Positions 1-64,000 of a stretch of DNA of 64,000 bases are shown here, in pieces (position 1 is the first letter of the stretch; each line of letters starts with the position of its first letter). The position numbers were made by a program, and so were the translations under genes. The DNA is taken from contig NZ_CP015519.1 of the NCBI RefSeq assembly GCF_001887775.1, positions 1,984,001 to 2,048,000 of the forward strand, given 5' to 3'. Source of the DNA: Syntrophotalea acetylenivorans. Its GTDB lineage: Bacteria; Desulfobacterota; Desulfuromonadia; Desulfuromonadales; Syntrophotaleaceae. A model generated the notes under the pieces. That model was given only the letters and a program-made list of their open reading frames with translations, did not search any database and was not told where the DNA came from.

Positions 1-1677
1 TCTTTCCCCATGCTCGGAAATCTGTTCGGCACCCTGGAGAGAACTCGGTTTCTATTTCGCGACACCCTGCCAGCGGTTCTGCACCTTCTGTCCCTGAAAA
101 CCGACCCAATGCGGCTGATGAAATCCCCGGCAGCTTGGCCCGGGACCCTGCGAGGCACCCTCAACCTGCTGCCTCGCAAAGTATCCAGGGGGCCGGCACT
201 CGACTGCCAAACCCGCATTGAGAATCTACCCCAGCTCGTATCGTGGCCCAAGGACGGCGGGCCCTTTATCACCCTGCCACAGGTCTATTCGGAAAGCGTC
301 AGCCGACCCGGTTGGCGCCATTCCAATCTCGGCATGTATCGCGTGCAACTGGCCGGCAACCAATACCGCCCCAACGAAGAGGTCGGCCTCCACTACCAGA
401 TCCACCGCGGCATCGGCTGCCACCACACCGAAGCCTTGGAGCAAGGCAAGCCTTTCCGCGTCAACATCTTCATTGGCGGTCCGCCGGCCCTGACCATGGC
501 AGCGGTCATGCCCCTGCCCGAAGGCATGCCGGAGCTCTGCTTTGCCGGCCTGCTCGGTGGACGGCGAGTTCCGCTGATCTGTCAGCCCGGCCAACTGCCG
601 GTGCCTGCCGAGGTCGACTTCTGTATCAGCGGCACGGTAATCCCGAACAAGACCCTGCCGGAAGGACCCTTTGGCGACCATCTAGGCTACTACAGCCTGC
701 AGCATGATTTTCCGGTCCTGGCAGTGGACCGGGTCACGCATCGGCGCGGCGCCATCTGGCCCTTTACCAGCGTCGGTCGACCGCCCCAGGAAGACAGCAC
801 CTTCGGCGCCTTTATTCACGAACTGACCGGACCGCTGATCCCTGAATTAGTGCCCGGCGTAAAAGCGGTACATGCCGTCGACGCCGCAGGTGTCCATCCG
901 CTGTTGCTGGCCATCGGCAGCGAACGTTATGCTCCCTTCGCCGAACAGCAGGCCCCGCAGGAGCTATTGACCCAGGCCAGCGCCCTGCTTGGAACCGGCC
1001 AACTTTCCCTTGCCAAATACCTGTTCATCGTAGCCGGTCAGGACAACCCACAGCTGGACATTCATGATGTGCCGGCTTTTTTCAGTCACCTGCTGGAACG
1101 GGTGGACTGGCAACGGGATCTGCACTTTCACACCCGCACTACCATCGATACTCTGGACTATTCCGGCAGCGGGTTTCAGCAAGGCTCCAAGCTGGTGATC
1201 GCAGCAACAGGTCCGGTGCAGCGGCAATTGCCTTGCGAACTGCCTGGAGACCTCTTTCTTCCGGCCGGGTTCCGCAAGCCGCGTATCGTGCTGCCCGGAG
1301 TTCTGGTTATTGAGGCCCCAGCCCACCACGCCCCTCGCGGCGAGGCCGATACAGCAGCACAGTCCTTTTGCAACGCAATCGACCCGGAGCAAAGTATCAA
1401 TGGTTTTCCGCTGATCGTATTGACGGATGACAGCGACTGGACCGCCCGGAATCTGAACAACTTTCTCTGGGCCACCTTTACCCGCTCCGATCCGGCTGTC
1501 GACAGTTACGGTATCGGCGCGCATACAGTCTCTAAACATTGGGGTTGTAGCGGATCATTGGTGATCGATGCTCGGCGCAAGGGACATCATGCGCCGGCAC
1601 TGGAAGATGATCCAGTGATTGAAAAGAAGGTGGATGCTCTTGGGGCGCCCGGTGGACCGCTGCATGGGGTTATTTGA
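1..1677 (+). CDS. UbiD family decarboxylase, 5' end outside window
   Basis: The reading frame is open from base 1 (S-F-P before the first ATG at 10), and the visible protein starts in the middle of the usual UbiD N-terminal region (the NLFGT segment), so this is the last 558 or so codons of a larger gene. UbiD enzymes are prenylated-FMN-dependent, non-oxidative decarboxylases of aromatic or unsaturated acids. Typical family segments are visible: SNLGMYRVQL and LHYQIHRGIGCHH (cofactor and metal-binding region) and the PEGPFGDHLGYYS motif with the acidic residues of the active site. The window also holds mqnB and mqnD of the futalosine pathway, so a role as the decarboxylase step of menaquinone synthesis is possible, but this is inferred from family knowledge, not from linkage, as those genes lie 40 kb away. 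The gene is followed by a repeat-rich spacer. Confidence 0.88.
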   Translation, partial: SFPMLGNLFGTLERTRFLFRDTLPAVLHLLSLKTDPMRLMKSPAAWPGTLRGTLNLLPRKVSRGPALDCQTRIENLPQLVSWPKDGGPFITLPQVYSESVSRPGWRHSNLGMYRVQLAGNQYRPNEEVGLHYQIHRGIGCHHTEALEQGKPFRVNIFIGGPPALTMAAVMPLPEGMPELCFAGLLGGRRVPLICQPGQLPVPAEVDFCISGTVIPNKTLPEGPFGDHLGYYSLQHDFPVLAVDRVTHRRGAIWPFTSVGRPPQEDSTFGAFIHELTGPLIPELVPGVKAVHAVDAAGVHPLLLAIGSERYAPFAEQQAPQELLTQASALLGTGQLSLAKYLFIVAGQDNPQLDIHDVPAFFSHLLERVDWQRDLHFHTRTTIDTLDYSGSGFQQGSKLVIAATGPVQRQLPCELPGDLFLPAGFRKPRIVLPGVLVIEAPAHHAPRGEADTAAQSFCNAIDPEQSINGFPLIVLTDDSDWTARNLNNFLWATFTRSDPAVDSYGIGAHTVSKHWGCSGSLVIDARRKGHHAPALEDDPVIEKKVDALGAPGGPLHGVI

Positions 1678-1703
1678 CGTTATTCGGTATGCCCGATGCC
1701 GTC

Positions 1704-1756
1704 AAACCATAAACCATAAACCATAAACCATGAACCATGAACCATGAACCATGAAC
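1704..1756. repeat. Heptanucleotide tandem repeat
   Basis: Seven consecutive 7-base units are seen just after the UbiD gene: four copies of AAACCAT then three of GAACCAT, with a partial eighth. The switch from A to G at the first base of the unit happens once, which is the pattern left by slippage expansion of two variant units. No coding function is evident. Confidence 0.9.
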
Positions 1757-2004
1757 GGCGGGTCGCGGCCCGCCAACCGCCATACTTTTTGTCCAAGCCA
1801 ACAAAAAGTATGCAAAAAATGGCTGCCACTGCGTGGGGCATGCTGTCACGAATGTTCGGAGAAGGCTAACAAACCTTGAGACATCTCACCGAGTCTTCAA
1901 TTTCTTTGGCCGGCCCCTCTTCCGAAAGCTGGTTACTAAAACGATCGATCTGTTTCTCTTACCAATAGTGGTCGAAGGGGCTGTTGGGTTTTAAAACCAA
2001 CAAC
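1755..2004 (+). repeat. Dispersed repeat family A, copy 1
   Basis: This ~250-base segment shares ordered blocks with copies at 11090-11345 (inverted) and 38640-38912. Blocks in order: a GC hairpin (GGCGGG/CCCGCC), a hairpin with arms CATACTTTTTG/CAAAAAGTATG (1781-1812), CCACTGCGTGGGGCATGC, a GGCCGGCCCCTCTTCCGAAAG block, CTAAAACGATCG, and a terminal GTGGTCGAAGGGGCTGTTGG module ending in a TTTTAAAA palindrome. No intact reading frame spans it (an in-frame stop interrupts the frame that is open in the other copies). Confidence 0.85.
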
Positions 2005-2137
2005 GCATATGCAATGTCATCAGGCCTCCTTCTGCTGTTCCCGCCTGTGCGCTGGCCAATCACAGGGGAGGTAACCAGGAAGCGAGTTCCCTTTTTAGGT
2101 TTCTACGCAGGGGAATCGACACTGCAACTTTCGCGGA

Positions 2138-2174
2138 GTGGTCGAAGGGGCTGCTGGGCTTTAAAGTCAACAAC
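2138..2174 (+). repeat. Solo terminal module of repeat family A
   Basis: The last module of repeat family A (GTGGTCGAAGGGGCTGCTGG followed by an AT palindrome and CAACAAC) recurs here alone, 170 bases after the first copy. The rest of the spacer (2005-2137 and 2175-2284) shows no gene or clear signal. Confidence 0.75.
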
Positions 2175-2284
2175 AACTGAAACCACGGCAATAAAATCGC
2201 CGTTGCCTTCTCCCTCCCCCTTGGGTAAGATGTCGCGGTTATCATAAATCAACATGGCTTTCGCCGTGCCTCGAGGATAGAACC

Positions 2285-3214
2285 ATGAAAATCATCGACA
2301 ACAAACACAGCCTGTGGTCCGCTATCGGCAATACGCCGCTGGTGGAACTGAGCCAGATGCACGACAACCCCAAGGTTCGGATTCTTGCTAAGCTGGAAGG
2401 CAACAATCCAGGCGGCAGCGTTAAGGATCGGCCTGCCAGCTTTATGCTGCAAAAAGCTGAGGAATCGGGAGCTTTGCGACCGGGTAAAATCATTCTCGAG
2501 CCGACCTCCGGAAATACCGGTATCGCTCTGGCCATGATCGGTGCCGCCAAGGGTTACCGGGTAAAATTGGTCATGCCCGGCTGCGTCAGCAGCGAACGGC
2601 GGGCGGTGCTTGAGGCCTACGGTGCAGAAGTGATTTTGTCGCCAGCGGCCGAAGCGACAGATGGGGCCATCCGCATGGCGCACCGGGTTCTTGCCGAAGA
2701 ACCGGACAAGTATTACATGCCAAACCAGTACGCCAACGAGAACAACCCCCTTTCCCACTATTACACCACCGGTCCGGAAATTTACGCCCAGACCGAGGGC
2801 AAGATCGACATGTTCGTCGCCGGCATGGGCACCTCCGGCACCCTGATGGGCATGACCCGCTACCTCAAGGAAAAGGATGCGCGCATTCAAGTGATCGGCG
2901 TCGAACCAATTCTGGGTCACAAGGTGCAGGGCCTGAAAAACATGAAAGAAGCCATTGTCCCTGCCATCTATAAAGAATCGCAACTTGACGGCAAAATCGT
3001 CATCGACGACGAAACGGCCTTTGAAACAGCCCGTCAACTGGCCGTCAAAGAAGGCGTTTTTGCCGGCATGTCGAGCGGTGCGGCGGTAGCCGGGGCTCTG
3101 CACATGGCAAAGCAACTGGATCAAGGGACTATTGTCACCCTGCTGCCTGACCGGGGCGACCGCTACCTGAGCACCACCCTGTTCCGCTCCACCTGCGCCT
3201 GCTGCCCGCCCTGA
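2285..3214 (+). CDS. cysM: Cysteine synthase B (O-acetylserine sulfhydrylase)
   Basis: A 309-residue PLP enzyme of fold type II that makes L-cysteine from O-acetylserine and sulfide or thiosulfate, in the cytoplasm. The PLP lysine lies in NNPGGSVKDRPA (about residue 48), the substrate loop is PTSGNTGIA, and the phosphate-binding loop is GMGTSGTLMG. Length and the CysM-like NPGGSVKDRPA pattern suit CysM rather than CysK, although the split is not certain from sequence alone. The start at 2285 follows a GAGGATAG Shine-Dalgarno. The C-terminus carries an unusual CACC cluster. The gene stands alone, with a hairpin repeat and a palindrome downstream. Confidence 0.9.
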   Translation: MKIIDNKHSLWSAIGNTPLVELSQMHDNPKVRILAKLEGNNPGGSVKDRPASFMLQKAEESGALRPGKIILEPTSGNTGIALAMIGAAKGYRVKLVMPGCVSSERRAVLEAYGAEVILSPAAEATDGAIRMAHRVLAEEPDKYYMPNQYANENNPLSHYYTTGPEIYAQTEGKIDMFVAGMGTSGTLMGMTRYLKEKDARIQVIGVEPILGHKVQGLKNMKEAIVPAIYKESQLDGKIVIDDETAFETARQLAVKEGVFAGMSSGAAVAGALHMAKQLDQGTIVTLLPDRGDRYLSTTLFRSTCACCPP

Positions 3215-3271
3215 TTCAGGCTTTAGAGCAGCAACTGTCTTTCAGCAATATTTCTTTAAGCCCAAAGCTTT

Positions 3272-3353
3272 CACCACGAAGGACACGAAGAGCACGAAGG
3301 TAACCACAAGACCGGCTTGCCTTTTCTTCGTGTGCTTCGTGATCTTCGTGGTA
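3272..3353. repeat. Long hairpin with repeated arms (family C, copy 1)
   Basis: The left arm has three near-repeats of CACGAAG (CACCACGAAGGACACGAAG and so on) and the right arm has the complementary CTTCGTG units, giving a long imperfect hairpin after cysM. Four other gaps have the same architecture with different unit sequences. It could also act as a terminator. Confidence 0.75.
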
Positions 3354-3416
3354 AATATCTGCCCCTCCCCCTAACTCTTCGAATCAACACTGCCCCCACC
3401 AACCAACATTGACGGT

Positions 3417-3536
3417 CATGCAAAAATTTCGACCTCCAAGGCTTGGTGTTTTTTCAGGGACGAAGGCATATCTCTAGTATGTCAAGGCCCAGAAAAAACT
3501 CCCTAACGCCGCAAGGCGGACTTTTTGCGACGCCAA
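3417..3536. repeat. Palindromic repeat family B, copy 1
   Basis: A ~120-base imperfect palindrome whose two ~55-base arms meet at a GGCATAT/GTATGTC centre. It shares its order of blocks (AAAAATTT, CAAGGC, TTTTTCAGGG, GAAGGCATA, GTATGTC, GAAAAAA, GCGGACTTTTTGCGACGCCA) with 6593-6720 and 28944-29071. Confidence 0.85.
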
Positions 3537-3569
3537 CAGCATTATTTTCCGCAACAACCAACAACCCGA

Positions 3570-3598
3570 TTGACAAACATCTCGACTAGTTAGATAAT
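3570..3598 (+). promoter_or_regulatory. Sigma-70 promoter of marR-family gene
   Basis: A -35 box TTGACA (3570-3575), a 17-base spacer and a -10 box GATAAT (3593-3598) lie 37 bases before the marR start. Both spacing and sequence are near consensus. Confidence 0.8.
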
Positions 3599-3613
3599 TC
3601 GTTCACCTAACTA
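3587..3613. promoter_or_regulatory. Candidate MarR autoregulatory operator
   Basis: TAGTTAG (3587-3593) and CTAACTA (3607-3613) form a perfect 7-base inverted repeat, 20 bases centre to centre, that overlaps the -10 box. This position and spacing are typical of MarR-family operators that repress their own promoter. Binding by the adjacent regulator is inferred. Confidence 0.65.
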
Positions 3614-3634
3614 ACTAATAAGGTGGCATCCGCT

Positions 3635-4054
3635 ATGACCAAAAAAAAGAGAATGAGTGACATCATCGAAACCGTCGGTCAAGCACTGGTCAACGCCAAG
3701 GTAGAAAAATTGCGCAAAATCGGCGCTCCCGAAATCAACCTGACCCAGTTTCAGTACATCAGCGTCATCAACCAGAACGGTGACCTGAGCTTTACCGGCC
3801 TGGCCCAGGTCCTGAATCTGAGCAAACCGGCGGTCACCTCGATTATCAACAAGTTGATCGAGCAGGGCTACGTCTACAAACGCCAATCGGAAAAAGACCG
3901 GCGAGTTTACCACATTCATCTGACCGAAGAAGGCAAGCAGGTGGCCGACGCTTATGAAGAGTCGCGGCGGGAATACGTCGAGGGCATTCACGGACGCCTG
4001 ACCGATAGCGAATTCAATCGGTTGCTTGAATTGATGGAAAAGGCTCTGCACTGA
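3635..4054 (+). CDS. MarR family transcriptional regulator
   Basis: A 139-residue winged-helix DNA-binding protein. The helix-turn-helix and wing are visible as LAQVLNLSKPAVTSIINKLI followed by GYVYKRQSEKDRRVYHIHLT, the standard MarR pattern. I chose the ATG at 3635 because AAGGTGG (3620-3626) is spaced correctly for it; the GTG at 3623 would sit on the Shine-Dalgarno. A strong promoter with an overlapping inverted repeat precedes it. The gene is followed, 62 bases later, by a TolC fusion, an adaptor lipoprotein and an RND permease, so it most likely represses this efflux operon and itself. The ligand is unknown. Confidence 0.85.
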   Translation: MTKKKRMSDIIETVGQALVNAKVEKLRKIGAPEINLTQFQYISVINQNGDLSFTGLAQVLNLSKPAVTSIINKLIEQGYVYKRQSEKDRRVYHIHLTEEGKQVADAYEESRREYVEGIHGRLTDSEFNRLLELMEKALH

Positions 4055-4116
4055 TACTTTTTTGATTTTATTAGCTTGGCAGACTGCCAAAGCCCCCCCT
4101 GAAAGGATAGCTCGCC

Positions 4117-6558
4117 ATGGCCAGTCCACCGAAGTTCAAAACGGCAGTGCCAATTTTCTTCAGCCGCCCTGGACGCTCTTTCTTTCTGGCAGCTTGCCTT
4201 CTGGTTCTGCTGCTCGTCGCTCTTCCGGCGGCCGCCGCCCCTCTGCGCATCGGCGTCGTCCTGGATGGCCCCTGGGCCGGAAACGCCCCGCTGCTGGATC
4301 TGTTCAAGTCAGAGGTTATTGCCCTGACCAGCGGCGAATTCCCGGTCAACTTTCCTGACGACAAAACAATCACCGCCGACTGGACCATGAGCGGGGTTAA
4401 AAGAGTGGCCGACAAGCTGTTAAAGGATCCGGAAGTCGACCTGCTATTAGCCATCGGCGTTCTGACATCTCATGATCTGGCCCATCGCGGGCCGCTTCCC
4501 AAACCGACGGTGGCACCCTTCACTGTTGACCGCGCCATCCAAGGCTATCCGTTGCAGCAATCGGCCAGCGGAGTCCGCAATTTTTGTTATCTGGCCCCAC
4601 CCTCACCGATACTTCGGGACATGCAGGTATTTGGCGAGCTTCTGCCCTTTCAGCGCCTGGCGGTCTTGACTAATCGCCCTTACCTCGATGCCATCCCCGC
4701 CCTCACCGATGAACTCGCTGCCAACCTGGCCGGAAAAGGCATCGCAATGACCTCTGTCGCCGTCGATTATTCAGCGCAGGCTGCCCTTGCGGCGCTGCCG
4801 AAAGATATCGATGCGGTTTACGTCACCCCCCTGTTGCGCCTGCCACAGACTGAACTTCAGATATTGATAGATGGACTCAAGGCCCGGGGATTGCCGAGCT
4901 TTTCCTATTTCGGCCATAGCGAAGTGCAGCAGGGCATCTTGGCCGGCGCCGCGCCGAAGTCGGATTTTCCGCGCCTGGCCCGGCGCACCGCCCTGACCAT
5001 CCAAAGCATCCTGCTGGGCAAAGACCCGGGCAAGCTGCCGGTCTTTTTTTCCCAGGAAGACCGTCTGAGCATCAACATGCGCACCGCCCGAGCCATCGGA
5101 TTTTCCCCGACCTGGGAGCAGCTTATTGAGGCGGAACTGATCGCTGAAGAAACCAATGGTCCGACCCGGATATTGACCTTGGCGGAAACCGTCAATGAGG
5201 CCATGAAACTTAATCTCGACCTGGCGGCAGCCGATCGTCGCATCGCCGCCGGCGAAGCCGAGGTCCGCAAGGCTCGGGCCGCACTGCTGCCTCAGTTGGC
5301 GGTTGTCGCTAACGGTCTGCTCCTCGATGAAGATCGAGCGGAAGCCAGCTTCGGCAGACAGGCCGAACGGTCGGTAACCGGGACGCTGGTATTGGAACAA
5401 TCCCTCTATTCGGAAGCACGGCGGACCAATTACCATGTGCAGGGACAACAGCAGGAGGCCAGGCTGCAGGAACGCCGGCAACTGCGCCTCGATATCGTCC
5501 AGGCTGCCGCCACCGGCTATCTCAACGTGCTGCGCGCCAAGACTCTGCAAACGATCCAGTCCAATAATCTGCAAGTGACCCGGTCAAATCTGACCTTGGC
5601 CCGTCGTCGCCAGACGGTGGGATTTAGCGGGCCCGCCGAAGTCTACCGTTGGGAGAGCCAGCTGGCACGGGACCGCAAAGCAGTCGTACAGGCAGCAACC
5701 CAGCGCTCCCTGGCTGAAATCGCCCTCAACCGCCTGCTGCAACGCCCTGCGGAAGAGGCCTTCACCACGGCGGAAATCGATCTTGGAGCCCCCGAGTTTC
5801 TGGTTTCCAATCAACGCCTCGCACCATACCTGTCCACACCGGCTGCCTTTACCCGCTATCGTGACTTCATGGTCGAGGAAGGGTTGACCGAAATCCCGGA
5901 GTTGAAGCGTATCGACCGGGCTATCGATGCTCAAGAACGTATCCGTCTGGCAGCTCGGCGGTCATTCTGGACCCCGGAAGTCTCCCTTCGAGCCGACCTC
6001 AGCGAACAACTCTACGAGGGGGGTGCAGGGGTTGACTCACCTTTCTCCGACATCCTTCTGCCCATCGAGATACCCCAGGCTAACGACACCGACTGGAGTG
6101 TCGGTCTCAATCTGACATTGCCGCTATTCACCAGCGGAGCCCGTACTGGGGAGTTGCAGCAGGCCAATGAAGAACTGGCACGGCTTTATCTCGAACGTCA
6201 GGCATTCTCAGACCGTTTTGAGCAGCGAATCCGCTCGGCATTACAGCGCGCACGGGCCTCTCACACGATTATCGGCTTATCGAGTCAAGGGGCGACAGCC
6301 GCCCGCAAAAACCTCGATTTAGTGACGGATGCCTATTCCCGAGGCCTGGTATCGGTTATCGAATTGATCGATGCCCAAAATGCCGCGCTGGTCGCCGATA
6401 GCCTGGCGGCCAGCGCAGTCTATGACTTTTTTATCGATCTGATGGAAGTACAGCGCGCCGTCGGTCGCTTCGATTTTTTCCTCGGCCCTCAACAGAGGGA
6501 AGACTGGTTTGGTCGCCTGGAAGAATTTTGGCGACGAAATGACACTGCAGCCCCTTGA
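4117..6558 (+). CDS. ABC-type substrate-binding domain fused to TolC family outer membrane factor
   Basis: An 813-residue exported protein, about twice the usual TolC length. A signal sequence or membrane segment spans about residues 22-42. Residues ~43-330 look like a type I periplasmic binding fold of the ABC_sub_bind type (LRIGVVLDGPWAGN at its start, alternating beta-alpha segments such as YVTPLLRLPQTELQILIDG). Residues ~345-800 are a TolC/OMF repeat pair (ILTLAETVNEAMKLNLDLAA, then GLVSVIELIDAQNAAL and NLTLPLFTSGARTGE). As the outer membrane duct it should work with the downstream adaptor and RND pump to export toxic compounds; the extra domain may sense or capture substrate in the periplasm, which is inference. 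Start 4117 follows GAAAGGATAG. Confidence 0.85.
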   Translation: MASPPKFKTAVPIFFSRPGRSFFLAACLLVLLLVALPAAAAPLRIGVVLDGPWAGNAPLLDLFKSEVIALTSGEFPVNFPDDKTITADWTMSGVKRVADKLLKDPEVDLLLAIGVLTSHDLAHRGPLPKPTVAPFTVDRAIQGYPLQQSASGVRNFCYLAPPSPILRDMQVFGELLPFQRLAVLTNRPYLDAIPALTDELAANLAGKGIAMTSVAVDYSAQAALAALPKDIDAVYVTPLLRLPQTELQILIDGLKARGLPSFSYFGHSEVQQGILAGAAPKSDFPRLARRTALTIQSILLGKDPGKLPVFFSQEDRLSINMRTARAIGFSPTWEQLIEAELIAEETNGPTRILTLAETVNEAMKLNLDLAAADRRIAAGEAEVRKARAALLPQLAVVANGLLLDEDRAEASFGRQAERSVTGTLVLEQSLYSEARRTNYHVQGQQQEARLQERRQLRLDIVQAAATGYLNVLRAKTLQTIQSNNLQVTRSNLTLARRRQTVGFSGPAEVYRWESQLARDRKAVVQAATQRSLAEIALNRLLQRPAEEAFTTAEIDLGAPEFLVSNQRLAPYLSTPAAFTRYRDFMVEEGLTEIPELKRIDRAIDAQERIRLAARRSFWTPEVSLRADLSEQLYEGGAGVDSPFSDILLPIEIPQANDTDWSVGLNLTLPLFTSGARTGELQQANEELARLYLERQAFSDRFEQRIRSALQRARASHTIIGLSSQGATAARKNLDLVTDAYSRGLVSVIELIDAQNAALVADSLAASAVYDFFIDLMEVQRAVGRFDFFLGPQQREDWFGRLEEFWRRNDTAAP

Positions 6559-6592
6559 ACCAACAAAAAATGTTTAGCAAGTACTTATAGGA

Positions 6593-6720
6593 ATGGCTAA
6601 GTAAAAATTTTTCCCTACAAGGCGTAGTGGTTTTTCAGGGGTGAAGGCATACATAGAGTATGTCAAAGTCCTGAAAAAACGCTGCAACGCAGTAGGGGGA
6701 GATTTTTTCGACGCCATCAA
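6593..6720. repeat. Palindromic repeat family B, copy 2
   Basis: The same ~120-base imperfect palindrome as at 3417-3536, here lying inside the efflux operon between the TolC fusion and the adaptor gene. Its right end abuts the AAGGAG ribosome site of the adaptor. An open frame that runs through it into the adaptor (from 6641) is a by-product of the repeat, as the lipoprotein signal starts only at 6734. Confidence 0.85.
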
Positions 6721-6733
6721 GGAGACATACCTC

Positions 6734-7834
6734 ATGATAAGCCGCAACCTGCTGGCGTTACTGCTGCCCCTGTGTCTGCTCGCCTGCGGAAGTGAACCCG
6801 CCCAGCAGCCGGAGCTAATCCGGCCGATCCGTTATCAGAAAGTCAAACCGGGAAGCAGCCTGCTGAAACGGACCTTTTCCGGCATGGCCCAGGCGGGCGT
6901 GGAATCACGGCTCAGTTTTCGGGTCTCCGGTGCCGTAGAAGAAGTGGCGGTCCAGGTTGGAGATAAGGTCAAAAAAGGTCAACTGATCGCCCGCCTCGAT
7001 GCCACCGACTATCGGCTTCAGGTACAGGAGGCGCAGGCGGCCCTGGCCAATGCGCGAGCCCAGGCCCGCAACGCCGAAGCGAATTACGAGCGGGTGAGGG
7101 GGCTGTACGAAAACCGCAACGCTTCCCGCAACGATCTGGATGCTGCCCGGGCCGCCAACGAATCGGCCGAGGCGCAGGTTCGGGCCAGCAAGACACGCCT
7201 GGAACTGGCCCGTTCCCAACAGGCCTATACCCGACTTACCGCCCCCAGCGCCGGCGCCATCGCCAGCGTTCCCATCGAGATCAACGAAAACATCGCCGCT
7301 GGCCAGATGGTGGCGCTGCTGACCTCCGGTGCCCTAACCGAGGTCGGTTGCACCGTACCGGAGAGCCTTATCACCCAGATCAAACAGAAGATGTCCGTCG
7401 AAGTTTTCTTTGACGCTTTGCCCGAACGGAAGTTTTCGGCCACGGTGACCGAAGTCGGCGTCGCGGCCACCGGCCAGGGGACCACCTTTCCAGTCACCGT
7501 ACGACTTGAGAAAAGCTCGGGGATGATCCGTCCCGGCATGGCAGCGACCATTATTTTCCTCTTGCCTAAAGCCGGCAACAACAACCCGGTTCTCGTAGTT
7601 CCAGAAGCTATCGGTGAAGATCGCAAGGGGCGCTTCGCCTTTGTGGTCGAATCCGGCAAGGACGGGTTGGGGATCATTCATCGGCGGGCCGTTACGGTGG
7701 GCGAACTGACCTCGGAGGGTCTGGAAGTTCTCAGCGGACTGCAAGACTCTGATCTGGTCGTTACCGCCGGTATCAGTCGCATTCACGAAGGACAACAGGT
7801 TCAAATTCTCGCCGGCAACGAGGTACAGCCATGA
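6734..7834 (+). CDS. RND efflux periplasmic adaptor lipoprotein
   Basis: A 366-residue membrane fusion protein of the HlyD/AcrA type. The start at 6734 is chosen because AAGGAG lies 9 bases before it and because a lipoprotein signal (LLALLLPLCLLACGS) then begins immediately, with the lipid-bearing cysteine near residue 17. A biotinyl-lipoyl-like half motif (VQVGDKVKKGQLIARLDATD), a coiled-coil hairpin (about 75-150) and beta-barrel regions follow. It should bridge the inner membrane RND permease encoded next, whose start overlaps its stop by 4 bases (ATGA), to the TolC-like duct encoded upstream. Confidence 0.9.
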   Translation: MISRNLLALLLPLCLLACGSEPAQQPELIRPIRYQKVKPGSSLLKRTFSGMAQAGVESRLSFRVSGAVEEVAVQVGDKVKKGQLIARLDATDYRLQVQEAQAALANARAQARNAEANYERVRGLYENRNASRNDLDAARAANESAEAQVRASKTRLELARSQQAYTRLTAPSAGAIASVPIEINENIAAGQMVALLTSGALTEVGCTVPESLITQIKQKMSVEVFFDALPERKFSATVTEVGVAATGQGTTFPVTVRLEKSSGMIRPGMAATIIFLLPKAGNNNPVLVVPEAIGEDRKGRFAFVVESGKDGLGIIHRRAVTVGELTSEGLEVLSGLQDSDLVVTAGISRIHEGQQVQILAGNEVQP

Positions 7835-10800
7835 ATCTGACCCGCTCCGCTCTGGAAAAAAACCGGGTAACTCTGGTCGCCCTGCTGGTTGTCGCCCTGG
7901 CCGGTCTGTTCTATTTTTCCACCCTGCCCCGTGCCGAAGATCCCGGTTTCGTGGTGCGAGTGGCCCAGGTGCTGACGTATTTCCCCGGAGCCAGCCCCGA
8001 GCGGGTTGAGCAACTGGTTACCGACAAGCTGGAAAAGGTCATACAGGAAATCCCCCAGATCGACTACATCGAAAGCGAATCGAAACCGGGCGTTTCGGTC
8101 ATCTGGGTCAACATCCTTGAGCGTCACAAAGAGATGCGCCCTATCTGGGACGACCTGCGACGCAAGGTTACCCGGGCTACCGGCGAACTTCCCGACGAAG
8201 TGGTCGGCCCCTTTGTCAACGATGAGTTCGGCGACATCTTCGGTATTATCGTCGCCATCAGTGGGGAAGATTTCAGCTATGCCGAACTCAAGGAAATGGC
8301 TGACGATTGCCGCAATGATCTATTGCTGAATCCACACATCGCCAAGGTCGACATTCAGGGTATTCAGCAGGAACGGATTTTTGTCGAATATCAAAACGCC
8401 CGACTGGCGGAACTTGGACTATCCCCCTTTCAGCTCAAAGGCATTCTTGAAGCCCGCAACATCATTATTCCCGGTGGCGAAATCTTTACCGACCGGGAAC
8501 AGATCGTCCTTGAGCCGACCGGCAACTTTGATTCGGTGGCCGACCTCAAGCGTACGGTCATCACCTTGCCCGGCCGGGATGGAGTCGTCTACCTGGAAGA
8601 CATTGTCGACATTCGGCGCGACTATATCGACCCGCCGACCAGCCGAGTCCACTACAAAGGTAAACCGGCCTTAACCCTGGCCCTTAACCTGCGCGAAGGT
8701 GGCGACATGCTGGCCCTTGGCGATGACGTCAAACGGGCTCTGGAACGCTTCCGCCAGGCATATCCCGTGGGCGTCGATTTCGACATCGTGGCCTTTCAGC
8801 CCGAGCACGTGAAACGCAAAGTCGACGAGTTTGTCACCAACCTGCTGCAGGCCATGGTCATCGTGCTGGTGGTGATGCTTATTTTTCTTGGGTTGCGCAC
8901 CGGCCTGGCGGTATCCAGCCTGATTCCCATGGCAATGATCATGGCTTTACTGGTGATGGGCCTGCTCGGCATCGGCATCGACCAGATGTCCCTGGCAGCC
9001 ATGATCATCGCCCTGGGCATGCTGGTCGACAACGCCATCGTCATGTCCGAATCGGTCATGGTTTTGATGGGCGAGGGCAAATCGGCCGTCGAAGCGGCCA
9101 TCGAGTCGGCTCAGGAGTTGAAAATTCCCCTGCTGACCTCCTCCCTGACCACGGCCGCGGCGTTTCTACCCATCTATCTGGCCAAATCATCGACGGGAGA
9201 ATACACTGCCCCGCTGTTTAAGGTGGTCACCATCACCCTGCTCTCGTCCTGGCTCCTGTCGCTGACCATGACCCCGCTCTTTTGCGTCTATTTCATTCGG
9301 GTCAAGAAGAACACCGAACAGGGCAGCTACAACAATACCTTTTATCGCCGCTATCGCGGTTTCTTACTTTTCATACTACGCAACCGGTTGCTTACCCTGG
9401 TCACTGTACTCCTGATTTTTATGGTGGCCATGGCCAGCTTCCGTTTTGTGCCGAAGATGTTCTTTCCGCCCCACAACAAACCGATCTTCAGCGCCGAACT
9501 GCGCCTGCCCGTCGGCACCCCGTTGAAACGCATGGAAGCGGTGGTACAGCAAATCGAAGACTTCATGCAGGCAGAAATGATGGCCGATCCGAAACAGGAC
9601 AAGGAAGGCCTGGTCAGTTGGGTCAGTTACATCGGCTCCGGTGCTCCCCGCTATATGCTGCCCTACTCCCCCGAGGCACCAAGCCCCGAATACACCTATA
9701 TGCTCATCAACGGCAGCAGCCGCGATCACAACCTGGCCGAGATGATTCCGCGCCTGGAACGCTACTGCCTGAACAATTTTCCCGATCTGACACCCAAGAT
9801 TCGCCCGCTGATTCTCGGCCCACCCATCGAAAATCCCGTGGAAGTGCGACTTTCGGGCAAGGATACCGACCGCCTTTTCGATCTGGCACAACAGACCAAG
9901 GAGCAATTGGCCAATATTCCCGGCAGCCGCAATATCACTGACAACTGGGGCGCCCGGACTAAAAAGCTGGTAGTACAGATCAATCAGCCACGGGCGTTGC
10001 GGGCCGGTCTTACCAGTCGGGACATCGCCGTATCGCTGCAGACGATTCTGAGCGGGATTCAAACCACCGAATATCGCGAAGAGGACGAGTTGATTCCCGT
10101 CACTCTGCGCTCAGTAGCAGCAGATCGCAAAGACATCGGCAAACTGGAAAGCCATAACATCTACGTGCAGCAGACCGGCCAATCGGTGCCTTTGAAACAG
10201 GTAGCCGACATCAATATCGCCTGGCAGCCGGGAAAAATCATCCGCCGCGACCGGGTTCGGACCATTACCGTGCAATCCAACATCGACAGCGGCGCCAATG
10301 CCATCGCCATCGGTCAGCAAATCGATGGCTGGCTCAAAGAGCAAAGCCGCAATTGGCCCTTTGGCGACAAATACCAACTCGGAGGCGAGATCGAAACCTC
10401 CGGGAAAGCCAATAAATCGATCGCTGTCAATCTGCCCTTGACCACATTACTGATCTTGTTGCTGCTGGTTGGACAGTTCAACTCGCTGCGCCGACCGCTG
10501 ATCATTCTACTGACCATCCCCCTGGGCATGATTGGAGTAACCTTCGGCCTCCTGGTAACCGGCTCCTACTTTGGCTTTATGACCCTGCTGGGCATCATTG
10601 CTCTGTGCGGTATCGTCATCAACAACGCCATTGTCCTGATCGATCGCATCAATATTGAAATCGACGAGCACGGCCAAGACCCGGCCACAGCAATTCTTGA
10701 ATCGGCCCAGCGCCGCCTGCGGCCGATTCTGCTCACCACAGCCACCACCATGGGCGGCCTTTTGCCCCTGTGGCTGAGCGGCGGGCCCATGTGGGAGCCG

Positions 10801-10935
10801 ATGGCTATCTCCATCATCTTTGGTCTGCTGTTTGCCACCATTCTGACCCTTGGCCTGGTACCGGTACTCTACAGCCTCTTATTCCGGGTCAACTTTCGTA
10901 ACTTTACCTATCGGTCGCCCGACGGCCGGATCTGA
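7831..10935 (+). CDS. RND family efflux permease (AcrB/MexF-like)
   Basis: A 1034-residue inner membrane pump with the RND layout: an N-terminal membrane helix (about 13-30), a large periplasmic loop, helices 2-6 (about 335-470), a second loop, and helices 8-12 (about 850-1015). The helix-4 motif ALGMLVDNAIVMSESVM keeps the first proton-relay aspartate, but the second position is Asn, as in several RND subfamilies. It drives drug or solvent export with proton influx, together with the adaptor and TolC fusion. Translation is coupled to the adaptor gene through an ATGA overlap. The substrate cannot be told from sequence. Confidence 0.92.
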   Translation: MNLTRSALEKNRVTLVALLVVALAGLFYFSTLPRAEDPGFVVRVAQVLTYFPGASPERVEQLVTDKLEKVIQEIPQIDYIESESKPGVSVIWVNILERHKEMRPIWDDLRRKVTRATGELPDEVVGPFVNDEFGDIFGIIVAISGEDFSYAELKEMADDCRNDLLLNPHIAKVDIQGIQQERIFVEYQNARLAELGLSPFQLKGILEARNIIIPGGEIFTDREQIVLEPTGNFDSVADLKRTVITLPGRDGVVYLEDIVDIRRDYIDPPTSRVHYKGKPALTLALNLREGGDMLALGDDVKRALERFRQAYPVGVDFDIVAFQPEHVKRKVDEFVTNLLQAMVIVLVVMLIFLGLRTGLAVSSLIPMAMIMALLVMGLLGIGIDQMSLAAMIIALGMLVDNAIVMSESVMVLMGEGKSAVEAAIESAQELKIPLLTSSLTTAAAFLPIYLAKSSTGEYTAPLFKVVTITLLSSWLLSLTMTPLFCVYFIRVKKNTEQGSYNNTFYRRYRGFLLFILRNRLLTLVTVLLIFMVAMASFRFVPKMFFPPHNKPIFSAELRLPVGTPLKRMEAVVQQIEDFMQAEMMADPKQDKEGLVSWVSYIGSGAPRYMLPYSPEAPSPEYTYMLINGSSRDHNLAEMIPRLERYCLNNFPDLTPKIRPLILGPPIENPVEVRLSGKDTDRLFDLAQQTKEQLANIPGSRNITDNWGARTKKLVVQINQPRALRAGLTSRDIAVSLQTILSGIQTTEYREEDELIPVTLRSVAADRKDIGKLESHNIYVQQTGQSVPLKQVADINIAWQPGKIIRRDRVRTITVQSNIDSGANAIAIGQQIDGWLKEQSRNWPFGDKYQLGGEIETSGKANKSIAVNLPLTTLLILLLLVGQFNSLRRPLIILLTIPLGMIGVTFGLLVTGSYFGFMTLLGIIALCGIVINNAIVLIDRINIEIDEHGQDPATAILESAQRRLRPILLTTATTMGGLLPLWLSGGPMWEPMAISIIFGLLFATILTLGLVPVLYSLLFRVNFRNFTYRSPDGRI

Positions 10936-10982
10936 TTTGGTGCGATTCCCTTTTAGGTATCCATAAAAGAGATTTCCGAAAC

Positions 10983-11015
10983 GACAGGGCCCCGGCAACA
11001 GCCGGGGCCCTGTTC
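10983..11015 (+). terminator. GC-rich hairpin after RND operon
   Basis: A perfect stem CAGGGCCCCGGC/GCCGGGGCCCTG with a short loop ends the efflux operon. The 3' side lacks a proper T-run (TTCTCAT), so termination may be weak or assisted. Confidence 0.65.
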
Positions 11016-11089
11016 TCATAAGGAGCAATCTCATTCAGAAGGTTAGTCTCCCTTTCAGCGGGAACCACAGAGGACAACATATCGGCATT

Positions 11090-11345
11090 TCATATACGGT
11101 GTTGGTTTTAAACCCAGCAGCCCCTTCGACCACTGTTGGCAAGAAAAGCAGACCGAGCGTTTTAGCAATAACCTTTGAAGGAAGGGCCGCCCAAAGAAAT
11201 TGCTGCTACCGTAAATGGCAGCAGGGCTATTAGCCTTCTCCTTACCTACGCGAACGCATGCTCCACGCAGTGGCAGCCACTTTTTGCCTACTTTTTGTTG
11301 GCTTGGACAAAAAGTAGGGCGGCTGGCGGGCCGCCACCCGCCGGT
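11090..11345 (-). repeat. Dispersed repeat family A, copy 2 (inverted)
   Basis: Reverse-complement copy of the element at 1755-2004. It contains CAGCAGCCCCTTCGACCAC, GGGCCGCCCAAAG, GCATGCTCCACGCAGTGG, the CTACTTTTTG/CAAAAAGTAG hairpin (11290-11320) and the CCCGCC/GGCGGG hairpin. It ends 4 bases from the stop codon of atpG, so it forms the 3' end of the ATPase operon. A 112-codon frame crosses it on the minus strand but overlaps atpG and is judged spurious. Confidence 0.85.
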
Positions 11346-11349
11346 TCTG

Positions 11350-12240
11350 TCAGCCAGGTCCCTGATCATCAACCAAAGCCTCAAAACCGGCAATCACATC
11401 AAACAACTCTTCCGTCACGCTGTTCTGGCGCAGAGCGTGATAATCCGCGCGAAAGTCCGCACGCATCTCTTCAATGTTTTTCTCGGCCCGTTGCATAGCC
11501 GCCAACCGCGCCGCGTTCTCCGCCGCCAGGGACCCGGCAAAGGCTCCAAACAACGAGACAAAAAGATACTCGGCGATCAAAGCGGCAAACAGGGGCTGCC
11601 AGGGTGGAGAGTAGAGAGGAAGACAACGACCCGGCCACCGTTGGCCGCTCATGGTGGCGAGCCACTGATCATCGGGGGGCAGCAAATCAACCTGCAGCCG
11701 TTCATAATGAGTCGCCCTGGCTGGCGCATTATGAAACAGCAGCAAACGGGTTTCGCCGTGCTGGCTGCGCCTGGCTTCAAAACGTAGCAGCACCTCCTGC
11801 ACAGCCCCGGTGATGGCCTGGGCCGAGGTGGGAAGACGAAAGACTTCCTCCGCCTCTTCTAGACGCTGAGCAAGCCCTGCGGCCACCTTTTCACCCACCG
11901 CCCAAACCGTGCAGCGATCATCCTCCCGACGCCTCTGGCGATAAACCGTTTCGACCCCGTCGAGTACCAACTCATTGAAACGGCCGACCATCCCCTGATC
12001 CGAACCAAAAACCAGCAACACCGTCTGACGGGGAATTTTAATCGACCCAACCAACGGTCGATCACGCAAAACGGCTTGCAAACCCATTTCCACGGTCCGG
12101 TAATAATCGTCCAGAGAACGTAGCGACCGTTCATATTGATGAATATTAACCGCTGCCATGGTCTTCATGGTACGCACCACGGTATAAAGATCGTCGGCGC
12201 TGCGAATGCGCCGATGCAGCTCAAGCAGGGCCTGACTCAT
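11350..12240 (-). CDS. atpG: N-type ATP synthase gamma subunit
   Basis: A 296-residue central-shaft subunit. The N-terminal helix (about 3-50, with [18 protein letters not shown]) and C-terminal helix (about 230-290) would form the coiled coil that turns inside the alpha-beta head; the Rossmann-like middle includes [17 protein letters not shown]. It is the last gene of the N-ATPase operon and starts within the stop of atpA (ATGA overlap, 4 bases). A dispersed repeat follows directly. Function depends on an intact beta subunit, which is frameshifted in this sequence. Confidence 0.9.
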
Positions 12241-13748
12241 AGTATTTCCTTCAGGGAATCAGCGGCAATCTTCTGCAAGGCTCGCAGATCATCTTCTTCG
12301 AGTTTTTCGCCCCCCTCGATTCGGGCCGAAATCTCCGGCAGCAGCGCCAACGCCTCGCAAACCTGGTTTTCGGCCCGGGCCATGTCCGATTCGGCAATTT
12401 CATCGAATAGACCACAATTGACCGCATGCAAAACCATCACCTGCTCAACGGCGGTTCGCGACGCACACTGGCCCTGTTTAAGCACGGCCCGTACCCGCCG
12501 ACCGCGGTTCAACAGCTGGCGGGTCGCATCATCAAGCCGGGTCCCGAAGCGGGAAAAAGCTTCCAACTCCGTAAACTGGGCGTAGGCCAGACGCAAATCA
12601 CCGACCACCGCGCGATAAGCGGGCAGTTGAGCTTTGCCGCCAACCCGTGAGACCGAGCGGGTAATATCGACGGCCGGCAGCTGCCCCTTCTGAAAAAGTC
12701 CGGGGGACAGATAGATCTGACCGTCGGTGATGGAAATCAGGTTGGTGGGGATATAGGCGGCAAGGTTCTGTGCTTCGGTTTCGATGATCGGTAAGGCCGT
12801 CAGGGAACCGCCTCCACCCTGCTCCTTGAGGCGGGTGGCCCGTTCCAGCAATCGAGAATGGATATAGAAGATGTCACCGGGGAAGGCTTCCCGGCCAGGG
12901 GGCCGGCGCAAAAGCAGGGACAGCTCGCGATAGGCCCGGGCATGACGGGTCAAGTCATCGTAGACCACCAGAACATCCCGCCCCTGCTCCATAAAATATT
13001 CGGCAATGGTCGTCGCGGCATAGGGGGCAATATATTGCTGCCCCGGAGGGTCGTCCCCCTCGGCAACCACCACCACGGTATAATCCATTGCCCCCTTTTC
13101 CCGCAACTGCGCTACCACGGAAGCGACACTGGACGCCCGCTGGCCGATAGCGCAATAAACGCACAACACCCCTTTGTCGTGCTGATTAATGATAGTATCG
13201 ACAGCCACGGCCGTCTTGCCGGTCTGGCGATCACCGAGAATTAGCTCGCGCTGACCGCGACCGATGGGAACCAGGGCATCGATCACCTTGATGCCGGTAA
13301 ACAACGGTTCGGACACCGGCAGCCGCTCCATGATCGCCGGCGCCGATCGTTCCAACGGTCTCCGCTCATGATAGGGGAGAGGGCCAGCTCCGTCCCGGGC
13401 CTGCCCGAGAGGATCGACTACCCGGCCGAGGAGCCCCTCACCCACCGCCACATCGAGCACCCGGTCGGTTCGGACCACCTCGTCACCAGCATGCAAGGCA
13501 TCGTAATCACCGAGCATTGCCACCCCGATCCCCCGGCTGTCGATATCAAAAGCCAGCCCCAACACGCCACCGGGAAAAGCCAGCAGCTCTTCGCTGCGAA
13601 CCGTATCGAGACCTTGAACCCTGGCAATACCACGGCCGACATAGACTATTTTCCCTACCTGCTGCAATAACAACTGCGGCCCCATAGTGGCCATGGTCTG
13701 GCGGAGAACTTGGAGAGTTTCATCCAGCAGAATGCTGTAACTGCTCAT
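12237..13748 (-). CDS. atpA: N-type ATP synthase alpha subunit
   Basis: A 503-residue alpha subunit with the Walker A loop [15 protein letters not shown], the Walker B region [12 protein letters not shown] and the [20 protein letters not shown] segment. It forms the catalytic hexamer with beta. The start is taken as the ATG at 13748, which shares bases with the stop of atpF (TGATG) and follows GGGAGGAG; a TTG three bases upstream is possible. The alpha of N-ATPases is encoded late in the operon, after atpF, as seen here. Confidence 0.93.
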
Positions 13749-14530
13749 CAACTCCTCCCGGTATCCCCTGCAGCAGCCTCTATCTCTTCGAATTGCCTGT
13801 CGACCTGCTGCTCCAGTTCATTAAAGTAACTGTCCACTCCCCAGGATAATTTCAAGCCGCCAAAGATCAGTTCGATGCCGAGGGGCATCTCTTCTTCGGT
13901 ACGATAGCTGATAATCAACTCCTGGCCGAGGACCCTGCGCAGTTCGTTTTCGAGATTGCGACGGATATCTTCGCCCAGAGCTACCGCGCTTCGCACAAGA
14001 ATTCCGGATTTTTCCGCAGCCACACGACAGTTCGCCTGCTGGGTCTCGCCCAAGGCCGAGAAACGGGCGATAAAACGCTCTGCCAACAGGGTAGTCAGAT
14101 CGCAACCGGTTAGATCGTCGAGGGATTTACGGGCAATTTGCAATACCTCGCTACCAATGCGTTTTTTCAGTTCAGCCATGAACATCTGCCGGTCCCGACA
14201 GACGGAAGCCTTCCAGGCCTTCGCCAGTTCGGAGGCTTCAGTACGCCCTTGATCAATGAGTTGCTGACGGTGCAAAGCAGCTTCTTCCGCAGCCTGGCGC
14301 AGACCTTCAGCCCGTCCTTCTTCGAGCTCCCGATTGAGGCGCTGATATTCGGCGGCCTCTTTTCTGGCTGTTTCCTGCTCTTGATGGGCCTCCTGCAACC
14401 GGCTTTCGATTCGGGCTTCACGATGATCCATTGCCTGGATGATCGGCCCGTAAAGGAACCGTTTCAACAACCAGATCAGCAGCAGGAAGTTGACCGCTTG
14501 GGCTGCGACGGTGAACCAGTCGATGAGCAT
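13748..14530 (-). CDS. atpF: N-type ATP synthase b subunit, with delta-like extension
   Basis: A 260-residue protein, far longer than a usual b subunit (~160). One membrane helix lies at about residues 5-25, then a long charged helix (about 30-130), and then ~120 residues with [20 protein letters not shown] and [18 protein letters not shown] that resemble the delta/OSCP C-terminal region. N-type operons lack a separate atpH, and this extension is the known replacement. It forms the stator. Start 14530 lies just after the atpE stop (14534). Confidence 0.9.
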
Positions 14531-14533
14531 GGG

Positions 14534-14815
14534 CTAGCCTCCCGCCGACTGGCCGAGAAAGTGCTGCCAAAAGGGGTTGGCAAAGATGAGAATCATGGCC
14601 ACGACAAAACAGTAAATGGCCGTCGACTCGACCATCGCCAGCCCGACAAACAGGGTGCGGGTGATGGTGTTGGCTTCATCAGGCTGCTGAGCCAGGGCAC
14701 TAAGGGCCTGAGCCAGAGCCCGCCCTTCACCAAGAGCCGGGCCGATGGCGCCGATGGCAATACACAATCCGGCCGAGACGATTGAGGAAACGGCCACCCA
14801 TCCGAGACTATCCAT
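14534..14815 (-). CDS. atpE: N-type ATP synthase c subunit
   Basis: A 93-residue two-helix proteolipid that forms the rotor ring. The start at 14815 follows CAAGGAGGTTCAC and lies 8 bases inside the end of atpB. Helix 1 has IGPALGEGRALAQA, with an acidic residue where Na+ enzymes of the Ilyobacter type have Gln; helix 2 has the ion-carrying Glu in MVESTAIY, with the Ser-Thr and Tyr of the Na+ signature. Two carboxylates per hairpin are characteristic of N-type c subunits. Na+ was proposed for such rings, but a related Burkholderia ring is reported to be proton-specific, so the ion is open. Confidence 0.92.
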   Translation of the reverse strand: MDSLGWVAVSSIVSAGLCIAIGAIGPALGEGRALAQALSALAQQPDEANTITRTLFVGLAMVESTAIYCFVVAMILIFANPFWQHFLGQSAGG

Positions 14816-15512
14816 GTGAACCTCCTTGTCCGGCACCCTCCCGAACCAGTTGCACCTTAGCTGCCGCGGCAATATAGACCGCTGCCAAAATGGCAAAGAT
14901 ATATGCTTGAATGACGCCGGTAATCAGCCCGAGTAATTGCATGACCACCGGAAAAAACAATGGCGTTACCGACAGCAGAATGCCAGCAATCATGCTGCCG
15001 CTCATGATGTTGCCGAACAGTCGCACCGCCAGAGCCAGAGTACGGGACAGTTCGCCGAGGATATTGAAGGGCAGCATAAAGATCGAGGGCTGGATATACA
15101 GCCCGAAAAAGCCGCGCAAGCCCCGCCGCCGAATCCCCCACCAGGGCACAGCTACAAAAACGCTGATCGCCAGGGCCGCGGTAGTCGACAAAGAGCCTGT
15201 GGGCGGCCGATAGCCCGGAACCACCGCCAGCAAATTTGCAAAAAGCACAAAGACAAACAGGGTGCCGAGAAAGGGCAGAAACTCCCTGGGTGGAGACAAG
15301 CCCATGTCGGCAATCTGCTGCTCGATCCCAGAGACAAGCACTTCCAGCAGGTTCTGCCAGCGGCTGAGTTTTCCGTCATCCCGCAAACGCCGGGTCACCA
15401 GCACTGAACCGACTGTCAGCAAAAGCATATTCAGCCAGGTCAGAACAATAGTGATGTTGAGCTTGGCGAAACCTGTCTGCCAGAGGATGATGCTGTCGGG
15501 GCTGAGTTCCAT
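14808..15512 (-). CDS. atpB: N-type ATP synthase a subunit
   Basis: A 234-residue membrane protein with five or six helices. The key arginine region is visible in LGELSRTLALAVRLFGNIMSG, the standard stator arginine motif in helix 4, and the C-terminus has the QAYIFAILAAVYIAAA helix. It forms the ion channel with the c ring. The start is the ATG at 15512, which overlaps the atpR stop (TGATG); a GTG at 15515 is also in frame. Confidence 0.92.
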   Translation of the reverse strand: MELSPDSIILWQTGFAKLNITIVLTWLNMLLLTVGSVLVTRRLRDDGKLSRWQNLLEVLVSGIEQQIADMGLSPPREFLPFLGTLFVFVLFANLLAVVPGYRPPTGSLSTTAALAISVFVAVPWWGIRRRGLRGFFGLYIQPSIFMLPFNILGELSRTLALAVRLFGNIMSGSMIAGILLSVTPLFFPVVMQLLGLITGVIQAYIFAILAAVYIAAAAKVQLVREGAGQGGSHG

Positions 15513-15823
15513 CACGTATCCTGTTTGTCGTCACGAACCGGTGGCGCTGTTTGCGTCCGCTTAGCAAACAACCACAACTGACGGGACAGCATAAAACCAG
15601 CGCCGGCAGCCAATAAATCCTTAGTGCCCCCGGCCGCCAGCAGATAGAATCCGGCCAGTACCAGTGTTAACCGAAACAGCAGACTCAAAGCGTAGAAACG
15701 GTAGGGCGAACGGACTCTGGGTAATCGGCGAACGGTCAACCACAGCCCGGCAAAAAAAATTGCTCCCAATGCTGCCCCGGCCGCCAGTGCCATACCTAAT
15801 CCTGTCAAGTCAGTCCCGGTCAT
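15512..15823 (-). CDS. atpR: N-ATPase accessory subunit AtpR
   Basis: A 103-residue membrane protein with about three helices (GMALAAGAALGAIFFAGLWL, then YALSLLFRLTLVLAGFYLLA). It sits between atpQ and atpB, where N-type operons encode AtpR, a protein proposed to help c-ring assembly with AtpQ. The start at 15823 follows AGAGGAGG; the longer upstream frame would overlap atpQ by 58 bases rather than 14. Family assignment rests on gene order, size and hydrophobicity. Confidence 0.82.
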   Translation of the reverse strand: MTGTDLTGLGMALAAGAALGAIFFAGLWLTVRRLPRVRSPYRFYALSLLFRLTLVLAGFYLLAAGGTKDLLAAGAGFMLSRQLWLFAKRTQTAPPVRDDKQDT

Positions 15824-16177
15824 TTCGATCCTCCTCTTGCGGTTCATCACGATCCCTGGTGATTTCACTGCGCTCTCGGCTCACCCAAACCCAGGCATTG
15901 AGGCAGCCAAGGGCCATTCCGATTACCAACAGCATCAGGGTCCAGGAATAGGGGCCCGGCCAGCGCCGGTCGATCCAGACGCCCAGGGCCGTCAGGCTCA
16001 CCGTCGGGACAGCCACCGACCAGCCGACCAGGCCGAACATGCCGAGTCCGAACCAGGACGGTCGCTCTCCCTGTTGTCTTGCCCTTAGAAATCTACTGCG
16101 CCGGGCAACCAGACGGCGACGAAACTGTTCCTCTGCCAGGGGCTTCCCCCCCCGACGTCTTGGTTGCTCATCAGGAC

Positions 16178-16181
<4 letters not shown>
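15810..16181 (-). CDS. atpQ: N-ATPase accessory subunit AtpQ (ATPase gene 1 / AtpI-like)
   Basis: A 123-residue protein with a very basic N-terminus (RRRLVARRSRFLRARQQGER), two membrane helices (about 45-70 and 78-98) and a charged tail. It matches the gene-1/AtpI-like subunit found after atpC in N-type operons, thought to aid c-ring assembly. It overlaps atpC by 4 bases and atpR by 14. Confidence 0.85.
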
Positions 16182-17975
<1,794 letters not shown>

Positions 17976-18279
17976 GGCCTGTTCCTTCTTTGCTGCAAGT
18001 GATGATCTGATGACGACTCGGTAAAAAATGGTTGCAGACAACTTAAAAGAGACAACTGAATCAGCTAACGATTCAACCATTTCAATTCTATCAGGCCAGG
18101 CCAAAAAGCAAGTCGTGACACCTGACCGACGGCAGTGACCTTGGCGGTCAACCGGAGGCGGGTTTATTCATACCGAACAAGAGAACGTACAGGCTTAAAA
18201 AATCCATCGCCCCCTTGAGGGAACAATCCAAACGTGCTACGTTGGCAACGCTTTTTAACGCTATTGCCAGGAGAGCAGG

Positions 18280-19269
18280 ATGACAAATACACCACAAACC
18301 ATGATTCTCGGTAGCGGTCGTGCCGTACCGGAGAAAATTCTTACTAACGCCGATCTGGAAAAAATAGTCGACACCAACGATCAATGGATTGTTGAGCGGA
18401 CCGGAATTCGTGAGCGGCATATTGCCGAAAAGGGTGCCCCCCTTTCCGAACTGGCCGCTGAAGCGGCCCGCAAGGCCATTGAAGACGCCGGACTCGAAGC
18501 GAAAGATATAGATCTGATCATTCTCGCTACCGTCACTGGCGATATGAAATTTCCGGCTACAGCCTGCTTCATTCAAGAACTGATAGGCGCCAAAAACGCT
18601 GCGGCCTTCGACATCTCTGCGGCCTGCTCCGGTTTCATTTATGCTTTACAAATCGCCGACGGCATGTTGCGCAGCCAAACCTACCGTCATGCCTTGGTGA
18701 TTGGAGCAGAAATTCTGACCTCAATGGTCGATTGGGAGGATCGCAATACCTGCGTGTTGTTCGGAGACGGAGCCGGAGCTGTCGTTCTCGGACCAAGCCA
18801 GGACGAACGCGGCATTATCTCTACCCACCTTGGCAGCAACGGGGCCCACCACAACCTGCTGTACAATGCCGGTTGCGGTTGCATCAACATGCCGACAGTG
18901 GAAAACGTACAGCAAAAGATTCACACCCTGCACATGGAAGGCAAAGAAGTTTTTCGCCATGCGGTGGTTGCCATGAGCAAAGCGATTAAAAACGCTCTTA
19001 AGCAAGCCGATATGACCAGCGATCAGCTCGATCTGGTTATCTCTCACCAAGCCAACCTGCGCATCATCGAGGCTCTGGCCAAGCGACTTAAGATCAGCAG
19101 CGAACAGACCTATGTCAATGTCGATCGATATGGCAACACATCTGCCGCCTCCATACCTATCGCCCTCGACGAAGCCCGACGCAACGGTGTGGTTAAAGAA
19201 GGATCTTTGGTCGGCCTGGTCGCTTTCGGGGCCGGTTTCACCTGGGCCGGCGGAATTATTCGGCTCTGA
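18280..19269 (+). CDS. fabH: 3-oxoacyl-[acyl-carrier-protein] synthase III
   Basis: A 329-residue KAS III that condenses acetyl-CoA (or another acyl-CoA) with malonyl-ACP to begin fatty acid synthesis. The Cys-His-Asn triad is visible in AACSGFIYAL, ISHQANLRIIEA and RYGNTSAASIPIAL. The start follows AGGAGAGCAGG. It is transcribed away from the atpD gene and is followed by a strong terminator, so it is probably monocistronic. The 304-base gap upstream shows no clear promoter. FabH-type enzymes also occur in other acyl-CoA pathways, so its primer preference is unknown. Confidence 0.92.
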   Translation: MTNTPQTMILGSGRAVPEKILTNADLEKIVDTNDQWIVERTGIRERHIAEKGAPLSELAAEAARKAIEDAGLEAKDIDLIILATVTGDMKFPATACFIQELIGAKNAAAFDISAACSGFIYALQIADGMLRSQTYRHALVIGAEILTSMVDWEDRNTCVLFGDGAGAVVLGPSQDERGIISTHLGSNGAHHNLLYNAGCGCINMPTVENVQQKIHTLHMEGKEVFRHAVVAMSKAIKNALKQADMTSDQLDLVISHQANLRIIEALAKRLKISSEQTYVNVDRYGNTSAASIPIALDEARRNGVVKEGSLVGLVAFGAGFTWAGGIIRL

Positions 19270-19301
19270 TTTAGTACCCGTTTTAAGCTAGACGCTCAAA
19301 A

Positions 19302-19341
19302 AGAAAGCCCTTTGCCAACCAGGCAAAGGGCTTTCTTTTTT
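19302..19341 (+). terminator. Intrinsic terminator of fabH
   Basis: A perfect stem AAAGCCCTTTGCC/GGCAAAGGGCTTT with a 6-base loop is followed by CTTTTTT. Confidence 0.9.
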
Positions 19342-19430
19342 GCTAAATCTGGTTATGCACTTTGCTCAAATTGAAATTTCACACCCTTCCCTCTCTACAA
19401 CAGAATAATCAGAAGCATTCGGTCCACGGA

Positions 19431-19483
19431 AAACACGGTATGGTTTGAGACTTTTTCAGTGTGTTCCGTGTATTCCGTGGACC
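19431..19483. repeat. Long hairpin (family C, copy 2)
   Basis: GGTCCACGGAAAACACGGTA pairs imperfectly with TCCGTGTATTCCGTGGACC across about 20 bases. Each arm has two ACGG-type units, as in the other hairpins of this family. Confidence 0.7.
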
Positions 19484-19576
19484 AGGAAGGGTTTTCTGTG
19501 AGCAGTCCCCTAGAGGCAAATGCACAACCAGATTTCTCAAATAAAAACTTCTGGCAAAACTCTCACCCACCCCACT

Positions 19577-19608
19577 AAAAAAGGAGCCGGTGCAAAGCAC
19601 CGACTCCC
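19577..19608 (-). terminator. Intrinsic terminator of the AmiS/UreI-type gene
   Basis: Read on the minus strand, GGAGTCGGTGC pairs with GCACCGGCTCC, followed by TTTTTT. Confidence 0.88.
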
Positions 19609-19651
19609 TAAAGATAAACCACGGGGAGTAATCCCCGCTATTCAGCTTTTA

Positions 19652-20155
19652 TTAGAAAGGCATGGGCCACAGACCCAGAACGGCAAAAGCCGGGATCATC
19701 AAACCGATGAATGCCCAGATGATCAGCGAGTAAGCCAGCAGCTTGGCGCTGAACTTGCCGTAGCAGACCAGGAATACTTCCAGAGTCAGAACGGTGTAAC
19801 CTACAGAGCAGAGAGAGAAGTAGGTGAACTGACCTTCGGGTCCACGGAACAGGAAAATAAAGAAGAAGGAGATGATCATGGCGACCAAGCTGACGTTACC
19901 GACAGCTTTCAAGTCTTCCAAACCGGCCAGCAGGGCATAAGCCACAGTACAGTACAACAGACCATGAGCAAACAACAGTGCGCTAACCGCGCCATTACCA
20001 TCGATACCATGCAGGAATGCACTTACGACAACGCAGGCACCTACGAAAGCAGTAACGGCTCCGGTGCCTTTGGCATCACCGTGTCCCAGGTACAGAAAGG
20101 CTACGGGCAACCACATCGACATGATAAGGATAAGTGTTGGTGCTGTTAAGTTCAT
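19652..20155 (-). CDS. AmiS/UreI family urea or amide channel
   Basis: A 167-residue, very hydrophobic protein with six predicted helices. The start (LILIMSMWLPVAFLYLGHGD) and the GFVGACVVV-like and LLFAHGLLYCTVAYALLAGLE segments match the AmiS/UreI family of short-chain amide and urea channels of the inner membrane. No urease or amidase gene is in the window, so the permeant is unknown; acetate-related or ammonium-related uses cannot be excluded. The start at 20155 follows GGGAGGAAAG. It stands alone, with its own terminator and a very long upstream gap. Confidence 0.82.
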   Translation of the reverse strand: MNLTAPTLILIMSMWLPVAFLYLGHGDAKGTGAVTAFVGACVVVSAFLHGIDGNGAVSALLFAHGLLYCTVAYALLAGLEDLKAVGNVSLVAMIISFFFIFLFRGPEGQFTYFSLCSVGYTVLTLEVFLVCYGKFSAKLLAYSLIIWAFIGLMIPAFAVLGLWPMPF

Positions 20156-21302
20156 TTCGTCTTTCCTCCCATACAGTTGTTAAATAAATACAGCGCTCCT
20201 AATCCAATACAACGGCAGACCCTGACCGATACCGACTATCCAACCGCCTCCTGCCGCCTACCGTCCCCTGACCGTTCGCCCTCCCAAGCGGCAGATCAAA
20301 TAAAGACTAAAGAGACAGCAACGGTCCGAAAAACGACACCGGACAAAAGCAGCAAACCATCCGTCCAATCGCAAAAGCGATCAATAAACAACACAGAAAA
20401 GGGGCTTGTTTATCTTCCGCAAACATCGCAGGTTTATATCCTGTACCCGGTAAGGACACCACCTGCACCCCAACAAAAGGATGTTACTGCCATTAATACT
20501 GCTGGCCTGCTTTGAACATTTCGAGCAGCCGACGCCTCAAGCACCGCACCAGATTGCACCCCACGTGACGCAACACCCAAACGATTACTCCCTATCGGGA
20601 CCAACTTGGAGGTTACGCTTTTCCACTGGCAGGTAACTTTTCGACTCCGGCCTACCGAAAATAAACCATTGTTTTATGTGCTCGGAATATCGATGCCACA
20701 ACCACCAAAAAAAAGCAAGCGGTTAATTCACATTGTTCCCTCTTCTTGCCGAAGAAATAAACCACATTTTCACAAAATTGCAAGCGCGCAATCCTGTTGC
20801 ACACCGCCTAAACCTGGAGCGCAATGTAACGGCCGGCAGGTCTGCCCCTGCCTGAAAGCCCTTATCAGTCAGTTCGCAACACCGTAAACATATCAATACA
20901 ATATGTATTTCCCCCCTCTTTCAGCCCCTCTTTTCCCAGCTGCTGACTTGTTTATCCTTTAGACATCTCACTTCAACCCTCAACACAAAACCACAACAGA
21001 AGTTCTCCCAATGAAACAACGGCATAAAGAAACGATAAGACATTGTTTCATTGCTTTGCCAGCGAACCAAGATCTGCATCCTTTGGCGGCCATCTTTTAC
21101 TTGCCAACCAGACAATAAATAAAACGATTCTGGTATTAATTTAAACAAAGCCTTAAGGCAGCGACGTCCCCTATTATTCGGGCTATCCAACAGCCTCCCG
21201 AAGTACAGCATTTTTTGTTTGCAGCTTTGCCATTTGCCTGATATACGGGCTATGTTATAGTTTCACCTGAATTTATTATTTTTTATGGAGGTTTAGTTCA
21301 GC
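20156..21302. other. 1.15-kb gap without a supported gene
   Basis: Short open frames occur on both strands but lack Shine-Dalgarno sites and family features, and base composition is more A/T-rich and C-biased than in neighbouring genes. I see no tRNA, repeat family member or intrinsic terminator. It could hold long untranslated leaders of the two divergent flanking genes. Confidence 0.6.
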
Positions 21303-21623
21303 ATGAAAATATTTATTTTTACCGCACTCACGGTCATCGCCCTATGCGGATGCGCCATGTTCACCTCCTGGAAGGCCATTCCGCCTCCGGGGGGCTGTGA
21401 CCAGTGCCACACGGTGCCCATCAGCGCTAATTGGACCGTTGCCTACACCCCTGCCACCCTAAGCGACGAAAGCGGCAAGTATTCATGGCAGACGGAAGAA
21501 TCTATCCTGCCGGAACAGGAATCACCCATGCAGCAACAAAAAGTTTCCGGGGAACCCTGTTTTCGTTGCCACCGCGGACCGAGCAAGGCGCACACGGAAC
21601 GCATGGGCCGCTACCACCACTAA
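21303..21623 (+). CDS. Small dihaem c-type cytochrome lipoprotein
   Basis: A 106-residue exported protein. A lipoprotein signal (LTVIALCGCAMF, lipid cysteine near residue 17) is followed by two CXXCH haem-binding motifs, CDQCH (about 32-36) and CFRCH (about 86-90). It should be an outer-membrane-anchored or periplasmic electron carrier. Axial ligands beyond the motif histidines could come from His residues at the C-terminus (RYHH). The start follows GGAGG at a rather long distance of 11 bases. It has its own terminator. I do not recognise a named family. Confidence 0.82.
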   Translation: MKIFIFTALTVIALCGCAMFTSWKAIPPPGGCDQCHTVPISANWTVAYTPATLSDESGKYSWQTEESILPEQESPMQQQKVSGEPCFRCHRGPSKAHTERMGRYHH

Positions 21624-21641
21624 CACCATCATCTGATTTCA

Positions 21642-21676
21642 TAAAAAGGGCCCTCCTTCCGGCAGGGTCCTTTTTA
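21642..21676 (+). terminator. Intrinsic terminator after the dihaem lipoprotein
   Basis: AAAAAGGGCCCT pairs with AGGGTCCTTTTT around CCTTCCGGC, followed by further T residues. Confidence 0.8.
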
Positions 21677-21714
21677 CTTTCACCAACCCGGGACTCTCAT
21701 CGCAGGATAATTCG

Positions 21715-23169
21715 ATGCCCATTGTCCGCCACACCAAGATCATTGCCACCGTCGGTCCGGCCTCACAGTCGGAAGAGCAACTGTTAAAGCTGATGGAAGC
21801 CGGTGCCGACATTTTTCGTCTGAATTTTTCTCACGGTGATCACGCCAGCAAAAAACTGGTTATTGAACGCATTCGGCGCCTTTCGCAACAACGGCAACGG
21901 GCAGTGGCCATCATCGGAGACCTGCAGGGTCCGAAAATACGTATCGGAAACCTTGTAAACGATGGGATAATTCTCGCCGATGGCCAGGAAATCATTCTTT
22001 CGACCAGAGAACTGGTGAACGACCGGCAGCGAATTCCGGTTCTTTTTGACGGGCTGGCCAAAGAGGTCGAGCCCGGGCAACCCATTCTCCTCGACGACGG
22101 ACTGATTGAGCTGGAGGTTCTCGACACGACCTCCAACGAGGTTCGATGCAAAGTTCGCAGCGGCGGCCTCTTGAAAAGCCGCAAGGGTGTCAATTTACCC
22201 GAAACCCGTCTTTCCCTACCGGCCTTCACCGAGCAGGACCGAAAAGACATCGCCTTTGCCATCGGCGCAGACCTCGACTATCTTGCCCTGTCCTTTGTTC
22301 GCACTTCTCGGGACGTGCAGTCGCTGAAAAGCCATCTCTCCAGCCTGGGAGCCGACCTGCCGATCATCGCCAAGATCGAAAAACCCCAAGCTTTGGCTGA
22401 TTTCACAGGGATTCTTGAAGTGTCCGATGGCATCATGGTGGCCCGAGGCGACCTGGGGGTTGAAATCGGTCCGGAACAGGTTCCGCTGATCCAGAAGCAG
22501 ATTATCCGTCAGTGCCGCGAAGCGGGAAAACCGGTGATTACCGCCACCCAGATGCTCGAAAGCATGGTCACCCAGCCGAGACCGACACGGGCTGAAGCTT
22601 CCGATGTGGCCAACGCAATTCTCGACGGGAGCGACGCGATCATGCTCTCTGCGGAAACAGCTGTAGGGCAATACCCTGCAGAGGCCGTTGCTTTTATGAA
22701 CCGCATGGCACAAAGGGTTGAAAATGACCTTACACTGCACGATACGATCTTCAACTTCTATCCCGCCGACAGTGGCTCAAGCAGCCTGTCCGATGCTATA
22801 GGGGAAGCCGCCTGCCGTACCGCGACCAGCATTGAGGCAACGGCCATTCTGGCCTTCACCCAGACTGGCGCCACCGCCGCCCGAGTGGCCCGCTACCGTC
22901 CGAGCAAGCCCATTTACGCCATTACCCCCTCGCGCAGCGTACGCCGCAGACTGACCCTTTATGCCGGGGTTCGCTCCCTGCAAGTCGATTTCCAGGGAGA
23001 CACCGAGGCCCAAATCCGCTCACTGGAAAAAGCCGTTCTTGAGGCGGGCGTGCTGAAGCGAGGCGATCTGGTGATCATCACCATGGGCAGCCCTTTGGCC
23101 GCCCACGGCACCACCAATCTGATGAAAGTTCATCGACTGGGCAGCAGCTCTCACGAACCGGCCGATTGA
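21715..23169 (+). CDS. pyk: Pyruvate kinase
   Basis: A 484-residue enzyme that converts phosphoenolpyruvate and ADP to pyruvate and ATP. The family motifs are clear: RHTKIIATVGPAS at the N-terminus, the catalytic segment IIAKIEKPQAL, the metal and substrate region MVARGDLGVEIG, and TATQMLESMVTQPRPTRAE. The C-terminal allosteric domain (about 360-475) is present (ILAFTQTGATAARVARYRPS). It ends 68 bases before queC, with no terminator seen between, so some read-through is likely. Confidence 0.95.
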   Translation: MPIVRHTKIIATVGPASQSEEQLLKLMEAGADIFRLNFSHGDHASKKLVIERIRRLSQQRQRAVAIIGDLQGPKIRIGNLVNDGIILADGQEIILSTRELVNDRQRIPVLFDGLAKEVEPGQPILLDDGLIELEVLDTTSNEVRCKVRSGGLLKSRKGVNLPETRLSLPAFTEQDRKDIAFAIGADLDYLALSFVRTSRDVQSLKSHLSSLGADLPIIAKIEKPQALADFTGILEVSDGIMVARGDLGVEIGPEQVPLIQKQIIRQCREAGKPVITATQMLESMVTQPRPTRAEASDVANAILDGSDAIMLSAETAVGQYPAEAVAFMNRMAQRVENDLTLHDTIFNFYPADSGSSSLSDAIGEAACRTATSIEATAILAFTQTGATAARVARYRPSKPIYAITPSRSVRRRLTLYAGVRSLQVDFQGDTEAQIRSLEKAVLEAGVLKRGDLVIITMGSPLAAHGTTNLMKVHRLGSSSHEPAD

Positions 23170-23237
23170 GGACATCTTGACCCCGCACCCCCTGCTGGCT
23201 TATGCTCCACTTCTCAAACGACAGAGAAAGGCAGACC

Positions 23238-23924
23238 ATGAGCAAAAAAGCGATCATCCTCTACAGCGGCGGGCTCGACTCGACCACCTGCCTGGCCATT
23301 GCCCAGAGCGAAGGCTTTGCTCCTTACACCATGAGCTTCGATTACGGTCAACGGCATACCGTGGAACTGGCCAAGGCCGCTCAATACGCCCCCCAGCTCG
23401 GCGCCGTGGAGCATCAGCTGGTGAATATCGATCTGCGCCGTATCGGCGGCAGCGCACTGACCTCCGACCTGGATGTCCCCAAGAACATTGTCGACGATGG
23501 CATCCCCGTTACCTATGTACCGGCCCGCAACACCATCTTTCTCTCCTTTGCCCTGGCCTGGGCGGAGGTTCTCGGGGCCTTTGACATTTTTATCGGCGTC
23601 AACGCCCTCGACTATTCGGGCTATCCGGACTGTCGACCGGAATATATCGCCGCCTATGAAACCATGGCCAACCTGGCCACCAAGGCCGGCGTCGAAGGCG
23701 AGGGGCGTTACCGCATTCACACCCCGTTGATCGATCTTACCAAAGCCGAAATTATCCGCAGGGGCCTCGATCTGGGTGTCGACTACGCCCTGACCCATTC
23801 CTGTTACGATCCGACGCCGGACGGCCAGGCTTGCGGCGCCTGCGATTCCTGCCGTTTGCGACTCAAGGGCTTTCGCGAAGCCGGCATCGAAGATCCCGTA
23901 CCCTACGTTCAGAAAGAGCAATAG
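23238..23924 (+). CDS. queC: 7-cyano-7-deazaguanine (preQ0) synthase
   Basis: A 228-residue ATP-dependent enzyme that turns 7-carboxy-7-deazaguanine into preQ0 in queuosine synthesis. The PP-loop is [16 protein letters not shown] at the N-terminus; the C-terminal zinc site has the cysteines of [10 protein letters not shown] plus an upstream SCYDP cysteine. The start at 23238 is chosen because the motif normally begins a few residues after Met; an in-frame start at 23202 would add 12 atypical residues. It lies 3 bases before folE2, which makes the first pathway intermediate. Confidence 0.95.
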
Positions 23925-23927
23925 ACC

Positions 23928-24740
23928 ATGAACACCATGCGCGACATGCAGATGGAGCGGGACACCCGCAATATCCCCATCGACAAGGTAGGCGTTAAAG
24001 ACGTCAACTATCCCATCGTGGTGATGGATAAAAACAAGGACCAGCAGCACACCGTGGCCCGCATCAACATGTACGTGGATCTGCCCCACCACTTCAAGGG
24101 CACCCACATGAGCCGCTTCATTGAGATTCTCAACCAGTACCGCGGCGAAATCACCATGCGAAATATGGGCAGCATCCTGCAGGACATGAAAGACCGCCTG
24201 GAGGCGAGCTGTGCCCATCTGGAAATGGAATTCCCCTATTTCATCGAAAAGGAAGCCCCGGTCTCAAAAGCCCGCAGCCTGATGGAATACCGCTGCCGAC
24301 TGAGCGGCACACTCGATGATCACAAGGATTTTGTGCTCGGCGTCGAAGTGCCGATGACCTCCCTCTGTCCCTGCTCTAAAGAGATCAGCGAACGCGGCGC
24401 TCACAACCAGCGCAGCGCGGTGCGGGTCGAGATTCGCTCGGACAAATTCGTCTGGATTGAGGACTTGATTTCCTGGATCGAAGACTGTGGCAGCGCTCCG
24501 GTCTATTCTCTGCTCAAACGGGAAGACGAAAAAGCCGTCACCGAACAGGCCTACGACAACCCCATGTTCGTCGAGGATATTGTGCGCGCGGTCACCGAAA
24601 AGCTCAAGAGCGTCGAGAGCATCCTGTGGTTCCGGGTCGAATGCGAGAACTTCGAATCGATCCACAACCATTCGGCCTACGCCCTGGTCGAACATCCTTC
24701 GGCCTATCCCGTCCCTCTCGACACTCCGGACGAAAACTGA
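23928..24740 (+). CDS. folE2: GTP cyclohydrolase FolE2 (type IB)
   Basis: A 270-residue enzyme that makes 7,8-dihydroneopterin triphosphate from GTP, the shared precursor of folate and of deazaguanine bases. The type IB signature is seen in MTSLCPCSKEIS followed by GAHNQRSAV, with metal-binding Cys and the active-site residues. Pairing with queC, 3 bases away, suggests supply of the queuosine pathway. A second ATG nine bases downstream is also possible as start. Confidence 0.93.
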   Translation: MNTMRDMQMERDTRNIPIDKVGVKDVNYPIVVMDKNKDQQHTVARINMYVDLPHHFKGTHMSRFIEILNQYRGEITMRNMGSILQDMKDRLEASCAHLEMEFPYFIEKEAPVSKARSLMEYRCRLSGTLDDHKDFVLGVEVPMTSLCPCSKEISERGAHNQRSAVRVEIRSDKFVWIEDLISWIEDCGSAPVYSLLKREDEKAVTEQAYDNPMFVEDIVRAVTEKLKSVESILWFRVECENFESIHNHSAYALVEHPSAYPVPLDTPDEN

Positions 24741-24747
24741 CCCCCCC

Positions 24748-25403
24748 ATGGCCAACCAGGTGCTGGGAATATTTGCCAAACAACCTGTCGCCGGCCGGGT
24801 CAAGACCCGGCTTTGCCCGCCCCTGAGCCACCAACAGGCGGCAGAACTTTACCGCATCTGCCTGCAGGAAACGGTCTCTGCCATGGCCAGGGCGCCGGCC
24901 GAACTGGTGCTTTTTTTTGATGGTGATGAGGCTTTTTTTGTTGAAACCTTCCCCGGCCTGCGCCTTATTCCTCAAAGTAACGGCGGACTGGGGCAACGCC
25001 TCGACCGCGCCTTCGTCCAGCTCTTTGCCGAAGGATGCGATGCCGCAGCCCTGATCGGCTCCGACAGTCCGGACCTGCCCATCCCCTGATCTGCGCTGCC
25101 TTTGCCGCGCTCAACGACTGCGACCTGGCCGTCGCGCCGGCCCGGGACGGCGGTTATGTGCTCATCGCCCAGAGCAACCACAACCCCGGCCTGTTTTCCG
25201 ACATGCCCTGGAGCAGTGCGGACCTCTGGAAGGCCACCCGGCAACGGGCGGAACAGCTCGGCCTGTACTACCACGAGCTTGATACCTGGGAAGATCTCGA
25301 CGACCTCGCCAGCTTGTTGCGTCTGTGCCGACGCGCCCCCGATTCTCCTACGGCTCAAATGGCTGGCCGCATTTTTGCACCTTTCCCTACTCATTCCACT
25401 TGA
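24748..25403 (+). pseudogene. TIGR04282/DUF2064 glycosyltransferase-like protein, frameshifted
   Basis: From the ATG at 24748 the frame reads GIFAKQPVAGRVKTRL (nucleotide-sugar-transferase-like start), then LIGSDSPDLPIP and stops at 25089. The next frame continues with ICAAFAALNDCDLAVAPARDGGY and DTWEDLDDLASLL to a stop at 25403, as expected for the rest of this family. Adding one C to the CCCC run at 25083-25086 gives DLPIPLICAAFAAL and a ~218-residue protein of normal length. The family is GT-A-like and of unclear biochemical role. It starts 7 bases after folE2, directly behind a run of seven C, with no obvious ribosome site. Confidence 0.8.
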
Positions 25404-25604
25404 GCCCAACACCCGATACTGACAGCCCCAAAACTTTTGCCCGGCAGCCCCCCCCTGCAAGGCAGTTGACTTGCTCCGCCAGAATGGCCGATAATCATGC
25501 TCGATTTCAGGAGTTTGGCGAGAACATGAGCCGGCCAGAGGATTTCCCCGTCGGCTCATGGAAAACCGACAGATTTCTAGCCAATCATTTAAAGGAGGAA
25601 CACC

Positions 25605-26276
25605 TTGGAACTGATTTTCAATGCCGGCCCAGTAGTCAAGCTGGTCATGTTGATACTCGCCTACTTTTCCGTGGTCTCCTGGGCCATCATTTTCTTCAAA
25701 TTTCGCGTTATCCACCGTGCCACCCGCGACTCCGCGCAATTTCAGAATTTTTTCTGGGCTAAAAAACGCTTTGATACCATCAACCAGGGATTGAAAAACT
25801 ACAAACATTCACCCCTGACCGTGCTGTTTCGCGAGGGATATCAGGAACTTCTGCGCAATCAGAGCGATCGGAATGTCGACGAAGAAAACCTCTTTACCAC
25901 CGATCTGGGCCAGAGCGAAAATGTGGGCCGCGCCTTGCGCCGCGCCACCACCCTGGAGCGGCAGCGTCTGGAAAAATTTCTGACCTTTCTGGCCACCACC
26001 GGCTCCACGGCCCCTTTCATCGGCCTGTTTGGTACCGTCTGGGGCATCATGGACTCTTTTCAAGGCATTGGCCAGACCGGCAGCGCTTCACTGGCGGTCG
26101 TCGCTCCCGGCATCTCCGAGGCCCTGATCGCTACCGCAATCGGCCTGGTAGCTGCGATCCCTGCGGTCGTCGGCTATAACCACTTCGTCAACAAGGTCAA
26201 CCTGTTGACGGGTGAAATGGACAACTTCAGCCAGGAATTCCTCAATATCGTCGAACGCATGCTGCGGAGGGGATAG
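25605..26276 (+). CDS. tolQ: Tol-Pal system proton channel subunit TolQ
   Basis: A 223-residue MotA/TolQ/ExbB-type inner membrane protein. Helix 1 is at about 8-30 ([20 protein letters not shown]); helices 2 and 3 (about 118-190) hold the family motif [20 protein letters not shown] and the [20 protein letters not shown] helix. With TolR it uses the proton gradient to energise TolA, which supports outer membrane invagination. The start is TTG at 25605, because AAAGGAGG lies 6 bases before it and no ATG fits. It directly precedes tolR. Confidence 0.93.
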
Positions 26277-26711
26277 ATGGAAGTCGGTCAACGGGACGGC
26301 AGCAGCCGCAGCACCCTGTCGCAAATCAACGTCACCCCCTTCGTGGACGTCATGCTGGTGCTTCTGATCATCTTCATGGTCACGGCACCGATGCTTGAAC
26401 AGGGGGTCGAGGTCAACCTGCCGGAGGTAGCCGATTCTCCCGGACTGGAAGCCAGCAAGGAACCACTGATCGTTACTGTCACTCGCAGCGGTGCCCTTTC
26501 CATCGGCCAAACCAAGGTAGAAAACGTGGCAAAGCTGATGCCGGTTCTAAAGCAGATTCTTAAAACCCGCAAAGAGAAGGAGGTCTTTCTGGAAGCCGAC
26601 CGCGACGTTCCCTACGGCAAGGTGGTGCAGGTCATGGCCGCCATCAAGGGAGCCGGAATCAACAAGCTCGGCATGGTATCGCAGCCGCCCGAGTCGCCGG
26701 CCAAACGCTAG
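26277..26711 (+). CDS. tolR: Tol-Pal system subunit TolR (ExbD-like)
   Basis: A 144-residue protein with one N-terminal helix preceded by the family pattern [20 protein letters not shown]. The aspartate in FVDVMLVL is the proton-carrying residue. The rest is a periplasmic domain. The start codon directly follows the stop of tolQ with no gap, so translation is coupled. Confidence 0.93.
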
Positions 26712-26726
26712 ATTTCCAGAATCGCC

Positions 26727-27623
26727 ATGGTTGAAAATCACTTTCAACGTCGGGGCTCAGACTTTCATCCCGACCCTAAACTCGGCCGACTGGTTCTGCT
26801 TTCGCTGATCCTGCATCTGGTATTGGTGTTGGTTTTCTCCGGCGCTCTCAGTCACCACTCCCCACCACCGAAGCGCCCTGTCTATTACGTCGACCTCACC
26901 CAACTTCCGGTAGCCAATCCTCGTGCCGGTCGCCCCGATGGACAGAGCGGGGCTCCCAAGGCCACCCCCAAAAAAGCTCCGACACCCGCGAAAAAAACAG
27001 TTAATAAGACAGTGGCCACGGCCAAAAAGGCTGTAACGCCAACGCCGGCCAAGAAAGCTGTAACGACCAAAAAATCGGCGGCCCGCAAAACCGTAGCGAA
27101 GAAAGATTCGGTCGCTACAAAATCTGCCGCCGCCAGTCAGGCCAAAGCCGACAGCAATGCCAGTTACCAGACAGCCATGAGCGCCGTGGAGAAGATACGC
27201 CGCAAACAAGAGATGGCGGCCCTCAAGGAAAAGCTCGCTGCCATGGCCAGCCACGACAGTCGAACCGGGAGCTCAAGCGGCGGCGGTTCAGCCGGCGGCA
27301 CTTCATCCGCTCCCCTTGGCATGCCCGACGGAACCGGAGATCAAGCCGGGGTCAGCCAGGAGCTTTGGCTGCAAGAACGGTTGACCAAAAACTGGAGCCT
27401 GTCCAAATATCAGGTCGTGCGCCGCGATCTGGAAGCGCGGGTGGCTATTACCTACAATGCCCAGGGTGCTCTGACCGGCAAGACGTTTAAAAAATCATCC
27501 GGGGACAAACTCTTTGACGACTCGGTTACCCGGGCCATTCTCAAGAGTCGGCAACTGGAATTCCAACCTGGCAGAAACCTTGAAGTGGTTGTTATCTTTA
27601 ACCTCAAAGACCTGATGGATTAA
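26727..27623 (+). CDS. tolA: TolA/TonB-like energy transducer
   Basis: A 298-residue protein with one N-terminal helix (about 23-43), a Lys/Ala/Pro-rich periplasmic stretch (about 75-140), a Gly/Ser-rich linker, and a C-terminal TonB/TolA-type domain (about 210-298: LEARVAITYNAQGALTG, then FDDSVTRAILKS). By position in tolQR-x-tolB it should be TolA, although the C-terminal domain looks like the TonB-C family. It links the inner membrane motor to Pal and TolB at the outer membrane. Confidence 0.85.
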   Translation: MVENHFQRRGSDFHPDPKLGRLVLLSLILHLVLVLVFSGALSHHSPPPKRPVYYVDLTQLPVANPRAGRPDGQSGAPKATPKKAPTPAKKTVNKTVATAKKAVTPTPAKKAVTTKKSAARKTVAKKDSVATKSAAASQAKADSNASYQTAMSAVEKIRRKQEMAALKEKLAAMASHDSRTGSSSGGGSAGGTSSAPLGMPDGTGDQAGVSQELWLQERLTKNWSLSKYQVVRRDLEARVAITYNAQGALTGKTFKKSSGDKLFDDSVTRAILKSRQLEFQPGRNLEVVVIFNLKDLMD

Positions 27624-27627
27624 ACCG

Positions 27628-28914
27628 ATGCGCCTTTTCGCCTTGTTCAGCCTGCTGTTTCTGCTCTTGGCCGCACCAGCGGCAGCCGACATAGAGATCA
27701 GCGCCCCCGGCCAGCAGACCATCCCGCTCGCAGCCACCAAACTGTTGGCCCAGGGAATGGTTCCGGCGCAAATCGTCGACGACTTTGACCAGACCCTGAA
27801 CGATGATTTGCTGTTGTCCGGGCTGTTCAGGCTGGTTGCGCCTGACTCCTTTCTGTCCGATGCTCGCAGAATCGGCCTCAAAAGCAACCAGGTCGATTTC
27901 GGCCAATGGCGACTGTTGGGGGCCGAGGTGGTGGTTAAAGGCACCTGTCGCCTGCAGAATGGCAAACTGGTCGTCGAAACCCGCTTGTTCGATGTCGCTC
28001 ACCGGCGACTACTGACCGGGCGTCGCTATGTCGGCTCTCAAAACGATGTGCGTCGTATGGCCCATCGTTTTGCCGATCAAATATTAAAAAGCCTGACAGG
28101 TACCGAGGGACCCTTTAACAGCCGCATCGCCTACATCAGCAATCAAAGCGGCCATAAAGAACTGTACCTGATGGACGTTGACGGCCGCAATGGAGTGCGC
28201 CTCACCAATCACCGCTCCATCGTACTCAATCCCGACTTTTCCCCGACCAGTAAAGAGCTGCTGTTCACCTCTTACCGGGCCGGGAACCCCGACCTGTATC
28301 GCAAAGAAATCTATTCGGGACGGGAAGCCAGCCTCTCTGCCCGTAAAGGACTCAATATTGCCGGCCGTTTTCGCCCCGATGGCCGGGAAATTGCTCTGAC
28401 ATTATCCAAAGAGGGTAACTCCGACCTGCACCTACTGGGAACCGACGGCAGTCACAACCGGCAGGTGACCAAACATTGGAGCATCGATGTCGACCCGAGC
28501 TGGAGCCCTGCCGGTGACAAACTGGCCTTTGTCTCCGACCGCCAGGGCAATCCACAGATCTTTATCCTCGACATCTTTTCCAAACAGGTCAAGCGACTGC
28601 CCACCGCCGGCAAGTACAACGCCACCCCGGCCTGGAGCCCTAAAGGGGACCGCATCGCCTTTAGCCGCCTGGAACAAGGCCGTTTTGATATTTACACCGT
28701 CGCCCCGGACGGCAGCGACGAACGCCGGTTGACCTTTGGACCAGGCAACAACGAGCACCCGCGCTGGAGCCCCGACGGCCGCTTTATCGTCTATTCATCC
28801 AACCAGAGCGGGGCCAAGGCTATCTACATCATGCGCGCCGATGGCAGCGGCGCCACACGCATTTCACCGGCGGGTGGCGATTGCAGCCATCCTGCCTGGT
28901 CGGGCCGCTGGTAA
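27628..28914 (+). CDS. tolB: Tol-Pal system periplasmic protein TolB
   Basis: A 428-residue exported protein: signal peptide (about 1-20), N-terminal alpha-beta domain (about 22-150), and a beta-propeller built from PD40 repeats (about 165-425; repeats include PDFSPTSKELLFTSYRAG, PSWSPAGDKLAFVSDRQG and PRWSPDGRFIVYSSNQSG). It binds Pal and interacts with TolA during cell division. It begins 4 bases after the upstream stop. Confidence 0.94.
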   Translation: MRLFALFSLLFLLLAAPAAADIEISAPGQQTIPLAATKLLAQGMVPAQIVDDFDQTLNDDLLLSGLFRLVAPDSFLSDARRIGLKSNQVDFGQWRLLGAEVVVKGTCRLQNGKLVVETRLFDVAHRRLLTGRRYVGSQNDVRRMAHRFADQILKSLTGTEGPFNSRIAYISNQSGHKELYLMDVDGRNGVRLTNHRSIVLNPDFSPTSKELLFTSYRAGNPDLYRKEIYSGREASLSARKGLNIAGRFRPDGREIALTLSKEGNSDLHLLGTDGSHNRQVTKHWSIDVDPSWSPAGDKLAFVSDRQGNPQIFILDIFSKQVKRLPTAGKYNATPAWSPKGDRIAFSRLEQGRFDIYTVAPDGSDERRLTFGPGNNEHPRWSPDGRFIVYSSNQSGAKAIYIMRADGSGATRISPAGGDCSHPAWSGRW

Positions 28915-28943
28915 GCATTAATCCATTCACAATACCTGCGTAG

Positions 28944-29071
28944 GATGGCTAAGCAAAAATTTCGTACTGCAAGGCTTTGTGGTTTTTCAGGGGCGAAGGC
29001 ATACATCAGGTATGTCGAGGTCGTGAAAAAACGCCGTAACGCGGCAGGGCGGACTTTTTGCGACGCCATCA
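28944..29071. repeat. Palindromic repeat family B, copy 3
   Basis: Third copy of the ~120-base palindrome (see 3417-3536). It separates tolB from the pal promoter. Confidence 0.85.
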
Positions 29072-29075
29072 AAGA

Positions 29076-29103
29076 TTGTCTTTCAAATTTGTTTCTGTAT
29101 AAT
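29076..29103 (+). promoter_or_regulatory. Sigma-70 promoter of pal
   Basis: TTGTCT (29076-29081), a 16-base spacer and a consensus TATAAT (29098-29103) lie right after the palindromic repeat. This gives pal and cpoB a promoter separate from tolQ-tolB. Confidence 0.72.
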
Positions 29104-29127
29104 GAAACCGTTTAAAGGAGGCCAATA

Positions 29128-29193
29128 ATGGCTTTCCCTTATACACAACAATCAAATCACAAAGGAGCGGATCAAAATGAAATCTATTTCTAA
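29128..29193 (+). CDS. Possible short leader ORF overlapping the pal start
   Basis: An ATG at 29128 has a near-perfect AAAGGAGG site 6 bases before it and encodes 21 residues (MAFPYTQQSNHKG and so on), ending 16 bases inside pal. Its ribosome site is stronger than many of the real genes nearby. It may couple or modulate translation of pal. There is no conserved protein family. Confidence 0.35.
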   Translation: MAFPYTQQSNHKGADQNEIYF

Positions 29194-29749
29194 AACAAGC
29201 ATGTTGCAATGGGTCTTGCTGCTCGCCGCCACTATTCTGCTCAGCGCAGGCTGCGCCAAGAAACCAGCCGCTACCACCACCGCGGTTCCGGACACTACCG
29301 TCACTGAAGAAATGGGACAAGACACCATGCAAACCGGTGGCATCGATGAGATGGCCATGGGCGAAAGCACCATTGAAGAAGGGGCTTCGGAATTTGGTGT
29401 TGCCACTGCAGCGGTCCCTGCCCTGCAGACCATCTCTTTCGAATTTGACCAATATACTCTAAGTGCCGCTGCTCAAGATGTTCTGGTCAGCAACGCCGCT
29501 TACATGCAGGCCAACCCCGGACAAAAGGTCCGCATTGAAGGCTATTGCGACGAACGGGGTTCCGACGAATACAACTTGGCTCTCGGCCAACGACGAGCTC
29601 TGGCCGCCAAAAACTTCCTGGTATCTCTCGGCATCGACCCGCTGCTTCTCTCGGTCATTTCCTACGGCGAGGAGCTGCCCCTCGATCCTTCAAACACCGA
29701 GGAAGCCTATGCTCTTAACCGGCGGGCCGAATTCAAAGTCGAACGCTGA
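29177..29749 (+). CDS. pal: Peptidoglycan-associated lipoprotein Pal
   Basis: A 190-residue outer membrane lipoprotein. The signal ends in a lipobox (LLSAGC, lipid cysteine at residue 26), followed by a Thr/Met-rich linker and an OmpA-type peptidoglycan-binding domain (about 75-188). The domain has the FEFDQYTL start and the GYCDERGSDEYNLALGQRRA motif that contacts diaminopimelate. Start 29177 follows AAAGGAGCG. It works with TolB and TolA to tie the outer membrane to the cell wall. Confidence 0.95.
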   Translation: MKSISKTSMLQWVLLLAATILLSAGCAKKPAATTTAVPDTTVTEEMGQDTMQTGGIDEMAMGESTIEEGASEFGVATAAVPALQTISFEFDQYTLSAAAQDVLVSNAAYMQANPGQKVRIEGYCDERGSDEYNLALGQRRALAAKNFLVSLGIDPLLLSVISYGEELPLDPSNTEEAYALNRRAEFKVER

Positions 29750-29817
29750 TTAACTCTGTCTGACATCGGCCGCAGAGCGAATTGCCTGCGGCCGAACTAA
29801 TTTAAGGAGAAGTGACC

Positions 29818-30606
29818 GTGATCATATGCAAAAGACTCTTGCCGATACTGGCATTGGTCGCACTGCTGGCCGGCTGTATCCCCACCCAACGGCAGCTGAC
29901 CATGGAACGGGACCTGGAAGAGATGAAGCGGCGGCTGGCCGCCTCGGAGCGCGCTTTAGCCAGCCAGCAAAGCCGCCGCGGCGACGAAACCAGCAATCGC
30001 CTGGAAGCTCTCAGTCGACGGCAGGCCGAACTGCAGGCCAGTCTCGACGCCTTGCGACTCGAGCAGCAGGCCCTTAACGGTCGCCTGGCCGATCTGTCTC
30101 AAGCCGATAACGAATTGCGGGACGAGCTATCCTTGGTTCGCGACGATCTCGGTCTGAAAATCTCCGCCATTGAAGATCAATTATCCAAACCTGACGCGAA
30201 AAAACAAAACCCATCAACGGCACCGGTTGCAGAATCCCCCGAAGACCTTTATCGCCGTGCCGTCGCCATGATTCGCAGCGAAAAACGCTATGCAGAAGGA
30301 CGGGATCTGTTACAGCGCTTTTTGCAACAGCAACCCCAGCATTCCCTGAGCATCAATGCCAGCTACTGGGTCGGCGAAGCCTATTACGGCGAAAAAAAAT
30401 ATGAGAATGCCATTCTGCAATTTCAGGATGTCATCGATAAAAACAGCGACCACCCCAAAGCTGCGGCCGCCCAACTGAAACAGGGCATTACCTTTCAGAC
30501 CCTGGGAGATAATCAAAGCGCTAAAGCCATCTTCAGCAAACTGGTCGAAACCTTTCCACTTTCGGCCGAGGCTAAAGAGGCTAAGAGACGCCTGGCTGCG
30601 ATGTAA
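29818..30606 (+). CDS. cpoB: Cell division coordinator CpoB (YbgF)
   Basis: A ~262-residue exported protein. A lipoprotein-like signal (LALVALLAGCIP) is followed by a coiled coil (about 30-110) and three TPR-like repeats (about 135-260: LYRRAVAMIRSEKRYAEGRD, SYWVGEAYYGEKKYENAILQ, KAIFSKLVETFPLSAEAKEA). In E. coli this protein links the Tol system to cell-wall synthesis at the septum. The GTG at 29818 is chosen, since AAGGAG is 9 bases before it; a GTG at 29812 is too close. Confidence 0.88.
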   Translation: MIICKRLLPILALVALLAGCIPTQRQLTMERDLEEMKRRLAASERALASQQSRRGDETSNRLEALSRRQAELQASLDALRLEQQALNGRLADLSQADNELRDELSLVRDDLGLKISAIEDQLSKPDAKKQNPSTAPVAESPEDLYRRAVAMIRSEKRYAEGRDLLQRFLQQQPQHSLSINASYWVGEAYYGEKKYENAILQFQDVIDKNSDHPKAAAAQLKQGITFQTLGDNQSAKAIFSKLVETFPLSAEAKEAKRRLAAM

Positions 30607-30635
30607 CAATTGCTGACCTATTAATAGCCAAAGCT

Positions 30636-30699
30636 TTCACCAGAGAGGTCACAGAGGATTTCTAAAAATTCCATAGATTTACTCTGTGTTCTCCAGTGA
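30636..30699. repeat. Long hairpin (family C, copy 3)
   Basis: TTTCACCAGAGAGGTCACAG pairs with CTCTGTGTTCTCCAGTGA, with repeated CAGAG/CTCTG units in each arm, downstream of cpoB. Confidence 0.7.
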
Positions 30700-30737
30700 G
30701 CAAAGCGAACGGGTGGTAAAAAGAGTTTTGCTGCACA

Positions 30738-30770
30738 CAAAAAGGGCGGTCATTTGACCGCCCTTTTCTT
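30738..30770. terminator. Bidirectional intrinsic terminator
   Basis: AAAAAGGGCGGTCA pairs with TGACCGCCCTTTT, flanked by A and T runs on opposite sides. It can end both cpoB and the converging fasciclin gene. Confidence 0.9.
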
Positions 30771-30795
30771 TGCTGTATTTCTCTTGTCATACGGC

Positions 30796-31224
30796 TCAAG
30801 CAGTCGTCTCGTACCAACCGGAGTGAGCCGGAACAAAGACATTATCCACAATATGAATCACGCCATTGCTGCACTCGATATCCCCTTGGACAATGTGAGC
30901 ATTATCGATCATGATCTCGTTTTCATCGAGATAGACCGATAAACTCTTGCCGCATTCTGTGATCAGAGTGAAGATGTTTCTCGCATCTAAGGTCGCCTGC
31001 AAATTGATGCCGCTGACCAGATGATACTCGAGCTTGGTTTTAAGCTTGTCGATATCTTTGAGCAGTTCATCCATGTTTCGCTTGGAGAAAGCTTCTTCGT
31101 TGGGAGCAAAGAAGGTAAAAGGCCCGGCAGCCTTAAGGCGCTCGGCAAAACCGGCTGCCTCGATAACTTTCGCGAGAGTTTTCAACGAATCATTAGCCGC
31201 GATGGTTTCCATGATATCCGACAT
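30796..31224 (-). CDS. Fasciclin (FAS1) domain protein
   Basis: A 142-residue protein consisting of a single FAS1 domain (MSDIMETIAANDSLKTLAKV start, GPFTFFAPNEEAF core and GVIHIVDNVFVP end). FAS1 domains mediate adhesion when exported, but no signal peptide is visible here, so the location is uncertain. The start at 31224 follows AAAGGGG. It stands alone. Confidence 0.9.
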   Translation of the reverse strand: MSDIMETIAANDSLKTLAKVIEAAGFAERLKAAGPFTFFAPNEEAFSKRNMDELLKDIDKLKTKLEYHLVSGINLQATLDARNIFTLITECGKSLSVYLDENEIMIDNAHIVQGDIECSNGVIHIVDNVFVPAHSGWYETTA

Positions 31225-31383
31225 TCCCTACCCCTTTCAGCAAAAAGTCTCCCCAGAGTTACCTGCCTGAAATTCCCATTATTATTAATGATAACTATCT
31301 ACCAATAATAGTTCCACCGTAAAAAAAATCCAGCTAAAAGTGAGATTTTACAGCCATTCCCTACCTGAACTTTTTACAGAGGG

Positions 31384-32889
31384 TTAACGGCCACCTTGAA
31401 TCAACAGGTGGGCTGCCCCTTTACCATCCTCCCTGTCATTAAGTAATAAAATAACAGCAGGATGCTTTCCGGGGCGTTCCAGTAAAGCAAAATCAAGGAT
31501 GTAGGCATCAACTCCGGGAAAAGGTTCTTCTAGCAACAGCCTGTTGTCCTGGGGCACAACGCGTACAATCCGGTCTTGGCCGGAAGGCTTGCCCACCAGA
31601 GGTAAGCCGGCACTACGACCGCGCCGCACCGTATAGACCGAACCGTCCCCGGCAACAGCCTTGCGCGAAGGCAGAGCATGATATTCCTCCCGCACCAAAT
31701 CTTCCTTTGAAAACCCAGAGCGGTATTGGGGATTTTCCAATGAAACAGCCACTTGGGGTCCTGAAAAGTCTCCCAGATCCTGAAGCAGCAGTCCTCCAGG
31801 AAGAGGCCGACCGTGCTTTCGATCCACCAATTGCAGCCGGCCCTGTTTGTCATTGCCAAGGGCCAGCCGTTGATCTAACGGGGTAGTGGCATAAATGGTG
31901 CCCCCCCAGTCCAGAGGCTTGTCGCCAACTGTCCATTCGCCTGCCTGCTGACCGAGACCCAACACCGGCCCCTTAAAAGGCGTGTAAGGACCGCGCTTCT
32001 GCAACGCTGCCTGCTGGCCGCTCAAACGCAGATAGCCGCTCAGATCAGCAACCAGGGGCTTCATGTCGGCAGCGAGCAACCAGGCATGGAGTTTGGAATC
32101 GGTTCCCTGGTAGATTCCCTGCACGTCTTCCGCCCACAAAACTGCCAACTCTCGGGTACCATCATCATCCAGATCGGCAGCATCCAGATGCAGAGCCCGC
32201 TTGGTTCCTAATTCCGGGCTGAATTCTCCAACCGATTCCAGACCGAACTCCCCCAAACGATAGTGCACCAGTTTTTCATCGTAAAGCAGCCCCAGTTGCA
32301 ACCCCTTGATTTCCTCGCCAGCCAGCAGAGCCAAGTTGCGAGGCTGGCCGGAGAGAGCTAGCGGACCGTACAAGGGACCGGTTACGGATTCCCGCCGAAC
32401 CACAGTAGTTGCGCCCGATGGCACTGGGGTTACAGCCGCAGAAGGCACCGTAGTAGCAGCTACGGCTACCGGTTGAACAACTGCAGGGGGCACCATTTGC
32501 GAAACAACCGGCTCTTTGACTTCGACAGCCGAGGGTAAGGCCTGAACACTTCGGCGTTCAAAGGCAATAATGGCCCCATCCTCGGCCCGCCGCAAAGCCA
32601 GTATCTCATTGCCGTCGGTGATGCGAAGGTCAAGCATTAGACCTGATTTGGCAACCGCTTTCGCTTCGACCGGCAAGACGGTATAACCCTCGCTCAACAG
32701 ATCCTCCAGCAGATCCTGAACCAACGGAGACATGAGTGGATCGGCAAGGGAACTGCGCAAAAGCACCTGTTTTTCTCCTTGCCAGCCCTGCAAAGACCGC
32801 TCAATATTCGGCCAATCACCGGCAAAGCCAGTCATCGGCATCAACAAAATTGCCACAAAACAGCAGATCGCTTTTCTGAATCGCTTCAT
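31384..32889 (-). CDS. Exported FG-GAP/VCBS-like protein, function unknown
   Basis: A 501-residue protein with a signal peptide (about 1-23). The N-terminal ~110 residues are a small alpha-beta unit (VQDLLEDLLSEGYTVLPVE), then a Pro/Val/Ala-rich linker (about 125-165), then a beta-propeller-like region with one clear FG-GAP calcium loop (DAADLDDDGTRELAVLW). It pairs with the similar protein at 34664-36358, and each lies next to an outer membrane barrel gene. No terminator separates it from the barrel gene upstream (91 bases), so the two are probably co-transcribed. No enzyme motif is seen. Confidence 0.72.
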   Translation of the reverse strand: MKRFRKAICCFVAILLMPMTGFAGDWPNIERSLQGWQGEKQVLLRSSLADPLMSPLVQDLLEDLLSEGYTVLPVEAKAVAKSGLMLDLRITDGNEILALRRAEDGAIIAFERRSVQALPSAVEVKEPVVSQMVPPAVVQPVAVAATTVPSAAVTPVPSGATTVVRRESVTGPLYGPLALSGQPRNLALLAGEEIKGLQLGLLYDEKLVHYRLGEFGLESVGEFSPELGTKRALHLDAADLDDDGTRELAVLWAEDVQGIYQGTDSKLHAWLLAADMKPLVADLSGYLRLSGQQAALQKRGPYTPFKGPVLGLGQQAGEWTVGDKPLDWGGTIYATTPLDQRLALGNDKQGRLQLVDRKHGRPLPGGLLLQDLGDFSGPQVAVSLENPQYRSGFSKEDLVREEYHALPSRKAVAGDGSVYTVRRGRSAGLPLVGKPSGQDRIVRVVPQDNRLLLEEPFPGVDAYILDFALLERPGKHPAVILLLNDREDGKGAAHLLIQGGR

Positions 32890-32980
32890 GGTAAGTCCTT
32901 TTCAACAACCCGTGGTCATCCATCTTAAAGCTACGGGGCGCCCTAAGGACACCCCGCATAAAACACTTATCGATGGCTGC

Positions 32981-34426
32981 TTAATAAGACCAGGCCAGAG
33001 TTAAGGTATTGACGAAGGCGGTATCATCGCCGTATTGATCTTCAATTCCGTCGCCAGGAATGAAGGTCGAGAAAAGATAATCAATGCTGAAGTTTTTCGA
33101 TATAGCGTAGAGCAACTGCAAATCGAAAGTTGTGCCAGCATAGTCGTCAACATCTGCACCAAGATTGTCCGTTTCATCGTACCAGATGAAGAACGCCTGG
33201 GTCTTGTACATCAGCTTCGGCACCAAAGCCGAAAGATCACCTCGGGTACCCACAGCAATCAATTTCTGACCGGGATTATCGCCACTGCTGCCGTTGCCAT
33301 TCCCGCCGTAGCGATTGCCTGTGGTAGCCCCCCCTGGCGTATAAGAATAGAGGGTAGCGCCGTAACTCTGCCGCATATCAGAACCCAGAACATTGCCATC
33401 CATGCCGATCAAGCCGCTGTACATTGCGATATCACCGACACCAACCCAACCATCGACATCATTGTCAGTATCATCGTCATCGCCCTGGGTATAGCGAAAT
33501 GCGACGTAAGGATTAAAGGCTTTATTAATGGTCATTTCCAGACCGGCGAACATGGCCCAGGAGGAGATATCTTTACCGTCATCAAATTCGCCATCGGCTG
33601 CAACTACTTCGAAATAGGGCTTGAACCAGCCAGCCTGGCCGGTGATTTCAAGACCGTAGTAGTGAATCTGGGCATGTTTAGAATCGTTATCACTATAAGC
33701 ATAAATGGGGCTTACAGAGAATTTCAGGGTATCACGCTCGGCATCAGCGTTGCCGAAGAAAGCGTTCTGCGGCAGAGCAGTACTTTCACCGCCCAAATCC
33801 TGGACCAGCTTAAGGGTGTAGACACGCCAGTCATCTTCAGTGGAACTGCCCCATTCAGGAGATGGCGCGGTACTAATTGGTTGGCGATTCTGCACTGTGA
33901 TATAAAGAGCCTCATAGCTAGTTTGCTGAGACAACTTGCCACGGAAACCAATAAAGGGGTGATCGTCGCCGAACAGCAAGCCACCGGTTTTGATATCCAG
34001 TGCCCGAACGTCCCACCCAGTCTCCAATTCCAGTTGCGGTAAAAAGGTATAAAGCAATTCAACCCGCTCGATACCAAACTCACCTCCGCTGTTTGGCTGA
34101 TCCTCCTTCTCTGCGAATTTATAGAAAGAACGATCGGCAGTATCCTTCTCGTACAAAACGTCAGCCTCAGCGATCATCTTTACCGACCACTTATCGCCTT
34201 TAGCCTTCCAACCGAGTCGGAATTCACCACGGATGTGCTCGCCGTCAGTTAAGCCGCCTTCATTGCCGATCGGCGCATCATGTTCACTACTCTGAAAATC
34301 AAAGTCCGTGTAAACGGTCGGCTTCACTTTGGCCGTACCAAAAAACTCGATTTCCGCCCATGCCGGTGCAACCAATAACATTAATGCCACAGTTGCCAAT
34401 AAAATCCTGATCCCCGGTTGCTTCAT
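32981..34426 (-). CDS. Outer membrane beta-barrel (porin-like) protein
   Basis: A 481-residue protein with a signal peptide (RILLATVALMLLVAPAWA) and many amphipathic strands with aromatic ends (LELETGWDVRALDI, FNPYVAFRYTQG), ending in LTLAWSY with a C-terminal aromatic residue, as barrel proteins do. An Asp-rich loop (GDDDDTDNDVDGW) may bind cations. The start at 34426 follows AAGGAGATGGGG; a TTG frame 15 bases upstream is unlikely. Specific family is not recognised. Confidence 0.72.
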   Translation of the reverse strand: MKQPGIRILLATVALMLLVAPAWAEIEFFGTAKVKPTVYTDFDFQSSEHDAPIGNEGGLTDGEHIRGEFRLGWKAKGDKWSVKMIAEADVLYEKDTADRSFYKFAEKEDQPNSGGEFGIERVELLYTFLPQLELETGWDVRALDIKTGGLLFGDDHPFIGFRGKLSQQTSYEALYITVQNRQPISTAPSPEWGSSTEDDWRVYTLKLVQDLGGESTALPQNAFFGNADAERDTLKFSVSPIYAYSDNDSKHAQIHYYGLEITGQAGWFKPYFEVVAADGEFDDGKDISSWAMFAGLEMTINKAFNPYVAFRYTQGDDDDTDNDVDGWVGVGDIAMYSGLIGMDGNVLGSDMRQSYGATLYSYTPGGATTGNRYGGNGNGSSGDNPGQKLIAVGTRGDLSALVPKLMYKTQAFFIWYDETDNLGADVDDYAGTTFDLQLLYAISKNFSIDYLFSTFIPGDGIEDQYGDDTAFVNTLTLAWSY

Positions 34427-34612
34427 CCCCATCTCCTTCAATTAAATGTTTAGCCAAGACCGAGCCAGCCTTAAAAATGGCTGCAGGCCAAAGTGAAAGC
34501 TATTCTTTGTAACAGGATTAAAACCGTAGGTCAACTGAACAAAACAGCGTTCTACAGGCGCCGAGAACCATTTCCTTAGAATAGCTGTTAACTATGAAAA
34601 TTTTGTCCCAAT

Positions 34613-34642
34613 AAAAAAGGCTCCGGAAAACCGGAGCCTTTT
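34613..34642 (-). terminator. Intrinsic terminator after the FG-GAP gene
   Basis: On the minus strand AAAAGGCTCCGG pairs with CCGGAGCCTTTT, followed by TT. Confidence 0.88.
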
Positions 34643-34663
34643 GAGTCATTCTTCAGATTTAAA

Positions 34664-36358
34664 TCAGCGGGCCAAGGGAAAGACCAACAACTGACTATCG
34701 CCACCCTCGCCGAATACGGAACCGGTTTCGGTTGCCACGAACAGCACCCGGTCACCGGCCACGGCCAGCCCTTGCAGGGGCACTTCCAGTTCTTCGCCAA
34801 GGGTGCCCTTAACGAACATGCCGTCGCGCTTTTTCAAAACCGCCAGCCAGCTTTTTTTGACCCCGGCGCCAATTCCAGGTGCCGCAAGCAGAGAACTGTC
34901 GGAAGCCACAGAGAGTAGTTCCAGCTTACCATCACCGTCGAGATCGGCTGCCACCGGTGCTACCTCAAAGGCAGCAAAGTTCGTCTCGGTTTCCCTGGCA
35001 TTGGGGTCTTCGTCAAACAGGAAGCGGGACAGGGTGCCCCCCATCATCTTGGGCGAACGATAGAGCTTTTTTGTTCCCGAATAGACATACATCAGTCCAT
35101 CACGAACAAAGATCGTTTCCGGCTTCCCGTCATTGGTCAAGTCAGCCATCAGGCTGCCGACCACAGTAAAACGATGGGGAAGCTTAAAGTCCAAAGCACC
35201 AAGCGAGACCTTATCGCCCTTGAGGACGGCTTTTTTAATCCGGGTGCCCCAAACCAGACTACGATCAAAGTCTTGGGCTAAAAGCAATTCCTTCCGGCCG
35301 TCACCGTCCCGATCGAAGCTGCCCAAAAACTTGCCCATGGACTCTTCCACTGCGTTCAAGCTTCCATTGTCATATGCATAGATGGCGGAACTGACCTTGG
35401 GGGCTTGCCAGCCGGTCACGGCCAGGTAAAGCTTGTCGGCTGCCGGTTGCCACCAACTTAAGGAGGCCACCTGGGCCATATCGGCCAGCTGCAGTTCAGC
35501 CTGCTGTTGCAGCTTTTCGCCAACAACAAACACCTTAATGGACTTGCCATCACTGGCGGCCACCAGCAACTGCTCCCCATGCTGCACAAAATCGGACGCA
35601 ACCGCAGGGAATCCGATAGACCCGGTGGTTTTAAAACCGGGGAAGGTAGCCTCGTACCGTACGGTGCCAATGGGCGCCGCAGGGGCCGCCTCAAGACGAT
35701 AGGGCACAGCAGCGACAGGTGCCTGCTGCAAAGGTGCTGAAACAGCCGCTTGTTTCACAGTCGGCGAGGAGTAAGAATGCAGCAGGCGATAAGCGCTGTC
35801 GCGCACACTCAGTCCGTGGCCATCAAGGATTACCAGTAGATCGGCACTGCCCGCAGCTGCCGCTGGCTTAGCGGGTCTGGCAGCTTGCGCAGCGGCATAG
35901 TCTTGCCATTCCAAACCCGGCAGAGCTCCGGTCAGATCGGCATAAAAGGCTTCGCCGCGGCCGGTATAATCAAGAAAAGAGGCACGCAGATTGACAAAAC
36001 GGCGAATGACATCGCCGCGAGCCACTTGCGCGGCACCACTGACCGCACGGGCCTGGGAATAACCGGCCTTGATCTGGGTAACCTGAAGCACGGCCTTGCG
36101 CACATCAAGAGAACCAAGCACTTCGCCGGTGACTGGATGGGTGATCTTCTCGCCCGGCTGTACCACGGCAAAAAGGTCACCAACAGCGATACCCTTGCTC
36201 GCATCGAGATCGATAAGAAACTCACCCTGGACAGGCAGGACAACATAACCGGAAACCTCTTTAAAGTCCTGGGCAAGCTCCTCCAGCGTACCGGCGAATA
36301 CCGGAGCGGCCATCAACAGCAGCGAACAGGCTGCCAGCAACATGAATCGTTTAATCAT
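34664..36358 (-). CDS. Exported FG-GAP/VCBS repeat protein, function unknown
   Basis: A 564-residue protein with a signal peptide (about 1-23). Residues ~25-120 resemble the FlgT/CsgG-like module found before surface beta-propellers (GIAVGDLFAVVQPGEKI). FG-GAP loops follow at about 345-480: SFDRDGDGRKELLLAQ, ADLTNDGKPETIFV and ADLDGDGKLELLSV, each with the calcium-type D-x-D-x-D pattern. It has its own terminator. Start 36358 follows GTGGAGGT. Probably a periplasmic or surface propeller working with the neighbouring barrels; this is inferred from gene order. Confidence 0.78.
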   Translation of the reverse strand: MIKRFMLLAACSLLLMAAPVFAGTLEELAQDFKEVSGYVVLPVQGEFLIDLDASKGIAVGDLFAVVQPGEKITHPVTGEVLGSLDVRKAVLQVTQIKAGYSQARAVSGAAQVARGDVIRRFVNLRASFLDYTGRGEAFYADLTGALPGLEWQDYAAAQAARPAKPAAAAGSADLLVILDGHGLSVRDSAYRLLHSYSSPTVKQAAVSAPLQQAPVAAVPYRLEAAPAAPIGTVRYEATFPGFKTTGSIGFPAVASDFVQHGEQLLVAASDGKSIKVFVVGEKLQQQAELQLADMAQVASLSWWQPAADKLYLAVTGWQAPKVSSAIYAYDNGSLNAVEESMGKFLGSFDRDGDGRKELLLAQDFDRSLVWGTRIKKAVLKGDKVSLGALDFKLPHRFTVVGSLMADLTNDGKPETIFVRDGLMYVYSGTKKLYRSPKMMGGTLSRFLFDEDPNARETETNFAAFEVAPVAADLDGDGKLELLSVASDSSLLAAPGIGAGVKKSWLAVLKKRDGMFVKGTLGEELEVPLQGLAVAGDRVLFVATETGSVFGEGGDSQLLVFPLAR

Positions 36359-36521
36359 CAAAACTTACCTCCACGAATAAATTCTTCTATTGAGTCGATC
36401 TGTCTCCAGAATTCAGGTGATCTAGACATCTATTATCGAGCTTGGTGATCCATGGCAGATGACGTTTTTGAAGGCACATAGACACATACCAACAAAACAC
36501 CCCCCACCATCGCTAACCAAG

Positions 36522-36553
36522 AAAAATAGGGCCGGGCAAAAGCCCGGCCCTAT
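36522..36553 (-). terminator. Intrinsic terminator of the porin-like gene
   Basis: On the minus strand TAGGGCCGGGC pairs with GCCCGGCCCTA, followed by TTTTTC. Confidence 0.88.
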
Positions 36554-36584
36554 AAGTATCACAACCTACAAACTTCAGGCAATC

Positions 36585-37958
36585 TTAGAACTTGAAGCGC
36601 AGGCGAGCATCAGTACGGAAGATGTCATCAGCGTCGTCGCCAGTGACAAGCTCGTCCAGAAGGTCGCCAGCGATCAGGTAACCAGCGTTGATGTCAGCGG
36701 TGAGGCCCTTCATGATGGTATAGCTTACACCGGCTACGAATTCGTGACCGATTTCATCTTCGCCGGCAATGTCTTCTTCGGTGTTGTGCCAGAAGTACTT
36801 GCCCCATACCTTGGTCTTGGCGTTGAGTTTGTGAGCCACGCCACCGTAGATGATCTTGTAACCTTTGTCGAAAACGTAGGTAGCCTGGCTGAAGGAGTTG
36901 TCATCAGCATAGTTGTCGAAGATGATTACAGAACCGAGAACCGAGGTGGAGATGTCGATGTGGTCGAAGTTGTCAAGGTCGCCATCGGAGTCATTGTCGT
37001 CACCGGGGGTGAACAGACCACCGAGGGTGTAGGTGGTCTTGTCAACCTTGTAATCAGCCTGAGCGTGCAGCAGGTAGGACTGGCGATCTAGGTCGTCGGT
37101 AGCAGAGTCGGTTTTAACTTCACCGGTCTGGTAGATAGCGGTGCCCATAGCGGACAGGTCGCCCCAAGAGGCGTTGCCGGAGAGGCCGAGCCAGAGGGTG
37201 CTGTCGCGGGTAACGGTCACGCCCGGATCATCAACGGTACCATCAGCAAGATAGGTACGGCCGACAAACTGATCGTCGCCCTGGTTGCGGAAATGAGCGA
37301 AAGCGTTAACGGCACCGTTGTCGAACTTGTAGGTGGCGTCGGCGCTATAGATTTCACCGTTTTCGCTGCTGTCAGAGTTGCCGGCACCTGAGTTTATATC
37401 ATCCCAGTCGGTACGCCACCAGCCGAGGGAGTATTTCCAGGCACCTTCAGCGCGGGTCCACTTCACGCCAGCGGCGTTGTCGCTCCAGAGCAGCATGTTG
37501 TAGCCAACGGGCTGCAGGCCAACGCTGACGCGGGAAGCGGGGTCGAAGGGCAGTTGAATATCGGTGTAGGCCCAACGCAGTTCGATCTCACCGGTCTTAT
37601 CGCCGCCATTAACAGCCGCGCCGCTGCCGAACTTTTCGCTGCCAATCTCGAGGCCAAGCACTGCTTTGACCTTCTTTTCGTCGTCGGAAACGACCAGGTG
37701 GGTACGGTACTTGACTTCGGCGAACATATCCGCGTCATCTTTGTTTTTCTTGGGGCTGGGAACGCTGTCGGCATTGGTATAACCGTCAATACCAAAGTAA
37801 GACTTGTTGTCTTTGGAGGTACGCTTGGACCAATCGCCCTGGGTGCTGTAAGACGCGCGGTGGTTAAAATCGCCGTGCCACTCGGCATTGAAGGCCAGGG
37901 CGGGAGCCGCCATAGCCAGGGCGATAAAGATCGCCAAAACCAGTTTCATCTGTTTCAC
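36585..37958 (-). CDS. Outer membrane porin-like protein
   Basis: A ~457-residue protein with a signal peptide (KLVLAIFIALAMAAPALA) and many barrel-type strands (RVSVGLQPVGYNMLLWSD, TADINAGYLIAGDLLDELV), ending in LRFKF with a terminal aromatic. Asp-rich turns (GDDNDSDGDLDNFDH) are present. The start is taken as the GTG at 37958, 8 bases after GAAGGAG; the ATG at 37949 is too far. It resembles the homotrimeric porins of sulfate reducers in general layout, but I cannot confirm the family. A long A/T-rich leader with nested inverted repeats lies upstream. Confidence 0.75.
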   Translation of the reverse strand: MKQMKLVLAIFIALAMAAPALAFNAEWHGDFNHRASYSTQGDWSKRTSKDNKSYFGIDGYTNADSVPSPKKNKDDADMFAEVKYRTHLVVSDDEKKVKAVLGLEIGSEKFGSGAAVNGGDKTGEIELRWAYTDIQLPFDPASRVSVGLQPVGYNMLLWSDNAAGVKWTRAEGAWKYSLGWWRTDWDDINSGAGNSDSSENGEIYSADATYKFDNGAVNAFAHFRNQGDDQFVGRTYLADGTVDDPGVTVTRDSTLWLGLSGNASWGDLSAMGTAIYQTGEVKTDSATDDLDRQSYLLHAQADYKVDKTTYTLGGLFTPGDDNDSDGDLDNFDHIDISTSVLGSVIIFDNYADDNSFSQATYVFDKGYKIIYGGVAHKLNAKTKVWGKYFWHNTEEDIAGEDEIGHEFVAGVSYTIMKGLTADINAGYLIAGDLLDELVTGDDADDIFRTDARLRFKF

Positions 37959-38106
37959 AGGTCTGTCTCCTTCCATCTTGGAAAAAATAAAAATGAACAT
38001 GCTGCCGAAGCAGCCGGGGCCAGACCACATTGGCCTGCATATACCCCGTATCCTCCTGTACTGCCTAACGCAGTAAATTAGTTGCGCGCCATTATCGTGC
38101 TGATCG

Positions 38107-38191
38107 TTTTTAGACTTTCGCACAGAGATCAACTGTGCAAAACCACACAAACGCAGGGATTCTATTCAACAACAGTGCCAAAAGTCTAAAA
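38107..38191. promoter_or_regulatory. Nested inverted repeats upstream of the porin-like gene
   Basis: TTTTAGACTTT (38107-38117) and AAAGTCTAAAA (38181-38191) are perfect inverted repeats. Between them, at 38116-38142, lies a second dyad, TTCGCACAG/CTGTGCAA around AGATCAA. These look like a regulator site upstream of the porin gene. Confidence 0.5.
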
Positions 38192-38239
38192 TTACTGAGA
38201 GCGTTGTTGACAGCGGAGTTTAGCGCTATTTATTTTTTT

Positions 38240-38288
38240 ACACAACCGAAAACTGTACGTCCTGCGACACAGGGTTGTGTTTTTTTTG
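38240..38288 (+). terminator. Terminator-like hairpin in a non-coding region
   Basis: ACACAACC (38240-38247) and GGTTGTGT (38273-38280) are complementary and followed by a run of T. No gene precedes it on this strand, so it may end a small RNA or be incidental. The rest of 37959-38640 shows no gene. Confidence 0.4.
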
Positions 38289-38639
38289 CCACAAACGCCT
38301 TCGCTTTTAAATTTGGTTCGGTGGCGGTTGTGCCATGAACACATCTCAATTCGATATTAGACGAGAGATCATCTTGACCGGATTCGGCTTTCGACAATAA
38401 AGGCCCAAGCCTTTGTGGTCAAGACAAAAATGAAATTGGCTTTCATTTTCCCTTGCGGCGCAACTAGACAATAGCACCCAACGGGATGCTGGTGACTTTT
38501 GAAACAGTGGCACGATAGAACATGAATGTTAGGGTGGGGTTAAAATTTTGTGATTTCCATCATTGGGCGGGTTTGCAATGGTGGGGGCTTCATAAACCTT
38601 GCAGCCAGCTGCCGGCAAGGGTTCAAAGAAGTTGATTGC

Positions 38640-38912
38640 CGAGAGGCTCAAGAAAAAGCAAGACCGCCGGGTCGCGTCCCGTCAGACGCCTTCCTTTTTG
38701 TTTTGGCGCCAACGAAAAGGAAGAAAAGGGTGCCTTGCCACTGCGTGGAGCATGCTGTCACGGGGATGAGGAGAAGACTATCAATTCTGGTGCCATCCTA
38801 CGGTGGCATAACTTTCTTTGAGCGGCCCTTCTTTCGAAGGTTATTGCTAAAACGCTCAGTTCGTTTCTCTTGCCAACAGTGGTCGAAGGGGCTGCTGGGT
38901 TTAAAAACCGAA
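38640..38912 (+). repeat. Dispersed repeat family A, copy 3
   Basis: Same ordered blocks as at 1755-2004: CGGGTCGCGTCCCG hairpin, CTTCCTTTTTG/CGAAAAGGAAG hairpin, CCACTGCGTGGAGCATGCTG, GCGGCCCTTCTTTCGAAGG, TTATTGCTAAAACGCTC, and GTGGTCGAAGGGGCTGCTGG followed by the AT-rich end. A 138-codon open frame covers it but changes frame relative to the frame that crosses the copy near 11.2 kb, so I treat it as non-coding. Confidence 0.85.
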
Positions 38913-38962
38913 CGTACTGTCGTCCACTGGCAGGAAGCCGAGCTAACGAAGCAGGGAAAGAT

Positions 38963-39529
38963 TTAGTCTTGAATATTTTCCCGGGGAGTCGGACAGGGCA
39001 TGGTACCCTCGTCAGAAGTCGGCGTTTCTGCAGCCGCTGGCGGCTGCAGAGCGGCTATCTTTTCTTGCAATTCTTCGGGTTTGAGACGCAGTCCGTCATG
39101 AACGATGCGGAATTGCTGATCGATGATCACAAGACGGGGAATCAGGTAGACCTGGTAGGCACGATGGGCCTGACCGTCATCGAGCAACGGTACCATCGGC
39201 ATAACAAAATCTTTGCTTTTCAAAAACTTACGGACGCTGCGACGGTTTTCTTGGAGAAACACATCGACCAAGACCACGCCCTGTTCTTTCAGCCGGGGCC
39301 CCATTTTCAACAGGTCGGCACTTTGTCCAACACAATCGGGACACCAGGTGGTGCCAAGCTTCAAAATAATGATCTGGCCTTTAAAGTCGGACAGCTTGAC
39401 TTCATTGCCTTCGAGATCGGAAAGTTTAAAATCCGGAGCCTCACTACCAACCTGCAGATAGGCCAGGGATTGCCCTGCAAAACTGAGCAGTAAAAAAGCA
39501 GAAAGAATCAGCAGTCTAATTTTTTTCAT
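38963..39529 (-). CDS. TlpA/ResA-like thioredoxin-fold protein, exported
   Basis: A 188-residue protein with a signal peptide (RLLILSAFLLLSFAGQSLA) and an AhpC/TSA-Redoxin-type fold. The active site is TTWCPDC (Cys63 and Cys66), with the usual GSEAPDFKLSDLEGN start and a cis-proline region (YLIPRLVIID). Such proteins reduce disulfides in the periplasm, for instance on apocytochromes c. The start at 39529 is 6 bases after GAGGGG; the ATG at 39535 would be too close. It stands alone. Confidence 0.87.
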   Translation of the reverse strand: MKKIRLLILSAFLLLSFAGQSLAYLQVGSEAPDFKLSDLEGNEVKLSDFKGQIIILKLGTTWCPDCVGQSADLLKMGPRLKEQGVVLVDVFLQENRRSVRKFLKSKDFVMPMVPLLDDGQAHRAYQVYLIPRLVIIDQQFRIVHDGLRLKPEELQEKIAALQPPAAAETPTSDEGTMPCPTPRENIQD

Positions 39530-39821
39530 TGTCATCCCCTCGGGCGAAAACCCCGCCGCACTGGTTGGATAGTAGCTCTCCTGACGCAACACAAACCGTT
39601 TTCACATCTAAAACTTATGGGCAAGGTCTATCTAATACAGTATTGAAACACCGGCCCTGGCGTCAAGTCGAATCCCTCTAAGACGGCCATCTCAAGTCCC
39701 AAAATGTTGACTTTTAAGCGGCGACAGCATAATTATAACCTTCTCAACCGTTGTTGGCTCACAATATTCCCAATAACCACTCTGTTAGACAAGTCATATC
39801 GACCCTGGAAGGAATCTCTCT

Positions 39822-40901
39822 TTGCCCGACAAGAACTTCAATTTTCCCTTGGGGATCTCCCCCTGGGTCAGCGAAAGAGAAAAGAGCCGCCGCTTATGCG
39901 AAGGCTTTAACTTTTCCCTGTTGGAACAATCGACGGATTCTTATCGTTTCACCGCCATGGCGGATCCCGGCCGCATTGAGAACCTTTTTCGTTCCTTTGC
40001 CAGCGTTCTTAAAGAAGAAGCTTTTTTTATTCTGGAATTTTACCGGGAGGAACAGAGTTCCACCACGGATGAACAACCGACGCCGACCTTGTATTATTCT
40101 CCCTACCTGCCAACAGAAGAGATTCTGACCACCATCGCTCCCTACCTGCCGCGCCTGATTCACGATGGGTTTGTCGGTTTCGGGCTGGCCAATAATCACA
40201 ACGGCATGGAACTCTTCTATTCGGAAGAGAAGCTGTTGACCTGCTTCACAGAGAACCATATCCGGATCGCGGACCTGTTCCACGGCCAGGGCCTGTCTTT
40301 CTCTCCCGAGCTGCTGCTGACTTCGGATCTGGGGCACGACCACCTGTCGCTTCTTTGCCATCCTCGCCACCTGCTGCCTGCGCCTCTGAATCAGTTACCG
40401 GATAGCGAACTGGACTATCTCTGTTTCTGCGAAGAGCTGGCCGACCTGCTCGATATGTATCCGGTGGATGAAGGGCTGTCCTTTTTTCTTTCCCGACGGG
40501 AACAGGAATCGATCAAAAAGTGCCTGAAACAGCACCCTGAATTTGCCTGCTTTGCCGAGGAAGATTTTGGCGAACTGCTGCTGAGCTGGCATGATTTTGT
40601 TCAAGAATGTGAAACCGGCTTTGACGGCGACCTGGATGAATATCACCAGTGCCTGAAGTTGCGGGACATCATCCAGTATGTGATTGAAGGTGTCGCCTCG
40701 GCGCTGCACGACAAGCTTGCGGATATCGTTGCCGAGCCGGACAATCGTTTTCGCAACAGCCTGTCCGATTGCCGCAAGCGTCTCGACCCCCCCAACAATA
40801 TCTCCTTGCGGGCCGACCGTTTCTGGTATCGGGGCATGGTCCTTAAACAAGGCACTTATTTACGCCGCGACCTGATCCGCTCCGGCTGGTATAATCCCTG
40901 A
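39822..40901 (+). CDS. Hypothetical protein, 359 residues
   Basis: I do not recognise this protein. It is acidic and looks cytoplasmic (no signal peptide or membrane helix), with Leu-rich helical segments (SELDYLCFCEELADLLDMYP, LKLRDIIQYVIEGVASALHD) and scattered cysteines. It starts with TTG at 39822, 8 bases after GGAAGGA. Codon usage is like that of neighbouring genes and the frame is clean over its whole length, so it is a real gene. It has no operon partner: the previous gene is divergent and a hairpin repeat follows. Confidence 0.7.
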   Translation: MPDKNFNFPLGISPWVSEREKSRRLCEGFNFSLLEQSTDSYRFTAMADPGRIENLFRSFASVLKEEAFFILEFYREEQSSTTDEQPTPTLYYSPYLPTEEILTTIAPYLPRLIHDGFVGFGLANNHNGMELFYSEEKLLTCFTENHIRIADLFHGQGLSFSPELLLTSDLGHDHLSLLCHPRHLLPAPLNQLPDSELDYLCFCEELADLLDMYPVDEGLSFFLSRREQESIKKCLKQHPEFACFAEEDFGELLLSWHDFVQECETGFDGDLDEYHQCLKLRDIIQYVIEGVASALHDKLADIVAEPDNRFRNSLSDCRKRLDPPNNISLRADRFWYRGMVLKQGTYLRRDLIRSGWYNP

Positions 40902-40970
40902 CAGTTACTTCATTTGCTCCTCTTTTCGGGGAAAGGGCGCAACAATCCAGCCTGCCGTTTAACTTTATTC

Positions 40971-41079
40971 TGGACGCAGATAAAATCCGATGCTTCGCAT
41001 TCGCAGATCACTCACCCCAAAAAAACCTTTTCTAAAAATTATTGTCCTATCTGCGTTTATCTGCGTCCATCTGCGTCCC
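40971..41079. repeat. Long hairpin (family C, copy 4)
   Basis: GGACGCAGATAAAATCCGA and CGCAGATCA units at the left pair with ATCTGCGTTTATCTGCGTCC and a further ATCTGCGTCC at the right. It lies between the orphan gene and mqnB. Confidence 0.72.
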
Positions 41080-41132
41080 ATTCGCCTTGATTTTTCCGCC
41101 ATGTGTCACGAATGGAGTCGAATACAACACCC

Positions 41133-41879
41133 ATGATTGCCATCATTGCCGCCGTAGCGGCGGAAACAGCCCTGCTACGCCAGTCCCTGTCACCCTGCGA
41201 AGTGCGCCGCTGTGGCGCCAGAGAACTCTTTCTCGGCTCCCTGTTCGACCAGAAAGTGGCCCTACTGCACAGCGGCATCGGCAAAATAAACGCGGCATCG
41301 GCCGTCACCGCCCTGCTGGAAACATTTAAACCCGAGGCCGTCATCGTCACCGGCTGCGCTGGTGCTTATCCGGACAGCGGTCTGGAAGTGGGGGATCTTG
41401 TCCTGGCCAGCGAAGAGATTCTTGCCGACGAGGGAGTCCTTACGCCACAAGGGTTTATCGATTTTGCCGCTCTGGGATTCCCGCTGCTGGAGCATGGCGG
41501 GCCGCTCATGGAACAGCGCTTCCTTGCCGACCCGCAACTATTAGCCGAGGCCCTGCCACTCATCGAAACCGCCGCCATTAAAGCTGGCGCCAGGCTGGCA
41601 ACCGGACCGTTGGTTACTGTCTCGACCTGTTCGGGAACCGACCAGGCCGCCCGGGCCATGGTTCAGCGAACCGCTGGCATCGGCGAAAATATGGAGGGGG
41701 CAGCCGTGGCACAAATCTGCCGCCTGTACGAAGTGCCTTTCCTCGAGCTGCGCGGCATCTCCAATCGAGTGGAAAATCGCAACCTCGAACGCTGGGACCT
41801 GCCGGCAGGTGCCAAAATCGCCCAAAGAGCTCTGATGGCCTACCTGAAAGGCTGCCACCCTCCGCAGGAATCCGCATGA
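41133..41879 (+). CDS. mqnB: Futalosine hydrolase
   Basis: A ~248-residue nucleoside phosphorylase-fold enzyme that removes hypoxanthine from futalosine in the alternative menaquinone pathway. Family features: IIAAVAAETALLRQSL start, HSGIGKINAASAVTALLETF, VTGCAGAYPDSGLEVGDLVL, the NMEGAAVAQICRLY segment with the catalytic Glu, and GISNRVENR near the C-terminus with its Asp/Asn position. The start is uncertain: the ATG at 41133 gives the usual family N-terminus, while 41112 and 41103 (GTG) are in frame. It overlaps mqnD by 4 bases. Confidence 0.92.
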   Translation: MIAIIAAVAAETALLRQSLSPCEVRRCGARELFLGSLFDQKVALLHSGIGKINAASAVTALLETFKPEAVIVTGCAGAYPDSGLEVGDLVLASEEILADEGVLTPQGFIDFAALGFPLLEHGGPLMEQRFLADPQLLAEALPLIETAAIKAGARLATGPLVTVSTCSGTDQAARAMVQRTAGIGENMEGAAVAQICRLYEVPFLELRGISNRVENRNLERWDLPAGAKIAQRALMAYLKGCHPPQESA

Positions 41880-42724
41880 TCGGATCCCTGTCCCTCGGCT
41901 ATTCACCCTGCCCTAACGATACTTTTCTCTTTTATGCCCTGGCCCACGGCATCGTTTCCTTGCCTGGCCTGGAAAGACCTCCACTGCTGACCGACGTTGA
42001 AACCCTCAACGGGTTGGTACGAAACGTTCGTCTTTCCATCAGCAAAATCTCCTGCCACGCCCTTGGCCATGTGCGTCATGATTATGCCTTGCTTCGCAGC
42101 GGTGCCGCCCTGGGTCGTGGTTGCGGGCCGTTGCTGGTAGCCCCTCGCGATTTTGATCCGGTTACCCTTTCCACCAGCCGTATCGCCATTCCCGGCAACC
42201 TGACCACAGCCAGCCTGCTTTTACGTCTGTGGCAACCGAACTGTCGCAATCTGATCGTTTTGCCCTTCGACCGCATTATACCGGCGATTTGCACCGGGCA
42301 GGTCGATGCCGGCCTGATCATCCACGAAGAACGTTTCACCTTTGCACAGCACGGGCTCAAAGAGCTTGTCGACCTCGGTTGCTGGTGGCAGAAATTGACA
42401 GGGCTGCCCCTGCCCTTGGGAGCCATTGTCGCTCAGCGGCAATTGGGCAGCGAGAAGATCACCAGCATCGAAAAGGCTATCGCGGCCAGCCTTCTCTATG
42501 CCCAAAACAACCCTGGCGAACCTGTAGCCTACATTCAGCAACATGCCCAGGAACTAACTGCCGGGGCCATCGAGCAGCATATTGCCCTTTACGTTAATGA
42601 TTTTACCCAAAACATGGGTGAGGAAGGGTTGGCAGCGATTGAAGAGTTGCTCGGACGCGCAGCAAAAGCTGAACTAATCCCGCCACAAGAGGGGCCTTTG
42701 TTAATCAAGGAGAGGGACGAATAA
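41876..42724 (+). CDS. mqnD: 1,4-dihydroxy-6-naphthoate synthase
   Basis: A 282-residue enzyme of periplasmic-binding-protein fold that converts cyclic dehypoxanthine futalosine to 1,4-dihydroxy-6-naphthoate. The start LGYSPCPNDTFLFYALAHG is the family signature, followed by SKISCHALGHV and DAGLIIHEERFTF. It is coupled to mqnB by an ATGA overlap, and a bidirectional terminator follows. Together they show that this organism makes menaquinone by the futalosine route. Confidence 0.95.
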   Translation: MIGSLSLGYSPCPNDTFLFYALAHGIVSLPGLERPPLLTDVETLNGLVRNVRLSISKISCHALGHVRHDYALLRSGAALGRGCGPLLVAPRDFDPVTLSTSRIAIPGNLTTASLLLRLWQPNCRNLIVLPFDRIIPAICTGQVDAGLIIHEERFTFAQHGLKELVDLGCWWQKLTGLPLPLGAIVAQRQLGSEKITSIEKAIAASLLYAQNNPGEPVAYIQQHAQELTAGAIEQHIALYVNDFTQNMGEEGLAAIEELLGRAAKAELIPPQEGPLLIKERDE

Positions 42725-42750
42725 CCTTTCCATCGACAGAACTTGCTTAA

Positions 42751-42799
42751 CTATGCACAAAAAAAGCGGCCCTCACGGGACCGCTTTTTTTGTGCATAG
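42751..42799. terminator. Long bidirectional terminator
   Basis: CTATGCACAAAAAAAGCGG pairs with CCGCTTTTTTTGTGCATAG around CCCTCACGGGA. It ends mqnD and the convergent gene at 42812. Confidence 0.92.
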
Positions 42800-42811
42800 C
42801 TGAAAACTAAA

Positions 42812-43096
42812 CTATTTGATGACCTTGAGGTGGCTACCCCTGTCCGGTACGGGGGCAGCTTCCGCAACTTCGCAAAGCTCAGTCGAAGGAGACTCTTCCA
42901 AAAGGGGCTCTTCTTCCAGGGATGGCAAGGTGCCATCATCGATCATCTGCTGCAGAGAATTGGCGATTGTCAGGCATTGCTTCATGCAAACCCGCTGCAC
43001 CGGGCAACTGGAACAATCGGCTTCGCCGCCGGCAACCCGCAAAGAATGAATGACCAGAGCAACGCTCTCCGGTTGATTGAGGGGGAGAAAAAACAT
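42812..43096 (-). CDS. Small cysteine-motif protein, function unknown
   Basis: A 94-residue cytoplasmic protein. The notable feature is CSSCPVQRVCMKQC at about residues 27-40, a four-cysteine cluster (C-x2-C-x6-C-x3-C) that could bind zinc or an iron-sulfur centre. The C-terminal half is acidic and Pro/Glu-rich. The start at 43096 follows ACAGGAG; the upstream extension in frame has no ribosome site. Monocistronic. Confidence 0.68.
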   Translation of the reverse strand: MFFLPLNQPESVALVIHSLRVAGGEADCSSCPVQRVCMKQCLTIANSLQQMIDDGTLPSLEEEPLLEESPSTELCEVAEAAPVPDRGSHLKVIK

Positions 43097-43234
43097 TAAC
43101 TGACTCCTGTAGCAATAGTATTTCGGTTTATATGACTGCTGATACCTTATAGGAAACAGCCGACAAAATGTAAGCCCCCCCCTGTTACGTCTTCTCAAAC
43201 AACTGTATTTTGCTTCTATCCTAAAAGGTTGCCT

Positions 43235-44254
43235 CTAGAGCTTTCGGTCGGCGGCCGCAGCGAACTGACGCAGTTTTTCCATGACAATCGCAAAATCTGA
43301 CGGCCGCAGGGATTGGGGGCCATCGCAAGAGGCCGTTTCGGGACTATTATGCACCTCGACCAGCAAACCGTCACAACCGGCCGCCACCGCTGCATAGCAC
43401 ATGGAAGGCACCAAACTGGCGTGCCCGGTGGAGTGGGACGGATCGATCACCACCGGCAGGTGAGTCTGCTCTTTGAGTACCGGTACGGCGGAAATATCGA
43501 GAGTGTTGCGAGTGGCCGTTTCAAAAGTACGAATCCCCCGCTCGCAGAGGATGACCCGGCGGTTTCCTTCGGACAGAATATATTCGGCACTCATCAGAAA
43601 CTCCTTGATGGTGGTCGCCATGCCCCGCTTGAGCAATACCGGTTTGTCCTGCTGGCCTAACAGCTTGAGCAGAGGGAAGTTCTGCACGTTACGCGCTCCA
43701 ACCTGCAGAATATCGGCATAACGGGCTACCAGCTCCACATCCCGCGGATTGACCACCTCGGTAACGATGGGCAGGCCTGTTTCCTGGCGGGCCAGGTCGA
43801 GGAGCCGAAGACCCTCTTCTTCCAGCCCCTGAAAGGCATAAGGGCTGGTACGGGGCTTAAAGGCTCCGCCCCGGAGTACGGTAGCGCCTGCGGCCTTGAC
43901 CGCCCGGGCGGTCTCGATCAACTGCTCTTCCCCTTCGACGGAACAGGGGCCCGCCATCACCACCAGTTGCTCGCCACCGATGGTCAATCCGGGTGCCAAC
44001 TCGATAATACTCGGCTCGGGACAGACTTCGCGGCTGGCCAATTTATAAGGCTGCAGAATCGGCATCACATTTTCGACACCGTCCATCGACTCCAGGGATT
44101 GCAGCACCGCTTTGCCGCGCTCATCCCCTACGGCACCGATAACATTGCAGGTTGCACCGTGAATGACGTGGGGCTTGTAGCCAAGATCGCGAATGCGCTG
44201 CTTGACTGCCAGCAACTGCTCCCGGCTGGCCCCGTGCTTCATGACGATAATCAT
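43235..44254 (-). CDS. aroF: 3-deoxy-7-phosphoheptulonate (DAHP) synthase, AroF_ACT type
   Basis: A 339-residue enzyme that condenses phosphoenolpyruvate and erythrose 4-phosphate in the first step of aromatic amino acid synthesis. A ferredoxin/ACT-like domain (about 1-75) precedes a type I-beta catalytic barrel with [48 protein letters not shown] and [11 protein letters not shown]. The start at 44254 follows AGGAGG. The leader at 44349-44519 carries an aromatic-codon leader peptide and an attenuator, so control by phenylalanine or tyrosine supply is likely; the N-terminal domain usually also allows feedback inhibition. Confidence 0.95.
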
Positions 44255-44348
44255 CTTTGTATCCTCCTGGTGAGCGCCGTCAAGTCGGAACGACTTCGAG
44301 ACGCGAGCTGTGGCTTTCCGTTCAACTCGACCACGCCCTTTTCGCCTG

Positions 44349-44397
44349 AAAAACAAAAAGAAAACCACGGGGCCGGAGTTCGGTCTGCCCGTGGTTT
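44349..44397 (-). terminator. Attenuator terminator of the DAHP synthase gene
   Basis: On the minus strand AAACCACGGGCAGACC pairs with CCCCGTGGTTTT, followed by TTCTTTTTGTTTTT. Its 5' arm includes GGGCAGAC (plus 44383-44390), which can instead pair with GTCTGCCC transcribed from 44450-44457, giving a mutually exclusive antiterminator. Confidence 0.85.
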
Positions 44398-44426
44398 GTG
44401 TTAATCGGTTGATTGACGACTGTCAG

Positions 44427-44519
44427 TTACGTCAACGGACCTTCACCCTGGGCAGACGGCCTAAAAAAGAAGCCGCACCAAAAGTAAAACCCGTTAAAAA
44501 AGTCGTAACGAAACTGCAT
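44427..44519 (-). CDS. Aromatic leader peptide of the DAHP synthase attenuator
   Basis: A 30-codon frame with ATG at 44519 and TAA at 44427. The peptide begins MQFRYDFFNGFYFWCGFFFR: 8 Phe, 2 Tyr and 1 Trp in the first 19 residues. GGAG lies 7 bases before the ATG. Its codons end just before the antiterminator segment, so ribosome stalling at Phe/Tyr codons would free that segment and allow transcription of the downstream gene. Confidence 0.85.
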   Translation of the reverse strand: MQFRYDFFNGFYFWCGFFFRPSAQGEGPLT

Positions 44520-44550
44520 GCCGATACTCCGAAAATAAACTCTTTCTGAT

Positions 44551-44579
44551 CTTCTATCAGAATCATCACCAAATAGCAA
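44551..44579 (-). promoter_or_regulatory. Candidate promoter of the DAHP synthase leader
   Basis: On the minus strand TTGCTA, a 17-base spacer and TAGAAG stand about 30 bases before the leader peptide start. Both boxes match four of six consensus bases. Confidence 0.5.
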
Positions 44580-44639
44580 GAGCTACCCTACCCGCCTTTC
44601 GCAGGTCCACGACAAGCCAGGCAGGTTTCCGGGCGGAAA

Positions 44640-46067
44640 CTAACTGGAATAGAGACTCTGGGTAAAGCTATCCAGCCAGTGGTGTACGTCATGGCGCCGA
44701 ATCTCGTTGCGCAGCAACTTCATCCGCCGCAGACGCTCTCCGGATTCCATGACATAGGCCTGATATATGGCATCGGCCGTACTTTCGATATCATAGGGGT
44801 TCACCAGCAAAGCTCCCTTGCGTAGCTGATCCGCCGCTCCGGCGAATTCGCTGAGAATCAGAACGCCGTTGTTCTCCACCGAACTGGCGCAATATTCCTT
44901 GGCAACCAGATTCATACCGTCTCGCAGAGGGGTGATAAGGGCTATCTCCGAGGTCCGATAACGGGCCAGCAATTGAGTGCGGCCAAGGGTGCGATAAACA
45001 TAGTATATAGGATTCCATTCGGGCTGTCCGAAGCGGGCGTTAATGCGACCGGCCAGCTGATCGAGGGTTTCCTTGAGATTCTGATAATCGGGCACCAGGG
45101 TTCGGCTCGGCACCACCAACTGCATCAGGCTGATATTGGTAATTAGCTCGGGGTACTTCTCCAGCGCCCGCTCAAAAGCCAGGAATCGCTCGGGAATCCC
45201 CTTGGTATAATCGAGGCGGTCGACCCCCAGCATCAATTGCCGACCACGCAGATTTTCATGCAGGTACCAGGCGGCATCTTCGACTTCTTTGGACCGGGCA
45301 CCATTATCGAATTCATCGAAATCGATACTGATGGGAAAATGCCCGACCCGCACCGTGCGTCCTTCGAACTGCAACACATCGTAGTGCCTCTTGCGACTGA
45401 CCACTTCGACCTCGCTCAGCAAAGAGGTTGCGGTATTAACAAAATTGCGGCGGTCACGCTGGGTCTGAAAACCGAGCAGGTCATAAGCCAGCAGCGAGCG
45501 GATCAATTGATCCTTCCAGGGCAAGCGACGAAAGAGATCCGGAGCCGGAAAAGGGATGTGCAGGAAATATCCCAGGGGCTGAGGCATCTTCAGGGCCCGC
45601 AACTGATCTCCCACCCCGATCAATTGATAATCGTGAACCCAGATCAGGTCATCTGCTTTAGCATGTTCGGTCACGACCTGCGCGAAGCGCCGGTTGACAT
45701 CGAGATAAACCTGCCAGTTGTCGTAGGAAAATCGGCAGAATCCGAGCAGATCGTGAAACAGCGGCCACAAAGCCTCGTTGGAAAACCCCCGGTAATACCT
45801 CTCCACCTCATCGGCTGAAAGAGGCACCGCCGCCAGAGAATAACCGTTGTCTTGGGCGAAGCGGTCCAACAATTGCCCCAGCGGAGCCTCTTCATCACAA
45901 CCAGGCCAACCGATCCATAAACCTTTCTGCTGCCGCATAACCGGGGCCAGAGCAGTCACCAAGCCACCACTGCCGGGAATAATTTGCCATTTATCTGCCT
46001 GCCTCTCAATGACCACCGGCAAGCGATTCGATACAACCAGCAAACGTCTTTGTTGCTCTTGGAGCAT
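44640..46067 (-). CDS. otsA: Alpha,alpha-trehalose-phosphate synthase (UDP-forming)
   Basis: A 475-residue GT20 enzyme that makes trehalose 6-phosphate from UDP-glucose and glucose 6-phosphate. Motifs: [14 protein letters not shown] at the N-terminus, [40 protein letters not shown] and [12 protein letters not shown]. Start 46067 follows AGGAGATAACCAT. No trehalose-phosphatase gene is next to it; instead the operon has a TreT-like transferase. Trehalose probably serves as a compatible solute. Confidence 0.93.
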
Positions 46068-46112
46068 ATGGTTATCTCCTGTTTAGTCCAGCCCAACGAT
46101 ACAAACTGTGAA

Positions 46113-47375
46113 CTACAAACCAAGTTCCATGCGGCCCTGAGTACCGTTTTGTAAACCCAGCAGCATGGTCAAATATTCCCGCAAATGGCGAGTGATAAGA
46201 AAATTTTCGCCAACGAAGCGCTGTGCCCGCTGGCCCATTTCCTTGAGCAATTCACGGCGATGAAGCAAATACCGAATACGCAATGCAGCCCCCTCGGGAG
46301 TCCGCACCAGAAAACCGGTGTAGTGATTAAAAACCTGCAGTCGAATACCGCCGGTGTCTCCGCCGATCACCGGTTTCCCCTTCCACATGGCTTCAGCCAC
46401 GGTAAGCCCGAAACCTTCGCGAATCGATTTCTGCAGCACAATATCGGCGGTCCTCTGCAAGGCGTTAATCGTATGATGAGCATCGGCGGGCAATAGCAAA
46501 ACCTGAATTCTCGGATCATCCGCCGCTGCCTGGCGTACTTCCTCCAGCACCGCCTCGCCTTCGGGATCATCGCTGGCACCGCCTCCGGCCAGCACCAGCT
46601 GCAAAGGGGTCAGCTTCCCGGCCAGCTGGCAGGCCTGCACCACACCCAACGGATCTTTGAAGCGATCATATCGGGAAACTTGCAACATCAGCGGCAGAGC
46701 CGGATCAAGATTGAAACGCTCGCGAACGGTTTGCAGTTCCGCCAGAGGCAGATCACGATTCTTTTCGCTCAGAGGGTCGATACTTGGCGCAACGATGTAC
46801 TGGGGATGGGGCAAGGGCTGAGCAAACTGGGGGATGGAAAAAATGCTGGCATCGTAGGGGATAACCCACTGCCGCAGATATTTCCATACCGGTCGATAGG
46901 GATGACTGGCGTCTATGTGACAACGCCACAACCAGCGCCCACGGCGTGCGGGGCAGTGACTCAGCAACGGGGCCGGCTGGGGGTCGTGAATAACGACAAA
47001 GTCGGCCTCCTCCAGGGTACCGCGCAGATTCTCTGCATTAGCGGCGTTGATCTTTTCATACTCTGCCAGCAACTTCTTCGGGATGGGACTGCCCATACCC
47101 TGCAGACCGTTATGAAAGCCCTTGGTACATTCATAAAAATCCGGGCTACCATTGATCACCTCCCAACTGGCATCGATGCCAAGGGCCCGCTTGAGAGGAA
47201 TCAACTTCTGCAGGATTTCCGCCACCCCGCCCCCTTCGCGGGTCGAGTTGACATGCACGACTTTAGCGCCCTTAAGGGGCGCCGCCAATTGCTGGAGATG
47301 ATGAATCACCTCACGGCCAGTCACTTCGGCGTAGCGATCAAGCAACCCGCTATCGTTTTTATTAGAAGCACTCAT
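46113..47375 (-). CDS. treT: Trehalose synthase-like glycosyltransferase (TreT type, GT4)
   Basis: A 420-residue GT-B glycosyltransferase. The N-terminal half has VVHVNSTREGGGVAEILQK and a GSPDFYECTKGFHNGLQG stretch like trehalose glycosyltransferring synthase; the C-terminal half has the GT4 donor motif (KSIREGFGLTVAEAMWKGKP). TreT joins NDP-glucose to glucose to give trehalose directly. It overlaps the gene upstream by 4 bases and precedes otsA by 45 bases, which supports a trehalose operon. Substrate identity is by family similarity only. Confidence 0.82.
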   Translation of the reverse strand: MSASNKNDSGLLDRYAEVTGREVIHHLQQLAAPLKGAKVVHVNSTREGGGVAEILQKLIPLKRALGIDASWEVINGSPDFYECTKGFHNGLQGMGSPIPKKLLAEYEKINAANAENLRGTLEEADFVVIHDPQPAPLLSHCPARRGRWLWRCHIDASHPYRPVWKYLRQWVIPYDASIFSIPQFAQPLPHPQYIVAPSIDPLSEKNRDLPLAELQTVRERFNLDPALPLMLQVSRYDRFKDPLGVVQACQLAGKLTPLQLVLAGGGASDDPEGEAVLEEVRQAAADDPRIQVLLLPADAHHTINALQRTADIVLQKSIREGFGLTVAEAMWKGKPVIGGDTGGIRLQVFNHYTGFLVRTPEGAALRIRYLLHRRELLKEMGQRAQRFVGENFLITRHLREYLTMLLGLQNGTQGRMELGL

Positions 47376-48058
47376 TGAACAGCCTCCTCAAAAAACGTCT
47401 GAAAAAGATCAGTGACAATCTGACGAAGGCTTTGCAGCGAGGCAAAATAGGGATCGACACCACATAACCGCTCACGCAGAGGCTGATATTCGGCACCGAA
47501 ACTGGCCAGCCAGGCACTGAAATCATCGCACCGCTCGGCAGTGCGGTTGCGGGCATCGATGAAATGGTAATACACGCTACCCGTGGACAGGTGTGCCAGA
47601 TAAGGGATCAAGTCGACCGGCTGAGCGAAGCGTAAACCGCTATCGAAGACCACGATCTGCGAGCGCAAGAAATGAAACTGCTGATCGTTTTTAGCCCAAG
47701 GCACCATCTCGCATTGATCGAGTCTCTCTTCAAGAACCTCGACCAGCTCTTGGCGAAGAGCTTCCTGATCGGCAAAATCGGTGGGCAGCACCATACTCAG
47801 CCGTTCGGCCAGAGTCTTGTCGTGCAAACCGTGATAAGCCCAAGACGCGAAATCGTTGTTATATTCCGGTTCATCGAAACGGGGCTGCAGAAGGCGTCCC
47901 CAGAGGTGGTGCTCAATACTCTCCAGCGGGATACGTTGAAGGATATCGCAAAACTCCCGCAGATTCTGTGCCTTAAGGCCCGTGGCCAGAGAGATAAGGG
48001 CGCAATCCCGCACAGCAAAGGGTGTTGCCTCGGCGGGATCGGTAGCGCGTTCGCTCAT
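47372..48058 (-). CDS. Conserved protein of the trehalose operon (DUF5752-like)
   Basis: A 228-residue acidic, helical cytoplasmic protein (LREFCDILQRIPLESIEHHL, ASWAYHGLHDKTLAERLSMV). It resembles a family of unknown function often found beside trehalose genes; I recall it as DUF5752 but am not sure. The start at 48058 follows GGAGGATAACC. It is the first gene of the three-gene operon and overlaps the TreT-like gene by 4 bases. Probably a helper of trehalose or glucan metabolism. Confidence 0.65.
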   Translation of the reverse strand: MSERATDPAEATPFAVRDCALISLATGLKAQNLREFCDILQRIPLESIEHHLWGRLLQPRFDEPEYNNDFASWAYHGLHDKTLAERLSMVLPTDFADQEALRQELVEVLEERLDQCEMVPWAKNDQQFHFLRSQIVVFDSGLRFAQPVDLIPYLAHLSTGSVYYHFIDARNRTAERCDDFSAWLASFGAEYQPLRERLCGVDPYFASLQSLRQIVTDLFQTFFEEAVQ

Positions 48059-48185
48059 GGTTATCCTCCTGATGCGGCGGTCATCCGGAAAAACCAATGG
48101 AGATTTCAGTTACTTTAGAATAACACACGGCTTCGAATAGACAAAAGACGCGGCAAACCAACTTGGCAAAAACAACGATTTTTGC

Positions 48186-48215
48186 TTGACAGGTACGGGG
48201 AGTTTCATTTATAAC
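48186..48215 (+). promoter_or_regulatory. Promoter of tRNA-Phe
   Basis: TTGACA (48186-48191), an 18-base spacer and TATAAC (48210-48215) lie 13 bases before the mature tRNA. Confidence 0.8.
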
Positions 48216-48228
48216 CGTGGCTCAACTT

Positions 48229-48304
<76 letters not shown>

Positions 48305-48312
48305 GAAAGTTC

Positions 48313-48346
48313 AAGGGGTTACGGCTTTTGCTGTGACCCCTTTTTC
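48313..48346 (+). terminator. Intrinsic terminator of tRNA-Phe
   Basis: AAGGGGTTAC pairs with GTGACCCCTT, followed by TTTC and more T. Confidence 0.85.
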
Positions 48347-48942
48347 TTTCTCTGTGTAATTCCTGTGTGATCCCGACAGACCAAACCCTTATTTATTATT
48401 GATATCTTCGTTCACAGCGGCAGGCATTAGTTCTGGCGAGCCAATAGTCGGGCCACAGGTGTGGCGAAACCCGCCCCACAAGTGGGGCACATGGGGTATC
48501 CATGGCAACAGAATGACGTGGCGCCTTCCTTGGAATGGGAATTGACGAGTTTAGCAAATCATTTTTTCAGCAAAAGGCCATCACAACCTTAAGACGGATG
48601 GCAATAAACAGGACAAGCCGTCAAAAAACAGCAAATCAATATGTAATTCTGGTCCTTTAGATGCTTTTCTTAAACCTGCTACAGTTCCTTTATCCCCACC
48701 AGAAGCTCCTTCAAATCTTCCTTTTTAACACTTTCACATTTTTGCTTCCTCAATCCGTTAAGATTGTCACGGTTTGTGCATTAATCGTTATTACAAACGG
48801 CAATACCGGGTAGATATTTGGGTAAAGCCCAAGTTTTTAGCGCGACAGACTGTCAAACATTGATTCTATGTCAGGATAATGACCAGCTTACCGGCGTTAT
48901 TTTGAATAGCGCAGTTCTTATCTTTTATACGGAGCGAAAGCA
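48347..48942. other. 600-base A/T-rich gap without a supported gene
   Basis: There is one small hairpin (GCCCCACAAGTGGGGC, about 48473-48490) and no frame with a ribosome site or family features. No integrase follows the tRNA, so this does not look like an island border. Confidence 0.6.
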
Positions 48943-49908
48943 ATGATGGAAGACAGACCCAGCCAAGAGATTTTGCTGGAAAGCGGTACCAATGAAATGG
49001 AGATCCTTGAGTTTTATCTGGGAGAACAGTCCTTTGGCATCAACGTCCAGAAACTGCGGGAGATTATTCAATACGAACCCGAAAAGACGACCACTCTGCC
49101 GGAGAGCAAGCCGTCGGTCATGGGAACTTATCTGGTGCGAGGTCAGTCCATTTCTTTAATCGACTTGAACAAACACCTCAACCCTCAACAGCCTGATGGC
49201 GAGGACCCGAAGCGACCTGTCGTACTGGTCTGCCAGTTCAACCAAAAGATAACGGGCTTTATGGTGGATGACGTCAACCAGATCCACCGTATCAGCTGGG
49301 AAGATGTCCGGCCGATGGCCCCATTTATCGATAAGTTCCGGCCCCGTTTCACCGGCAGCATTAATGTCGGCAGCAAGGAAATCCTGATCGTCGACCTGGA
49401 GCACATCCTGACCGAACTCGATCCTGAACTGAGCAAGGTCTTTGCAGGCACGGCCACTGAAAAGCAGGACACTACAGCAGAAGGCTTAAGTAAAGCCGAG
49501 CAGCGCCAGCAGGTCAAACTCATGCTGGCCGAAGATTCATCTATTATTCGCACCGGCATTCAGCGGGTATTGACCAATTCGGGCTACACCCAGCTGACGA
49601 CCTTCGTTGATGGTGAAGAATGCTACCAAGCGTTGAAAAAAATCCACGGGCAGGTCGACTCGGAAGAGGAATTCCTGCAGCAACTGAATATACTTATTAC
49701 CGACATCGAAATGCCGAAAATGGACGGCATGGCTCTATGTCGCAGGGTTCGCGAGGAACTGGGCCTGAAAAATCTCAAGGTCATCATGTTCTCCTCGCTG
49801 ATTACCGAACAGATGGCCGCCAAGTGCGCTTCGATTGGGGCAAACGGCTCTATCAGCAAGCCGCAGATTCCAGAACTGGTGGAGATGGTTGATCAATTCT
49901 GTCTCTAG
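48943..49908 (+). CDS. cheV: Chemotaxis protein CheV
   Basis: A 321-residue protein: an N-terminal CheW domain (about 20-165; ILEFYLGEQSFGINVQKLRE, GQSISLIDLNKHLN) and a C-terminal receiver domain (about 190-320; LMLAEDSSIIRTGIQRVL with the acidic pocket, phospho-acceptor Asp in ILITDIEMPKMDGMAL, and the KP pair in SISKPQIPE). It couples receptors to CheA and is tuned by phosphorylation. No other chemotaxis gene is in the window. The GGAGCG site is 8 bases before the start; a second ATG directly follows the first. Confidence 0.93.
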   Translation: MMEDRPSQEILLESGTNEMEILEFYLGEQSFGINVQKLREIIQYEPEKTTTLPESKPSVMGTYLVRGQSISLIDLNKHLNPQQPDGEDPKRPVVLVCQFNQKITGFMVDDVNQIHRISWEDVRPMAPFIDKFRPRFTGSINVGSKEILIVDLEHILTELDPELSKVFAGTATEKQDTTAEGLSKAEQRQQVKLMLAEDSSIIRTGIQRVLTNSGYTQLTTFVDGEECYQALKKIHGQVDSEEEFLQQLNILITDIEMPKMDGMALCRRVREELGLKNLKVIMFSSLITEQMAAKCASIGANGSISKPQIPELVEMVDQFCL

Positions 49909-50010
49909 GATTATTGCGGCCGTTCTGCGCTAACCATTTAACTCTAAAGCTTTTTCAACGTTCGACCGATCAGATTAATAACAGACATCAATACAGCCCC
50001 TACACCTTTT

Positions 50011-50051
50011 GGGCGTGCTGCTTTCCCTCCTAAGCGGCACGCCCTTTTTTT
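50011..50051 (+). terminator. Intrinsic terminator after cheV
   Basis: GGGCGTGCTGCTT pairs with AAGCGGCACGCCC, followed by TTTTTTT. It stands 100 bases after the cheV stop. Confidence 0.88.
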
Positions 50052-50192
50052 ACCTGGTCTGAACGAAGTCCACTTCCCCTTGCCTGAACTTCTCACCCCC
50101 TCTATACTCACTTCGCCTGTTGTCACTGATTACAATATCCGGTGCATCTTTCACTTTGATGCTCTCGCAAGAAAGAGAAAAGGAGTCTCGCC

Positions 50193-50705
50193 ATGAGCGA
50201 CTCGAATCCTCTGATCCAGATGGACACATCCCTGGGTGAAATCATTCTTGAGCTAAACGCTGCCAAGGCTCCCATTTCCGTGGCTAACTTTATCGCCTAC
50301 GCCAAGGCAGGCCACTACGATGGAACTATTTTCCACCGGGTGATCAAGGAATTCATGATCCAGGGTGGCGGCCTGACCCCGGATCTGGCGGAAAAACCCT
50401 TGGGTGAGCCTATTAAAAACGAAGCAACCAACAAACTCAGGAACAAAACGGGCACCATCGCCATGGCCCGCACCTCGGAGGTGGACAGCGCTCAGGCCCA
50501 GTTTTTCATCAATACAGCCGACAATAAATCGCTGGATCATGCCGGATCGAAACCGGAAGTCTACGGTTATGCGGTTTTTGGCGAAGTGGTCGACGGCATG
50601 GATGTGGTCTACACCATCGAACAGGTAGCCACCAACGCCGTCGAAGAGCATCAGGACCTGCCGGTAGAAACGGTGACCATCGAAAAGGTCACGGTAATCG
50701 ACTGA
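50193..50705 (+). CDS. ppiB: Peptidyl-prolyl cis-trans isomerase, cyclophilin type
   Basis: A 170-residue cytoplasmic cyclophilin with no signal peptide. Active-site segments are visible: YDGTIFHRVIKEFMIQGG (catalytic Arg in FHRV), TIAMARTSEVDSAQAQFFIN, and VFGEVVDGMDVV. It speeds proline isomerisation during protein folding. The start follows AAAAGGAG. Confidence 0.94.
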   Translation: MSDSNPLIQMDTSLGEIILELNAAKAPISVANFIAYAKAGHYDGTIFHRVIKEFMIQGGGLTPDLAEKPLGEPIKNEATNKLRNKTGTIAMARTSEVDSAQAQFFINTADNKSLDHAGSKPEVYGYAVFGEVVDGMDVVYTIEQVATNAVEEHQDLPVETVTIEKVTVID

Positions 50706-50805
50706 TGTTTCTGGGGTTGCCATAACATAGCCACCTCCACAGTTTCGGTTATACTTTCAACAAGAGCATTATGCGTTGAAGACTGCGTTATTTTGTGGAG
50801 GCGCT

Positions 50806-51114
50806 ATGAAATATCGGTTAGCTATCGCCCTGCTTCTGCTGTCGCCGTCGCTGGCCGCGGCTATCTGCCAACCCGATGAAGGCATGACCAAAGATGAGGT
50901 TTTTGCCGAATGCGGCCCCCCCGATTATGCGGAGGTGGTTCGAGGCGCAGAGTTCAACTCTGCCATCCCCTTAAGCACCAACGATGCCGTACTTCTAAAC
51001 GACAACCACCCGATGGTCCTTTGGCAGTACGATCTTTTTGACAGCAAGGACAGCCGTATTATCATGTTTCGCAATGGTCTGGTGGTTCGATGCTGCCTGC
51101 CTGAAACCGACTGA
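50806..51114 (+). CDS. Small secreted protein, DUF2845-like
   Basis: A 102-residue exported protein: signal peptide (MKYRLAIALLLLSPSLAAA) then a short domain with EGMTKDEVFAECGPPDYAE, which resembles the SmpA/DUF2845 pattern (G-x-S/T-x-x-E-V, then C-G-x-P), and RIIMFRNGLVVRCC near the end. Four cysteines may form disulfides. The start at 50806 is right after GGAGG. Function unknown. Confidence 0.72.
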   Translation: MKYRLAIALLLLSPSLAAAICQPDEGMTKDEVFAECGPPDYAEVVRGAEFNSAIPLSTNDAVLLNDNHPMVLWQYDLFDSKDSRIIMFRNGLVVRCCLPETD

Positions 51115-51176
51115 CGTCTTCCTCCCTGCACTATTATCTCCAACGAAAACCCACATTATTACCACCCGTTCGCCAG

Positions 51177-51250
51177 CTCACTAGAGAACCCAGAGAAAAC
51201 CTGTTGAGCTAATGGAATTTCTCTGTGTCCTCCGTGTTCTCTGTGGTGAA
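51177..51250. repeat. Long hairpin (family C, copy 5)
   Basis: CTCACTAGAGAACCCAGAG pairs with TCTCTGTGTCCTCCGTGTTC and CTCTGTGGTGAAG units, between two converging genes. Confidence 0.7.
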
Positions 51251-51298
51251 GGCATTTGATTTTGTGAGGGCATTGACCTGAAACAGGGGAATATCAAG

Positions 51299-54200
51299 TC
51301 AACGAAATTCAATTTTATAGTAGAGGTCGACGCCGCTTTCGGTGCCGGTCTTCGACTCGACTTCCCAGTGTTCTCCAAGGCTGTAGCGCATACGAAACTC
51401 ACTGGATTCGGTGAACAGGGACTGACCGTAACCGACATAGAGATCAGGACTCAGATATTTACCGATGGTCAGCATCGAGGTGGACACATCGTCATCACCC
51501 GCTTCGAAACCGAGCACGTCGACCCCCAGTTGACGCTTGAGCTGATCCTGTAGAACCACCGATTCCCCCTGAGAAAGGAGGGCTCCGGCTGCTGTCATCA
51601 GCAGATCGGCATCGCCGCTTGTTTTAGCCACGGGTCGACCGAGAACGATATAAGCCAGTCGATCATTATTGCCCATGGGCGGCTCGGAGTAGAGTTCGAG
51701 TTTGGGGGCGCGGGGAGTCCCGGCAACCCGCACCCCGGCCTTGACCTTGCCCACGGTGCGCAGGGCAAGGATATCGAAGGTCGGGTCCTGGACCGGCCCA
51801 CCGCTAAACAGAAGATGTCCTCGCTCAATATTGAGCTTGGCGCCGTAGGCACTATAAGCCCCCTCTGCAACGCTGATCCGCCCTGTTCCGGTAGGTTCCT
51901 TACCCGGAGCTACCTGCAACTTCATTTTTCCTTCCAGGCGCGCGTCAAGGCCGGCGGCTTTAACCAACACATGTTCACCCAGGACCAAGTCGATATTGGC
52001 ATTCACGGCTAACGGAGCTTTTTTCCTGGTCGTTTCGCTCGTCGTATTTACCAGAACCACATCTTCGCTGACTTTCACTGCCGAGGAAGCCTCCAGCTTC
52101 CGCAGCAAAAACTCATTTAAGGCGACCTGGCCATCGATTCGCAACCCAGACGGAGTGCCTTCAAGTCGCAAGTCCGGGTCGATCTGCGCCTGCAGCTCCG
52201 GCAGATCGAGGGCTTGAAATTTTTCACCCACAAGCCTGGCCTGGTATTCGGCGATACGCCAATCCTTCAGACGCAGAAAGCCGCGGCCCCGCAACTGGCC
52301 CGGCCCGGAATGCACTACAAACTCTGACAATCCTAGTCGGTCATCGTTAAATTCCAGCGTGGCACCCAGGTCTTTAAGCTCGATGCCGGCTGCAGGCAGA
52401 TACCCCCCCGCTTCGGCCAGTTTCAGCCGTCCGGAAAAGACCGGTTGGTGCCATTTGCCACCGGCGGTCAAATCGACAGCCAGACTACCGCGGCTTTCCT
52501 GGATCACCCCCGGCAGCAACAGAGCCACCAGCCCCTGTTCCCGCATCTGACCGGTGAACCGAGCGGAAAGACTGCCGCCCGGGTCAGGGGCCAGCGGCAA
52601 ACGAGCCGGCACCGGCAGGAGAAACTTGCCATCGAGTCGACCGTATTCCTCCAGCACCAAAGACATCTCACCGCTTAGCTGCACGTCCTGCCAGTCCCAC
52701 GAAGCGGTGGCCGATCGCAACTCGAAGGAGAGCAGGCCGGCTGGGGTCTTCCCGGCGATGCGGCCGCCGGCGATTTCCGTTTGGCCAGTGATCCCGATCT
52801 GCCCCCCGGGAGCCCAGCTCCCTTGACTGCTGCCGGAGGCCCGTCCCTCAACCTCCATCCCTGCCGGCAAGTTGGCCAGCCACGGTTGCAATTCCAGAGC
52901 TTGCCAGTCCAATTGCCATTCGCCCCGTTGCGGCAAGGCCAAAGCAGGAGGCTCAACCGATCGAACCTTGGCTCTAAAGCGGCCACCCACGGCCAGCTCG
53001 GTAACCACATCTCCCTGCAGGCCGTTACGATTCCAGGTCAACTGACTGCTCAATCGGCGTAAATCCACCGTTGCCGCATCCTGATCCAAGCGTCCGGTCA
53101 GATCAAGCTGGGCCGTCACCTCCCGCTGCCCGTCAACCAGCCATTTCAACCCGGTATGTCCGGAAGACCGTCCTGTGATGCGGATGGCCTTCTGCCAGAG
53201 ATTGCCCCGGGCCAGATTTAATTCACGCCACTGGGCATCCAGTCGTCCGGAGAAGGGCTGCAGTCGCAGATCGGCCGCTGCTTTCAGTTCCTCGTTTCCG
53301 ACTCCCTTGAGAGTCATATCCTTTAGCTGCACAACAGAATCCGACAGGATCAAGGGCAGCGGATTGGCCAGCTTCAAAGGACCGATGGCGTCCTGCAGAG
53401 ACAGTCGTTGCAGGGCACCTTGCCAACTCCCTGCGCTATACCCTCCCGCCAGGGAAAATTCGAGCCGTGTGCTGGGTTTCAGTTCCACTGTCGCCGCCAG
53501 ACGGTGCTTTTCAGGCAGGCCGGCCCCCTGAATCGTCACATCGGCAATCGGTAGACCGGTACTTTGCAAACCTTTCAGAGCGAGGGACAGGGTCGCCTCA
53601 TCGCGCCCTGCTTGGCGGGCAAAATCAAATTCAACACCAGTCAGACTGTGCCCACCATAGCGCAACCGTCTACCGTGACCGCGCACGACTCCGGCCAGCT
53701 GCTGATCACGCCAACGCAACCACCCGCTTCCCTGCAACGCCCCCGCCGCATCGGGTAGCAGGCTGGCCAGATCGTTGGCACGAAACCTAACATCGAGCCG
53801 ATCGCTCAGCACGCCTTTGGCACTCAGTGAGACGCCCTGCCCCTGCAATTCAAGAGCGGCCAGCTCCAGAACGGAACCCTGCATCCGGCCGTCCACAGAA
53901 CCCTTCAGCTGATAGCCGCGCAGGGTACTTTCCAGCAACTGGCCACGCACACCTGCCTCGAAAGGACCTTCCGCCGGTTGCCGCCAGTAGCCTTCCACCT
54001 CTAAACCGACAGATCCCGGCCAGTCCGATTGAACAACCGCTGGATCGAGTCCTTTGGCGGTTAAATTGCCACGCAGGTCCAGGAAAGGCTGCCAACCAAC
54101 GGTCAGACTACCACCTATCGTGCCTTTAAGGGCCTGCACTTGCAATTGCGGAAAAGCAATCTGCTTAAGGTTGCCGGAAAACGGTCCAACCAGTTGCAAC

Positions 54201-55231
54201 TCCTGCCAGCCCGGTCCGTTGTTGCTGAGCTCAACTTCGCCCCGATAATCATCCAATCCACCGGCCAGCTGCAACGTGCCGCTGAGGTCGCTGGCCATTC
54301 CCGCAAGTTCCGCCAGATCCCAGTGAGCGAGGTCCGCCTGTAGCTCCAGTTGAAGCGTTTCAGCTGCATAGTGCAATTTGGAACTGCCCGTCACCCTGCC
54401 CGCCCGGTCCGGCTGAGCCAGTTCAAAAGCGGTCAAAGCCAGCGTTTCCGAATTCAGCTGGAGTCCGCTGGACAGCGTCAGCTTACCGGTCGGGGCACTA
54501 ACAGCCGTCAGCTGCAGCTGACCTTGTAGGGATTCTGCAGCTGCACCAGGCTTTACTTGCAGGGATAACTGCAAACGGGCCTCGTCACCTGCCAGGTCAG
54601 CCATTTTGACGGCGGCATCCAGAGTCACGCGAGGTCTTAGCCAATCAGCCTCCAGGCCCGCCTTCAAGGTGCCCTGCGGCGCGATCAGTTCCAAGGCGGT
54701 CAGCTTCAAGCGGCGCCCCGTCCAGCGCAGACGCCCCGTGAACCGCTCCAAAACAAGAGGCGGTTGTTCCGGTCGCCGCCATTGAGCCGCCGCCAGATGC
54801 AGTTGACGCAGTTCAACCCGCAGCCACTTCAACCAGTCAGGCCGTTCCGGCCAGTTCAGAGATAATACCTTCCCCGGTTCTGCCGGCGGGGCCTCTCCGG
54901 CAACCGTATGAAGAACCACTCCCTGCACTGAAGCCGCCGTAATCAGCAGCTTGCCGCGCAACAACGCCGTTGGCCGCCAGACCACCTGCAAGGATTCGAT
55001 GGCCAGTGACCCGTCCGGCCATTCAACCTGCACCTCTTGCAGGCGCAGATCGTCGCATAGACGCCCCTCAATCTGCCCCACGATCAATGGCAGGGAGCTG
55101 CGTCGGACCAGTTCGGCGCTCACCCAACGGGCCCCGCTGGTCGTAGCCAGCAGCCAATAGCCGGTCGCCACGGTCAAACAGACCACCAGCAGCAAACCGG
55201 CAAGAGCATATTTCCAATAGCGTTTCACCAT
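51299..55231 (-). CDS. tamB: Translocation and assembly module TamB
   Basis: A 1310-residue AsmA-like protein anchored by one N-terminal helix (about 8-28, ALAGLLLVVCLTVATGYWLL). The bulk is repeated beta-strands that form a long hydrophobic groove, and the C-terminal ~350 residues carry the DUF490/TamB domain (GRISVAEGAYSAYGAKLNIE, DILALRTVGKVKAGVRVAGT, PMGNNDRLAYIVLGRP). TamB spans the periplasm and helps move phospholipid to, or assemble proteins in, the outer membrane. Its start overlaps the end of tamA by 7 bases. Confidence 0.93.
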   Translation of the reverse strand: MVKRYWKYALAGLLLVVCLTVATGYWLLATTSGARWVSAELVRRSSLPLIVGQIEGRLCDDLRLQEVQVEWPDGSLAIESLQVVWRPTALLRGKLLITAASVQGVVLHTVAGEAPPAEPGKVLSLNWPERPDWLKWLRVELRQLHLAAAQWRRPEQPPLVLERFTGRLRWTGRRLKLTALELIAPQGTLKAGLEADWLRPRVTLDAAVKMADLAGDEARLQLSLQVKPGAAAESLQGQLQLTAVSAPTGKLTLSSGLQLNSETLALTAFELAQPDRAGRVTGSSKLHYAAETLQLELQADLAHWDLAELAGMASDLSGTLQLAGGLDDYRGEVELSNNGPGWQELQLVGPFSGNLKQIAFPQLQVQALKGTIGGSLTVGWQPFLDLRGNLTAKGLDPAVVQSDWPGSVGLEVEGYWRQPAEGPFEAGVRGQLLESTLRGYQLKGSVDGRMQGSVLELAALELQGQGVSLSAKGVLSDRLDVRFRANDLASLLPDAAGALQGSGWLRWRDQQLAGVVRGHGRRLRYGGHSLTGVEFDFARQAGRDEATLSLALKGLQSTGLPIADVTIQGAGLPEKHRLAATVELKPSTRLEFSLAGGYSAGSWQGALQRLSLQDAIGPLKLANPLPLILSDSVVQLKDMTLKGVGNEELKAAADLRLQPFSGRLDAQWRELNLARGNLWQKAIRITGRSSGHTGLKWLVDGQREVTAQLDLTGRLDQDAATVDLRRLSSQLTWNRNGLQGDVVTELAVGGRFRAKVRSVEPPALALPQRGEWQLDWQALELQPWLANLPAGMEVEGRASGSSQGSWAPGGQIGITGQTEIAGGRIAGKTPAGLLSFELRSATASWDWQDVQLSGEMSLVLEEYGRLDGKFLLPVPARLPLAPDPGGSLSARFTGQMREQGLVALLLPGVIQESRGSLAVDLTAGGKWHQPVFSGRLKLAEAGGYLPAAGIELKDLGATLEFNDDRLGLSEFVVHSGPGQLRGRGFLRLKDWRIAEYQARLVGEKFQALDLPELQAQIDPDLRLEGTPSGLRIDGQVALNEFLLRKLEASSAVKVSEDVVLVNTTSETTRKKAPLAVNANIDLVLGEHVLVKAAGLDARLEGKMKLQVAPGKEPTGTGRISVAEGAYSAYGAKLNIERGHLLFSGGPVQDPTFDILALRTVGKVKAGVRVAGTPRAPKLELYSEPPMGNNDRLAYIVLGRPVAKTSGDADLLMTAAGALLSQGESVVLQDQLKRQLGVDVLGFEAGDDDVSTSMLTIGKYLSPDLYVGYGQSLFTESSEFRMRYSLGEHWEVESKTGTESGVDLYYKIEFR

Positions 55232-57002
55232 CCAAACCCTATACTCAAATGAACCCGGTAACCGGGATCGGCAACACCTACCTGGCGAGCCAAGTCAAGG
55301 CGGACCGGCCCGACAGGGGTATAGCGGCGAATACCGAGCCCCACTCCTTGTTGCAAATCCATAGAAGCAAAAGCATTAAAAGCGTTGCCAACATCATAAA
55401 AGAGTGCCGCCCCCCACTTCTCGCCCAGGGCCCGCTCCAGCTCGACACTGCCCACCAGCAGATGCTTGCCGCCGATCACCTCTCCCTCTTCATCCTCCGG
55501 CCCCAGGGATTGATACGCATAGCCCCGAACACTCTGATCTCCACCGGCAAAGAATCGAAGCGAAGCGGGAACATCCACCAAAGGCTCGTTCTGGGCTGTA
55601 TATCCCCCTCAACCCGGGAGAAAAGGGTCATACGAGCCGGCAGAGGCAGCAACAGATTACCGGCAGCAAGAACCTGCACCAGGCCGGTATCGGAACCGAG
55701 CCACTGATGGCCGCCGCGAACCTCAAACTCGTACTGATGGCCTTTTCGAGGTCGCACCAAGTCCCGATAACGCCGCCGGGAATAGCGCACCCCCGGCAGG
55801 ATCATTCGAGACGTATCGGTAACATCGCCAACAGTAGACTTTTCCTGGAACAACTGTACATACAAAGAGCCTTTACGGCCGCGGCCAAGGTCCCGCATTC
55901 GCTCAATCTCAACGGTTATTTTTTCCGTATCGAAGGTATCGTTCTCTTCATTCTCGTAGCCGGCTCGCAAAGCCGTCGCATTATGCTGATTCTCGTCATC
56001 GGGAATTATATAGGAGGCTATAACCGCCTGCCTTATCTGCGAGAGATTGAGCTGCAGATTCAAGGCGTGCCCTTGTTCAAAAATATTGAAATGGTCGAAA
56101 GACAGGGAAAGGCGGGCACCGGTGTCAGTACCGTAACCGATGCCTGGGCGCAAACGCATGGTTGCCCCCGGAGTCAGGGCAATACCGACGGGAATCATTT
56201 CATCGACCATTTTCGATCGATCGGGCAATACGCGAATCTCTTCAAAACGGTCGGCATCGAGAAGATTAAGCTGAGTGTCGCCAAGGCGAGCGTAGGAAAA
56301 GACGTCTCCAGCATCAAAGGCCAGGTAACGCCGCAAAAAGGATTCGGGATATTGATCGGCACCGGTAAAGGTTACCGCACCGAACCGGTAACGGGGGCCG
56401 GTCTGCAACAGCAACTCGACGTCTGCTGTTGCCCGGTCAACATCAAGGCGAATTTCATGCACTGTGTAGTCGGCATCGAGATAACCAAGGTCCTGCGCCC
56501 GTCGCTTGAGAGCGGCCTTGCCTTCCTCGTAAACGCCCTGATGGAGCACATCTCCCTGTTTTAAGGGAAACTCCTCCAGAAGAGCCACCAGTTTGCCATT
56601 GTGTGTTCCACTGCCGGAGAGATCGATCTGCAGACGTGCCAACCGAATGGCCGGCCCCAGTTCGATGCGGATCTTGAGTACATAACTGGTCGGATCGACT
56701 TCCCGCAACTCTGTTTCGATGCTTGGCCGGTAATAGCCAAAGGGCTGCAAAGCCTTGTTCGCCGTCGCCGGTACCTGGTCGACAAAACGCTGTAGCCAGC
56801 GCTGGTCGACGGCCCCATCCCGCAACAAATTGGGCGGCGGCACCAAGGCAGCGGCCAAATTCTCCCGCAACACTCCATCGACGCCTTCAAATTCAAAGGT
56901 CAATGGCCCTGCGGCCCGTACCGTTCCGCAAGGGGCCACAACGATAAGTGTCAGGAACAACCAGAAAAGCAGTAGGTTAGGCTTGAAAACAGAAGCAAGC
57001 AT
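55225..57002 (-). pseudogene. tamA: Outer membrane protein TamA, interrupted by a one-base frameshift
   Basis: From the ATG at 57002 (weak GGGGA site) the frame encodes a signal peptide, three POTRA-type domains (about 30-260) and part of an Omp85 barrel, up to LFSRVEG. The frame then breaks; the next frame carries VDVPASLRFFAGGDQSVRGY, the Omp85 signature, to the C-terminal FGW at 55225. One more base in the run of five C at 55604-55608 joins them as EGGYTAQNEPLVDVPASL. The repaired protein is ~592 residues, a normal TamA. As the coupled tamB gene is intact, an error in the sequence is likely. Confidence 0.87.
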
Positions 57003-57179
57003 ACGGTCCCCATAAAAAACAAAGAGCATGCTTTGATTTTAGACGGGGCAGGTTCGCTTGAAAAGGAAATAGATCAATGGATGTTGTGATTTCTTTTGGG
57101 GCAAACCGGTAATCGGATTGGACGCAGTGCCCGTACACATAAAAATAATCACTTGTGCCCGGACAATTCCCTGGCCTTA

Positions 57180-57410
57180 TCAGCAGCACTCCTGATAGCG
57201 ATAGACGCCATGAAAAGCGCCGCCTCTGCCGACCTCGGTAGTCCGAACCGTCACTGACCGATAGTTTGCGAGATCCTCCAGAGCAAGACGCTGGTGCTGT
57301 TTGACCAACCCCGTCACGGTAACTACCGGTTCAGCCGACACCTGACCTGAAAAGACGAGACACAGGGACAACAGGCAGAATACGCTCCGAAAATACCACC
57401 CAGGCTTCAT
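57180..57410 (-). CDS. Truncated paralogue of the molybdopterin-domain fusion protein
   Basis: A 76-residue exported protein (signal peptide to about residue 27) whose mature part, VVTVTGLVKQHQRLALEDL through AFHGVYRYQ, matches the first ~50 residues of the first domain in the gene at 57534-59339 and then ends in ECC and a stop. It lies behind the operon terminator and has only a weak ribosome site. It is most likely a gene remnant, although a short expressed protein cannot be excluded. Confidence 0.6.
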   Translation of the reverse strand: MKPGWYFRSVFCLLSLCLVFSGQVSAEPVVTVTGLVKQHQRLALEDLANYRSVTVRTTEVGRGGAFHGVYRYQECC

Positions 57411-57430
57411 CACAAGCTCTCTTCCTTAAA

Positions 57431-57481
57431 AAAAAGGGGCAGGCTCACACGATTCAATCACCACGGAGAGCCTGCCCCTTT
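57431..57481 (-). terminator. Intrinsic terminator of the riboswitch-controlled operon
   Basis: On the minus strand AAAGGGGCAGGCTC pairs with GAGCCTGCCCCTTT, followed by a run of T. Confidence 0.9.
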
Positions 57482-57533
57482 GTACCCATTTTATCAACAC
57501 GCCGGCATGTCAACGCGTCGCATTAAATCAGAG

Positions 57534-59339
57534 TTACTGGCATTCGCTGGAACGCTGATTGAGGCGCGGGCCCACGTAGATCAAACCGAGAAACTTTTCC
57601 GGATCGGCCTTCAGCTCGTCCACGGCCTGTTTCAAAGTGGTGCGCACCAACCGTTCACTGCCGGCCATTCCGGCACTGAAGACCAGAGCCACCGGTGTAT
57701 CGGCGGCATAGGTGCGATCGAACCGGGGTTTCAGTTCCTGAAATTCCTTCAACCCCATAAAAATAGCCAGGGTATCGCCGCTCTCGGCTACCGCTTCAAG
57801 CAACTGGGGATGTTCTTTCAGTCCGCTCGGCATGGTGATCACGATAGATCCCCCGGCGCCAATGTCGCGCTGAATCATGGCATTGGCCGCGTTGAAAGAG
57901 CTCAAAGCCGGTACCGTCTCCAATTCATCGTCGCTGAAGTAGTGACGAATCCACCGGGAGCTGCCATAGATGAGCGGGTCGCCCCAATCGATAAAGGCCA
58001 CGTTCTTGCCTTCATCGAGGGCTTGACGAATCTTGACCACGCCGACTTTTCGTTCGTCATCAACCTGTTTCGCCAGTTCCTTGGCGCTGAGTTCGGGGTG
58101 GGCCTTGCGGTAGATATGCTTGATGAGTTGCAACGGATCGAACAGGTTCGGCTTATTGCCCAGGTAGTGGGAAAAACGCTTGGCGATATCGGCCGGAGCC
58201 ACCAGCACGTCGGCACGGGCCAGGGCGCTGAGGGCCTCCAGGGTGAGCAGATCGGTATCGCCGGGGCCGACCCCGATGATGGATATCTTGGCCTGCGGTT
58301 TCAAGTCGATGATTTCGATGCGATCGACGGCCAATACGTCCCGATCGTCAACCAGCTCTTCGGGAACGATAATCCGGTATTTGCCGCCGCGCTGCCCTTC
58401 GAGGGGCTTGCCGTCGGCACTTTCGGCCAACATGATCCGCCGCCCCTTGAAAGACTGGAACAGCTCGCCGAAGGAGAAGAGGGCCCGGTAACCGTCCGGT
58501 GCCGAGATCATCACCGCCTTGGTCAACTCATCGCCGACACCGACAGATTCCAGCACCTTGGCCAGGGAAACCCCTTTGTAGAGATGCAGACCGTGGTAGC
58601 CCATATGCAGGCCGACGACCTTCTTCCACATCTTCATTTGAGGATAGTCTTTAAGGCTCGAGAGCTTAAGTTCCTTAGCCACCAGGCCGGTGACTTGAAT
58701 TTGACCTGATTCAAGCTTTACCGAACGATCGGACTTGAGCTTCGGGTAAAGGTCGAGAACCTCGATACGGGTAACCCCTTCCAAACAACGATCGGTGTAG
58801 AAATCCCCCCGAATCAGCAGCTTGGGCAGCTGGGCCGGGCGGGCGTACTGTTCTAGAGCGCTCTTGTATATTTCCGGGCCATGGCATTTCTGGCAACGGG
58901 CCTCGGTCATCATCGGCTTAACCGGCGCAGCGGCAAAAGCAATGGCATATTCAGTCCCATTGCTGTAATAGACCTCGCCCCAGGACAGAACCACCTGCTT
59001 GCCGGAAGCACCGGTCACGCGGATAGCCAGCTCAATCCCCTTGCCAGTAGGTTGATCCTGAGTGATGACTTCAGCCATATCCAGCAAGGTACGGAGTGGC
59101 ACCGCCTGATGCAAGTAGACCCCGTGGAACTGCCGGTTACGGTCCACCTCGTTGAGCTGAATCTCCACCGACTGAAAACGGGACAGCTCGGCAACGGTCA
59201 GCTTGAGAGGATTAGTCACATCACCGGTAATGGTCAGCACCGGATCGGCAGAGGCTCCATGGTTTGCCATGGCCAAGGCGCTGCCGCAGAGCAGCAACCA
59301 GATCAGCGGGATGCCAAACAGCTGAGCGAATCGTCTCAT
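57534..59339 (-). CDS. Exported fusion: two molybdopterin-oxidoreductase-like domains, haem-c site, tetrapyrrole methylase domain
   Basis: A 601-residue protein with a signal peptide (about 1-25). Residues ~32-145 and ~212-346 each look like an oxidoreductase molybdopterin-binding domain of the sulfite-oxidase type (VLTITGDVTNPLKLTVAELS; IQVTGLVAKELKLSSLKDY; DRDVLAVDRIEIIDL), but neither shows the catalytic cysteine ligand. A CQKCH haem-c motif lies between them at 149-153. Residues ~352-570 look like a tetrapyrrole (SAM-dependent) methylase: SIIGVGPGDTDLLTLEAL and WGDPLIYGS. A periplasmic methylase would lack cytoplasmic SAM, so the domain may have another use. Start 59339 follows GGAGG. It is the last gene of the riboswitch operon; its true reaction is unknown. 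Confidence 0.75.
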   Translation of the reverse strand: MRRFAQLFGIPLIWLLLCGSALAMANHGASADPVLTITGDVTNPLKLTVAELSRFQSVEIQLNEVDRNRQFHGVYLHQAVPLRTLLDMAEVITQDQPTGKGIELAIRVTGASGKQVVLSWGEVYYSNGTEYAIAFAAAPVKPMMTEARCQKCHGPEIYKSALEQYARPAQLPKLLIRGDFYTDRCLEGVTRIEVLDLYPKLKSDRSVKLESGQIQVTGLVAKELKLSSLKDYPQMKMWKKVVGLHMGYHGLHLYKGVSLAKVLESVGVGDELTKAVMISAPDGYRALFSFGELFQSFKGRRIMLAESADGKPLEGQRGGKYRIIVPEELVDDRDVLAVDRIEIIDLKPQAKISIIGVGPGDTDLLTLEALSALARADVLVAPADIAKRFSHYLGNKPNLFDPLQLIKHIYRKAHPELSAKELAKQVDDERKVGVVKIRQALDEGKNVAFIDWGDPLIYGSSRWIRHYFSDDELETVPALSSFNAANAMIQRDIGAGGSIVITMPSGLKEHPQLLEAVAESGDTLAIFMGLKEFQELKPRFDRTYAADTPVALVFSAGMAGSERLVRTTLKQAVDELKADPEKFLGLIYVGPRLNQRSSECQ

Positions 59340-59341
59340 TG

Positions 59342-60103
59342 CTATTGTCCTCCGTTGCGAATCTTGCGAATTTTCGGAAAGTACCAGAGCATCAGCAAAC
59401 ACAGCACTGTGTTGCCGATCAAAATCAACCACAGGCCAGGGTCCTTTTTGACGGTAATCTGGAGCGGCGGCAGTTCATCAACACCGGGTTTGCCGGCCAT
59501 GCCGAGATGCAGGGTGTAGCCTTGCCAGTAGAGGGGTTCAAGAATGGCAATCGGGTGCTGTTCGACCTTGGCGCCCGTTTTCAACTCCAGGGTTGCGGTA
59601 CACTGGCGCATTTTGCCTTCCAGCTCCGGTTCCTGCCAATAATCGTAGCGCCGCTCAAGCAGAGTGACTTGCAGGTCGTCGAGGCTTACCTCCTCGCCTA
59701 CCACCGCCAGAAGCCGCTCTTTACTGCCGGTAAATTCCGTCAGGGCATGTCCTCCGATAATAAACAGAAAACAAAAATGCATGATCGAGGGGGCCAGCAG
59801 CAAGAGAAAGAGACTTCGGCGATGATGTTGCCGCCGTTCCCATAAAAAGCGGACCCGATCCAGGGTACAGGCCAGAGTATTGGCAAAAAGCAGGGCAAGC
59901 AAACCGAAAAGGGTGAAGATCCACCAGCTGTGGACGTCACTACGTGTCCCCAGCCAGGCGGGAAAGAGCTTGGTATTCAGTTCGCCGAAGACGGGCATGA
60001 CCTTGGCGTAAAGACTGCCGACAAACAGATTCAGGGTGAGCAGGACGAGCAGCCAGAGGGTCAGGCGAATGCCAGACAGAGCCTTCCACAATCGATTAAT
60101 CAT
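59342..60103 (-). CDS. ResB/CcsB-like cytochrome c biogenesis protein
   Basis: A 253-residue membrane protein with helices at about 12-34, 58-80, 100-122 and 225-246 and a periplasmic domain between the last two. The layout (GIRLTLWLLVLLTLNLFVGS start, SWWIFTLFGLLALLFANTLA) matches short ResB proteins of system II cytochrome c assembly. It overlaps the ResC-like gene upstream by 8 bases and ends 2 bases before the fusion gene. A dedicated role in adding haem to the CQKCH site of that product is inferred. Confidence 0.75.
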   Translation of the reverse strand: MINRLWKALSGIRLTLWLLVLLTLNLFVGSLYAKVMPVFGELNTKLFPAWLGTRSDVHSWWIFTLFGLLALLFANTLACTLDRVRFLWERRQHHRRSLFLLLLAPSIMHFCFLFIIGGHALTEFTGSKERLLAVVGEEVSLDDLQVTLLERRYDYWQEPELEGKMRQCTATLELKTGAKVEQHPIAILEPLYWQGYTLHLGMAGKPGVDELPPLQITVKKDPGLWLILIGNTVLCLLMLWYFPKIRKIRNGGQ

Positions 60104-60980
60104 GGCTTTCCTCCGTCAGTTCGGGATTACGGCAGGCTCCGGGGACCGCGCCATGGGGCAATTCACCGTGCACCTGCTCCTGGGCGGTCACGTGCGCCTT
60201 GCCTCTGCCGGAACCTTTACCGGAAACCTTAGCGGGATTAAGCACAGTGAGGTGAGCCGCTACCTGCAGAGCGTAGGCGACTAACAGCACCACAAGCCCG
60301 CTGGAAAAAGCCCAGCGGGCCTTTTTACGAAGATCGAAAGAGCTGTCGAAATGAGTATGAAGATAGCCGCAATAGAGGCACCAGATGGCCGCCGATTGCA
60401 GATGCCGTTCGCCCCAGTGGAAAAGGCTGGCCCAGCCGAGATAACTCCAGACGGCGCCGACCACCTGGGCCAGGCTGTAAAGGATAAAGCCCCAGATAGC
60501 CAACTCATTGAACAGCAGATCATCATTGGGCTTGCGCAGCTGCCGCCAGGCGAACCAGCCGCTGGCCAGAAACAAAGCAACGGCCAGCACCTCCAGGCAA
60601 AAGAACATCGGCGACGACCAGGTAGCGGTAAAGGGACCGGGCGGTGGAATATTAACCGGCAAGGCCAGGGTCGTTGCTATGGTCAAAGTCGTCAGCCAAC
60701 TCATAGAAGCAGCATCCTGCAATCGCCCGCGCATCAGGCAGATCAGCCCCACCAGGGCTAGAGCCCAGGGCAGAAAGAGGGCACCGTTGAACACCCCATC
60801 GAGAGAAAATATTCCCCAACTCCAGCAGCGACTGACTTGACTTGCCGTATGGCCGGCGAAACCGAGCCCCAGCAGCCAGCAGCTAAAGCGGTGGCGTTTC
60901 AGCAAATGAAAGAAAAGGCTGCCGGCATAGGTACCGGCAGCCACATTGAATAACACAGAGGAGGCAGTTGCAATGGTCAT
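60096..60980 (-). CDS. CcsA/ResC-like cytochrome c assembly protein
   Basis: A 294-residue membrane protein with about eight helices. The segment GAVWSYLGWASLFHWGERHL, followed by AAIWCLYCGYLHTHF, is a degenerate form of the WWD haem-handling motif of CcsA/ResC/CcmC (the usual WGxYWxWDPKE is not intact). It pairs with the ResB-like protein downstream. Start 60980 follows AAGGGG. The altered motif may mean a shifted or lost haem-attachment function. Confidence 0.72.
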   Translation of the reverse strand: MTIATASSVLFNVAAGTYAGSLFFHLLKRHRFSCWLLGLGFAGHTASQVSRCWSWGIFSLDGVFNGALFLPWALALVGLICLMRGRLQDAASMSWLTTLTIATTLALPVNIPPPGPFTATWSSPMFFCLEVLAVALFLASGWFAWRQLRKPNDDLLFNELAIWGFILYSLAQVVGAVWSYLGWASLFHWGERHLQSAAIWCLYCGYLHTHFDSSFDLRKKARWAFSSGLVVLLVAYALQVAAHLTVLNPAKVSGKGSGRGKAHVTAQEQVHGELPHGAVPGACRNPELTEESHD

Positions 60981-61060
60981 GCTTCAATCCCCTTGCGGAG
61001 GGAAAGTATAAGGCTGTCCTGGATTACTGCTTTCTGTCCAGGACAGCCCAAATCAAAGGA

Positions 61061-63052
61061 TTAATAGGTGAGACTCAGACCGGCCAGAAAGGTACGTCCA
61101 GGCGTGAGGAATCCTTCTTCGTGATAAAACTTATCCGTGATATTACTAACTTCGACAAATACTTTCCCGTCCACGTCCCATTTGCGGCCAAGGTTCTGCT
61201 CGAGCCGGGCGTTGAGCAGAAAGAAATCCGGTCCCTGCTTCCAGTTGTCGTCATTGTCCTCAAAATACTGCCGTTGGGTGTAGGAGGCCTGGGTGCTTGC
61301 GGTCAAACCAAAACCAAAGCGGTAACGCAGGTCAAGATTCGCACGGTGACGGGGCCGTCCTTCCAGTTCACGACCGTTCCATTCGTCATCGGTTCTCTGT
61401 TCGGTTTCCAGATAAGTATAGTTGAATCCCATCCAGAAATTGTCGGTCACGTCCGCACCTAAAGTGGCCTCGATGCCTTGCGTGTGTGCCTGGCCAATGT
61501 TGGTATAATAACTTGCCCCTTTGGGCCCGACCTTATCGATCAAATCCTTGATATCGTTGTAGAAAAAAGCCACCGAACCGCTGACCCTGTCGTTGAAGAT
61601 GTGAGTCACACCGATTTCATAGCTTTGAGTTTCCTGGGGGTCGAGATTGGGATTGCCACCGCTCACATCGCTAAACAACTGCTTGAGATGGGGGAAGCTG
61701 ATCTTCTTGGCCATGGAGCCGTGCAGAGTGGTATTTTCCGACAGGGTCACCACCGCCCCGATCTGGGGATTGAAGGCATGGGCGCTGCCCGGCACCGGCT
61801 GATCATTGGCTTCGCGGGGATCAAAGTAGTCATAACTGGCACCTAGGGTCAAAGCCAGCCAGTCATTAGGTTTAATTTCGTCCTCGATGCCGAACGTATA
61901 GGTATCGGCACTGTATTCACCAACGTCTTCCCAAGGACCGCCACTCTTGGGGATTTCGCTCTGTTCGCAGTCATCGCGTACAAAGCTCAGGCCAACCTTG
62001 AGGAAGCTCAAAGGACCGAAATCCATAAATGTCTGCAGATCGCCACCGACTGTATAATTGTCGTAGGTGGAAGCAAGCCAGAAGTGCTTGTGGTCTGCAG
62101 TGAAGGTCAGATCTTCCTCAACCAAACTATCTTTATGGTCGACATAATAACCCCGGGCCTTGACCCGTAGCCAGTCGGTAAATTGTTTTTCCCCAACCAG
62201 GCTGACATGCCACTGCTCCCACTCATTGAAGCGCCAACTGCGATTGGGCACACCCTTGGGGTTGTTGTGATAGTCGAAGGTCAGATAGAGGCTGGTATCT
62301 TGATCCGGCTGCCAGCCGAGCTTGGCATTGATAGTGCGCTTCATATATTCGCTACCGTCGCGCTTACCGCCGTCCTCCACAAACGGGTTTCCATCAACAG
62401 TGTGTTCCCCGATAAACATCGGATCGCTGTCAAAGTCATTGGACAGGCGATAACCGTCGGACTGGCGAAAACTCGTGGTCAGCCAATAGCTAAACTTGCC
62501 GAGAGTCGCACCTGTATTGAAGATGTAATTTTGAGTGGCGTAGTTACCCCAGGAAGCAATAACCTCGGCTGTAGGCTTGGCCCCGGCCGTCTTGGTTACA
62601 ATATTGATAACCCCGCCAAAAGTATTGGCGCCGTAAAGGACCGAAGAGGCCCCCTTGGTCACCGTGATCTTGGCGACTGCATCGACCGGAAGCTGGGACA
62701 AATCCAGTTCGCGGTAATACTGCTCATACAGAGGCACACCGTCGATCAACACCTTCAAATCGCTCTGCTCGAAGCCACGTACGCTGACGTAACTCTGGCC
62801 TTTGCCGCCGACTGCTACATTGACACCGGGCAACAGCTCCAGAGCCTCGGCTACAGTCTGGGCTCCTCGCTGTTTGATATCCTCAGCGGTCACCTCGGTA
62901 ACGGTGGTAGCCAGATTGACCACCTGCTGTTCGCCGGTAACAATAACCTCACCGAGCGAAAACACCTCGCTGTCCGCTGCAAAACCGGGCATTGCCGGCA
63001 GCATTGCCAACAGGCACATCCAGACCAGCGGTCTAAACAACCTTGCACTCAT
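61061..63052 (-). CDS. TonB-dependent outer membrane receptor
   Basis: A 663-residue receptor. A signal peptide (about 1-24) is followed by a TonB-box-like SLGEVIVTG, a plug domain (about 40-160; AEALELLPGVNVAVGGKGQS, VLIDGVPLYEQY, GANTFGGVINIVTK) and a 22-strand-type barrel that ends FLAGLSLTY. It imports a chelate across the outer membrane with TonB energy. The start at 63052 follows TCAGGAGG. As first gene behind a Moco-type riboswitch and next to molybdopterin-like domains, its cargo may be molybdate, tungstate or a related complex. This is inference, as the sequence does not show the ligand. Confidence 0.93.
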   Translation of the reverse strand: MSARLFRPLVWMCLLAMLPAMPGFAADSEVFSLGEVIVTGEQQVVNLATTVTEVTAEDIKQRGAQTVAEALELLPGVNVAVGGKGQSYVSVRGFEQSDLKVLIDGVPLYEQYYRELDLSQLPVDAVAKITVTKGASSVLYGANTFGGVINIVTKTAGAKPTAEVIASWGNYATQNYIFNTGATLGKFSYWLTTSFRQSDGYRLSNDFDSDPMFIGEHTVDGNPFVEDGGKRDGSEYMKRTINAKLGWQPDQDTSLYLTFDYHNNPKGVPNRSWRFNEWEQWHVSLVGEKQFTDWLRVKARGYYVDHKDSLVEEDLTFTADHKHFWLASTYDNYTVGGDLQTFMDFGPLSFLKVGLSFVRDDCEQSEIPKSGGPWEDVGEYSADTYTFGIEDEIKPNDWLALTLGASYDYFDPREANDQPVPGSAHAFNPQIGAVVTLSENTTLHGSMAKKISFPHLKQLFSDVSGGNPNLDPQETQSYEIGVTHIFNDRVSGSVAFFYNDIKDLIDKVGPKGASYYTNIGQAHTQGIEATLGADVTDNFWMGFNYTYLETEQRTDDEWNGRELEGRPRHRANLDLRYRFGFGLTASTQASYTQRQYFEDNDDNWKQGPDFFLLNARLEQNLGRKWDVDGKVFVEVSNITDKFYHEEGFLTPGRTFLAGLSLTY

Positions 63053-63103
63053 AATAAATCCTCCTGAAAATGTCCCATCGTTTTCAATACACCCAAATTC
63101 CAT

Positions 63104-63138
63104 AAAAAAATGCGCTGACGGGTCTCCCCGCCAGCGCA
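63104..63138 (-). terminator. Riboswitch-linked intrinsic terminator
   Basis: On the minus strand TGCGCTGGCGGG pairs with CCCGTCAGCGCA around GAGA, followed by TTTTTTTAT. It stands between the riboswitch and the receptor start and is the likely expression platform. Confidence 0.9.
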
Positions 63139-63167
63139 CCATATACCTTGGAATACGCGTTCGCAGG

Positions 63168-63268
63168 TCGACTCCTTTCCAAATACGGGAGGCGCCACCG
63201 TTTCCGGGGGCACCCATCGTTCAAGGTGGCTTAGCTATGGCCTTAGCCGGCCTTGAATCGGAGTGGAC
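63168..63268 (-). promoter_or_regulatory. Molybdenum cofactor (Moco/Tuco) riboswitch
   Basis: On the minus strand a closing stem ACTCC/GGAGT encloses a TTCAAGG/CCTTGAA stem with an inner GGCT/AGCC arm, a GGTGCC/GGCGCC stem capped by CCGGAAACGG (a GAAA tetraloop), then GCGCCTCCCGTAT and GGAAAGGAGT. This order and the conserved GAAA loop, GCCTCCCG and GGAAAGGAG strings match my memory of the Moco RNA motif. Telling Moco from tungsten cofactor needs a covariance model. Confidence 0.75.
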
Positions 63269-63319
63269 TTTATGTTAACGGGCTAAAAAACCCTCTTTCA
63301 TTAAACTTCAAGCTCTCGT

Positions 63320-63348
63320 TGTATAGCAAAGGGAATAGCGATTGGCAA
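63320..63348 (-). promoter_or_regulatory. Promoter of the riboswitch-controlled operon
   Basis: On the minus strand TTGCCA (63343-63348), a 17-base spacer and TATACA (63320-63325) lie about 50 bases before the riboswitch. Confidence 0.75.
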
Positions 63349-63364
63349 GTAAAAATGTTGGGAT

Positions 63365-63382
63365 TTGTCAATTTTGTGACAA
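63365..63382. promoter_or_regulatory. Inverted repeat in the divergent promoter region
   Basis: TTGTCA and TGACAA are perfectly inverted with a 6-base spacer, upstream of both promoters. A consensus TATAAT for the plus-strand gene lies at 63407-63412 without a good -35 box, which suits an activator site of the CRP/FNR type. The regulator is unknown. Confidence 0.45.
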
Positions 63383-63471
63383 TCGAACGGTTTGGCGCGG
63401 TTGTTATATAATTGGAATACGCAGACTGAACTGATGGGGACAGACCATTGACCACAAACGGGGAGGAACGA

Positions 63472-63837
63472 ATGAAGAGAACCATCGCTCACCTGATAAT
63501 CCTGTTGCTGGGCATGCTATTGCTAACCGTGGGTTGTCAATCGACGCGACCAACCACCAGGCAGCTGCTGCAAGAGGATTATATGCACATGACGGATGCC
63601 GAACTGCTTATCTACTACCAACAATTGGTTGAAGGGGTTGAAGAACCACGCTCAGGCGGTGGCGGTTTCGGTTTTGGACTGGGAGTCGGGATCGGCGTAG
63701 GCAGCAGTAGCTCGGTGGGCCTTGGAGCCAGCAAGGGGCCGGAGCGGGAATATACAACGGAAGCCCTGCAGCAACGCCGCGACCAGGTTCGCCTGGAACT
63801 GGCCCGTCGCGGCCTGGAGCCAACTACTTTATACTGA
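63472..63837 (+). CDS. Glycine-rich lipoprotein, function unknown
   Basis: A 121-residue lipoprotein: lipobox LLTVGC (lipid cysteine near residue 22), a short helical part ([19 protein letters not shown]), a Gly-rich run ([20 protein letters not shown]) and a charged C-terminal helix. The start at 63472 follows GGGGAGGAACG; an in-frame upstream ATG lacks a ribosome site. Its stop overlaps the end of the converging EF-G gene by 14 bases. The Gly run could insert in the membrane; no family is recognised. Confidence 0.75.
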
Positions 63838-64000
63838 ATTTCTGCAATATTTCGTCCGGGGCCTGGTCGTACCGGGAGAACTCCATGCTGAAAGTACCGC
63901 GTCCCTGCGTGGCACTGCGCAGTTCGGTCATATAATCGAACATCTCTGTCAGGGGCACCTGGGCCTGGATGACCTCCATCTCCCCGCGGCTCTCCATACC
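63824..64000 (-). CDS. Elongation factor G paralogue, C-terminal part (gene continues beyond window)
   Basis: The minus strand is open from 64000 to a stop at 63824 and reads [20 protein letters not shown], then [20 protein letters not shown] and [15 protein letters not shown]. This is the end of domain V of EF-G (the family pattern is R-G-x-M-x-x-I-x-A-x-V-P-L, then L-R-S-x-T-Q-G-R-G). Without the rest I cannot tell housekeeping fusA from a second EF-G, but some residues (for example [12 protein letters not shown]) suggest a paralogue. Confidence 0.85.

Follow-up and report, generated by a model that had tools for sequence, protein, structure and literature searches.

Organization of the aroF leader

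The window, by which we mean the whole 64,000-nt stretch of Syntrophotalea acetylenivorans DNA that was analyzed, carries aroF on the minus strand, preceded on the same strand by an attenuator at 44579-44349 (Table 1). An earlier note on this DNA had taken the aroF product for an AroF_ACT-type enzyme. This assignment was not borne out: an ACT domain was ruled out for the window's AroF, and the N-terminal domain is DAHP_snth_FXD (PF18152), which is ferredoxin-like. A divergent tRNA-Phe gene lies ~3.6 kb from the leader promoter, with otsA and two further long ORFs between it and the leader. Elsewhere in the window, a molybdenum/tungsten cofactor riboswitch was seen at 63156-63275 on the minus strand (69.2 bits).

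Table 1. Features of the aroF locus in window coordinates
Feature	Position	Strand	Detail or basis
Leader promoter	44551-44579	-	-35 TTGCTA 44579-44574, 17-nt spacer ending TGA, -10 TAGAAG 44556-44551
Leader peptide ribosome-binding site	44527-44530	-	GGAG
Leader peptide ORF	44427-44519	-	30 codons, MQFRYDFFNGFYFWCGFFFRPSAQGEGPLT*
Predicted sensing codons 12-17	44469-44486	-	Tyr Phe Trp Cys Gly Phe; ribosome-stall folding model
Arm 1 of 1:2 hairpin	44470-44490	-	within leader ORF; place computed from alignment A1
Arm 2	44440-44462	-	antiterminator strand: core GUCUGCCC, 44457-44450
Arm 3	44383-44397	-	T1 5' arm (AAACCACGGG) plus GGGCAGAC; partner of arm 2
Terminator hairpin T1 (arms 3:4)	44362-44397	-	-18.4 kcal/mol
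T1 U-run	44349-44361	-	TCTTTTTGTTTTT; sequence
aroF Shine-Dalgarno (SD)	44263-44268	-	AGGAGG; sequence
aroF	43235-44254	-	type I-beta DAHP synthase, ferredoxin-like N-terminal domain (PF18152 + PF00793)
otsA	44640-46067	-	trehalose-phosphate synthase; upstream of leader
tRNA-Phe (GAA)	48229-48304	+	divergent

The promoter-like boxes, the leader peptide with its GGAG site and 11 aromatic residues in 19 codons, and the terminator with its T-run, all of which had been pointed out before, were each recovered. The aromatic residues of codons 1-19 are eight Phe, two Tyr and one Trp. The claimed 8-base antiterminator pairing with the 5' arm of T1 is exact (GUCUGCCC with GGGCAGAC at 44390-44383), was extended to 11 bp through GGU:ACC in an RNA duplex search, and persists in relatives. 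The minus-strand leader folds with a z of -2.8, and 1 of 200 shuffles was as good; the plus strand read as sense gave a weaker fold (z -1.9; 8 of 200 shuffles as good) and was rejected, with aroF on the minus strand.

A generic sigma-70 scan called no promoter at the leader, and a generic terminator scan, whose loop limit was 8, missed T1. Of 51 promoter zones of relatives, 37 contain a similar motif (TTG and TA separated by 16-18 nt that end in TGn), compared with 1.61 expected from shuffles, with the motif having been picked after the alignment had been viewed. We consider it extremely improbable that T1 is merely a constitutive terminator for read-through from otsA and that the leader ORF is there by chance. 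The gene otsA does lie upstream on the same strand, but the promoter motif stands between it and the leader, the leader, T1 and arm 2 are kept in relatives, and 17 of the 52 representative relatives described below instead have a divergent tRNA-Phe(GAA) in the up to 700 nt ahead of aroF. This was the only kind of tRNA seen in that interval across the 52 representatives, 46 of which had at least 690 nt present.

Conservation of the leader and its alternative helices

AroF relatives were gathered by protein, and 66 distinct aroF leaders were taken and reduced to 52 representatives; L029, in which no leader was seen, and homologues from other phyla stand outside the 66. Upstream of aroF in Desulfuromonadales, the leader commonly reads ..F.FWxGFxFRPSARGxGLLA*, with some divergent forms, and an aromatic-rich leader ORF was recognized in 51 of the 52 representatives. 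In 48 of 51 leaders, Trp lies no more than 12 codons ahead of the core, and the Phe codons of the relatives' leaders are TTT (269) and TTC (97). The T1 hairpin is present in all 66 leaders, five of the hairpins having been set by hand. The best partner of the T1 5' arm lies 39-70 nt upstream; the search always returns some best partner, and by reading this partner falls at the homologous core in 63 of 66 (not in L010, L096 or L113). The alignment of related leaders that the earlier note had proposed as a check has now been run, and the leader, T1 and the pairing are kept before aroF with compensatory changes.

To judge the antiterminator, arm 2 and arm 3 were compared between matched and permuted species. 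With an unbiased search made both ways, the 2:3 duplex averaged -23.62 kcal/mol within a species versus -21.01 kcal/mol when permuted (sd 0.31, 0 of 20000; 52 representatives), permutation tests of this kind leaving some shared ancestry in. We cite this figure rather than the -22.70 versus -19.65 obtained when arm 2 was chosen against its own arm 3, because in the latter arm 2 had been picked with its own partner.

Alignment A1 contains 45 of the 52 representatives; L096 and L113 were left out since the automatic arm 2 was not correct, as were L007, L009, L090 and L091, which have a divergent core, and L121. In A1, 87.2% of cells are paired for helices 1:2 and 3:4 together (40.5-57.9% when slid), and 17 of 29 pairs changed on both sides, a mild distinction only from the 12-14 seen when slid. 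Structure alone does not account for the conservation of helix 1:2, which is also coding sequence. For 2:3, 89.3% of cells are paired (24.6-46.7% slid) and 6 of 11 pairs changed on both sides versus 2-7 slid; therefore, double changes alone do not distinguish 2:3 in this alignment. In a broad alignment of 54 phylum-wide sites, 2:3 is paired in 98.1% of cells versus 31.3-47.3% slid, with 5 of 8 pairs double-changed versus 1-4, and 3:4 is paired in 94.1% versus 28.9-58.5%, with 6 of 10 double-changed versus 2-5.

A second AroF paralogue (51% identical) has no such leader in the window's own genome and two relatives viewed by eye. The Rokubacteria leaders (L058, L059, L062 and L079) have a T1-like hairpin lacking a U-run and a U-run only after a second hairpin. 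In these four, the leader ATG lies close to the -10 box, and translation may begin from a nearly leaderless RNA.

A second terminator and further helices downstream of T1

A second hairpin, T2 (arms 5:6), lies between T1 and aroF in 35 of the 52 representatives, as judged by a hand-checked list made with an energy cut and the exclusion of species by eye. When energy and U-run were instead scored automatically, T2 was called in 33 of the 66 leaders. Of 83 broad sites, 51 have a T2 and 32 have none under the rule used for that set. In the window and its closest relatives, no U-run hairpin follows T1, and the relay seen in his-type leaders is not found there.

The 5' arm of T2 is complementary to the 3' arm of T1. 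For this helix, 4:5, the matched value was -16.8 versus -14.2 when permuted (sd 0.39, 0 of 20000; 35 species), and the controls 4:6, 3:5, 3:6, 2:5 and 2:6 in this first set were not significant (1302 to 14521 of 20000). Because 4:5 had been noticed by eye in the first set before its test, the set from outside the order serves as the independent test: here the values were -17.8 versus -14.8 (sd 0.38, 0 of 20000; 48 dereplicated sites), with weak signal in the controls 3:6 (62 of 20000) and 4:6 (778 of 20000) and none in 3:5. Given this complementarity, a single antitermination event could disable T1 and T2 together. At equilibrium, 4:5 beats 5:6 in only 6 of 35 relatives, so the relay would have to act during transcription, that is, kinetically.

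One further helix, 7:8, joins the segment just after T1 with one just before or reaching into the aroF SD. In relatives such as L091, L111, L123 and L126, it often takes in the T1 U-run and the SD. The helix covaries strongly (-17.8 versus -12.15 kcal/mol permuted, sd 0.50, 0 of 20000), which would fit a mainly translational control in which the T1 U-run and segment 7 pair with the aroF SD region and hide it. We regard such control as unlikely to be the main one. The control pairing 7:mid also has some signal (28 of 20000; linker:8 has none, 14949 of 20000), the SD in the window is about half open (0.57 unpaired), and T1 is kept with its U-run. When arm 4 is free, the predicted SD accessibility goes from 0.33 to 0.23 in species with T2 and from 0.29 to 0.32 in the others; hiding of the SD as the ON/OFF step was rejected, as the predicted accessibility did not shift in the direction needed.

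Predicted position-dependent effect of ribosome stalling

We modeled stalling by folding the RNA downstream of a ribosome that covers 10 nt past the A-site codon, the footprint of E. coli ribosomes. When the modeled ribosome stalls at any of codons 3-10 or 18-31, the window's T1 stays intact; a stall at codon 11 weakens it, and with stalls at codons 12-17 it is mostly lost. (The corresponding count of 2:3 in the window used a core matched 4 nt early, by reading an artefact; the T1 count is independent of the core position.) With footprints from +7 to +14, the sensing window shifts by no more than two codons, and Phe13 and Trp14 are always inside it. Phe17 falls within it at footprints +7 to +11, Phe18 only at +7 and +8, and Phe19 never; Phe17-19 as the main sensors is thus a candidate weakened by both the stall model and the footprint series. 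Only 5 nt separate codon 19 from the start of the antiterminator strand, so that this strand is covered when the ribosome stalls at codons 18-19.

The stall script could treat 37 relatives. A sensing window, defined as T1 below 60% of its maximum, was present in 23, and it contains Phe in 20, Trp in 18 and Tyr in 13. With equilibrium folding, no codon releases T1 in 14 of the 37, and nearly all codons do in L018.

The codon mix had previously been read as pointing to Phe with some Tyr. Phe and Tyr can be kept in this reading, but it left out Trp, which is conserved and, at codon 14, is predicted by the stall model to matter as well. The model thus predicts control by Phe, Tyr and Trp, and the aroF switch probably senses scarcity of all three, which fits an enzyme feeding all three pathways. 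Phe3, Phe7 and Phe8 lie upstream of the sensing window, and modeled stalls at these codons keep T1; consequently, severe Phe starvation could shut aroF down by 'super-attenuation', a term found in PMC1183508.

These results can be joined in a model in which aroF expression would be set by the supply of charged aromatic tRNAs through ribosome-mediated transcription attenuation. When Phe, Tyr and Trp are ample, the ribosome would run through the leader, and arm 2 would be covered or paired to arm 1; with arm 2 unavailable, T1 (3:4) would form and RNA polymerase would stop at 44361-44349. A stall with codons 12-17 in the A site would instead cover arm 1 and leave arm 2 free to pair with arm 3, so that T1 would be blocked and aroF transcribed. 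In many relatives, not including the window's genus, the freed arm 4 would then capture arm 5, also disarming T2.

The observation of an aromatic attenuator before aroF is confirmed, and the reading of the leader as an attenuator is supported by what the DNA contains: a short leader ORF that has a ribosome-binding site and a cluster of control codons matching the pathway product, a predicted intrinsic terminator between this ORF and aroF, and an antiterminator that is exclusive with the terminator and kept in relatives. Its components are present, they are conserved and covary, and folding predicts a dependence on stall position; we think it highly probable that this is a ribosome-mediated attenuator of aroF. 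We infer a response of the leader to starvation, termination at T1 in living cells, and a kinetic mode of action for the relay.

A probable wider family with differing control codons

In the window's own genome, the model R1 found no second place at E<=1e-3; the other listed match (E 0.015) is the same hairpin on the opposite strand. Across the phylum, R1 matches 90 of 297 genomes at E<=0.001 and 79 of 297 at 30 bits or more. It matches 5 of 148 genomes at E<=0.001 in the class of Ruminiclostridium (L071), with a best score of 29.5 bits, and 6 of 95 in the phylum of L028 (a Methylomirabilota MAG), where four matches lie before an aroF-like gene by reading and L289 looks false.

The downstream gene was examined at 90 R1 places, consisting of 30 loci (the window's included) and 60 that were fetched, with 13 weaker places and opposite-strand repeats left out. 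The gene is AroF-like at 50 places; at the others it encodes a LIV-type binding protein of family 1 (12), ADH synthase (7), phenylacetate-CoA ligase (6), a binding protein of family 2 (4), type I-alpha DAHP synthase (2), leuA (1) or an aminotransferase (1). Seven have no assigned gene (L182, L206, L218, L224, L226, L231 and L233), and some of these are probably false. One representative of each non-AroF kind was named by domain or family matching and the rest by likeness; both binding proteins fall below NCBIfam cut-offs, and family 1 matches PF13458.

Control codon identity follows the downstream gene. The residues before the core total F47 Y6 W0 for phenylacetate-CoA ligase, F67 Y8 W0 for binding protein family 1, F3 Y20 W0 for family 2, F29 Y26 W3 for ADH synthase and L11 F0 for leuA. 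At 49 of 72 sites measured, the start of the core is 5-6 nt downstream of the final control codon, the 'gap 1' rows among the 72 being, by reading, a pattern artefact in which the core was matched 4 nt early. All three reading frames are used across the core (35, 30 and 7 of the 72 sites), so the conservation is that of an RNA.

These data bear on the possibility that the aroF leader encodes an arrest peptide like TnaC, with FxFWxGFxFRPSA itself stalling the ribosome on a free aromatic amino acid. The good conservation of the peptide within Desulfuromonadales, Trp included, would suit such a peptide. Across the phylum, however, where a TnaC-like element would conserve the peptide rather than codon identity, the RNA core persists and is read in three frames as the peptide changes, Tyr, Trp or Leu take over as control residues depending on the gene, and arm 2 is formed by the very codons for the conserved RPSA. 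We therefore judge arrest by the peptide itself to be very unlikely. Action in trans, with the attenuator being only part of the function of the terminated leader RNA or its peptide, is decidedly unlikely as well: a short terminated RNA would be released, and peTrpL of Sinorhizobium (PMC7298713) offers a precedent, but most of the sites that we examined stand immediately ahead of a pathway gene.

A core-only model, R2, was run in 14 genomes, and 16 regions were fetched from its matches. Ten have an amino acid leader before a fitting gene (genes at L268, L274 and L277 assigned by likeness), whereas L265, L269, L271 and L280 have none. Leaders with Trp-Trp-Trp precede a TrpB-like enzyme (L272) and trpE (L273 and L274); in L279, which comes from the family of the window and matched weakly (E 0.0074), a Trp-containing leader precedes trpS; and Leu leaders precede leuA (L275-L277) and a 2-oxoacid oxidoreductase (L267 and L268). 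A possible eleventh region, L270 (E 9.8e-4), combines a poorly kept core with an Ile-rich leader ahead of citramalate synthase. In L278, from the window's order, an Ala/Val-rich leader with a similar core precedes an aminotransferase; an alanine attenuator would be unusual. L266 has a doubtful leader before an IOR alpha subunit (below cut-off). Because R1 and R2 favor sequences like the aroF set, including its U-rich leaders, other relatives may have been missed.

Phe-rich leaders built on the aroF-type scaffold precede phenylacetate-CoA ligase at L155, L156, L165, L178, L194 and L205; together with the doubtful leader at L266, they suggest that these bacteria make phenylalanine from phenylacetate. 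Phe-rich leaders also precede family 1 of the LIV-type binding proteins (L172, L175, L176, L184, L186, L188, L189, L190, L196, L199, L201 and L212), and Tyr-rich leaders precede family 2 (L200, L202, L230 and L234); from their leaders, the two families are candidate phenylalanine and tyrosine transporters, respectively. The archaeal-type ADH synthase has the same kind of leader at L162, L185, L187, L213, L225, L227 and L232. In these genomes the leader stands before the ADH synthase gene, and hence the regulation is common to different families of first-step enzyme.

Relation to known systems

At the window leader, Rfam gave nothing above gathering, and a loose search returned two irrelevant matches near E 2-3; on 20 loci, comprising relatives and other genes, Rfam returned tRNAs only. 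In particular, Phe_leader (RF01859; gathering 55 bits) has no match at the window leader. The only RF01859 place listed elsewhere in the genome (35 bits) was rejected, having short ORFs, no aromatic leader and an unrelated terminator.

The enterobacterial pheA-type leaders resemble the aroF leader in having a Phe-rich peptide, an exclusive antiterminator and terminator, and a biosynthetic target. In contrast to them, the window element precedes a DAHP synthase gene and has a sequence-conserved GUCUGCCC core and mixed Phe/Tyr/Trp codons, and many aroF relatives add a relay terminator. The alternating helices 1:2, 2:3, 3:4, 4:5 and 5:6 of the relatives resemble the A-F segments of the Salmonella/E. 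coli his leader. They differ from it in two ways: in many relatives, 3:4 as well as 5:6 looks like a terminator with a U-run, and 5:6 is missing from the window's genus. The E. coli trp leader shares the 1:2 / 2:3 / 3:4 logic and the dependence on stall position, whereas the aroF leader carries its antiterminator strand within the ORF, 5 nt past the last Phe codon. Like T-box riboswitches, the aroF-type family adapts a single scaffold to many amino acids through its codons, but it would sense through the translating ribosome and not through direct tRNA binding. No T-box model of Rfam matches in the window. The clostridial aroF homologues L051, L070 and L075 seem to have T-boxes in the same place.

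We found no report of the aroF element in the open-licence literature; earlier comparative studies of proteobacterial attenuators may mention it. The available portions of PMC2965389, PMC1262725, PMC11109978, PMC2864571, PMC3766115 and PMC1183508 do not report it. The last of these, in its available text, lists trp, his, leu, thr, ilv and pheA as the attenuated operons of E. coli/Salmonella, with DAHP synthase not among them.

Taken alone, the window element is a good but unsurprising attenuator, and its kind, ribosome-mediated attenuation, is known. The interest is in the aroF-type family scaffold, the relay and the codon swaps. Elements of this type are widespread across Desulfobacterota, among bacteria that reduce sulfur and iron, and have no Rfam match where tested. 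We infer common descent for all family members. On balance, we favor the view that they form one ancestral, phylum-wide attenuator family, in which a conserved RNA core (GUCUGCCC / GGGCAGAC), placed ~5-6 nt after the control codons, has been re-specified by codon swaps (Phe, Tyr, Trp, Leu, and perhaps Ile and Ala/Val) in the manner of T-boxes, and in many members of which one stall would disarm two terminators. Such a family would be a general amino acid regulator in Desulfobacterota and relatives, acting on different enzymes of one and the same step (DAHP synthases of types I-beta and I-alpha, and the archaeal-type ADH synthase) as well as on uncharacterized Phe/Tyr transporters. Its leaders predict specificity, namely Phe for one LIV-type family and phenylacetate-CoA ligase and Tyr for the other binding-protein family, and they provide naturally occurring attenuators that differ in their control codons and have either one terminator or two, a set usable for quantitative studies of coupling.
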